Part shown: piece after piece, positions 1 through 26,151 of the stretch | How the letters are laid out: every line of letters begins with the position of its first letter | How positions within the stretch are numbered: the stretch's first letter is position 1 | Source of the DNA: a virus | Reading direction: 5' to 3' (one strand) | IMG/VR virus record: IMGVR_UViG_3300021378_000141 | Span: 1 to 26,151 of that record | DNA: 26,151 nucleotides | Program-made: the position numbers and the translations under genes | Notes under the pieces: generated by a model | The model's input: the letters and a program-made list of their open reading frames with translations, nothing else | Database searches by the model: none | Told to the model about the DNA's origin: nothing

Positions 1-330
1 ACTTTTGTTGATTGTATACCCGACTTGAACTCTTATATAGAAGATGATTCAGGAGAGCATATTTTAGAGCATCTTTTTTCTGAAACAGAATTACGTTTCA
101 TCACTGACGATGAGGAAGAAGATTCCCGGCCATGGGACGTAGAAGATTCCCGGCCATGGGACGTAGAAGATTCCAGGCCATGGGACGTAGAAGATTCCGC
201 GCCATGGGACGTAGAAGATTCCGCGCCATGGGACGTAGAAGATTCCGGTAAACAACTAGAACTAGGATTGCGATTAAATGATGTCACCCCTGCGGAATGG
301 GACGAAGTGACCTCTAAATACCACAAATAA
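1..330 (+). CDS. Acidic protein with tandem octapeptide repeats, 5' end outside window
   Basis: The frame is open from base 1 with no stop upstream of the first possible start (TTG at 25), so this is most likely the 3' part of a longer gene. The visible 109 residues are strongly acidic. From about residue 41 the eight-residue unit D-S-[RA]-P-W-D-V-E occurs five times in a row, encoded by a 24-base tandem repeat, and a sixth copy breaks off. A short non-repeat tail ends the protein. I do not recognise a family. Acidic Trp-Pro repeats of this kind could be a flexible linker or an interaction tail on a virion protein, but that is inference. A late promoter and the next gene follow within 65 bases. 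Confidence 0.65.
   Translation, partial: TFVDCIPDLNSYIEDDSGEHILEHLFSETELRFITDDEEEDSRPWDVEDSRPWDVEDSRPWDVEDSAPWDVEDSAPWDVEDSGKQLELGLRLNDVTPAEWDEVTSKYHK
121..248 (+). repeat. 24-bp tandem repeat, five full copies plus one partial
   Basis: The unit begins GATTCC and contains CCATGG. Full copies lie at 121-144, 145-168, 169-192, 193-216 and 217-240, and an eight-base partial copy at 241-248. The first two copies are identical; the others differ by one to three bases in the CGG/AGG/CGC positions, which change the Arg codon to Ala. The length is a multiple of three, so copy number can change without a frameshift. Confidence 0.95.
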
Positions 331-359
331 ATAAATTTCCGAATTAAAACCCTCCTTGT

Positions 360-367
360 TATAAATA
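360..367 (+). promoter_or_regulatory. T4-type late promoter (TATAAATA)
   Basis: An exact TATAAATA octamer lies 25 bases upstream of the ATG at 392. In T4 this octamer is the -10 element recognised by the gp55 late sigma factor, with initiation about six bases downstream, here near 373. A strong ribosome site (GGGGGAG) follows, so the placement fits a late transcript for 392-1093 and beyond. Confidence 0.7.
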
Positions 368-391
368 AAAATAGACAAGGGGGAGAGTCTA

Positions 392-661
392 ATGACGACG
401 TTTAACACAGTGGCGATAACTGCCTTGCTGTGCTCTTTACTTTGGATTGGCTGCACAGCACTTATAATTGATGAATATATAAAGGTAGTACAAACAAAAG
501 AGTTCCAGATACAAATGAAAGACTGGGACATAATCAATATTAAAAACTTAAATAAAATATATGACCAGGCACTAAGAGACCTTGTTTGGAGATGTCAGAA
601 TCAAGAAGAGATTCTAATTTCAAACAAACCATATATGTGTCATAAAATTGATAAGGTGTAA
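392..661 (+). CDS. Small single-span membrane protein
   Basis: This 89-residue protein has one hydrophobic segment at about residues 7-27 (ALLCSLLWIGCTALII), followed by a mixed, charged C-terminal domain of about 60 residues with two Cys. The start is well supported: a GGGGGAG ribosome site sits seven bases upstream and a late promoter octamer just before it. The layout (N-terminal anchor, soluble tail) would suit an inner-membrane spanin or another anchored late protein, but I see no convincing coiled coil and do not recognise the family. The next gene starts four bases after the stop. Confidence 0.75.
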   Translation: MTTFNTVAITALLCSLLWIGCTALIIDEYIKVVQTKEFQIQMKDWDIINIKNLNKIYDQALRDLVWRCQNQEEILISNKPYMCHKIDKV

Positions 662-664
662 CTA

Positions 665-1093
665 ATGATAACATTTCGTAAAGAAGTCTTCGAAGTCTTC
701 GATGAGTACAAAAAAGCAGGAACTCGCGAAGAACGATTAGATGTTTTGAAAAAATATGAAGATAACTGGGCGTTCAAGGATATCCTTCGCGGTTCCTTCG
801 ATGAGTCTCTGGAATTCAACCTTCCGGCTGGACGCCCACCTTTCACTCCGAACAAACCGGAGTCCGCCCCTTCTAGTCTGCTCAAGCAGCACAAAGAATT
901 TGGTCTATTCGTCAAGGGAAATTCTTCTAACCTAGCTACATTCAAAATAGAGAATAAATTTGTTCAGCTTCTAGAATCCGTTCATCCGGAGGATGCTGAG
1001 TATGTTTTAAAAATGGTGGCAAAGAAGCCACCCTGTCGTTATATCACAAAAAAACTAGTTCAGGAGGCATTTCCAAATTTGATACGCGAGTAA
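665..1093 (+). CDS. Conserved phage protein, DUF6433-like
   Basis: The protein has 142 residues. It has a charged helical N-terminal part (REERLDVLKKYED), then a DILRGSFDESLEFNLPAG segment and a PPFTPNKPESAPSSLL segment, and a C-terminal region with a KMVAKKPPCRYITK stretch. This layout resembles a protein family common in marine T4-type phages, annotated as DUF6433 from memory; its function is unknown to me. It follows the membrane protein at 392-661 with a three-base gap and probably shares its late transcript. No catalytic motif is visible. Confidence 0.8.
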   Translation: MITFRKEVFEVFDEYKKAGTREERLDVLKKYEDNWAFKDILRGSFDESLEFNLPAGRPPFTPNKPESAPSSLLKQHKEFGLFVKGNSSNLATFKIENKFVQLLESVHPEDAEYVLKMVAKKPPCRYITKKLVQEAFPNLIRE

Positions 1094-1129
1094 TCTTTTC
1101 GACACTAACTAACTTCTAAGGAGAATCCT

Positions 1130-1300
1130 ATGTCGAGTCAAGAACAGCAGTTGAACCAAAACATTAACGAACTACAAAGGTTCGTGCATGACACCAGGCG
1201 CCAAGCAATATATTCCCAAGGTAATCGATATTATCGAAAGGAAACTTTGAATCAGTATTATACGATACTAAACGCGTCTTCTCAACAACTTTCTCGATAA
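1130..1300 (+). CDS. Small Gln/Asn-rich hypothetical protein
   Basis: A 56-residue ORF begins at ATG 1130 behind a good ribosome site (AAGGAG, seven bases upstream). The product is hydrophilic and probably helical, rich in Gln, Asn, Arg and Tyr, with no membrane segment or known motif. The stop codon TAA (1298-1300) runs directly into an unusually complete Shine-Dalgarno sequence. The frame beyond the stop stays open for 30 codons, discussed as a finding. Confidence 0.7.
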   Translation: MSSQEQQLNQNINELQRFVHDTRRQAIYSQGNRYYRKETLNQYYTILNASSQQLSR

Positions 1301-1309
1301 GGAGGTGAT
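1299..1309 (+). promoter_or_regulatory. Eleven-base perfect Shine-Dalgarno match without an obvious start codon
   Basis: AAGGAGGTGAT is fully complementary to the usual bacterial 16S 3' end. None of the next 15 bases gives an ATG, GTG or TTG that opens a useful frame: GTG at 1321 stops after three codons. The nearest clear gene start, ATG 1380, is 70 bases away. Confidence 0.7.
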
Positions 1310-1352
1310 TATCTCTTCAGGTGCAGATTTAGTGAGACTCCTGTCGTAGTGA

Positions 1353-1381
1353 TTGACAAAAATTTGGAATGGATTTATAAT
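1353..1381 (+). promoter_or_regulatory. Perfect sigma70 promoter, TTGACA-17-TATAAT
   Basis: TTGACA (1353-1358) and TATAAT (1376-1381) are separated by 17 bases. The last two bases of the -10 box are the first two of the ATG at 1380, so a transcript starting near 1388 would lack that start codon. The promoter would serve the genes from 1627 (small membrane protein, endolysin) rather than 1380-1622. Confidence 0.65.
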
Positions 1382-1622
1382 GCCACAGTATGAGTTTAAA
1401 AACAGTGAAACCGGAGAGGTCAAGGAATTGTCTCTCCGGATTTCCGAATACGATGAATGGAAAGATAACAACCCTGAATGGGTTCGACATTTCACCCCAG
1501 ATTCCGCCCCTAAACTAGTTTCCGGAGTTAAGACTACTATGAGTATGGCGGGTTCGGAATGGGAAAACAAACTCTCCGCTATTAAAAAGAATGCGGGAAG
1601 ACAAAGTACAATAAAGGTTTAG
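1380..1622 (+). CDS. Small phage protein with FmdB-like N-terminus (MPQYEF)
   Basis: The 80-residue protein opens MPQYEFKNSETGEVKELSLRI, which resembles the start of FmdB-type zinc-ribbon proteins and of a family common in T4-type cyanophages. The Cys pairs of a true zinc ribbon are absent, so this would be a degenerate, non-metal form. A later segment, APKLVSGVKTTMSM, also fits that phage family. ATG 1380 is preferred to the in-frame TTG at 1353 because of the conserved MP start, although the ribosome site (GGAATGGA) is modest. Function is unknown. Confidence 0.75.
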   Translation: MPQYEFKNSETGEVKELSLRISEYDEWKDNNPEWVRHFTPDSAPKLVSGVKTTMSMAGSEWENKLSAIKKNAGRQSTIKV

Positions 1623-1626
1623 TAGT

Positions 1627-1827
1627 ATGAAGTTTTTTAAATGGTTAAGTTCGGGCCCAGTTGGTGGAAAGAATATCGTTGACAATGGCCCAGACCCAGA
1701 TGATATAACTGTGGAGAACGCATACAAAACAAGGTGGGTGTGGTACCATACTATACTTGCTTTAGAAATTTTAACTACTAACATACTCTTGGCATCTATT
1801 CTGGTGGTGCTTGCAATTAAGTTGTAA
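1627..1827 (+). CDS. Small membrane protein next to the endolysin
   Basis: The 66-residue protein has a soluble N-terminal half rich in Gly, Pro and Asp, then one hydrophobic helix at about residues 42-64 ending at the C-terminus. Its TAA overlaps the ATG of the endolysin by one base (TAATG), so the two are probably translationally coupled. Position and size would allow a holin or antiholin-like role, but one C-terminal helix is not diagnostic and better holin candidates exist in the window. I do not recognise the family. Confidence 0.7.
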   Translation: MKFFKWLSSGPVGGKNIVDNGPDPDDITVENAYKTRWVWYHTILALEILTTNILLASILVVLAIKL

Positions 1828-2321
1828 TGTTAGACATAATACGTAAATTATGGTGCAAACCTAAAGTGAAAGAAACTATGAATCGTGAAGCAGTATTCCA
1901 ACAACTAAAGATTGACGAAGGCGTCGTTTATGAGATTTACCTCGACCACCTCAACTATCCAACGTTCGGCGTTGGTCACCTCATCAAAGAAAGTGACGGA
2001 GAGTTCGGCGCTAAGGTCGGAACTAAAATATCCCCCGAAAGAGTTGCAGAGGCATTCGACCAAGACCTCGACATCGCAATCTCAGAATGTACTGTACTAT
2101 ACGGAGAAGGGTTCTGTTATCTACCAGACGAAGTCCAACAAATCTTGGTTAACATGATGTTTAACATGGGTCGACCAAGGCTAAGTAAGTTTAAGAAGAT
2201 GAACGCCGCGATTGAGAAGGGTGACTGGAAAGAGGCTGCGGTCGAAGGGAGGGACTCAAGATGGTATCATCAAGTAGGCTTCCGTTCCGCACGTTTGATG
2301 AAGAGGCTTGAAAATGTCTAA
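1827..2321 (+). CDS. Endolysin, T4 lysozyme family (GH24 muramidase)
   Basis: A peptidoglycan muramidase for host lysis. The 164-residue protein contains a T4-lysozyme core. KIDEGVVYEIYLD..NYPTFGVGHLI aligns with the catalytic region of T4 lysozyme and places the triad at Glu31, Asp40 and Thr46, exactly 20 residues after Glu11, Asp20 and Thr26 of T4. The C-terminal part (LVNMMFNMG, DSRWYHQVGFRSARLMKRLE) also fits. The length equals T4 lysozyme although about 17 residues are added in front; ATG 1878 is an alternative start giving the standard N-terminus. No signal peptide or SAR segment is clear, so export would need a holin. It overlaps both neighbours. Confidence 0.95.
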   Translation: MLDIIRKLWCKPKVKETMNREAVFQQLKIDEGVVYEIYLDHLNYPTFGVGHLIKESDGEFGAKVGTKISPERVAEAFDQDLDIAISECTVLYGEGFCYLPDEVQQILVNMMFNMGRPRLSKFKKMNAAIEKGDWKEAAVEGRDSRWYHQVGFRSARLMKRLENV

Positions 2322-3159
2322 TGTGATTTTCCAGTACATGATTGTTAGTGATGCAGTAGATGCTCGCGGTGGTATCAAAGGATGGGACGGTTCACGTTCT
2401 TCCCTATACAAAGAAGTAGCAGATATATCCCGTACCTCATTCGAAGAGTACGCAAAGAAGATTGGAGCAGAACACGTCTATTCCGACGAACGCGTTGCGA
2501 CCAAGGGTCACGGTTGTTCTACTTCCCTATTGCACGAATGCGCTCGTGTCTGGTTAGACCCTATGTTCGACCAGTACGATAACCTACTATTCGTCGATAC
2601 TGACATCGTGGTCAATACCGAAGAGAATATCTTTGACGTTATGGATTCGGGTGCGGATGTATACGGTGTCCTAGAGTCTGACTTCGTAACCGCTGATGGT
2701 GGTGGGTATAATTCTTGGGATAGTAACGAAGAGAACTATAGAAACTTCTGTCGTAAATTTGAGATGCATGACTGTCCTATCGTCCCTGTAATGCCCCCTA
2801 ATCGTCCGTCTAAGTTGATGATAATGAATACTGGTGTGGTTCTGTGGACTAAGGAAGCACGTCTCAGAGCTCGAGAAATGTTTGACAAATGGGAAGATTG
2901 GTGTTATACTGGGGACTTCCATATGTCGATAATGAACGACCAACCGTATATCTCGGCACAGTTCATGAAACATGACTTCGATGTAGAGACTATAGAGACT
3001 ACTTGGAACGACAGTCCACATTACGCAACTCAACAGGAATTCTTCGATAACGCGAAATTCTGTCACTATACTGGTGGTGAGTGGAAGGTGGATATGGTTA
3101 ACCACTGGAAGGAAAGAAAATTTAAAACAACTCCTTGGCAGAGAACACTAGTACCATGA
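2314..3159 (+). CDS. GT8-like glycosyltransferase with DxD motif
   Basis: The protein has 281 residues. A nucleotide-sugar-binding Rossmann-like half ends in LLFVDTDIVV, with the metal-binding DxD at Asp95/Asp97. Near the C-terminus CHYTGGEWK (His251, Gly254/255, Lys258) matches the second metal/diphosphate site of GT-A fold family 8 enzymes such as glycogenin or LgtC. Donor and acceptor sugars cannot be read from the sequence. ATG 2314 is chosen over the TTG at 2308 because AAGAGG sits just upstream. It overlaps the endolysin by eight bases and is the first member of the sugar-decoration set. Confidence 0.85.
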   Translation: MSNVIFQYMIVSDAVDARGGIKGWDGSRSSLYKEVADISRTSFEEYAKKIGAEHVYSDERVATKGHGCSTSLLHECARVWLDPMFDQYDNLLFVDTDIVVNTEENIFDVMDSGADVYGVLESDFVTADGGGYNSWDSNEENYRNFCRKFEMHDCPIVPVMPPNRPSKLMIMNTGVVLWTKEARLRAREMFDKWEDWCYTGDFHMSIMNDQPYISAQFMKHDFDVETIETTWNDSPHYATQQEFFDNAKFCHYTGGEWKVDMVNHWKERKFKTTPWQRTLVP

Positions 3160-3320
3160 TAGATAAGGAAGACGTGTTGGCTATCATAAACGAAGAATAT
3201 CTTAAATGTATGGAAGAGATGGGTTCTACCGAAAATAGTAGTCCCAACTTCTACTGCATTGTCCAGAATATCTCACTATTACAGTCCCTTCGCAAGCGCA
3301 TAGAAACTGAAATTAATTAA
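3156..3320 (+). CDS. Small hypothetical protein
   Basis: A 54-residue, mostly helical acidic protein with no membrane segment. ATG 3156 overlaps the TGA of the glycosyltransferase (ATGA), the standard coupling seen elsewhere here; an in-frame TTG at 3135 is less likely. It ends just before a strong sigma70 promoter. Unrecognised. Confidence 0.65.
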   Translation: MIDKEDVLAIINEEYLKCMEEMGSTENSSPNFYCIVQNISLLQSLRKRIETEIN

Positions 3321-3339
3321 TATATTTTCAAAATAAGTC

Positions 3340-3368
3340 TTGACAAACCCTCCATAATGTCGTATAAT
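3340..3368 (+). promoter_or_regulatory. Perfect sigma70 promoter, TTGACA-17-TATAAT
   Basis: TTGACA at 3340-3345 and TATAAT at 3363-3368 with a 17-base spacer. The bases after it (TATTGTGATGATTAGAGAGGG) resemble the early leaders of the 16-23 kb region and end in the ribosome site of the gene at 3404. It should drive 3404-4340 as an independent early unit inside a mainly late region. Confidence 0.85.
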
Positions 3369-3403
3369 ACCTAGGTATTGTGATGATTAGAGAGGGTTTT
3401 TTT

Positions 3404-3598
3404 GTGTTATTTGAAATATCAAATGAGGGTGATGGGATATCGGCAACCATTAGTGAGTCTCAGAATCCCCGACACAGATATCGTCTAGTGTATATGGATG
3501 ATGATTCAAGTGAGGTAATCTCTGCCGTGTTCGGAGATGACTACAATAGGTTTGTAACACGCGCACTTGAATTTGTTAGAGGAATAAAATTAAAATGA
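3404..3598 (+). CDS. Small hypothetical protein (GTG start)
   Basis: A 64-residue protein of probable beta structure followed by a helix (FVTRALEFVRG). GTG 3404 is chosen because AGAGAGGG (3390-3397) is correctly placed for it; the earlier in-frame GTG 3380 and ATG 3383 lie only about 12-15 bases from the -10 box and have no ribosome site. It is the first gene after the promoter at 3340 and overlaps the next gene by ATGA. Unrecognised. Confidence 0.65.
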   Translation: MLFEISNEGDGISATISESQNPRHRYRLVYMDDDSSEVISAVFGDDYNRFVTRALEFVRGIKLK

Positions 3599-3771
3599 AT
3601 GACATAACTATTCCAAATAGAGCTTTGGTAACCGATCTAGTCAATGAACATATTTATCGACCAGAAAATCCCAACTGGGGTCAACTGATGGTTGTTTTGT
3701 ACGACTATGGGTTTACATCTGGCCAAGTTTATAGTATAATGACTAGCGTAAGAGAAGAGGGTGTTGTGTGA
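3595..3771 (+). CDS. Small hypothetical protein
   Basis: A 58-residue ORF whose ATG overlaps the preceding stop (ATGA) and whose TGA overlaps the GTG of the next gene (GTGA). That tight coupling is the main reason to accept it. The product looks helical and soluble; the second half (LMVVLYDYGFTSGQVYSIMTSVREEG) could be a small helix-turn-helix-like unit, but I cannot show DNA binding. Unrecognised. Confidence 0.65.
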   Translation: MNDITIPNRALVTDLVNEHIYRPENPNWGQLMVVLYDYGFTSGQVYSIMTSVREEGVV

Positions 3772-4340
3772 AAGATAAGGTAATATTAGTAGATTGTGAC
3801 GGAGTTATTCTTGACTGGGGATATGCATTCCAACGTTGGATGACGCGTCATGGTTATGAGATAGTCGACCCAGACGTATATGACATCGGTAAGATGTATG
3901 GGTTGGAATCGAAAGAGAAGAAACAATTAGTTCGTATGTTCAATGAGTCTGCTTCGATTCGCAAGATTCCACCTCTGCGTGACGCAATCAAGTATATCAA
4001 GAAGTTGCACGAAGAACATGGTTATGTGTTTCACGCAATCACTTCTTTGAGTAACGATGAGTACTCTCAACATCTACGTACCAAGAACCTGTGTGAACTG
4101 TTCGGTAAGACTGTTTTCGAAACATATGTCTACCTAGATACTGGTGCCGATAAAGATGAAGAGTTGGCTGCCTACAAGGACACTGGGTGTCTGTGGGTAG
4201 AAGATAAGGTAGAGAACGCGGTTGCGGGTGCGAAAGTTGGACTAGAATCCGTCGTGATGTCTCATGTCTACAACCAAGATACCGATTTCCCACTGATGCG
4301 TAACTGGAAAGATATATACGAGTACGTAACAGGAAAATAA
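3768..4340 (+). CDS. HAD-superfamily phosphatase, nucleotidase-like
   Basis: The 190-residue protein has the HAD signature. Motif I VDCDGVILD gives the nucleophile Asp9 and acid/base Asp11, a motif II candidate follows in HAITSLSND (about residues 89-96), and an acidic motif IV lies in WVEDKVENA (Glu145/Asp146). Size and the alpha-helical cap after motif I fit the 5'(3')-deoxyribonucleotidase-like HADs carried by marine T4-type phages, which would release nucleosides from dNMPs. The substrate is inference; a sugar phosphatase is also possible given the neighbouring glycan genes. GTG start with GAAGAGGG upstream. A terminator follows. Confidence 0.85.
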   Translation: MKDKVILVDCDGVILDWGYAFQRWMTRHGYEIVDPDVYDIGKMYGLESKEKKQLVRMFNESASIRKIPPLRDAIKYIKKLHEEHGYVFHAITSLSNDEYSQHLRTKNLCELFGKTVFETYVYLDTGADKDEELAAYKDTGCLWVEDKVENAVAGAKVGLESVVMSHVYNQDTDFPLMRNWKDIYEYVTGK

Positions 4341-4373
4341 TTACTCCTTACTTGGTTTCCTGACCAACCTTTG

Positions 4374-4397
4374 GGACTCTTCGGAGTCCTTTTTTTT
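4374..4397 (+). terminator. Rho-independent terminator, TTCG loop
   Basis: Six-base-pair stem GGACTC / GAGTCC around a TTCG tetraloop, followed by eight T. It ends the 3404-4340 unit, ahead of the late promoter at 4400. Confidence 0.93.
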
Positions 4398-4399
4398 AA

Positions 4400-4407
4400 T
4401 ATAAATA
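4400..4407 (+). promoter_or_regulatory. T4-type late promoter (TATAAATA)
   Basis: Exact TATAAATA three bases after a terminator T-tract and 30 bases before the carbamoyltransferase ATG. Expected initiation is near 4413, so the carbamoyltransferase block begins a fresh late transcript. Confidence 0.8.
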
Positions 4408-4436
4408 CATATTTAATCTGATACAACAGGTGAATA

Positions 4437-5942
4437 ATGAGATACGTAGGATACAGTGAATTTTATCATGACTCCGGATTCGCTATCATCAATGAAGATG
4501 GTACGGTAGAGTTCGCAACTCACGGAGAACGGTACTCCAAGAAAAAGAACGATGCGAATATTCCGGACGCACTCTGGGACATGATTAACGATGATGACCA
4601 TGTTTCTTTCTATGAAGACCACGGCATCAAGTTTGATATGCGAGGGGGTGTTGAGGCAACTGGTAGAACCCCCGAACAGATTAAAAGTTCAGAAAGTTTC
4701 GAAATGTTTCCCTATCCAGAAGCTTCCGTCTACGATGCGCACCACCTACACCACGAATCACACTGTGCCTCTGCGTTCTACACACGTCCTTGGGACGATA
4801 AAGAAGACACCGTCCTAGTCTCTATCGATGGTGTTGGTGAGTTACAGACTGCCTGCATCATGGACTCCGATTTCAATCTAATCAAAGAATGGCACTACCC
4901 TAAGTCGGTAGGCCTAGTATACACCCTCACAACTAAGTTCCTTGGTCTACGTCCACTCGAAGATGAATACGTGGTCATGGGTCTCTCTGCGTATCATGAA
5001 ACGTGTCCTAAGTCGAAGGCAATCACTGACTGGTTGATACGTTGGTATAATAACCTAGAAGACATTGCACCAGAAGTTGAAATGGGTGTCGCGGTTGGTG
5101 GTGCTGAGTCTAAAAGAGAACAAGACCGTCTACGATTCCGAAGAGAATTTAAACGTAGAATACTATCTGTAGAGGACAAAGTAGCCGCACGTGCAACTCA
5201 AGACTTCGCGGATTATGCTATCATGCAAATCATGGGTACTGCAGCGCAGTACGGTAAGAAACTGTGTTACTCCGGTGGTTGCGCACAGAACGTTGTAATT
5301 AACTCACGATTGTTCGAGTTATTCGACGAAGTACATATCGCATGTTCACCGACAGACGCTGGTTCAAGTCTAGGTACCGCCGCACGGTCATGGTCAAAGG
5401 CGACAGGTAAAGATAAACTAATCTGGACTCCATACTCTGGTTATGACATCCAACGACCAATCGACCCTAGTGAAGTCGTAGACCATCTAATCAATCAAAA
5501 GGTGTGTGGTATTGCAAACGGTAAGGCAGAGTTCGGGCCGCGTGCTCTAGGCAACCGTTCCCTTATTGCAGACGTACGTTATGACGTACAGGATACAGTG
5601 AATGGTATTAAACGTCGACAGAAGTATCGTCCATTTGCCCCTGCAATATTAGAAGAGTATGCAGAAGAGTACTTCGACGGCCCTATGAACGACCACATGC
5701 AGTTCACTTCTAAGGCATTGCACGACTACGCTCCTGTTACCCACGTAGACGGAACCGCACGTGTACAAATTGTAAAGAAAGACTGTGAGTCTATCTTCCG
5801 TAAGGTTATCGAAGAATACCATGATAGAACCGGAGTACCAATGCTACTAAATACTTCCCTCAACATTCGCGGGCGGCCTATGGTCAACGATGAACATGAC
5901 GCTGAGATGTGGGAACAGAAGTATGATGTTAAGGTGTTCTAA
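4437..5942 (+). CDS. O-carbamoyltransferase, NodU/CmcH/TobZ family
   Basis: Enzymes of this family use carbamoyl phosphate and ATP to put a carbamoyl group on a hydroxyl of a sugar or antibiotic. The 501-residue protein has an N-terminal Kae1-like half with a His cluster HHLHHESH (102-109), typical of the metal site, and a GGCAQNVVINSRL segment. The C-terminal half carries two hallmarks, EFGPRALGNRSLIAD (about 365-379) and NTSLNIRGRPMV (about 471-482). It is somewhat shorter than many NodU proteins but both halves are complete. A dedicated late promoter lies upstream. Among glycosyltransferases, the acceptor is most likely a glycan, though this cannot be read from sequence. Confidence 0.93.
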   Translation: MRYVGYSEFYHDSGFAIINEDGTVEFATHGERYSKKKNDANIPDALWDMINDDDHVSFYEDHGIKFDMRGGVEATGRTPEQIKSSESFEMFPYPEASVYDAHHLHHESHCASAFYTRPWDDKEDTVLVSIDGVGELQTACIMDSDFNLIKEWHYPKSVGLVYTLTTKFLGLRPLEDEYVVMGLSAYHETCPKSKAITDWLIRWYNNLEDIAPEVEMGVAVGGAESKREQDRLRFRREFKRRILSVEDKVAARATQDFADYAIMQIMGTAAQYGKKLCYSGGCAQNVVINSRLFELFDEVHIACSPTDAGSSLGTAARSWSKATGKDKLIWTPYSGYDIQRPIDPSEVVDHLINQKVCGIANGKAEFGPRALGNRSLIADVRYDVQDTVNGIKRRQKYRPFAPAILEEYAEEYFDGPMNDHMQFTSKALHDYAPVTHVDGTARVQIVKKDCESIFRKVIEEYHDRTGVPMLLNTSLNIRGRPMVNDEHDAEMWEQKYDVKVF

Positions 5943-6271
5943 TGACACCAGAAAATGAGTCATCAGGCTTAGACATGTTTGGTAACCCTGTTGGGACAGA
6001 GTATAGAGAAGATATCTGTCCACCAGACCTTATGTGTATTCCTAGAGAAACATGGGATACCATATTAGAAGAGAACCAACTAGCATGGGATTCTGTGAAT
6101 AATGTAGTTGCACCGAAAGGTGATGCACAAGCAGTCGCAGAGTTTACATGGCACATATTATTCCTCACTCCGTGGGAACTTGCTTACATCGCATTACCAA
6201 TGAGCGTATTAGCATTTTATGGTTTATCCATATATGCAATATTTAAATGGTTACAAAAGAGGTTTAAATAA
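5942..6271 (+). CDS. Small membrane-anchored protein
   Basis: 109 residues: a soluble, acidic N-terminal region of about 70 residues, then a hydrophobic stretch at about 70-102 that could form one long or two short spans, ending in a basic WLQKRFK tail, consistent with cytoplasmic C-terminus. TAATG overlap with the carbamoyltransferase suggests coupling. I do not recognise the family; it could be a membrane partner of the neighbouring enzymes or of the holin candidate that follows. Confidence 0.7.
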   Translation: MTPENESSGLDMFGNPVGTEYREDICPPDLMCIPRETWDTILEENQLAWDSVNNVVAPKGDAQAVAEFTWHILFLTPWELAYIALPMSVLAFYGLSIYAIFKWLQKRFK

Positions 6272-6277
6272 AATAAC

Positions 6278-6631
6278 ATGTTTTCAGAACAACCAGTAGT
6301 AACACCAACTCCAGAAGCAAAACCATTCAAACAGAAGATTGAGCTTGAAGTAGAGTTTGACACATCGAGCAAAGAGGTCAAGACAAGTAAGTTTGAAGGG
6401 TTGTTGCAGTTCTCGGATGTAATCGATGCGTATCGACTTTTCCCGCGAGCATTCATCGCTACTTATCTGTACCTGCTCATCGAAGTAACTCAATGGTTCA
6501 TGACGATACCTGAACCCAATGCATCACAGGCGGGACTTATCTCGGTCGTGGTTGGTGCGGGTGCAGCATGGTTTGGTCTATACACATCTACAGGTTCCGC
6601 ACGTAAAGTCAAAAGTATTAAGACTAACTAA
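6278..6631 (+). CDS. Putative holin (two-span membrane protein)
   Basis: The 117-residue protein has a charged N-terminal domain and two hydrophobic segments at about 54-74 (RAFIATYLYLLIEVTQWFM) and 84-103 (GLISVVVGAGAAWFGLY), then a basic tail. The segment QAGLISVVVGAGAAWFGLY resembles proteins annotated as holins in marine phages, from memory. A holin would permeabilise the inner membrane to release the endolysin at 1827. It competes for this role with the product of 10294-10764. It overlaps the following gene by TAATG. Confidence 0.7.
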   Translation: MFSEQPVVTPTPEAKPFKQKIELEVEFDTSSKEVKTSKFEGLLQFSDVIDAYRLFPRAFIATYLYLLIEVTQWFMTIPEPNASQAGLISVVVGAGAAWFGLYTSTGSARKVKSIKTN

Positions 6632-7515
6632 TGAAACCATCTGAACTAGTGACTTGGCGAGGGACGCCAGGTGTCGGAGACTTTATGTGGGCATTGAACG
6701 CGTGTCACAAATATGCGGCAGATGTAAATATAAGAAAAATCAATCTGGAGATTCACTGGGAACACGGTGAAGACTATCTTCATCACTTCGAAGACCCCGA
6801 AACAATCATAGAACGATGTGACTACATCCATAATTTCTATCACCAGAAGGAACGCGTTGAGGTACACCATATCTTTAATGCTAAGGGTAGATACCAAGAC
6901 TGGAAGTTTGACGATGATGTTATTTTGGAAACAAACGGAGAACGTAGGATAGCGGCAATACATAGTCACAAGGCTCGGTTCTGGTTCGAATCCGACTTTT
7001 ACGATGATAGGCCAGGCAGTACTGCTCCCGATAATGATTGGATATTTCGCAAGGACGCATTCCAAGACTATGACCCTAAACGAATTGTCTTCTGGAGACC
7101 TACATGGAATGCAGAGAAACCCCGTACATGGAAACGTATATTTGAAAATGACGACTGGGATAAGTTAATCAAACATTTCGAGGGTCTGGGGTTCAAGATG
7201 CACGAACTGTCATACCGCACCCCCGCATCTGAAGCGATGCACCTCATCTCTACATCAAGAATGGTTATCTGTTACGATGGTATCTGGCACTATGTTGCAA
7301 AGAATTTTGCACGACCACTCGTGGTAATCAGCGGTGAAGGAGTGACTAAATACCATACACCGAATGCGTTAAGAATAAGTCCAGACAAATCTAAAGTAAC
7401 TGACGGTAAGGATGCATGGTGGTGGATAGAACGTGTCGAAGAACTGTTGAACCAAACTAAACGAAAAGCAGTAGAATATGAAGAGAGGATGAAAACTTAT
7501 TATGGAAATGACTAG
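6631..7515 (+). CDS. Glycosyltransferase, GT9/heptosyltransferase-like
   Basis: A 294-residue protein. The N-terminus TWRGTPGVGDFMWALNACHK matches the GVGDF/L..A.P..L motif at the start of ADP-heptose:LPS heptosyltransferases and related GT-B enzymes. The C-terminal part has SRMVICYDGIWHYVAKNFARPLVVI, like the donor-binding D..(M/W)H.A.A...P segment of GT9. Donor and acceptor are unknown. It overlaps the radical SAM gene by 14 bases, so the two are likely made together. Confidence 0.75.
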   Translation: MKPSELVTWRGTPGVGDFMWALNACHKYAADVNIRKINLEIHWEHGEDYLHHFEDPETIIERCDYIHNFYHQKERVEVHHIFNAKGRYQDWKFDDDVILETNGERRIAAIHSHKARFWFESDFYDDRPGSTAPDNDWIFRKDAFQDYDPKRIVFWRPTWNAEKPRTWKRIFENDDWDKLIKHFEGLGFKMHELSYRTPASEAMHLISTSRMVICYDGIWHYVAKNFARPLVVISGEGVTKYHTPNALRISPDKSKVTDGKDAWWWIERVEELLNQTKRKAVEYEERMKTYYGND

Positions 7516-8491
7516 AGAAACATTTCAGATTGACCGTGCCGTAATCGAAGTCGCGGGGGGATGTAACTACTCTTGTTCTATGTGTCCACAGGACTTGCGT
7601 GAAGGTGGACGACACAAAGGGTTCCGTCGTATCATGAAACTTGATGAGTTCGAGAAGTACGTTGCTGATTGCGCACAGTATGGACTGAACGTTGTCAACT
7701 TAGACGGTTCAGGTGAAGCCACGATGGCAAAGAACCTACCTGAGTATATCAAGGTAACGAAGAAGTATGGGGCGAAGTGCTTCATCTTCTCTAACGGATT
7801 CAAGATGGAGGGTCAGTACATGCGTGACTGCGTGGACGCGGGACTGGACTTCTATAGATTCTCATTCATTGGTGCAGACGAACAAGACTATTCCAAGTGG
7901 ATGTACAATGCTGTGGGTGGTCACTACGCACAGATTAGACGTAACATCGAAGAGATGGTTGCGTATGTAAAGGAGTCGGGTTCAGACTGCGTGGTATCAA
8001 CTTACCACTTGATTACCGATAATGATAACATCGACCAAGAACTAGAGAAGTACAAGACTCTAGTAGATGAGTTGGGTGTCAAGACAGAAATCTGGAAGAT
8101 GCACAACTGGTCTGGTGTTCAGGATATATCGGCGTCCGGTGTACGTGAAGGTAAAGTAAAGACATGTGGTCGACCATTCTCTCCAGATGTAGTAATCAGG
8201 GCCGGTGGACTTGAAAAGAAAACTGGTGCGGTACACCCATGCTGTCAAGTGTTAGGACGGGACGAAGAGGCCGTGTTGGGTCACTGTTCCGACGACAACA
8301 TCTTAGATATATTCTTTGGTGAAGAGTATGAAACTCTACGAGAGCAACACCGCACCGGAGACTACCCAGACTTTTGTAAGAGTTGTGACTTCTTGGTAGA
8401 TGACCCAGAAGTTCTGGTATACACCAACCACGAACGTGATCTGATGAAGATGCACGGAACTAATTTCACACTTAACGATTATAGGGATTAA
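7502..8491 (+). CDS. Radical SAM enzyme with SPASM/twitch-like C-terminus
   Basis: 329 residues. GGCNYSCSMCPQ supplies the CxxxCxxC cluster (Cys21, Cys25, Cys28) that binds the SAM-reducing 4Fe-4S. LDGSGEATM at about 61-69 is the usual GGE/GEP-like SAM-contact motif, and FIFSNGF is the following strand. A second Cys set (about 222, 247, 248, 262, 292, 295) fits a SPASM or twitch auxiliary-cluster domain. Such enzymes modify peptides or, in sugar clusters, perform dehydrogenation or epimerisation; the substrate here is unknown. Two near starts, ATG 7502 and ATG 7508, are possible. It sits between glycosyltransferase-like and sulfotransferase-like genes. Confidence 0.88.
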   Translation: MEMTRETFQIDRAVIEVAGGCNYSCSMCPQDLREGGRHKGFRRIMKLDEFEKYVADCAQYGLNVVNLDGSGEATMAKNLPEYIKVTKKYGAKCFIFSNGFKMEGQYMRDCVDAGLDFYRFSFIGADEQDYSKWMYNAVGGHYAQIRRNIEEMVAYVKESGSDCVVSTYHLITDNDNIDQELEKYKTLVDELGVKTEIWKMHNWSGVQDISASGVREGKVKTCGRPFSPDVVIRAGGLEKKTGAVHPCCQVLGRDEEAVLGHCSDDNILDIFFGEEYETLREQHRTGDYPDFCKSCDFLVDDPEVLVYTNHERDLMKMHGTNFTLNDYRD

Positions 8492-8492
8492 T

Positions 8493-8696
8493 ATGTTTAA
8501 TTTAGAAAAACTTTCTTTTTACGGTATGATGGCAAAGACTTGGATTCAAGCACGCCTTGGCGAACGCACAACATATGATGGTGTAGTCATCATCGCAATC
8601 TGTGGTAGTTACCTCATCTTTGATGGTATCATCACATTAGGCGCATACGCTGGTATTCTATATGGTCTATGGACTATGTGGGAACAACAAAAATAA
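8493..8696 (+). CDS. Small two-span membrane protein
   Basis: 67 residues. A short soluble start (MFNLEKLSFYGMMAKTWIQ) is followed by two closely spaced hydrophobic segments at about 31-44 and 48-61 and a short polar tail. It starts one base after the radical SAM stop, with AGGGA upstream. This resembles small membrane proteins near the lysis genes of marine T4-type phages, but I cannot assign a role. Confidence 0.7.
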   Translation: MFNLEKLSFYGMMAKTWIQARLGERTTYDGVVIIAICGSYLIFDGIITLGAYAGILYGLWTMWEQQK

Positions 8697-8730
8697 ATTA
8701 TATAATAAAAAGTTCTCAGAAGTATTTTAT

Positions 8731-8738
8731 TATAAATA
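8731..8738 (+). promoter_or_regulatory. T4-type late promoter (TATAAATA)
   Basis: Exact TATAAATA in the 139-base gap before the sulfotransferase-like gene. Expected initiation near 8744 gives a leader of about 92 bases, the longest of the late leaders here, which contains two perfect palindromes (8759-8770 and 8786-8795). Confidence 0.75.
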
Positions 8739-8835
8739 ATAAGACTTATTCCGTATTTGACTGGCCAGTCCAGCGAGTTCCATTTCGCACGTGCGGTGTA
8801 AGAAACTCTTTAAAGAATTTACCGAGGAACAAACA

Positions 8836-9543
8836 ATGAAACACAGCATTGTAACACTTAACGATCACTACTTGGTCGGCAGTGCCGCATCGGGTCATGA
8901 TTTCGTTCAAAACATGTATGGTATGTATATCCGTTACGAGCAAAACCTAGACACATCAAAAACCAATCTAGAAATTTCTTCTATAGCGCAAGACAAGTTG
9001 TATAAACCATTGTTTTGGACATCGCTGGGTTGGATTTCAGCACACGACCCTATCTCATCCGAAACAATCATAGATGGAATGAACAATAATGCTATTGTAA
9101 CTTCTCAACTATTGAGAATAAAGAGAGACTATAAAGATGTATTGGTCTCTGCTTGGCAGACATGGTCTTCAGAATCATCTTGGGAGGAATTCTGCGCGAG
9201 TCCTATTGGATTCTCTATGATAAAATCTTTCGAAGAAGCTGCTAACCAGTTTACATATGAAACAGTAATATCTTACGAAACCCTAGTAGAGAACCCACAT
9301 CGGGTATTAACTTCTATAGTAGAGCACCTTCTACCGCGTCAAGATAACCCAGAACTAGAAACTTTTGGACAAGCTAAACGCACCATTAATTTGGATGTTA
9401 TCGACGCTGTTGTTCAGGACTCTAAAGTACGCGATTGTCGTCCAGGCGTATCACAAGGTCTACTAGAAAGTGTTGGTGTTTGGAAGCAATTCATATCAAA
9501 GACTCAAGCAGAAGAAGTAGATGAGTTCGTAGAATCACTATAA
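8836..9543 (+). CDS. Sulfotransferase-like protein
   Basis: 235 residues from ATG 8836, chosen over an in-frame GTG at 8791 because CGAGGAA lies eight bases upstream. The N-terminal VGSAASGHDFVQNMYGM resembles the 5'-phosphosulfate-binding loop of PAPS-dependent sulfotransferases (usually xPRSGTT). VISYETLVENPHRVLTSIVEHLL matches the RYEDL...P....I..FL segment, and the C-terminal VGVWKQFIS..QAEEVDEF fits the GRW...LS..Q...I motif. The usual Arg/Thr of the first loop are replaced, so activity is uncertain. A terminator follows, so it forms a single-gene late unit. Confidence 0.65.
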   Translation: MKHSIVTLNDHYLVGSAASGHDFVQNMYGMYIRYEQNLDTSKTNLEISSIAQDKLYKPLFWTSLGWISAHDPISSETIIDGMNNNAIVTSQLLRIKRDYKDVLVSAWQTWSSESSWEEFCASPIGFSMIKSFEEAANQFTYETVISYETLVENPHRVLTSIVEHLLPRQDNPELETFGQAKRTINLDVIDAVVQDSKVRDCRPGVSQGLLESVGVWKQFISKTQAEEVDEFVESL

Positions 9544-9570
9544 TCTTTAGTTAGGTTTAAGATAGATAAA

Positions 9571-9602
9571 GACGGGATTGGAAACTTTCCCGTCTTTTTT
9601 TT
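9571..9602 (+). terminator. Rho-independent terminator
   Basis: Seven-base-pair stem GACGGGA / TCCCGTC (9571-9577 and 9588-9594), ten-base loop, then eight T. It closes the sulfotransferase-like gene 28 bases after its stop. Confidence 0.9.
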
Positions 9603-9616
9603 GTTCTGAGAATAAT

Positions 9617-10276
9617 ATGGTTAGAAAAAGTTTTTTGACAGGATGTGACTTTAACACCGAATGGCAGCTGCCTTGGTTTATAGAGAACTTCATTGAACAT
9701 TCTGTGGGGATTTTGCAGATAGCGGACTTTGGTATGACAGATGATATGTTAGATTTCATCGAACATCATCCTAGATTCGGTAAACAACTTTATGTTCTTA
9801 GTTTTGAAAACAAAGTTGACGGGTGGTTTAAGAAGCCACGGGCAATATATGAGGCGACTCGCGATAAGTTCACGATATGTTGGTTAGATACCGACTGTCA
9901 AATAGATGGTGACGTAGATTCTATTTGGGGATTCTATGAAGAAGGTAGAATGGGTATGGTAGTAGACCGCCCTTGGACTAAGAGACGCCCTGGCAATGGG
10001 GACTGGTACAACTCTGGAGTAGTCCTGAGTGACCGCAACGAAACTCTGATTAACTGGATGAATTCTTGTGAAGAAAACCAAACTGAATCTGACCAGTACA
10101 TCCTACACCATATACACACCCCCATAGAAAGGTTAAGCAAAATATACCCATTACCACATAAATACAATACGTTACGGTTAGACTACATAGATAAGTTAGC
10201 TGTAGATAATCCTATCATTATACACCATACTGGAAAGAAAGGTAATGATGTGATTAAACAACAGATGAATTTTTAG
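9617..10276 (+). CDS. GT8-like glycosyltransferase with DxD motif
   Basis: 219 residues from ATG 9617. The frame is open further upstream, but that part lies within the terminator, so the later start is preferred. CWLDTDCQIDGDV supplies the DxD metal motif (Asp91, Asp93), NSGVVL is the usual acceptor-side strand, and PIIIHHTGKKGND near the C-terminus matches the His/Lys diphosphate site. It is the second GT8-like enzyme in the window; the two are clearly diverged (281 versus 219 residues). Specificity is unknown. No promoter is evident after the terminator, so expression may depend on readthrough. Confidence 0.82.
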   Translation: MVRKSFLTGCDFNTEWQLPWFIENFIEHSVGILQIADFGMTDDMLDFIEHHPRFGKQLYVLSFENKVDGWFKKPRAIYEATRDKFTICWLDTDCQIDGDVDSIWGFYEEGRMGMVVDRPWTKRRPGNGDWYNSGVVLSDRNETLINWMNSCEENQTESDQYILHHIHTPIERLSKIYPLPHKYNTLRLDYIDKLAVDNPIIIHHTGKKGNDVIKQQMNF

Positions 10277-10293
10277 TTACTGGAGAATATAAT

Positions 10294-10764
10294 ATGTTAA
10301 GTGGATTAATAGGTTCACTACTAGGATTCGGGGGTTCCCTTGTCCCAGCAGTGACAGACCATTTCGCTGCAAAGCGAAACAACGAATTTGAATTAAAGAA
10401 GATGGAGAAGATGGCTGAACTACGGGCAGCTGGATTCGACCATGATATGAAGATGTTCGAGACCAAGGCGGCAGACGATGAACACGCTCGATTGATCGAA
10501 CACGACATCTCAATCAACCGAGGTACAGGGTTCATTGCCGGACTACAGAAGTCGGTACGCCCTATAATCACATACTGTTTCTTTGTCCTGTTTGCGGTGA
10601 TAGAGGTTAACATGTTACAACAAGCACTAGCGAATGGAACAGACCTTTCGAGTGCATTGAACACCTTATGGGATGAAGATACCAAGGCGATATTCGCTGC
10701 GATTATTTCTTTCTGGTTCGGTTCACGTGCGGTAGAGAAGGCACGAGAACGTCAAATAAAATGA
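10294..10764 (+). CDS. Putative holin, GTA_holin_3TM-like
   Basis: 156 residues. A Gly-rich hydrophobic N-terminus (LSGLIGSLLGFGGSLVP) is followed by a long charged helix (about 27-80), then two hydrophobic segments at about 91-112 and 131-146, the second ending FWFGSRAVEKARERQ. This order, with a conserved RP before the first main span, fits the three-span holin family first described for gene-transfer-agent release (PF11351 from memory). A holin would time endolysin release. ATG 10294 follows CTGGAG at good spacing. It heads the group nuclease, lipoprotein, DUF115-like, small membrane protein. Confidence 0.8.
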   Translation: MLSGLIGSLLGFGGSLVPAVTDHFAAKRNNEFELKKMEKMAELRAAGFDHDMKMFETKAADDEHARLIEHDISINRGTGFIAGLQKSVRPIITYCFFVLFAVIEVNMLQQALANGTDLSSALNTLWDEDTKAIFAAIISFWFGSRAVEKARERQIK

Positions 10765-10773
10765 AGGTGAAAG

Positions 10774-11124
10774 ATGTATAATTATGAAGCGACAATACGC
10801 AGATGGGTGGATGGTGATACTGTCGACGTTGATATTGACCTTGGTTTTGGTCTTGTTTACTCTAATCAGCGGTTGCGTCTTTATGGTATTGATGCTTACG
10901 AGTCGCGCACTAGAAACCTTGACGAAAAGAAAAAGGGTCTTGCAGCAAAAGATTACGTCAATGAGATGGCTCCGGTAGGTACCAAGGTAAGTATCATTAC
11001 CCATAAAACAGGTAAGTACGGACGTATCCTCGCAGAAGTGTTCGTCGAAACCAAATATAATGAATGGAAGTGTATCAACACCCTACTAACAGAGGAAGGT
11101 CATGCGACGCGGTATCCTGTATAA
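10774..11124 (+). CDS. Staphylococcal-nuclease-like nuclease (thermonuclease fold)
   Basis: The 116-residue protein is a minimal SNase domain. RRWVDGDTVDVDIDLGF is the first beta-strand pair with the metal-binding Asp, RLRLYGIDAYESR carries Arg35, Asp40 and Glu43, and GKYGRILAEV carries Arg84. These equal or lie within three positions of the catalytic Arg35, Asp40, Glu43 and Arg87 of the S. aureus enzyme, so it is probably an active Ca2+-dependent DNA/RNA nuclease. There is no signal peptide, so it acts in the cytoplasm, perhaps on host nucleic acid. AAGGTGAAAG precedes the ATG. It overlaps the lipoprotein gene by 23 bases. Confidence 0.93.
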   Translation: MYNYEATIRRWVDGDTVDVDIDLGFGLVYSNQRLRLYGIDAYESRTRNLDEKKKGLAAKDYVNEMAPVGTKVSIITHKTGKYGRILAEVFVETKYNEWKCINTLLTEEGHATRYPV

Positions 11125-11464
11125 AATAGCCCTTGCCATAGTGGTATTGTTTGTGGTATCATGTGACCCGTCTCCAGAGAAAAGAATAACGGGGACACAG
11201 GACTTTACTGGGGTTGAATTTCCTATTACCGTCTATACATATGATAGTCGGACAGAACTAAACAAAGCAATAAAGGATAGGAACCCTAGTAAACGCACGG
11301 TCGAAGGACTCGCACTATGGTTTCTGGTAAAATCAACTAGAGATATAAAACGATGTGAGATTCATGTCGTAACTCCAAGAAGTATTGATGATGAACACGT
11401 ACTTACTTGGGGACATGAACTAGCCCACTGTATATACGGTGCATATCACAAGGAACCAAAATGA
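11102..11464 (+). CDS. Lipoprotein with HExxH metallopeptidase-like motif
   Basis: 120 residues. The N-terminus is a lipoprotein signal (RRGILYKIALAIVVLFVVSC) with a VVSC lipobox; Cys21 would be lipidated and Asp22 at position +2 would favour inner-membrane retention under the enterobacterial rule. Near the C-terminus GHELAHCIYGAYH gives His105, Glu106 and His109, with His116 as a possible third ligand. This is close to, but one residue off, the metzincin HExxHxxGxxH pattern. The body is very short for a peptidase. GAGGAAGG precedes the ATG inside the nuclease gene. It could act on envelope or peptidoglycan proteins late in infection, which is inference. Confidence 0.8.
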   Translation: MRRGILYKIALAIVVLFVVSCDPSPEKRITGTQDFTGVEFPITVYTYDSRTELNKAIKDRNPSKRTVEGLALWFLVKSTRDIKRCEIHVVTPRSIDDEHVLTWGHELAHCIYGAYHKEPK

Positions 11465-12093
11465 AACGAGTCAATATATTAGGTAACGGTGATCACGCTG
11501 CCTTATATGAGAAAGGTACTAACGGAGATTTGCTCGTGTGCAATATGCCTCCTATAGAACTGAGTAAGGAAGAAGTATATGCGTCTTGCATGGTTGACTT
11601 CAAAATGATGGAGGCTCTGGAAAAGGGTGAAGTCAAGTTGGATGAGTATGACTGGGTTCTGGGTACACGCCCGCGTAGATGGATGGAAGTGAAGGCCGCG
11701 TTCTACTTGAAGTACTCCCAGAACATACGGGGATTCCATACTTACGTCCCACCCTATGCTCAGTTGCCCGGGCATAAACTGTCAGAAGCTGCATCTAACT
11801 ATAGTTGCGGTCACATGGCAGTAGACTATGCGTGTCGCATCATGAAAGCGAAAGAGGTACATCTGTATGGGTTCGACGCAATGTTTGATATGAACCTAAA
11901 CAGTTATACAGACAACTTCTTGAAGTCTAACAGGACTGCGTTAAACGTACACCGTATGGCCAGTAACTGGCGTCCTATATGGTCTGGATTCTTTAGAGAG
12001 TTCAGTGATGTTCAATTTGTCATTCATCATGGTCATGCAGATATTAAATTATCGTTACCTGAGAATGCGAGAGTGGAGGTTAGAGCACTATAA
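11461..12093 (+). CDS. DUF115/GT42-like putative glycosyltransferase
   Basis: 210 residues. The N-terminal VNILGNGDHA resembles the nucleotide-binding GNG/GPS start of DUF115 and CST-I-type sialyltransferase folds. SCGHMAVDYACRIMKAKEVHLYGFDAMFD corresponds to the S.G..A...A...G..eI.L.GfD segment typical of that superfamily. A final HHGH could hold the active-site His. The donor might be CMP-activated if GT42-like, but this is inference. ATGA overlap with the lipoprotein gene and TAATG overlap with the next. Confidence 0.65.
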   Translation: MKRVNILGNGDHAALYEKGTNGDLLVCNMPPIELSKEEVYASCMVDFKMMEALEKGEVKLDEYDWVLGTRPRRWMEVKAAFYLKYSQNIRGFHTYVPPYAQLPGHKLSEAASNYSCGHMAVDYACRIMKAKEVHLYGFDAMFDMNLNSYTDNFLKSNRTALNVHRMASNWRPIWSGFFREFSDVQFVIHHGHADIKLSLPENARVEVRAL

Positions 12094-12230
12094 TGGAAAT
12101 GGAAAAACTTATTAAGTCAGCAAAAGAGTTTGTATCTGATACCGCACATGATTTTGTAACAGTTTGGGAGTTCAGACCAAACGTGCTTATTTGGTGTGCA
12201 GTAGCAGGAATTATACTACTGCTGATATAA
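12093..12230 (+). CDS. Very small single-span membrane protein
   Basis: 45 residues starting at the TAATG overlap with 11461-12093. A charged helix of about 28 residues leads into one C-terminal span (VLIWCAVAGIILLLI). The arrangement mirrors the 66-residue membrane protein before the endolysin. The stop codon lies at the foot of the convergent terminator hairpin. Unrecognised. Confidence 0.7.
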   Translation: MEMEKLIKSAKEFVSDTAHDFVTVWEFRPNVLIWCAVAGIILLLI

Positions 12231-12255
12231 AAAAAGGGGACTTTCGTCCCCTTCT
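12229..12255. terminator. Terminator between convergent units
   Basis: Stem GGGGAC / GTCCCC (12236-12241 and 12246-12251) around TTTC. Read leftward the stem is followed by seven T, a strong terminator for the minus-strand pair. Read rightward it is followed by TTCTTC, weaker but plausible. It separates the two convergent late units. Confidence 0.88.
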
Positions 12256-12280
12256 TCATTCTTACTGTCGGGTAAGTTCC

Positions 12281-13126
12281 TTAGAATACTTTAATCATGG
12301 ATTTCATAATATCGTATTCTTCCGGGCGGCCTGTTGACATATTTTCGTCCCAATTTGAACGTAGGGCAAATGTTGTGTCGACCATTGTCTTGCTGTCTTT
12401 CTCTTCACCATTGAACCATTTAACTGAAGACGGTGCTCCGTAATAAATGTCGACCATATCAAATTCTGGTGTGCAGTATGGTGCGAAGATTTCTCGTACT
12501 TGAGATTCTTCAAAACCAACTTCTTGGTCTTCCATAGGCACGCCTAGGAAAACTACTGCATCAAACTTTTCATGTTCACCCTCAAGTGTCCACGATGAAT
12601 GTCCATGTTTGTACTGTTGTGAACAAGACATGAAATTTTCTTTCATTTCGTTGATGTCATAAATTTCGTGCATTACACCTTTGTACTTATCTTCAGGTGG
12701 ACGCGGAATGACAAAAGAACAGTCATACTGGTACATCTTCATAAGTGTTGGTATGAACTGAGCAATGATGTTCATATCTGGAAAAGATTGCATCCCCTCT
12801 CTTTCTGGTGGAAGTATGTCAATCATACGACCAGCAAACTTATCAAGCATCCAGTGAGTCTGGCCATCATTGAAGTGACCAACAAACAGGATATTCTTAT
12901 ATCCACAAGACATCAACGCGTTAACGAACATTGGGGCACGTGAAAGAGCTTCTTCCGCCATGTCGATTTCTAGATTCTTGTAACGTAGATACTTACCACG
13001 AACAGTAGTAAGTTCCTTTAACTGATTGTTTAAGAAACGTGCTAGACGCACCTTTTCTGTTTCTGGGAAGAAGGTCTGTGATTGACCGTCTTTTAAAATG
13101 ACTTCGTCTTTTGGGTTGTAAAACAT
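12281..13126 (-). CDS. Hypothetical protein, possible Rossmann-like fold
   Basis: 281 residues on the minus strand, second gene of a two-gene unit. A helical N-terminal region (about 20-70) precedes NILFVGHFNDGQTHWMLDKFAGRMIDILPPE, a strand-loop-helix that could be a nucleotide- or SAM-binding unit, and FDAVVFLGVPMED later resembles a motif IV strand. The Gly-rich loop of a true methyltransferase is weak, so the fold is only a suggestion. Position beside late genes makes a structural or virion-associated role equally possible. The ATG at 13126 lies three bases after the stop of the upstream gene. Confidence 0.75.
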   Translation of the reverse strand: MFYNPKDEVILKDGQSQTFFPETEKVRLARFLNNQLKELTTVRGKYLRYKNLEIDMAEEALSRAPMFVNALMSCGYKNILFVGHFNDGQTHWMLDKFAGRMIDILPPEREGMQSFPDMNIIAQFIPTLMKMYQYDCSFVIPRPPEDKYKGVMHEIYDINEMKENFMSCSQQYKHGHSSWTLEGEHEKFDAVVFLGVPMEDQEVGFEESQVREIFAPYCTPEFDMVDIYYGAPSSVKWFNGEEKDSKTMVDTTFALRSNWDENMSTGRPEEYDIMKSMIKVF

Positions 13127-13129
13127 TGG

Positions 13130-13384
13130 TTAGGATCCCTTATAGATGTTTTGTATGTATTCTTCGAATTCCTCGATTTTGTCCAAACGGTTCGGCCACA
13201 GGATATATTCCTTCTCAGGGTTCGCCTTGAGGTTAGTCAAGAGTGGCTGAATCGCATTGTACAAGTCGTCGAGACGTGTTGTGGTTTCGTCTATTGCATC
13301 TGAGACTGACTCTAACTGCTGGGCAGATTCGAGCTCTGACTCATCTACTACGGTGAAACCGAAATCAAATAGTTCTTTATTCAT
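13130..13384 (-). CDS. Conserved small T4-type phage protein, coiled coil
   Basis: 84 residues: MNKELFDFGFTVVDE, then a helical region rich in Glu, Asp and Leu (about 17-50) likely to form a coiled coil, then NPEKEYILWPNRLDKIEEFEEYI. This layout resembles a small protein widespread in marine T4-type phages whose role I do not know. A TATAAATA octamer lies only six bases upstream of the ATG, so a late transcript would begin close to the start codon. No ribosome site is visible. Confidence 0.8.
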   Translation of the reverse strand: MNKELFDFGFTVVDESELESAQQLESVSDAIDETTTRLDDLYNAIQPLLTNLKANPEKEYILWPNRLDKIEEFEEYIQNIYKGS

Positions 13385-13389
13385 ACGTT

Positions 13390-13397
13390 TATTTATA
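13390..13397 (-). promoter_or_regulatory. Leftward T4-type late promoter (TATAAATA)
   Basis: On the minus strand TATAAATA runs from 13397 to 13390. With T4 spacing, initiation would fall at about 13384, the A of the ATG of 13130-13384, predicting a leaderless or nearly leaderless transcript. Confidence 0.65.
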
Positions 13398-13406
13398 CAA
13401 AAAGCT

Positions 13407-13435
13407 TTGACAACCTATAGATTGCCTGTTATAAT
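13407..13435 (+). promoter_or_regulatory. Perfect sigma70 promoter, TTGACA-17-TATAAT
   Basis: TTGACA 13407-13412, TATAAT 13430-13435, 17-base spacer. It faces right into the early cluster starting at 13464, and lies nine bases from the leftward late promoter. Confidence 0.9.
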
Positions 13436-13463
13436 GTCTATTCTGACTTAGGGGGGATACTAT

Positions 13464-13685
13464 ATGAATAAATTTAGAATCGTTGAGAAAGAGAATTGTT
13501 ATGGTGGATCCATGTTTTACGTCCAACAGAAGGGTTTGTTGTGGGGGTGGAACTATGTTAGGGATATCCATGATATGGTGATCACTTTTCAAACCGAAGA
13601 GTTTGCTTTGAGATCTATCAGAGAATGGAATGCTTGCAGATACTATAAGATCGTCAACATTACAGAGATGTCGAGTGATGAGTAA
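13464..13685 (+). CDS. Small hypothetical protein, paralogue A
   Basis: 73 residues, predicted mixed alpha/beta, with GLLWGWNYV and a C-terminal KIVNITEM. First gene after the 13407 promoter, with AGGGGGGATAC upstream. It is clearly homologous to the product of 14422-14646 over its full length, sharing FRIVEK/YRIVEK, NCY, FYVQ.KGLLWGWNYV, EFAL.SI.EW and VNITE. Function unknown. The DNA similarity reaches into the ribosome site of the next gene. Confidence 0.75.
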   Translation: MNKFRIVEKENCYGGSMFYVQQKGLLWGWNYVRDIHDMVITFQTEEFALRSIREWNACRYYKIVNITEMSSDE

Positions 13686-13893
13686 AATAATCAAACAGTT
13701 TATAGCAAAAGGCGAAGACGGACATAAACACTATGCTGGTTGTTTTTTTGAAGTAGAAGCAGAAACCTTGGATGAAGCACGAGAAATCTTGATAAACGAT
13801 CAATTCAATGGTTATTTGTACGAAGAAACATATCAATTGATTAGCACAACACCGCACACAATTTGTGTGAATTACGAGGCGAGTGAGAAATGA
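13678..13893 (+). CDS. Small hypothetical protein
   Basis: 71 residues from ATG 13678, overlapping the preceding gene by eight bases, with GAGATGTCGAG as ribosome site. The frame is open further upstream but that part shadows 13464-13685. The sequence reads like a compact alpha/beta domain (FFEVEAETLDEAREILI) found in small phage proteins. Unrecognised. ATGA overlap with the next gene. Confidence 0.65.
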   Translation: MSKIIKQFIAKGEDGHKHYAGCFFEVEAETLDEAREILINDQFNGYLYEETYQLISTTPHTICVNYEASEK

Positions 13894-14255
13894 ATTTAAC
13901 AGATAAAGAAATACTAGACTTTGTAAAAGAGAATCTAACACTAGGTAAGGATGAGAACGGTCGCTACGTGTTAAAAGAAGTGAACTGCGATGTTGATGGG
14001 GATGTCGAAGGTAATGTCAAGGGTAATGTTGATGGTAATGTTTATGGCAATGTTGGGGGCGATGTTGATGGGCATGTCGAAGGCAATATTGATGGCAATG
14101 TTTGTGGCAATGTTTATGGCAATGTTGAGGGAGATGTTGAAGGTAGTGTCAATGGGGATGTCTGCGGCGATGTCTGCGGCAATGTTCGTGGCAATGTTGT
14201 TTGGGATGTTTATGGCAAGGTTTTAGGTAGGGTTTATGGTGAGGGACGTAAATAA
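13890..14255 (+). CDS. Tetrapeptide-repeat protein, likely beta-helix
   Basis: 121 residues. After a helical N-terminal part (1-32) the chain consists of 21 consecutive four-residue units of consensus G-[DN]-V-x (residues 33-116) and ends GEGRK. Val every fourth residue with Gly-Asp/Asn turns is expected for a narrow left- or right-handed beta-helix or a polymerising fibre, related in principle to bactofilin-like and pentapeptide-repeat proteins but with a different period. Some positions hold Cys, Trp or Tyr. Role unknown; DNA mimicry or scaffold formation are possible but untested. Confidence 0.8.
   Translation: MNLTDKEILDFVKENLTLGKDENGRYVLKEVNCDVDGDVEGNVKGNVDGNVYGNVGGDVDGHVEGNIDGNVCGNVYGNVEGDVEGSVNGDVCGDVCGNVRGNVVWDVYGKVLGRVYGEGRK
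13979..14237 (+). repeat. 12-bp degenerate tandem repeat inside 13890-14255
   Basis: About 21 copies of a 12-base unit close to GGCAATGTTNATGG-type sequence encode the G-[DN]-V-x tetrapeptides. Units vary in the third and last codons, so the tract is old enough to have diverged but still kept in frame. Confidence 0.85.
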
Positions 14256-14422
14256 TGTTTAAATCTTTACATGTTGAATCATTTGATGTATCGGAACATG
14301 ATAAGTTTATTGATGAATTCAAAAAGGAACTACATCTTCGGATCAATGACGATATCGAACAATCACTTCATGACGAGTTGGTCAAACTTGGCTGGACTCC
14401 TCCTAAGAAAGAGAATGAGTAG
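14255..14422 (+). CDS. Small hypothetical protein
   Basis: 55 residues, acidic and helical, with a C-terminal LGWTPPKK. Start at TAATG overlap with the repeat protein; the TAG shares its last base with the GTG of the next gene. The coupling on both sides supports it as a real gene. Unrecognised. Confidence 0.65.
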   Translation: MFKSLHVESFDVSEHDKFIDEFKKELHLRINDDIEQSLHDELVKLGWTPPKKENE

Positions 14423-14646
14423 TGAGATATAGGATAGTTGAGAAAAAGAATTGTTATAACGAATCCATCTTCTATGTTCAAGAGAAGGGTTTGTTGTGGG
14501 GGTGGAACTATGTTATGGATCTCCATGACATGATACTCACTTTTCGAACCAAAGAGTTTGCTTTGAAATCTATCAAAGAATGGTATGGTTACAAATACAA
14601 TAAGGTCGTCAACATCACAGAGGTGTCGAATGAAAGACCGGATTAA
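14422..14646 (+). CDS. Small hypothetical protein, paralogue B
   Basis: 74 residues from GTG 14422 with AAGAAAGAG upstream. Full-length homologue of 13464-13685: both keep the NCY, FYVQ, GLLWGWNYV, EFAL.SI.EW and VNITE blocks. Differences are spread along the protein, which suggests an older duplication with both copies maintained. Function unknown. Confidence 0.75.
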   Translation: MRYRIVEKKNCYNESIFYVQEKGLLWGWNYVMDLHDMILTFRTKEFALKSIKEWYGYKYNKVVNITEVSNERPD

Positions 14647-14815
14647 AGAACTTGCTGTAGAGTCAAGAGATAGTTCGGGATACGAAAATTGGGAAAGGTT
14701 CGCCGAGTTGATTATTCAGGAATGCGCAGAGGTGGCATACAGAGCAGATGATGTTAACGAGGATTATCCAGCATGGTATTTAATTGAAAAACATTTCGAA
14801 GTTAGGAGTGAATAG
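14630..14815 (+). CDS. Small conserved phage protein
   Basis: 61 residues from ATG 14630, preceded by CAGAGGTGTCGA inside the upstream gene. MKDRIKELAVESR followed by FAELIIQECAEVAYRADD and a C-terminal IEKHFEV resembles a short protein frequent in T4-type phages, often with the ELI.QEC segment that also occurs in MazG-like folds. It is too short for a full pyrophosphohydrolase. Function unknown. Confidence 0.75.
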   Translation: MKDRIKELAVESRDSSGYENWERFAELIIQECAEVAYRADDVNEDYPAWYLIEKHFEVRSE

Positions 14816-14817
14816 AT

Positions 14818-14994
14818 ATGCAAGTTAAAATGTATCGACTTATAGAAAGGTTGATTAATGAAAGTATAGAGGAAGGGTGGCAATATGCGCACAAGCATAC
14901 AGACTCACCTACAGAAGACACAATAAAGCACTGCATTGAACGTTACATAATGTTAGGCTTTGATGAAACCTTTGAATTTGACCAAGAGGACTAG
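14818..14994 (+). CDS. Small hypothetical protein
   Basis: 58 residues from ATG 14818, with TAGGAGTG upstream in the end of the previous gene. Helical, charged, no membrane span. It lies in frame without internal stops and fits the spacing of its neighbours. Unrecognised. Confidence 0.6.
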   Translation: MQVKMYRLIERLINESIEEGWQYAHKHTDSPTEDTIKHCIERYIMLGFDETFEFDQED

Positions 14995-14998
14995 CGAC

Positions 14999-15014
14999 AT
15001 ACCATTTATGGTAT
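14999..15014. promoter_or_regulatory. Perfect inverted repeat, 7+7 with 2-base centre
   Basis: ATACCAT-TT-ATGGTAT in the 60-base gap between two early genes. The two-base centre is too tight for a stable RNA loop with all pairs, so a protein-binding operator is at least as likely. Confidence 0.5.
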
Positions 15015-15054
15015 AGGTAATAGTTACGGCGAAGATCTCGAAGAGGAAGAGTAA

Positions 15055-15420
15055 ATGATAACGTATAGCACAAACTGGATGGGCCCTGTATCTACTCGTT
15101 GGTACGAAGAACGAGATATACCTTTCGAGATCAGAGAAACTTCTGGTAAGATACTCCCAAAAAAAGAGTACAAACACTATCTTGAAAATTATTCGTGCGG
15201 TCGTATCGACATTCGTGGTTTAGACGAAGAAGAAAACTACGGTGGGTGGGGCGAGTATAGTGTTGCTCCTATGCGTACCGAAGACTGGAATGCGTTCAGT
15301 GATTGGTTAGAAGACTTGACAACCGATACTCTTTTGTTGTATAATGACCTCATTGAACAGTTTGAACAACATTATGATAAAAAGATTAGGTGGCAAAATG
15401 AATGTATTTCGATTAGATGA
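15055..15420 (+). CDS. Hypothetical phage protein
   Basis: 121 residues from ATG 15055, behind a purine-rich GAGGAAGAG site. Tyr- and Trp-rich first half (STNWMGPVSTRWYEER, GGWGEYSVAPM), then a helical acidic part. It resembles small proteins I associate with marine T4-type phages, with no catalytic motif. It overlaps the next gene by 23 bases. Confidence 0.75.
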   Translation: MITYSTNWMGPVSTRWYEERDIPFEIRETSGKILPKKEYKHYLENYSCGRIDIRGLDEEENYGGWGEYSVAPMRTEDWNAFSDWLEDLTTDTLLLYNDLIEQFEQHYDKKIRWQNECISIR

Positions 15421-15943
15421 TGATCCAGTGAAAGCTGCGCAGTTGATGTGTGACAAACATGTAGTCAAGATGGTTATTGAGTATGGTCAACTACTGTCTA
15501 CCGCACATCGAGTTCTTGATGGTACCATGTATCTCGATAAGACTAAGAATGGTCGTAACATCAAACGATGGAGACTCGATGGTACAGCGCGAGAGGAGTT
15601 ATTGTACAAGGCATCTCACGTGAATCATCCATCAAACATCTGGTGTCGTGAAAATGACAAGAACTATCGTTGGTTGTATAAACACTTTCAGGCAACTTCA
15701 AAAGAGTACACCAAACGTTATGGTCGTGTCCATATGACCTATGATAAACTGGGTGGTATGTTATGGTTCGCACCGAAGAATATCAACATACAATTGAAAG
15801 AAACTAAAATGCCTGAGTGTATGCCTGACTATTGTAAGACAGATAGTGTACCTGAGAGTTATCGCAAGTACTATAAAGAAGAAAAGAAAACCTTTGCCAA
15901 GTGGACTAATCGCGAGGTTCCACAGTGGTTCCTAGAGACATAG
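15398..15943 (+). CDS. Conserved phage protein with CDKHVVKM...QLLSTAHR signature
   Basis: 181 residues from ATG 15398 with TAGGTGG upstream; in-frame codons back to 15344 lie inside the previous gene. The N-terminal MNVFRLDDDPVKAAQLMCDKHVVKM and EYGQLLSTAHRVLDG match a family common in T4-type marine phages and some bacteria; His and Cys positions (Cys18, His20, HVNHP, WCREN) could form an active or metal site. I recall no established function. Confidence 0.85.
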   Translation: MNVFRLDDDPVKAAQLMCDKHVVKMVIEYGQLLSTAHRVLDGTMYLDKTKNGRNIKRWRLDGTAREELLYKASHVNHPSNIWCRENDKNYRWLYKHFQATSKEYTKRYGRVHMTYDKLGGMLWFAPKNINIQLKETKMPECMPDYCKTDSVPESYRKYYKEEKKTFAKWTNREVPQWFLET

Positions 15944-16080
15944 GTCTTTGGGTACTCCGGTTCATGTTAATAGTCTGGTTGAGTTTCTCTCAGAAGGCCG
16001 ATGACGACCTGTTCGGAGTACTTACCAGTATCCGACGATTTAACGAATGTAAGAAGATTGTACACTTGACTACCCCCTAG
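15925..16080 (+). CDS. Possible small membrane protein
   Basis: A 51-codon ORF from GTG 15925 (GAGG about nine bases upstream) or 38 codons from ATG 15964. The start is hydrophobic (LWVLRFMLIVWLSFS), then soluble and basic. It fills most of an otherwise empty 191-base gap and overlaps the previous gene by 19 bases. Evidence is only the open frame and membrane-like composition; an 8-bp inverted repeat in the same bases offers an RNA explanation instead. Confidence 0.4.
   Translation: MVPRDIGLWVLRFMLIVWLSFSQKADDDLFGVLTSIRRFNECKKIVHLTTP
15952..16021 (+). other. Possible structured RNA segment
   Basis: GTACTCCG (15952-15959) is fully complementary to CGGAGTAC (16014-16021) 54 bases later, with smaller helices possible inside (TGAG/CTCA and AGG.CG/CG.CCT). 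There is no T-tract, so it is not an ordinary terminator. It could be a processed or stable RNA 3' of 15398-15943, or chance. Confidence 0.35.
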
Positions 16081-16095
16081 AATGTATCGTATAAT
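16066..16095 (+). promoter_or_regulatory. Sigma70 promoter, TTGACT-18-TATAAT
   Basis: TTGACT 16066-16071 and TATAAT 16090-16095, 18-base spacer, upstream of 16135. The leader from about 16102 contains a possible eight-codon ORF (ATG 16112) ending in an ATGA overlap with the gene start. Confidence 0.8.
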
Positions 16096-16134
16096 GTACA
16101 ATGTAAACTTTATGAAACAAACTGAGGATTTATT

Positions 16135-16434
16135 ATGATGCACGGTTCCATGCGCCACACATCTAGCGGCCGCAAGAAGAGTTACAACGCTTGGTCTACC
16201 AAGAAGAAACCCGCCCCCAAGTTCGTTCCTATGGAAGTAAAGAGCGAACCCTATCGAAGAGTGGACACTACGGTTTACAAATCTTGCGATAAGGGTAGTC
16301 ACAGTACCCAAATTAAGGAAAGATTAAACTACACCGGAACTCTAATCAAGGGTATCGGTACCATGCACAAGTCCAATGCAATCCCAGTCATTGACGAACA
16401 ACAGATGAAAGACCTAGCGAATATGAGAAGATGA
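16135..16434 (+). CDS. Conserved basic phage protein
   Basis: 99 residues, strongly basic in the first half (RHTSSGRKKSYNAWSTKKKPAPK), then YRRVDTTVYKS and a C-terminal KGIGTMHKSNAIPV...MRR. The HGS...RRK start and the GIGTMHKSNAIPV ending recur in T4-type phages of cyanobacteria and SAR11, from memory. The composition would allow nucleic-acid binding. GAGGATTT precedes the ATG. Function unknown. Confidence 0.85.
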   Translation: MMHGSMRHTSSGRKKSYNAWSTKKKPAPKFVPMEVKSEPYRRVDTTVYKSCDKGSHSTQIKERLNYTGTLIKGIGTMHKSNAIPVIDEQQMKDLANMRR

Positions 16435-16437
16435 TGT

Positions 16438-16872
16438 ATGACTAAGAGTTCTGTTGAAGAAGACCAACGGGTCGCAAAGTTAGAGAGTCGACTTAGTTCG
16501 GAAGTCAAAGCCGAGTTCGCTGGAAGCACAATGTCCAAAGCAGGAAGGCTTGCTATGGAACTTAATGCTGAACGTAAACGTCTCAAACAAGAGATGGAGG
16601 AACTACAATTAGAAGTTGAAGACCTGAAACCAGCGACACCAACGGGCACTGTTGATAGTTATGTTAAGTGGGTCGCGACTATACTTGGCGTGGTTGGGGT
16701 GTTCACCATGAGTGCCGGTTTTGGCACCGTTGGACAGATATGTTACGCATCGGCTGCAGCAGCATGGATATATGTCGGTCACTGTTGGAACGACAAAGCA
16801 ATTATGATAGGAAGCGCAATATCGGGTACCGCAGTACTAATGAACCTAGTAGACAGTCTAGTAATATCGTGA
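16438..16872 (+). CDS. Coiled-coil membrane protein
   Basis: 144 residues: a charged N-terminal half with a long helix (about 38-66, AMELNAERKRLKQEMEELQL) likely to be a coiled coil, then two or three hydrophobic segments (about 78-95, 98-112 and 120-142) rich in Gly, Ala and Val. It starts three bases after the previous stop. An early inner-membrane protein with a cytoplasmic coiled coil is the simplest reading; superinfection-exclusion proteins can look like this, but that is inference. Confidence 0.75.
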   Translation: MTKSSVEEDQRVAKLESRLSSEVKAEFAGSTMSKAGRLAMELNAERKRLKQEMEELQLEVEDLKPATPTGTVDSYVKWVATILGVVGVFTMSAGFGTVGQICYASAAAAWIYVGHCWNDKAIMIGSAISGTAVLMNLVDSLVIS

Positions 16873-16892
16873 CCAACTATCGCTGATTGGTC
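16871..16892 (+). terminator. Small hairpin with weak T-tract before an early promoter
   Basis: GACCAA / TTGGTC (16871-16876 and 16887-16892) with a ten-base loop, then GAGCTTTT. It begins at the stop codon of the coiled-coil membrane gene. A weak terminator or the stem-loop half of a stem-loop/promoter cassette. Confidence 0.5.
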
Positions 16893-16903
16893 GAGCTTTT
16901 GCC

Positions 16904-16932
16904 TTGAATTCTCCCTAAACCTATGAGATAAT
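16904..16932 (+). promoter_or_regulatory. Early promoter, TTGAAT-17-GATAAT
   Basis: -35 TTGAAT 16904-16909, -10 GATAAT 16927-16932. The 79 bases from 16889 to the ATG at 16965 are nearly identical to 17810-17887, covering promoter and leader. Confidence 0.75.
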
Positions 16933-16964
16933 AGCTACCTAATTGACTGATAGAGAGATAGATT

Positions 16965-17312
16965 ATGACTGCATTTGTTAAAGAAAACTTCGAATGGGAC
17001 GGTATGTATCTGATGTACAACGGCCCATACAATGGTTCTAAGACTATGGATGAAGTTCATCCTAACTGTCACCCATCTTGGGTAGGTAAGATGAAACCTG
17101 CTTTTATCGCACGATTCAAGTACGGTGCTAAACCGTGGAAGTCTTGGGTCAATCACTTAGTCAAACATTCTACTGTTGAACAGTATCTTGAACTGTCTGA
17201 CAAAGAGAGTCCTAGAGAAGCGATGGACATTCTGGGTTGGAAACCGCGTAAGAAACGTGTTGCTCCGCAACGTACACAGAATGGTTTTGGTATACAGAGG
17301 ATGGTACTATGA
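16965..17312 (+). CDS. Hypothetical phage protein
   Basis: 115 residues. Aromatic- and Pro-rich first half (FEWDGMYLMYNGPYNGS, CHPSWVGKMKPAFIARFKYG), then a helical part with FVNHLVKHSTVEQYLE-like sequence and a basic tail (GWKPRKKRVAPQR). It resembles small early proteins of marine T4-type phages. Expressed from the 16904 promoter with an AGAGAGA ribosome site. Function unknown. Confidence 0.75.
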   Translation: MTAFVKENFEWDGMYLMYNGPYNGSKTMDEVHPNCHPSWVGKMKPAFIARFKYGAKPWKSWVNHLVKHSTVEQYLELSDKESPREAMDILGWKPRKKRVAPQRTQNGFGIQRMVL

Positions 17313-17581
17313 GTCTTGCCCCAATGAGTGTCGAGAATGTATTAGGTGAGTTTGTCGAGAAAGACCACGGCCATTACTTTCATTACAGTGAGAATAATCA
17401 CTGTTTCTTGGACTTCCACAAAGACTATCCCCATGTAGTTTGGGTAGGTGGTCTGGGTCAGCAGTATCGTTATGCGCATGTCAAGAAGACTGTCGCATAT
17501 GTCTGCGTTGATGAAGATGAATTCGGTCTTCCTGTTGTCGAGAAATGGTCTCTTAAAAAGAATGTGGAGTATGTTGCATGA
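17309..17581 (+). CDS. Small hypothetical protein
   Basis: 90 residues, ATGA-coupled to the genes on both sides. His- and Tyr-rich (DHGHYFHYSENNHCFLDFHKDYPH), then beta-like strands. The His cluster could bind a metal but no family is recognised. Confidence 0.65.
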   Translation: MSLAPMSVENVLGEFVEKDHGHYFHYSENNHCFLDFHKDYPHVVWVGGLGQQYRYAHVKKTVAYVCVDEDEFGLPVVEKWSLKKNVEYVA

Positions 17582-17793
17582 TTGGAAAAACGATGTACGG
17601 TTCAGTTGGTGAGACAATTCAATGGGACACCTATCGTGGTGTCCTCTCAGGTAAGATAGTGTTTGTTCATGAAGACGTTGCGGGTGATGGTGTTGACTAC
17701 TACAGTATTGCGACTGGCCCTAATCCTATGGATAGACACTTTCTCGACAGTGACACACTGAATACGATGAATGTGGTAAACCTTTCTGCGTGA
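17578..17793 (+). CDS. Small hypothetical protein
   Basis: 71 residues, ATGA-coupled to the previous gene. Probable small beta-barrel (GETIQWDTYRGVLSGKIVFV), then a DGVDYYSIATG segment. Last gene of the 16904 unit. Unrecognised. Confidence 0.65.
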   Translation: MIGKTMYGSVGETIQWDTYRGVLSGKIVFVHEDVAGDGVDYYSIATGPNPMDRHFLDSDTLNTMNVVNLSA

Positions 17794-17824
17794 CCATTTT
17801 CTTTGTTTGGGTCGAGCTTTTGCC

Positions 17825-17853
17825 TTGTATTCTACCTAAACCTATGAGATAAT
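17825..17853 (+). promoter_or_regulatory. Early promoter, TTGTAT-17-GATAAT
   Basis: -35 TTGTAT 17825-17830, -10 GATAAT 17848-17853. Near-duplicate of the 16904 cassette, including GGTCGAGCTTTTGCC upstream and ATTGATTGAGAGAG downstream. Confidence 0.75.
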
Positions 17854-17884
17854 AGTTACCTAATTGATTGAGAGAGTATAGATT

Positions 17885-18103
17885 ATGTCCGAAGTTACCT
17901 ATGTTGTTCGATGCGCTGAGACCGATAAACCACTTGCCGGTTTCTTCACTCCATGTTATGACAAAAAGCTTGCATTTACATACCAAACCCAACTAGAACA
18001 GTATGGTTACGAGAATACCTATGTTGTTGTTCGTAAAGAGAGCACCGAAGTGACTGGTATGTACCAAGAGCGTGAAATTTTCAATACCGAGGTAAATGTA
18101 TAA
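17885..18103 (+). CDS. Small hypothetical protein
   Basis: 72 residues from ATG 17885 with GAGAGAG upstream. TYVVRCAETDKPLAGFF and ENTYVVVRKE suggest a small beta domain. TAATG coupling to the next gene. Unrecognised. Confidence 0.65.
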   Translation: MSEVTYVVRCAETDKPLAGFFTPCYDKKLAFTYQTQLEQYGYENTYVVVRKESTEVTGMYQEREIFNTEVNV

Positions 18104-18312
18104 TGGATCTCCCTATGACTGTTTACAAGAACAAAACCGAAAACACCATGACTTACTACTACAATCGCACGAAAGATGTGTTTGTTGATAAGATGGAGTT
18201 TCTACTACTTAACGGTGATGTCGATTGCATCGTCGTCGATGATACTCTAACCGCACAAGAAGTTGATGTCGTCTTTGGTGAAATCTACGGAGAAAAATAT
18301 GAGTACGCTTAG
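18103..18312 (+). CDS. Small hypothetical protein
   Basis: 69 residues starting at the TAATG overlap. Acidic, with a central hydrophobic strand (DVDCIVVDD). It overlaps the next gene by 14 bases. Unrecognised. Confidence 0.65.
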   Translation: MDLPMTVYKNKTENTMTYYYNRTKDVFVDKMEFLLLNGDVDCIVVDDTLTAQEVDVVFGEIYGEKYEYA

Positions 18313-18565
18313 TCTAGAAGAAGCCTGTCACTATCTGTGGCGCGAAGAGATTACGGATTGGGGTTCGTATACCTACGTCCAGAATCATATCTACATTAGT
18401 AAGGGTACCGACCTCGTAGGATTTGTTCCTCGTGATACAGGTATCATTAAGATGTTCAATACCCCCAAGAAGTCTTGGTCAGTTGCTCGACGTAAGTTCC
18501 GCAAGTTTACCAAGAAGGATATAAAAAAGGTTATTGATATGCAAAATGGTTCTAAAAATAACTGA
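18299..18565 (+). CDS. Small basic hypothetical protein
   Basis: 88 residues from ATG 18299 (GGAGAAAA upstream; the longer frame to 18263 has no ribosome site). Trp-rich middle, then a basic C-terminal half (KKSWSVARRKFRKFTKKDIKKV). Its last codons contain CAAAATGGTTCTAAAAA, a copy of the element found before several early promoters. Unrecognised. Confidence 0.65.
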   Translation: MSTLSLEEACHYLWREEITDWGSYTYVQNHIYISKGTDLVGFVPRDTGIIKMFNTPKKSWSVARRKFRKFTKKDIKKVIDMQNGSKNN

Positions 18566-18584
18566 TTTATTTTGGTTTGATGTG

Positions 18585-18613
18585 TTGACACCTGTTTCAA
18601 AAACGAGTATAAT
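18585..18613 (+). promoter_or_regulatory. Perfect sigma70 promoter, TTGACA-17-TATAAT
   Basis: TTGACA 18585-18590, TATAAT 18608-18613. The leader TTGTATTGAATTGATAAAGAG is shared almost base for base with the leader after the 21661 promoter. Confidence 0.92.
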
Positions 18614-18645
18614 ACTTGTATTGAATTGATAAAGAGAGAGTTGAT

Positions 18646-18813
18646 ATGACAGTTATCCCAGTAGACATCAAAGACGTTAAGACCTTCCGTGCCGGTTTTG
18701 AACTGGTCGAGTACGAAGCAGGTACCGACCCTATGGACGGTTTCTGTATCCTAGGTTTCGACGAGGTCGGAATGTTCTGTGCGAATCCTCGTTACGCATT
18801 TATTGGAGCATAA
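18646..18813 (+). CDS. Small hypothetical protein
   Basis: 55 residues from ATG 18646 with AAAGAGAGAG upstream. Compact, with VKTFRAGFELVEYEAGT and GFCILGFDEVGMFC; likely all-beta. First gene after the 18585 promoter and two bases before the next. Unrecognised. Confidence 0.7.
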   Translation: MTVIPVDIKDVKTFRAGFELVEYEAGTDPMDGFCILGFDEVGMFCANPRYAFIGA

Positions 18814-18815
18814 TC

Positions 18816-19487
18816 ATGTACAACTACTTTGAGTACCCAACCTACGGTTCTGACGAATACCTGTATAATCAATACCTACGTAAGCACATCAACAAGCAGA
18901 ATAAGGGTAGTCGCGGTCAGGACTCTGAACGCCAGAAGACCTACCGTGCAGAGTGGACGTTCCAGTCCAAGATAGTCAACCCTGAGTTCTCGTCTATCGA
19001 GGAGGCTCAGAAGTTCGCCAAGACGATTTATAAGTCCAAGACTTGGGTGAAACTATGGAACAAGTCTATAGAGAATGACGTTGGTCGCATCTTCGGTGCG
19101 CAACCTAAAGTTGTCGCGATGGGTAGTCGTACGAAAAAGTTAAGTGGACATACCGATGGATTCACTGTCTCATTAGACTTGGTCACTGGACTGAACAAGT
19201 ATACCTTGTTACACGAACTTGCACATTGTCTTGGTCATATGCACCACGGCCGTTCGTTTCGACAATGCCTCTTGAGTCTGGTCGGTACCTTCATGGGATC
19301 TGAAGAGAAGAGGATTCTGAAAGAAGAGTTCAAGAGAGCAAAGTTGAAGTGTGGTGATGCTCGGAAACCTCAGTCCTTCGAGGTCTGGGTGGCTTCCAAG
19401 AAAAGAATGGAACAGATGCGCTGGGAGAAAGAGTTCCGTGCGGACTGTCTTGCGATGCACGAAAGAATGAAGAAGTACGACAAATAA
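18816..19487 (+). CDS. HExxH metalloprotein, TIGR04338/SprT-like
   Basis: 223 residues. A Tyr-rich N-terminal region, a basic linker and a C-terminal metallopeptidase-like half: LHELAHCLGHMHHGRSFRQCLLSLVGTFMG gives His133, Glu134 and His137, with His141, His143 and His144 as candidates for a third ligand. HELAH...HG.SFR...L.LV is the pattern of minimal SprT/WLM-type and TIGR04338-type metallohydrolases. The target is unknown; early expression suggests action on a host protein or a DNA-protein crosslink. The TAA forms TAATG with a short possible ORF. Confidence 0.8.
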   Translation: MYNYFEYPTYGSDEYLYNQYLRKHINKQNKGSRGQDSERQKTYRAEWTFQSKIVNPEFSSIEEAQKFAKTIYKSKTWVKLWNKSIENDVGRIFGAQPKVVAMGSRTKKLSGHTDGFTVSLDLVTGLNKYTLLHELAHCLGHMHHGRSFRQCLLSLVGTFMGSEEKRILKEEFKRAKLKCGDARKPQSFEVWVASKKRMEQMRWEKEFRADCLAMHERMKKYDK

Positions 19488-19603
19488 TGAAGTTTCCCTT
19501 GGTGGGTACGGTATTGCGAAGATTGCTACTTATTGCTATGTGTACTAACCCCACCTTTTTTATTCCAAAATGTTCTAAGAAAACCCTTGCGTTTTCAAAA
19601 TAA
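19487..19603 (+). CDS. Possible short hydrophobic ORF within terminator region
   Basis: 38 codons from the ATG of a TAATG overlap with the preceding gene. The product would have a hydrophobic start (VLRRLLLIAMCTNPTFF) and ends KCSKKTLAFSK. Against it: the ORF runs through a terminator and into the next promoter. Weak candidate. Confidence 0.3.
   Translation: MKFPLVGTVLRRLLLIAMCTNPTFFIPKCSKKTLAFSK
19501..19562 (+). terminator. Rho-independent terminator with large apical region
   Basis: GGTGGGT (19501-19507) pairs with ACCCCACC (19548-19555, one bulged C), followed by six T. The enclosed 40 bases can form further short pairing. It ends the 18585 unit before the 19587 promoter. Confidence 0.65.
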
Positions 19604-19615
19604 GTGTGAGATAAT
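19587..19615 (+). promoter_or_regulatory. Early promoter, TTGCGT-17-GATAAT
   Basis: -35 TTGCGT 19587-19592, -10 GATAAT 19610-19615, followed by AGCTACCTATTGAGATGAGAG, matching the leader family of 16904 and 17825. TGTTCTAAGAAAA lies just upstream (19571-19583). Confidence 0.7.
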
Positions 19616-19642
19616 AGCTACCTATTGAGATGAGAGGTAATT

Positions 19643-19837
19643 ATGAAGAAAGATTTTCCAACATTATGCGGTGCCATCGGAGCAATCCTTATGGCAATAT
19701 TCGCGTTCCATATGAACCCTGCAATCGCAATCGTTGGTCTTTCTTTACTGACAGTTCAATCTAGTAACGCAAAACTCTGGAACCTTGTCGCTCTGAACGT
19801 GATAAGCATTTGTGGATTTGTTACTCAATTACTCTAA
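19643..19837 (+). CDS. Small two-span membrane protein
   Basis: 64 residues, hydrophobic throughout: spans at about 7-22 and 25-38, with a third hydrophobic stretch at 45-62. Only the first few residues and a short NAKLWN loop are polar. An early inner-membrane protein of unknown role. ATG 19643 follows GAGAGG. Confidence 0.7.
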   Translation: MKKDFPTLCGAIGAILMAIFAFHMNPAIAIVGLSLLTVQSSNAKLWNLVALNVISICGFVTQLL

Positions 19838-19847
19838 GGAATTTATT

Positions 19848-20060
19848 ATGAATTTGATTGGTCAGAAAGTTGAAGCGAACTGGGGCGCAATGTACCCTAT
19901 CGAAGAAGGTGTTGTCGATGGTCACATTGGTGCGTCGGCTGTGATTATCCGTTGGAACGATGGGTCTCGGTCTGAGGTGGACGCTCTTGACATCCATGAG
20001 CCTGGACATCGTTCGGTTAATGGTTCGCCACTCGGAATCTTCTTCGGAGAAGTCGCGTGA
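19848..20060 (+). CDS. Small hypothetical protein, possible SH3-like barrel
   Basis: 70 residues from ATG 19848 with TAAGGA upstream. IGQKVEANWG...EEGVVDGHIGASAVIIRWNDGSRSEVDALDI reads as a small five-stranded barrel, like SH3/KOW-type modules. Ligand unknown. GTGA overlap with the next gene. Confidence 0.7.
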   Translation: MNLIGQKVEANWGAMYPIEEGVVDGHIGASAVIIRWNDGSRSEVDALDIHEPGHRSVNGSPLGIFFGEVA

Positions 20061-20413
20061 AGATTGTCAAGTTGAACTACGACCGCAAGGTCAGGTACAT
20101 ATTCGACAAGGATACTGAAGAGTGTGAACGTCTCTGTGAACAGGTCATGGATCACTATGGTCAGTTTCTAGTCACCCCGCATTGTTGGTACATCGAAGAC
20201 ATCAAGCGCCTACAGAAAGAACTCAGAACCTGTGGTTTGTCAGTAGACGAATTCCTTGTTAAGGAGTTTCCAAAACAAGAGAAACCTGTAGAGAAAACCA
20301 AACCCAAGAGGAAGCCTCGGAAAAGTGTTACCAAGAAAACTACCGTGACCAAAAAGAAGGTTCCGGTCAAGAAACCTACTGTTAGAAAGAAGAATACCAA
20401 GAAGGCGGCATAG
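20057..20413 (+). CDS. Protein with histone-H1-like Lys/Pro-rich tail
   Basis: 118 residues from GTG 20057. The first 70 residues form an ordinary soluble domain (with two Cys and a Trp). From about residue 74 the chain is a Lys/Arg, Thr, Val, Pro tail (KPKRKPRKSVTKKTTVTKKK, VKKPTVRKKNTKKAA) with repeated T-K-K and K-P steps, like histone H1 or HctB tails. It would be expected to bind DNA or RNA electrostatically. Function of the front domain unknown. Confidence 0.75.
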   Translation: MKIVKLNYDRKVRYIFDKDTEECERLCEQVMDHYGQFLVTPHCWYIEDIKRLQKELRTCGLSVDEFLVKEFPKQEKPVEKTKPKRKPRKSVTKKTTVTKKKVPVKKPTVRKKNTKKAA

Positions 20414-20436
20414 TGACCAATTACCTTAATTGGGTC
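20413..20436 (+). promoter_or_regulatory. Hairpin between early units
   Basis: GTGACC-AATT / AATT-G-GGTCAC around ACCTT, beginning at the stop of the lysine-rich gene. No T-tract follows, so it may be a weak terminator, RNA-stabilising hairpin or the stem-loop half of a promoter cassette. Confidence 0.55.
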
Positions 20437-20447
20437 ACGCTTAGTGG

Positions 20448-20476
20448 TTGTGTTTTACATTTAGATCGATTATAAT
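20448..20476 (+). promoter_or_regulatory. Early promoter, TTGTGT-17-TATAAT
   Basis: TATAAT at 20471-20476 with TTGTGT at 20448-20453 as the best-spaced -35. The leader ATTGAGTTGAGAGAG belongs to the shared early leader family. Confidence 0.7.
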
Positions 20477-20505
20477 AGCTGTACAAATTGAGTTGAGAGA
20501 GTATT

Positions 20506-20925
20506 ATGAATCCAGTAGTTATCGAAGGTAGAATCAAGAACAAGAAGAAGGTCGAAGCGTACATTCATGCTATTGCAAAAGAGTTGGGTATCAACCGCCT
20601 CTATAGTAAAGTCCTTCTCGTTAAATTCTCTACCAGACTTGATAATGAGGCCCAAGGCCTTTGTTGGGGAGACCATAAGAGTCATGCTGAGATATCTGTC
20701 GCACGAACCAGTTGTGGTGAACCTATGCCTATGGAGTCTATGATGCAGACCCTAGCGCACGAACTGGTTCACGCTAAGCAGTATCTCCGTCGAGAACTGT
20801 GCGGTTACACTCATGCTTGGAAGGGACGTAAACCTCGCAACTACAAGTATGAGAATGCCCCTTGGGAGAAAGAGGCCTACGGACTCGAAGAAGAATTGTT
20901 CAACAAATATTGGGATATCGTATGA
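20506..20925 (+). CDS. SprT-like HExxH metalloprotein
   Basis: 139 residues. TLAHELVHAKQYLRREL supplies His85, Glu86 and His89; a downstream YTHAWKG provides a further His, as in SprT, where the third ligand follows about ten residues later. The C-terminal APWEKEAYGLEEEL resembles the PWE..A......L ending of SprT-like and related phage metallopeptidases. Possible target: DNA-protein crosslinks or a host factor; not provable here. First gene of the 20448 unit; ATGA coupling to the next. Confidence 0.8.
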   Translation: MNPVVIEGRIKNKKKVEAYIHAIAKELGINRLYSKVLLVKFSTRLDNEAQGLCWGDHKSHAEISVARTSCGEPMPMESMMQTLAHELVHAKQYLRRELCGYTHAWKGRKPRNYKYENAPWEKEAYGLEEELFNKYWDIV

Positions 20926-21113
20926 ATCTGATAATGGATGCCCACAAAGAACTGACCGAAGATTTGGAACTTATTATTGAGACCATAGTTCATCCAGACT
21001 ACGAAGAACTCTCTGAGGAAGTGCGGGATGTTGTGATGAAAGAGCGCAACCGTCTAGAGATGTTGCTCGAAGTCTTGGAAGAAGATTCGGAATATGAAAG
21101 GGACTCGTTATAA
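20922..21113 (+). CDS. Small acidic helical protein
   Basis: 63 residues from ATG 20922 (ATGA overlap); ATG 20934 is an alternative. About one residue in three is acidic and the sequence is helical throughout, suggesting a coiled-coil or a small anti-host or DNA-mimic type protein, which is only inference. Unrecognised. Confidence 0.65.
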   Translation: MNLIMDAHKELTEDLELIIETIVHPDYEELSEEVRDVVMKERNRLEMLLEVLEEDSEYERDSL

Positions 21114-21134
21114 CAAATTGGTCTAAGAAAAGTG

Positions 21135-21162
21135 TTGACTTTGTTTTAGAATCGTGTATAAT
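21135..21162 (+). promoter_or_regulatory. Early promoter, TTGACT-16-TATAAT
   Basis: TTGACT 21135-21140, TATAAT 21157-21162. Preceded by GGTCTAAGAAAA and followed by a long structured leader, unlike the short leaders of the other early promoters. Confidence 0.82.
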
Positions 21163-21168
21163 ATGTAT

Positions 21169-21247
21169 TGTGAGTTGGGGAGTTCTGGTGCGAATTCTTC
21201 GCTAGGAACCTTCGGGGTTCACTGCTTCTCCCCTCCGTTTTTAATTT
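21169..21247 (+). ncRNA. Structured leader RNA or small RNA
   Basis: Starting about where the 21135 promoter should initiate. GGGGAG (21177-21182) pairs with CTCCCC (21228-21233). Inside, GCGAA/TTCGC (21190-21202) and GAACC/GGTTC (21206-21220) form two hairpins, giving a three-way junction. GTTC (21182-21185) can compete for GAAC (21206-21209), so an alternative fold exists. The closing stem is followed by TCCG and TTTTTAATTTTT, a plausible terminator. I cannot match it to a known riboswitch class. It could be an attenuator for 21261-21652 or an independent RNA of about 75 bases. Confidence 0.6.
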
Positions 21248-21260
21248 TTGAGGATTTATT

Positions 21261-21467
21261 ATGAAATTTATTACTGAAAGTGTTTCTGTTATCGTTGCGA
21301 TGTTATTGTTTGGATACGCTTGGTCAATGCCTGGTATATGGGATGCCCCTCAAGTACACGTGAGTAATTCAAGCAACGAGTGTGTGCGAGTCATCAACTA
21401 CAAAGAGACTGATAAATGGTCTTGTGAAAATCTCCCTGAACTCTATAGTCATGTATGGGTGAAGTAA
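21261..21467 (+). CDS. Small secreted or anchored conserved phage protein
   Basis: 68 residues. A hydrophobic N-terminal segment (VSVIVAMLLFGYAWSMP) acts as signal peptide or anchor, then a short periplasmic part with VHVSNSSNECVRVINY and WSCENLPELYSHVWV; the two Cys could form a disulfide. This periplasmic pattern recurs in small proteins of marine T4-type phages, from memory. GAGGATTT precedes the ATG. Its mRNA carries the structured leader at 21169-21247. Confidence 0.8.
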   Translation: MKFITESVSVIVAMLLFGYAWSMPGIWDAPQVHVSNSSNECVRVINYKETDKWSCENLPELYSHVWVK

Positions 21468-21652
21468 TGGAACTGGTATATGATGTCCTAGGTATTGTCC
21501 TCTTTGCGTTTCTTGGTCTATTAATGTATGTCAATCTTCATATGGAAGAAGAGAAACGGGCGAACGAGAGCTTGCCTCTGATGTGGGAAGAGGGTGGATT
21601 TTTAAACACCTTTTGGAATAAGCATATAACAAAATGTTCTAAGAAAAAGTAA
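21467..21652 (+). CDS. Small single-span membrane protein
   Basis: 61 residues from the TAATG overlap at 21467 (ATG 21455 is possible). One N-terminal span (VLGIVLFAFLGLLMYVNL), then an acidic, then basic cytoplasmic or periplasmic tail ending ITKCSKKK. The final codons coincide with the TGTTCTAAGAAAAA element upstream of the next promoter. Unrecognised. Confidence 0.7.
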   Translation: MELVYDVLGIVLFAFLGLLMYVNLHMEEEKRANESLPLMWEEGGFLNTFWNKHITKCSKKK

Positions 21653-21660
21653 AAAAAGTG

Positions 21661-21688
21661 TTGACTTTATTTGTGGTTGGTGTATAAT
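21661..21688 (+). promoter_or_regulatory. Early promoter, TTGACT-16-TATAAT
   Basis: TTGACT 21661-21666, TATAAT 21683-21688, then TTGTATTGAATTGATAAAGAG, identical to the leader after 18585 over this stretch. Confidence 0.85.
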
Positions 21689-21724
21689 ACTTGTATTGAA
21701 TTGATAAAGAGAGAGAGAAAAGTT

Positions 21725-22108
21725 ATGGCGTTTGTAAGCCAAGAAGAAAAAAAGAAGTTAACCCCAGCAGTCAAAGCAGTATTAAAGAAGTACAATATGA
21801 AAGGTACTATTGCCGTTCGTCATCACAGTACTTTAGTCTGCAACATCAAGAGTGGTAAGTTAGACATCTTGGGCGCTCTGCCTGTTAGTGAGTATGGCCC
21901 TCGTGATTATATTCAAGTCAACCCTTACTGGATTGCTGAGAACTACGACGACGAAACTGTTGTTGCGTTCTTGACTGAGTTGAAAACTGCGATGGAAGGG
22001 CCAGACTTCTTCAATGAATCTGATGTAATGACTGATTACTTCCACAGAAGTCACTACACTGACATCAACGTCGGACAGTACAACAAACCTTACGTTCTGG
22101 AGGCATAA
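21725..22108 (+). CDS. Conserved T4-type phage protein (MAFVSxEEKKKL family)
   Basis: 127 residues from ATG 21725. The in-frame extension to 21671 overlaps the promoter and is discarded. MAFVSQEEKKKLTPAVKAVLKKY, KGTIAVRHHSTLVCNIKSGKLDI and DYFHRSHYTDINVGQYNKPYV match a family spread widely through marine T4-type phages and some bacteria; I know no established function. RHHSTLVCNI would sit in a beta-sheet. Good AGAGAGAGA ribosome site. TAATG coupling to the next gene. Confidence 0.88.
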   Translation: MAFVSQEEKKKLTPAVKAVLKKYNMKGTIAVRHHSTLVCNIKSGKLDILGALPVSEYGPRDYIQVNPYWIAENYDDETVVAFLTELKTAMEGPDFFNESDVMTDYFHRSHYTDINVGQYNKPYVLEA

Positions 22109-22275
22109 TGATGACTGGCATGACTTTTCGAATGTGGTGTAACGAGATGTGGTTCGAACACTGTGATGAGGTTGAGACCTTCACTGGAAAACGACCGGAC
22201 TACAAAGCGAAGGATTACTTTGCAAAGTACAAGTGGTTCCTGAAACGCGAATATGTCCACCTCAAAAATAAATGA
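22108..22275 (+). CDS. Small Trp-rich hypothetical protein
   Basis: 55 residues from ATG 22108 or 22111 (tandem ATGs), with TCTGGAGG well placed. Rich in Trp, Phe, Met and Lys (FRMWCNEMWFEHC, YFAKYKWFLKREY). Compact helical. Last gene of the 21661 unit. Unrecognised. Confidence 0.7.
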   Translation: MMTGMTFRMWCNEMWFEHCDEVETFTGKRPDYKAKDYFAKYKWFLKREYVHLKNK

Positions 22276-22284
22276 AAAAAGGCC

Positions 22285-22312
22285 TTGACATATACTGTCA
22301 GCCTGTTATAAT
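22285..22312 (+). promoter_or_regulatory. Early promoter, TTGACA-16-TATAAT
   Basis: TTGACA 22285-22290, TATAAT 22307-22312, then CTATTGAATTGATAAAGAGAG, the shared leader. Confidence 0.88.
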
Positions 22313-22345
22313 GACCCTATTGAATTGATAAAGAGAGAATATATT

Positions 22346-22579
22346 ATGTTTTATGCAAAACCCAAGATGGCCAACACGCACGACGCTAAGACCTTCGATA
22401 CAGTGACAGAGGCAGTTAACTACCTCAACGCGTACAACCAGTTAGGCCCGGATTATGTCCAAGAAGGTTACTCCAATGATGTTTCTAAACTTCAGGCAGA
22501 AGACTTCTGGATGCTGGGTAAGTTGGTTGGCCCTGAAGGTGTCGAGTTCAAGAATAACAAAGTTGTGGGAGTTAAGTAA
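22346..22579 (+). CDS. Small hypothetical protein
   Basis: 77 residues from ATG 22346; the in-frame codons back to 22325 lie in the leader. THDAKTFDTVTEAVNYLNAYNQLGPDYV followed by DFWMLGKLVGPEGVEF resembles small alpha/beta proteins of marine phages. One base separates it from the next gene. Unrecognised. Confidence 0.75.
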   Translation: MFYAKPKMANTHDAKTFDTVTEAVNYLNAYNQLGPDYVQEGYSNDVSKLQAEDFWMLGKLVGPEGVEFKNNKVVGVK

Positions 22580-22580
22580 C

Positions 22581-22901
22581 ATGGGTATGATAGCTGATAT
22601 TTTCCGTTCGGATATGCGTGATTGTTCTAACAACGGCATAAGTTCCAACTTCACATCGGTGACTGTTGTGAATGTAGAAGGCCCGTTTGAACCCACTGTA
22701 GGACGCCCTGCGGTTGAGTTGGTGGAGGGGTACGTTAAAGGGACTTGTTTCGTACGTCCCGTTTACCTAGGGACTGAACGTCCTATGATGGGTGGTACAT
22801 ATGTCGCCACGTCCGACAGTAGATTCCGTCAAAAGGTGCGTGATATTACTGGGGGTCAATTCTCTGGTGCAGTTCCCTTCCACGACAGGGTAGAATTTTA
22901 A
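22581..22901 (+). CDS. Conserved phage protein (DCSNNGIS / ATSDSRF family)
   Basis: 106 residues from ATG 22581. MGMIADIFRSDMRDCSNNGIS, VTVVNVEGPFEP and GGTYVATSDSRFRQ, ending GAVPFHDRVEF, form a pattern I recall in many marine phages and some bacteria, without known function. Probably all-beta with a conserved Cys-Ser-Asn start. The longer frame to 22455 shadows the previous gene. TAATG coupling to the MazG-like gene. Confidence 0.82.
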   Translation: MGMIADIFRSDMRDCSNNGISSNFTSVTVVNVEGPFEPTVGRPAVELVEGYVKGTCFVRPVYLGTERPMMGGTYVATSDSRFRQKVRDITGGQFSGAVPFHDRVEF

Positions 22902-23200
22902 TGTTGAAGTACAATGACAGTTGTACTGAGTTGCTCACCATTCTGCAAGAAGAGTGTGCTGAAGTTATTCAGGAAGCATCAAAGATTAAACGATTCGGTC
23001 AGCAACAAGACAATCTAGACCGATTGGCGAAAGAGGTCGGTGACCTTGTGTGTATGATAGAACTTCTACAACAATGGGAAGTTGTATCGTACAGTGAGGT
23101 CGAAGACTATCGCCAAGAGAAACTAATCAAGTTGAGGAAGTGGTCGAATCTGTTTGCTTATGATAGCGACTATGACCCCAGCATTCGTTCGGATAACTGA
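22901..23200 (+). CDS. MazG-like nucleotide pyrophosphohydrolase
   Basis: 99 residues. LQEECAEVIQEASKIKRFG, then DNLDRLAKEVGDLVCMIELL: the EExxE and ExxD acidic motifs of the all-alpha NTP-pyrophosphatase (MazG, PRA-PH, dUTPase) superfamily, which bind Mg2+ and hydrolyse (d)NTPs or related nucleotides to monophosphates. The arrangement and length suit a single-domain phage MazG-like protein. In marine phages such proteins have been linked to nucleotide pools or (p)ppGpp, but the substrate here is unknown. TAATG start; one base to the next gene. Confidence 0.88.
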   Translation: MLKYNDSCTELLTILQEECAEVIQEASKIKRFGQQQDNLDRLAKEVGDLVCMIELLQQWEVVSYSEVEDYRQEKLIKLRKWSNLFAYDSDYDPSIRSDN

Positions 23201-23201
23201 C

Positions 23202-23336
23202 ATGGCAAAGAAAGCAACTATAGTTAGAACTAATCCTGTCGCAAAATATGCGCGGAAGTTTAATCGTGCGTCTACTCATATAGACAAAAAGAAGGAAGCA
23301 AAGAAACGCGGTTATCCTTCTGAAAATAATTTTTAA
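23202..23336 (+). CDS. Small basic conserved phage protein
   Basis: 44 residues from ATG 23202. Highly basic: NPVAKYARKFNRASTHIDKKKEAKKRGY. The NPVAK.A.KFN.A..H.DKKK pattern is one I recall from T4-type marine phages. Likely nucleic-acid or ribosome associated by charge; function unknown. Confidence 0.8.
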   Translation: MAKKATIVRTNPVAKYARKFNRASTHIDKKKEAKKRGYPSENNF

Positions 23337-23342
23337 TAGCCC

Positions 23343-23372
23343 TTGACACACCCCCACTAAAAAAGGTATAAT
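23343..23372 (+). promoter_or_regulatory. Sigma70 promoter, TTGACA-18-TATAAT
   Basis: TTGACA 23343-23348, TATAAT 23367-23372. An ATG begins directly after the -10 box, so the transcript should start inside that ORF near 23379; this argues for the later start at 23403. Confidence 0.82.
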
Positions 23373-23402
23373 ATGTCCATATCAAAAGAAGTACGTTATG
23401 CA

Positions 23403-23606
23403 ATGATTCGCAGAGCAGCGCTCAAGATTCAGAAGCATAATAAGCGTAGTAAGATTATTAAGTCAAATGAACGTCTTGCGAACGAAGTAGTAAGTCTTGA
23501 CCGTCAGGACTATAAATCAGATGTACGTTGGAGTGATGAGGATAGTTTTGTTGCCTCAAACTTCTCCGATACATATCAAGCAAACCAAAATAAGGAATGG
23601 AATTAA
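23403..23606 (+). CDS. Small basic hypothetical protein
   Basis: 67 residues if started at ATG 23403, as preferred here because the promoter at 23343-23372 should initiate transcription near 23379 and AAAAGAAG lies about ten bases before this ATG. ATG 23373 would give 77 residues but would not be on that transcript. Helical basic N-terminal half (RRAALKIQKHNKRSK), acidic C-terminal half. TAATG coupling to the next gene. Unrecognised. Confidence 0.7.
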   Translation: MIRRAALKIQKHNKRSKIIKSNERLANEVVSLDRQDYKSDVRWSDEDSFVASNFSDTYQANQNKEWN

Positions 23607-23902
23607 TGTCCCAACCGATTGAAAACCTAATTGACTTAGGCCAATATCCTCGCAACGATGTGGAACTCATTACTCGTGAGTATATGCGTCACGCGTATCT
23701 AGAGACTCTAGAAACTTATGCCAAAGAGTATTTTGCCCTCGACGAAGAGAACGACACTCGCCAGGCGGTTCTTTCTACTCTTGAAGCATTCGAACACACC
23801 ATTGCGGTATTAGATGGTAACGAAGAGTTTCTTGAGGCTGTACATGCTGACTCTGGTGAAGAAGATTCTGAGTCTGATAACGATGAATACGAACGTTTCT
23901 AA
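23606..23902 (+). CDS. Small acidic hypothetical protein
   Basis: 98 residues from the TAATG at 23606, with TAAGGAATGG upstream. Helical, acidic, with a very acidic C-terminus (DSGEEDSESDNDEYERF), typical of interaction tails that compete with nucleic acid. Unrecognised. Confidence 0.75.
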   Translation: MSQPIENLIDLGQYPRNDVELITREYMRHAYLETLETYAKEYFALDEENDTRQAVLSTLEAFEHTIAVLDGNEEFLEAVHADSGEEDSESDNDEYERF

Positions 23903-23912
23903 GGAGAACGAA

Positions 23913-24173
23913 ATGTTTAATTATGATAAAGTGCTTGACCAACTCCGAAGTAATGTTCTTCAGGTCACATTTAATAAGGTTAATGGGGAACAGAGGGTTA
24001 TGCCCTGTACTCTCCAGACTGACTATATGCCTGAGTTGTCGGAATCAAAGGTTAACCAAGTGAAAGACTTCTCTGTTAACAAATCCGTCATTCGCGCATT
24101 CGCAATTGATAAGCAATCTTGGCGGTCTTTCCGTGTCGATAATATCACTGCGATTGAGGTAATCGATGGATGA
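23913..24173 (+). CDS. SH3-barrel-like conserved phage protein (DUF2693/WYL-like)
   Basis: 86 residues from ATG 23913 behind AAGGAGAACG, one of the best ribosome sites here. MFNYDKVLDQLRSNVLQVTFNKVNGEQRVMPCTLQTDYMPE, then IRAFAIDKQSWRSFRVDNITAIEVI, is the T4-type family annotated as DUF2693 or WYL-like SH3 barrel. The VTF.K.NGE.R.M.CTL and W..FR.D.I segments are diagnostic. Role unknown; the fold suggests ligand or nucleic-acid sensing. It overlaps gene 33 by eight bases. Confidence 0.85.
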   Translation: MFNYDKVLDQLRSNVLQVTFNKVNGEQRVMPCTLQTDYMPELSESKVNQVKDFSVNKSVIRAFAIDKQSWRSFRVDNITAIEVIDG

Positions 24174-24402
24174 GAAAACAGAAGAAAACTTTCTAACCAA
24201 AAAATCATTCTCGGCTATGATAGAGAGTTTCGTGTTCCAACACAGAATGACATATATGGATTCCATTGTACATCTCTGTGAAAAGAACGGTCTAGAACTG
24301 GAAGACATCAAGAAGTATCTGTCTCCCACTATAGTGGAACATCTAGAGAGTGAAGCCCGTCAATTGAACTTTCTGCCCAAGCAGAACACACTTGACGTAT
24401 AA
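24166..24402 (+). CDS. 33: Late transcription coactivator, gp33-like
   Basis: 78 residues. In T4, gp33 bridges RNA polymerase (beta flap) and the gp45 sliding clamp and, with gp55, activates late promoters. TKKSFSAMIESFVFQHRMTYMDSIVHLCEKNGLELEDIKKYLSP and EHLESEARQLNFLPKQN match the compact gp33 form I know from T4-type marine phages, where the gene lies next to 32. Position immediately before gene 32 supports the call. A late promoter octamer overlaps its last codons. Confidence 0.85.
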   Translation: MDEKTEENFLTKKSFSAMIESFVFQHRMTYMDSIVHLCEKNGLELEDIKKYLSPTIVEHLESEARQLNFLPKQNTLDV

Positions 24403-24405
24403 ATA
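24398..24405 (+). promoter_or_regulatory. T4-type late promoter (TATAAATA) for gene 32
   Basis: The octamer covers the last codon and stop of gene 33. Expected initiation near 24411 leaves a leader of about 57 bases for gene 32. Confidence 0.7.
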
Positions 24406-24467
24406 GCTATGCCCATTGAGGCAATCACATACATTGTTTATATTTAAGTTTATATTAAGGAAATTTT

Positions 24468-25412
24468 ATGTCTTTTGCAAATCTAAAGTCCAAATCTATG
24501 GACATCTCAAAACTTGTTACTGCCGCCACTGCTGCATCTGGACAAGTATCTAACACTAACAAATACCAAGACGACCGCAAGTGGAAACCTACTGTTGATG
24601 AACAGGGCAACGGTTACGCGGTTATTCGATTCTTACCTGCTACTGAAGGTCAAGACCTACCGTGGGTACGTTACTGGGATCACGCCTTTAAGGGCCCAAC
24701 CGGACAATGGTACATCGAACGTTCTCTCACTACCCTAGGTCAGAATGACCCACTGGGTGAGTTGAACTCTCGTCTGTGGAACTCCGGTATCGAAGAAGAT
24801 AAGGAGACTGCACGTCGACAGAAGCGTCGTCTACACTACGTTACTAACATTCAAGTTATTAACGACCCTGCGAACCCTGCCAATAATGGCAAAACCTTCA
24901 TCTACGAGTTCGGTAAGAAGATCTTTGATAAGATTATGGATCAGATGCAACCAGAATTCCCAGGCGAACAGCCAGTCAACCCTTTTGACTTTTGGGCGGG
25001 TGCGGATTTCGAACTGAAGATTCGTAATGTTGCGGGTTACAGAAACTATGATAAGTCAGACTTCAAGAGCCCATCTCAGTTCCTAGGAGCAGATGAGACA
25101 CAACTTGAATCGGTGTACAATGGTCTGTATGACTTAAACGAGTTCATAGTACCCAACTACCCTAACGCACATGACGATAAGTGGTTTAAGACCTACGATG
25201 AGTTGAAGAATAAGTTGGAGACCGTATTGGGTCTTGCGACTGGTGCTGGTGCAACTATCAAGAACGAAGCACTTGCTCAGACTGCTGAGGCTGCTCCGAT
25301 GCGTGAAGCATCTGAACCTACTGTAGTCTCTTCCCCTGCACCTACCCCTGCGGTTGTTGCTGAGGAAGATGATACCCTGTCATACTTCGCGCAGATGGCT
25401 GCAGAAGATTAA
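24468..25412 (+). CDS. 32: Single-stranded DNA-binding protein gp32
   Basis: 314 residues. Coats single-stranded DNA in replication, recombination and repair. An N-terminal basic segment (LKSKSMDISKL) stands for the cooperativity region. The OB-fold core includes DEQGNGYAVIRFLPA, WVRYWDHAFKGPTGQWYIERSLTTLGQNDP, RRLHYVTNIQVINDPANPANNGKTFIYEFGKKIFDKI and NPFDFWAGADFELKI. The C-terminus is acidic (EEDDTLSYFAQMAAED), as needed for partner binding. The Cys ligands of the T4 zinc module are absent. AAGGAAATTTT precedes the ATG. A terminator lies downstream. Confidence 0.96.
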   Translation: MSFANLKSKSMDISKLVTAATAASGQVSNTNKYQDDRKWKPTVDEQGNGYAVIRFLPATEGQDLPWVRYWDHAFKGPTGQWYIERSLTTLGQNDPLGELNSRLWNSGIEEDKETARRQKRRLHYVTNIQVINDPANPANNGKTFIYEFGKKIFDKIMDQMQPEFPGEQPVNPFDFWAGADFELKIRNVAGYRNYDKSDFKSPSQFLGADETQLESVYNGLYDLNEFIVPNYPNAHDDKWFKTYDELKNKLETVLGLATGAGATIKNEALAQTAEAAPMREASEPTVVSSPAPTPAVVAEEDDTLSYFAQMAAED

Positions 25413-25422
25413 GGTTATCTCC

Positions 25423-25467
25423 CTCATGTAAATGAGATTTTGGGGGAACTTCGGTTCCCCTTTTTTT
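25423..25467 (+). terminator. Rho-independent terminator after gene 32
   Basis: A small hairpin CTCAT-GTAA-ATGAG (25423-25436) is followed by the main stem GGGGAAC / GTTCCCC (25443-25449, 25454-25460) with a TTCG loop and seven T. The T-tract reaches the stop codon of the convergent gene at 25466. Confidence 0.95.
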
Positions 25468-26151
25468 ATGCGGGACGGGTAGAGAAGTAAGGGTCTATAG
25501 AATCGAAAGCAGAGATAGGCCCACCTAAAACCGTGTGTCCTCCACCTCCGCCGGATGTTGAGGTGTTACTACTATTATCCATAATCACAACCGGTGCCGC
25601 GGTATTTGCGGTTTCTTGTTCGGTCACTAGTTTACTGACGTTCCCTGCGGATGTTGGTTTACTATTTTGTCCCGAAGAGTTTGAAGAGATTTGTGTTCCC
25701 GCAGATGCGATGTTATTCATCATCTGTACATCTTGAGGAGTGAAGCTGTTTATACCTGGCGAGAAGTCTAGTTTCTTCTGACCATCAAACCAACCTTCAC
25801 CGACTACATAAGGGTTCTCTCCGGTACCCTGGCCTTTTATTGCAGCCAGCATAGGTATTGCATATGCCATCGTCTTACCAAACTTTCCTATAGAATCATT
25901 GACCGCATCATAGTCAGTATCAATAAGTCTATCCAGAGAATCCGACAGACCATCGATAACACTGGAGATGTCTGCAACACCTTTAAGGTTATCTGCGTTC
26001 AATGTAGATAAGGGCTGTAGACCATTATATAACTTATCGAATATTGTCTCGTCGTCTCCACCGAAAAGGCTACCAATGAAGTCCATAACTCCAGCAAGTC
26101 CACTACCACCCATTAGAGCGACCATGCCTAGACCTAGTGCTCCCATGGCAC
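25466..26151 (-). CDS. Virion structural protein, C-terminal part, runs off the window
   Basis: At least 226 residues on the minus strand; no stop is seen before the right edge, so the ATG at 26146 is probably internal. Visible: a Gly/Met-rich hydrophobic start (MGALGLGMVALMGGSGLAGVMDFIGSLFGG), helical stretches with repeated Leu-Asp, then a Ser/Asn/Thr/Gly-rich tail with a GGGGG linker and the ending GGPISAFDSIDPYFSTRPA. The mix of a hydrophobic segment, helices and a flexible tail fits the C-terminus of a long tail-associated protein such as a tape measure, but this is not certain. Confidence 0.6.
   Translation of the reverse strand, partial: AMGALGLGMVALMGGSGLAGVMDFIGSLFGGDDETIFDKLYNGLQPLSTLNADNLKGVADISSVIDGLSDSLDRLIDTDYDAVNDSIGKFGKTMAYAIPMLAAIKGQGTGENPYVVGEGWFDGQKKLDFSPGINSFTPQDVQMMNNIASAGTQISSNSSGQNSKPTSAGNVSKLVTEQETANTAAPVVIMDNSSNTSTSGGGGGHTVLGGPISAFDSIDPYFSTRPA

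Follow-up and report, generated by a model that had tools for sequence, protein, structure and literature searches.

A modular glycan-gene island with a conserved core in T4-like marine phages

Pelagimyophages carry GT8 genes and radical SAM cassettes, and O-chain modification has been proposed for the GT8 genes (Zaragoza-Solas et al. 2020, PMC7029224). In the SAR11 myophages HTVC008M and Mosig, a carbamoyltransferase and a radical SAM gene occur with sugar-modifying genes. Taken as a group, these marine T4-like phages cluster GT8-type, radical SAM, NodU-type carbamoyltransferase, UDP-glucose dehydrogenase (UGDH) or epimerase, and methyltransferase genes. We analyzed a stretch of 26,151 nt (the window; IMG/VR virus record IMGVR_UViG_3300021378_000141, positions 1-26,151) in which a related set of genes occurs. 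Whereas the pelagimyophage clusters are non-syntenic, the island described here has a core of fixed order, adjacent to lysis genes in the interval from the NrdB region to gp32. Its carbamoyltransferase is only 26-28% identical to the pelagimyophage, HTVC008M and Mosig counterparts, and GT9 and sulfotransferase genes were not seen in the glycan clusters of those phages. The island elaborates a theme known from SAR11 phages and is not a new kind of system. An initial sequence-only reading, which regarded the combination as unusual for a T4-type phage, went too far, since HTVC008M and Mosig already pair the carbamoyltransferase with radical SAM and pelagimyophages carry GT8 and radical SAM genes (PMC7029224).

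Phage C48C1 (OQ984149, unclassified Kyanoviridae) has the same island in the same order with 47-93% identity per protein. Its island genes are annotated mostly as hypothetical, and a different glycosyltransferase occupies the GT8b slot. The host recognition cluster of pelagimyophages lies between VrlC and gp14, with the tail fibres. The island of C48C1 occupies 93-104 kb and the tail-fibre region 132-156 kb, continuing into the head-tail genes at 5.8 kb; the island is therefore not at the VrlC-gp14 tail-fibre location, VrlC itself not being annotated in C48C1. The T4-like marine phages that carry the island form a clade with hardly any cultured members. A cyanobacterial host was considered, but psbA was absent from 7 genome-length records, which speaks against a typical cyanophage.

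A conserved core and a variable slot

All seven glycan genes that had been proposed from the sequence are present as open reading frames on the + strand within 2314-12093 (Table 1). Island gene order is kept across scores of contigs and all island enzymes are under purifying selection (dN/dS 0.03-0.19), which indicates that the set is more than chance; the glycan genes are a non-random set and not a loose assortment. The stable part comprises five genes, coding for GT8a, the HAD protein, the carbamoyltransferase, the GT9-fold protein and the radical SAM enzyme. Among 71 contigs of the T4-like clade carrying the radical SAM gene, the GT9-fold gene is present in all 71, GT8a and the carbamoyltransferase gene are each found in 67, and the HAD gene in 65. 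Conversely, the radical SAM gene is present in 12/12 clade contigs that include gp32 plus 19 kb or more of upstream sequence. Core genes were thus found together in relatives, not singly in unrelated places. The seven-gene grouping held for the core, which the HAD gene joins; the sulfotransferase-like, GT8b and DUF115-like genes are peripheral, lineage-variable and clade-limited.

Table 1. Features of the island and its surroundings, all on the + strand of the window
Feature	Position	Basis or remark
T4-type lysozyme (endolysin), island neighbour	1827-2321	Pfam Phage_lysozyme, 37.6 bits (cut-off 22.3)
GT8a, GT8-family glycosyltransferase, core	2314-3159	Pfam above cut-off; invariant motifs
Sigma-70 promoter-like site	3340-3368	12/12 match
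Sigma-70 promoter-like site	3712-3740	11/12 match; directly 5' of HAD
HAD-family phosphatase-like protein, travels with core	3768-4340	phrog_420
Intrinsic terminator-like hairpin	4373-4390	HAD/carbamoyltransferase gap
T4 late promoter octamer	4400-4407	TATAAATA; 5' of carbamoyltransferase
Predicted NodU/TobZ-type O-carbamoyltransferase, core	4437-5942	Both Pfam domains
Small protein	5942-6271	One TM-like segment; same operon as carbamoyltransferase
Small hydrophobic protein, putative holin candidate	6278-6631	phrog_10198
GT9-fold glycosyltransferase (predicted), core	6631-7515	AlphaFold model and PDB matches
Radical SAM/twitch (short SPASM) enzyme, core, most conserved	7502-8491	Pfam; invariant Cys
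Small protein	8493-8696	One TM-like segment
T4 late promoter octamer	8731-8738	5' of sulfotransferase slot
Sulfotransferase-like protein, peripheral, fast-evolving	8791-9543, likely start 8836	Pfam under cut-off; motifs by eye
GT8b, second GT8-type glycosyltransferase, peripheral	9578-10276, likely start 9617	Pfam just under cut-off
3-TM holin-like protein	10294-10764	GTA_holin_3TM, 20.1 bits (under cut-off 24.8)
Staphylococcal-nuclease-like protein	10774-11124	Pfam SNase above cut-off
Small lipoprotein-like protein	11102-11464	N-terminal hydrophobic segment and Cys
DUF115/MptE-like protein (weak assignment), peripheral	11461-12093	No Pfam match; 44/64 contigs
Intrinsic terminator-like hairpin	12234-12253	Closes second late unit

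In 2 genome-length divergent relatives, 12-16 extra genes are inserted between radical SAM and GT8b. These are mostly sugar-related and include GT25 'LPS biosynthesis' transferases, GT8, methyltransferases, Sulfotransfer_2 and a HAD-nucleotidyltransferase fusion. Because sugar-related genes predominate in this slot, we regard the locus as a modular glycan island. Each of the five genome-length relatives encodes an NDP-sugar epimerase and UGDH. Rfam, tRNA and repeat scans gave no match for the island. These observations bear on whether the genes are independent morons that share a variable locus and form no pathway. The sulfotransferase-like, GT8b and DUF115-like genes do come and go, and the HAD gene of the window's clade is flanked by a sigma-70-like promoter and a terminator of its own. 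Against this, the core holds together down to 41% GT9 identity among relatives, in part through a rearrangement (in contig L059 the gene set is rearranged with parts retained), and the inserted genes are mostly sugar-related; we consider independent morons improbable. The enzymes are likely to act jointly on a glycan. A fixed core for glycan making would then be a lineage trait of a large, nearly uncultured T4-like marine clade, with cassettes swapped around it, and not an occasional auxiliary gene.

Predicted activities of the island enzymes

The family labels first given to the two GT8 proteins, the carbamoyltransferase, the radical SAM enzyme and the sulfotransferase-like protein stood, as did GT9 at the level of fold; the DUF115 label proved weak. 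GT8a matched Pfam Glyco_transf_8 at 26.9 bits (cut-off 24.3). The catalytic motifs of GT8 enzymes are DxD, NxG, DQ and HxxG, and the corresponding residues of GT8a (D95/D97, N172/G174, D209/Q210 and H251/G254) are invariant in 31 relatives. GT8b scored 22.0 bits, just under the same cut-off, with GT8 motifs read by eye, and is found in 12/29 of the closest contigs and 21/64 of all contigs.

The GT9-like protein has no Pfam match and scored 15.2 bits against the NCBIfam heptosyltransferase II model (cut-off 134.6). However, the best 22 PDB matches of its AlphaFold model (pLDDT 89.5) are all GT9 heptosyltransferases (WaaF, TibC and WaaC), and every PDB match with E <0.001 is a GT9 structure; this structure-based search bore out the fold first suspected from motifs. 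The phage protein shares the GT-B fold with WaaC, WaaF and TibC at only 11-14% identity and has diverged too far to be recognized by the Pfam and NCBIfam models; we call it a protein of GT9 fold and do not class it as a GT9 member. WaaF and WaaC are LPS-core heptosyltransferases and TibC is a protein heptosyltransferase. The reading frame of the GT9-fold protein shares 7502-7515 with that of the radical SAM enzyme.

The carbamoyltransferase matched Carbam_trans_N (100.8 bits, cut-off 24; 1.4e-28) and Carbam_trans_C (155.4 bits, cut-off 27; 1.4e-45), and it aligns with the novobiocin, GdmN and TobZ O-carbamoyltransferases. These enzymes have the same two domains and aligned His- and Asp-bearing segments, and their substrates are antibiotics. 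The HAD-like protein matched phrog_420 (9.7e-35) while Pfam NT5C and HAD_2 were both under cut-off; it is a candidate member of the glycan pathway. Its gene at 3768-4340 was missing from the list of the sequence-only reading.

In the radical SAM protein, Pfam Radical_SAM (1.6e-12) and SPASM (7.8e-7) were both recognized, and the CxxxCxxC motif and C-terminal cysteines are invariant in 21 relatives. A full SPASM domain holds two auxiliary clusters and seven Cys. That seven-Cys pattern was not found in the protein, and since its invariant C-terminal cysteines are limited to 222, 247 (248 adjacent), 292 and 295, we infer a twitch-like domain with one auxiliary cluster. BtrN and other twitch-domain radical SAM enzymes likewise combine a CxxxCxxC core with C-terminal cysteines resembling those of a single auxiliary cluster, although the profile similarity to BtrN is weak (about 25 bits). 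A tblastn search of the phage collection gave no match outside C48C1, and a pattern-based genome scan for cellular kin, with the reach of close relatives, returned 2 phage-like MAG-binned contigs and 1 remote match. The enzyme has a dN/dS of 0.03, and the island brings to light an orphan family of well-conserved radical SAM proteins.

For the sulfotransferase-like protein, Pfam Sulfotransfer_1 scored 18.4 bits, under the cut-off of 22, and identity among relatives ranges from 22 to 87%. The motifs GSAASG and RDYKDVLV, read by eye, suggest a resemblance to PAPS sulfotransferases. The DUF115-like protein has no Pfam match, DUF115/MptE-like (PF01973) included, and its predicted structure no significant PDB match; the closest structural neighbours are unnamed phage proteins, with a BFVD DUF115/MptE match lower down (E about 2e-3), and hhalign against one MptE-like protein gave 2.3%.

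Promoter motifs and the glycan acceptor

A sigma-70-like site occurs at most 450 bp upstream of the HAD gene in 57/67 relatives (expected 0.7), and the gap between the HAD and carbamoyltransferase genes is terminator-like in 40/59 (expected 4.0). T4 late octamers precede the carbamoyltransferase gene in 34/66 distinct relatives (expected 0.7) and the sulfotransferase gene in 27/31 (expected 0.45). In C48C1 this octamer is also found 5' of tail sheath, tail tube and baseplate genes. In divergent relatives, HAD-carbamoyltransferase-GT9-radical SAM follows a sigma-70-like promoter without the late octamer, an apparent switch of promoter type between subclades within one gene order, which offers a natural handle on the timing of glycan need. 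A 12/12 sigma-70 match at 1353-1381 was set aside because its first hexamer is unconserved and the second runs over the start codon (ATG) of the following gene.

The set probably builds or decorates a surface sugar during infection. The core GT8, GT9-fold, O-carbamoyltransferase and radical SAM enzymes, accompanied by the HAD protein, would assemble and tailor a shared glycan stem, drawing on activated sugars supplied by the host and by the phage's own UGDH and NDP-sugar epimerase, whose genes lie in another part of the genome. The variable slot 3' of radical SAM would add lineage-specific terminal transferases: the sulfotransferase and GT8b in the window, and in other lineages GT25, GT8, methyltransferases and further enzymes. 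T4 late promoters would drive the units of the carbamoyltransferase and the sulfotransferase in the window's clade, and lysis genes would be expressed along with them. Of the candidate acceptors we favor a glycan of the host envelope (lipopolysaccharide or similar), at slightly under even odds; the altered envelope might block adsorption of competing phages, or keep new progeny of the phage itself from adsorbing to debris. As a whole, a modular glycan-assembly island acting on the host envelope is our best explanation, held tentatively. Several points weigh against this acceptor. Cytosolic enzymes, as the lack of TM segments in the island enzymes suggests, could reach only newly made LPS; late expression would leave little time for changing the existing surface; TibC, among the best fold matches of the modelled GT9-like protein, glycosylates a protein; and the putative timing signal differs between subclades.

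Some of the same evidence fits a late-stage glycosylation of capsid, tail or fibre proteins of the virion, yielding a sugar-coated particle that varies by lineage. The late octamers of the carbamoyltransferase and sulfotransferase units are common to virion genes, the enzymes appear cytosolic, the top GT9 fold matches include a protein heptosyltransferase, and capsid glycans have been reported in the F1 mycobacteriophages Che8 and Rita (PMC11256854). Most of the enzyme families, however, are those of LPS assembly, and the sigma-70-like promoter that replaces the late octamer in divergent relatives also made us discard the argument that late expression proves a virion acceptor. We regard virion glycosylation as possible but lean against it, and its fullest form, a carbamoylated, sulfated and radical-SAM-edited glycan giving a clade-wide, lineage-specific coat from interchangeable cassettes, as rather unlikely. 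Modification of the host envelope versus the phage's own particle becomes a directly testable question.

Phage DNA, which had also been suggested as acceptor, is disfavored. In this reading, carbamoylated, glycosylated or sulfated 5-hydroxymethylcytosine would protect against restriction. In its favor, NodU-type carbamoyltransferases can act on 5-hydroxymethylcytosine (PMC8670742) and C48C1 encodes a TET/JBP oxygenase. Yet a carbamoyltransferase beside thymidylate synthase marks modified contigs, while one beside glycosyltransferases, as here, marks unmodified ones (PMC8670742). The thymidylate synthase/dCMP hydroxymethylase family (PF00303) was found in 0/7 genome-length relatives and TET/JBP (PF12851) in 1/17 records, that of C48C1. 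Four further genome-length relatives lack TET/JBP, UDP-galactopyranose mutase (GLF) and Dam, all of which C48C1 encodes, and the C48C1 methyltransferase is adenine-type. After the TET/JBP find in C48C1, these presence tests across relatives led us to reject DNA hypermodification as a shared function, and we consider it very improbable.

Lysis genes and small neighbors

The endolysin and holin-like genes do lie among the glycan genes, as had been noted from the sequence. In divergent relatives, however, a peptidase M15 gene takes the place of the T4 lysozyme while the glycan core stays, from which we conclude that the association between glycan and lysis genes is positional. An ORF of approximately 109 aa occupies the slot of the small hydrophobic protein (6278-6631) in divergent relatives. 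The lipoprotein-like product of 11102-11464 is, at a guess, a candidate spanin.

Families and order of the island genes

All seven reading frames that the sequence-only reading had claimed for the glycan island were found at their positions. Its family labels held for GT8a, the carbamoyltransferase and the radical SAM protein, which scored above Pfam curated cut-offs, and in fold for the GT9-like protein; GT8b and the sulfotransferase-like protein scored slightly below the cut-offs. The GT9-like and DUF115-like proteins had no Pfam match, and their structures were predicted after alignment of relatives. In the structure-based search that the earlier reading had proposed, all matches to the GT9-like model (pLDDT 89.5) at E < 0.001 were GT9 heptosyltransferases (WaaF, TibC, WaaC); TM-scores were only ~0.4-0.5, so that the model supports a GT9 fold but not a substrate. 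The closest matches to the DUF115-like model (pLDDT 89) were unnamed phage proteins, and DUF115/MptE proteins ranked lower; the model had no significant match in the PDB, and a profile comparison with one MptE-like protein gave none.

Scans of viral contigs with four island proteins as queries (radical SAM, GT9, carbamoyltransferase, sulfotransferase) gave >200 loci. For the co-occurrence counts, each distinct radical SAM gene was represented by a single contig, provided that its flank was long enough. Upstream of radical SAM lay GT9 (71/71), GT8a and carbamoyltransferase (67/71 each), HAD (65/71) and lysozyme (61/71), and downstream DUF115-like (44/64), sulfotransferase (35/64) and GT8b (21/64), although these are not independent events because the contigs share ancestry. 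The neighbourhood comparison proposed earlier thus bears out a co-occurring core; that the genes form no pathway appears unlikely. By hand comparison, 12/12 gp32-found contigs with at least 19 kb upstream were also in the radical SAM list. In the closest group, defined by a radical SAM identity of 85% or higher, no member lacks the genes for lysozyme, GT8a, HAD, carbamoyltransferase, GT9, the sulfotransferase-like protein or the DUF115-like protein, and core order is kept even at a GT9 identity of only 41%. The related contig L059 retains parts of the island, with the carbamoyltransferase relocated upstream of lysozyme and a GT8 gene downstream.

In a comparison with the relative L148, radical SAM had a dN/dS of 0.03, GT8a and carbamoyltransferase 0.05 each, DUF115-like 0.07, GT9 0.08, lysozyme 0.15 and sulfotransferase-like 0.19; the core is constrained and the sulfotransferase slot evolves fastest. 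Four genome-length relatives were read for gene content. G003 and G004 carry the island as in the window. In G005 and G006, 12-16 extra genes (Pfam names GT25, GT8, Sulfotransfer_2, several methyltransferases, cupin, glutamine-amidotransferase-like, HAD-nucleotidyltransferase fusion) separate GT8a-HAD-carbamoyltransferase-GT9-radical SAM, retained on one side, from GT8b-DUF115-like on the other. UDP-glucose dehydrogenase (UGDH) and NDP-sugar epimerase occur in 5/5 genome-length relatives. The adjoining endolysin is a T4-type lysozyme in the window and a peptidase M15 in other relatives, which makes the link to lysis positional.

The chemistry had been called unusual for a T4-type phage. However, carbamoyltransferase and radical SAM genes also occur, alongside UGDH, epimerase, methyltransferase or GT8-like genes, in two phages isolated on SAR11, HTVC008M and Mosig, so that this chemistry comes up repeatedly among marine T4-like phages; the radical SAM proteins of these two are not close homologues of the island's (Mosig, hhalign 77%; tblastn, no match). 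What is novel here is the fixed core, its location by lysis genes and the modular slot.

Features of the window and of two relatives
Record	Position	Feature	Remark
Window	112-246	24-nt tandem repeat	codes DVEDSRPW/DVEDSAPW; ORF truncated at window start
Window	1827-2321	lysozyme	
Window	2314-3159	GT8a	
Window	3768-4340	HAD phosphatase-like	
Window	4373-4390	terminator-like hairpin	between HAD and carbamoyltransferase
Window	4400	octamer	37 bases ahead of carbamoyltransferase
Window	4437-5942	carbamoyltransferase	NodU/TobZ-type
Window	6631-7515	GT9	
Window	7502-8491	radical SAM	
Window	8731	octamer, second copy	upstream of sulfotransferase
Window	8791-9543	sulfotransferase-like	
Window	9578-10276	GT8b	
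Window	11461-12093	DUF115-like	
Window	12281-13384	conserved 281-aa protein without family match, 84-aa partner	minus strand, opposite to island
Window	13397	octamer	ahead of 281-aa/84-aa pair
Window	13472-13678, 14427-14633	207-nt direct duplication	85% identity
Window	13890-14255	protein of ~20 four-residue repeats (V-x-G-N/D)	from 12-nt tandem repeat; possible beta-solenoid
Window	16902, 17823, 19585; 18607, 21682, 22306	recurring leader-like sequences that contain promoter-like elements	before small genes, downstream of island
L059	12307-13419	second, divergent radical SAM protein	inside island
C48C1	44175-45416, 57990-59411	isocitrate lyase, MauG-type dihaem cytochrome c peroxidase	common to 1-2 relatives
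C48C1	49583-53030	TET/JBP-type oxygenase, 344-aa protein without known function, UDP-galactopyranose mutase in a row	absent from other genome-length relatives searched

Transcription signals

Promoter and terminator calls are motif matches, and expected counts come from shuffles preserving base composition only. On this basis the octamer TATAAATA precedes the carbamoyltransferase in 34/66 distinct relatives (expected 0.7) and the sulfotransferase in 27/31 (expected 0.45), and is missing ahead of almost all other island genes. In phage C48C1 it stands ahead of head-tail adaptor, tail sheath, tail tube, gp32 and baseplate genes, a placement which suggests that it behaves as a T4 late promoter. 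It also precedes the 281-aa/84-aa pair in 30/35 relatives. The terminator-like hairpin recurs in 40/59 relatives (4.0 expected), and sigma-70-like sites lie upstream of HAD in 57/67. Divergent relatives have almost no gap between HAD and carbamoyltransferase, which there follow TTGACA-17-TATAAT or near matches without a late octamer. Promoter type, as judged from these motifs, thus appears to vary by subclade, which weakens acceptor arguments from timing. Sigma-70-like sites inside GT9, upstream of radical SAM (26/67 relatives, expected 1.3), may reflect coding constraint or an internal promoter.

Candidate acceptors

We infer the activities of the island enzymes, their joint action and the acceptor, for which we tentatively favour the host envelope. 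The GT9 fold, GT8 and GT25 are families typical of LPS assembly, and the LPS core of P. aeruginosa is carbamoylated. Pelagimyophages have been argued to modify the O-chain (PMC7029224). A virion acceptor, to which the T4 late promoters at the island and a mycobacteriophage precedent (PMC11256854) point, is possible but less probable. Modified DNA, allowed for by the sequence-only reading, now seems very improbable: NodU-type carbamoyltransferases can modify 5hmC, but those next to glycosyltransferases come from unmodified contigs (PMC8670742), a thymidylate-synthase-family gene was found in 0/7 genome-length records, TET/JBP occurs in C48C1 only (1/17 records), and the C48C1 methyltransferase is adenine-type.

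Phage relatives

Phage C48C1 (OQ984149), an unclassified member of Kyanoviridae, is the sole named relative; the other genome-length records are contigs without a completeness estimate. psbA was found in 0/7 genome-length records of the clade. The window, itself a virus record of 26 kb, has a gp32 that is 87% identical to that of C48C1 and 49% to those of cyanophages. The isocitrate lyase and MauG-type peroxidase genes of C48C1 may hint at a heterotrophic host.
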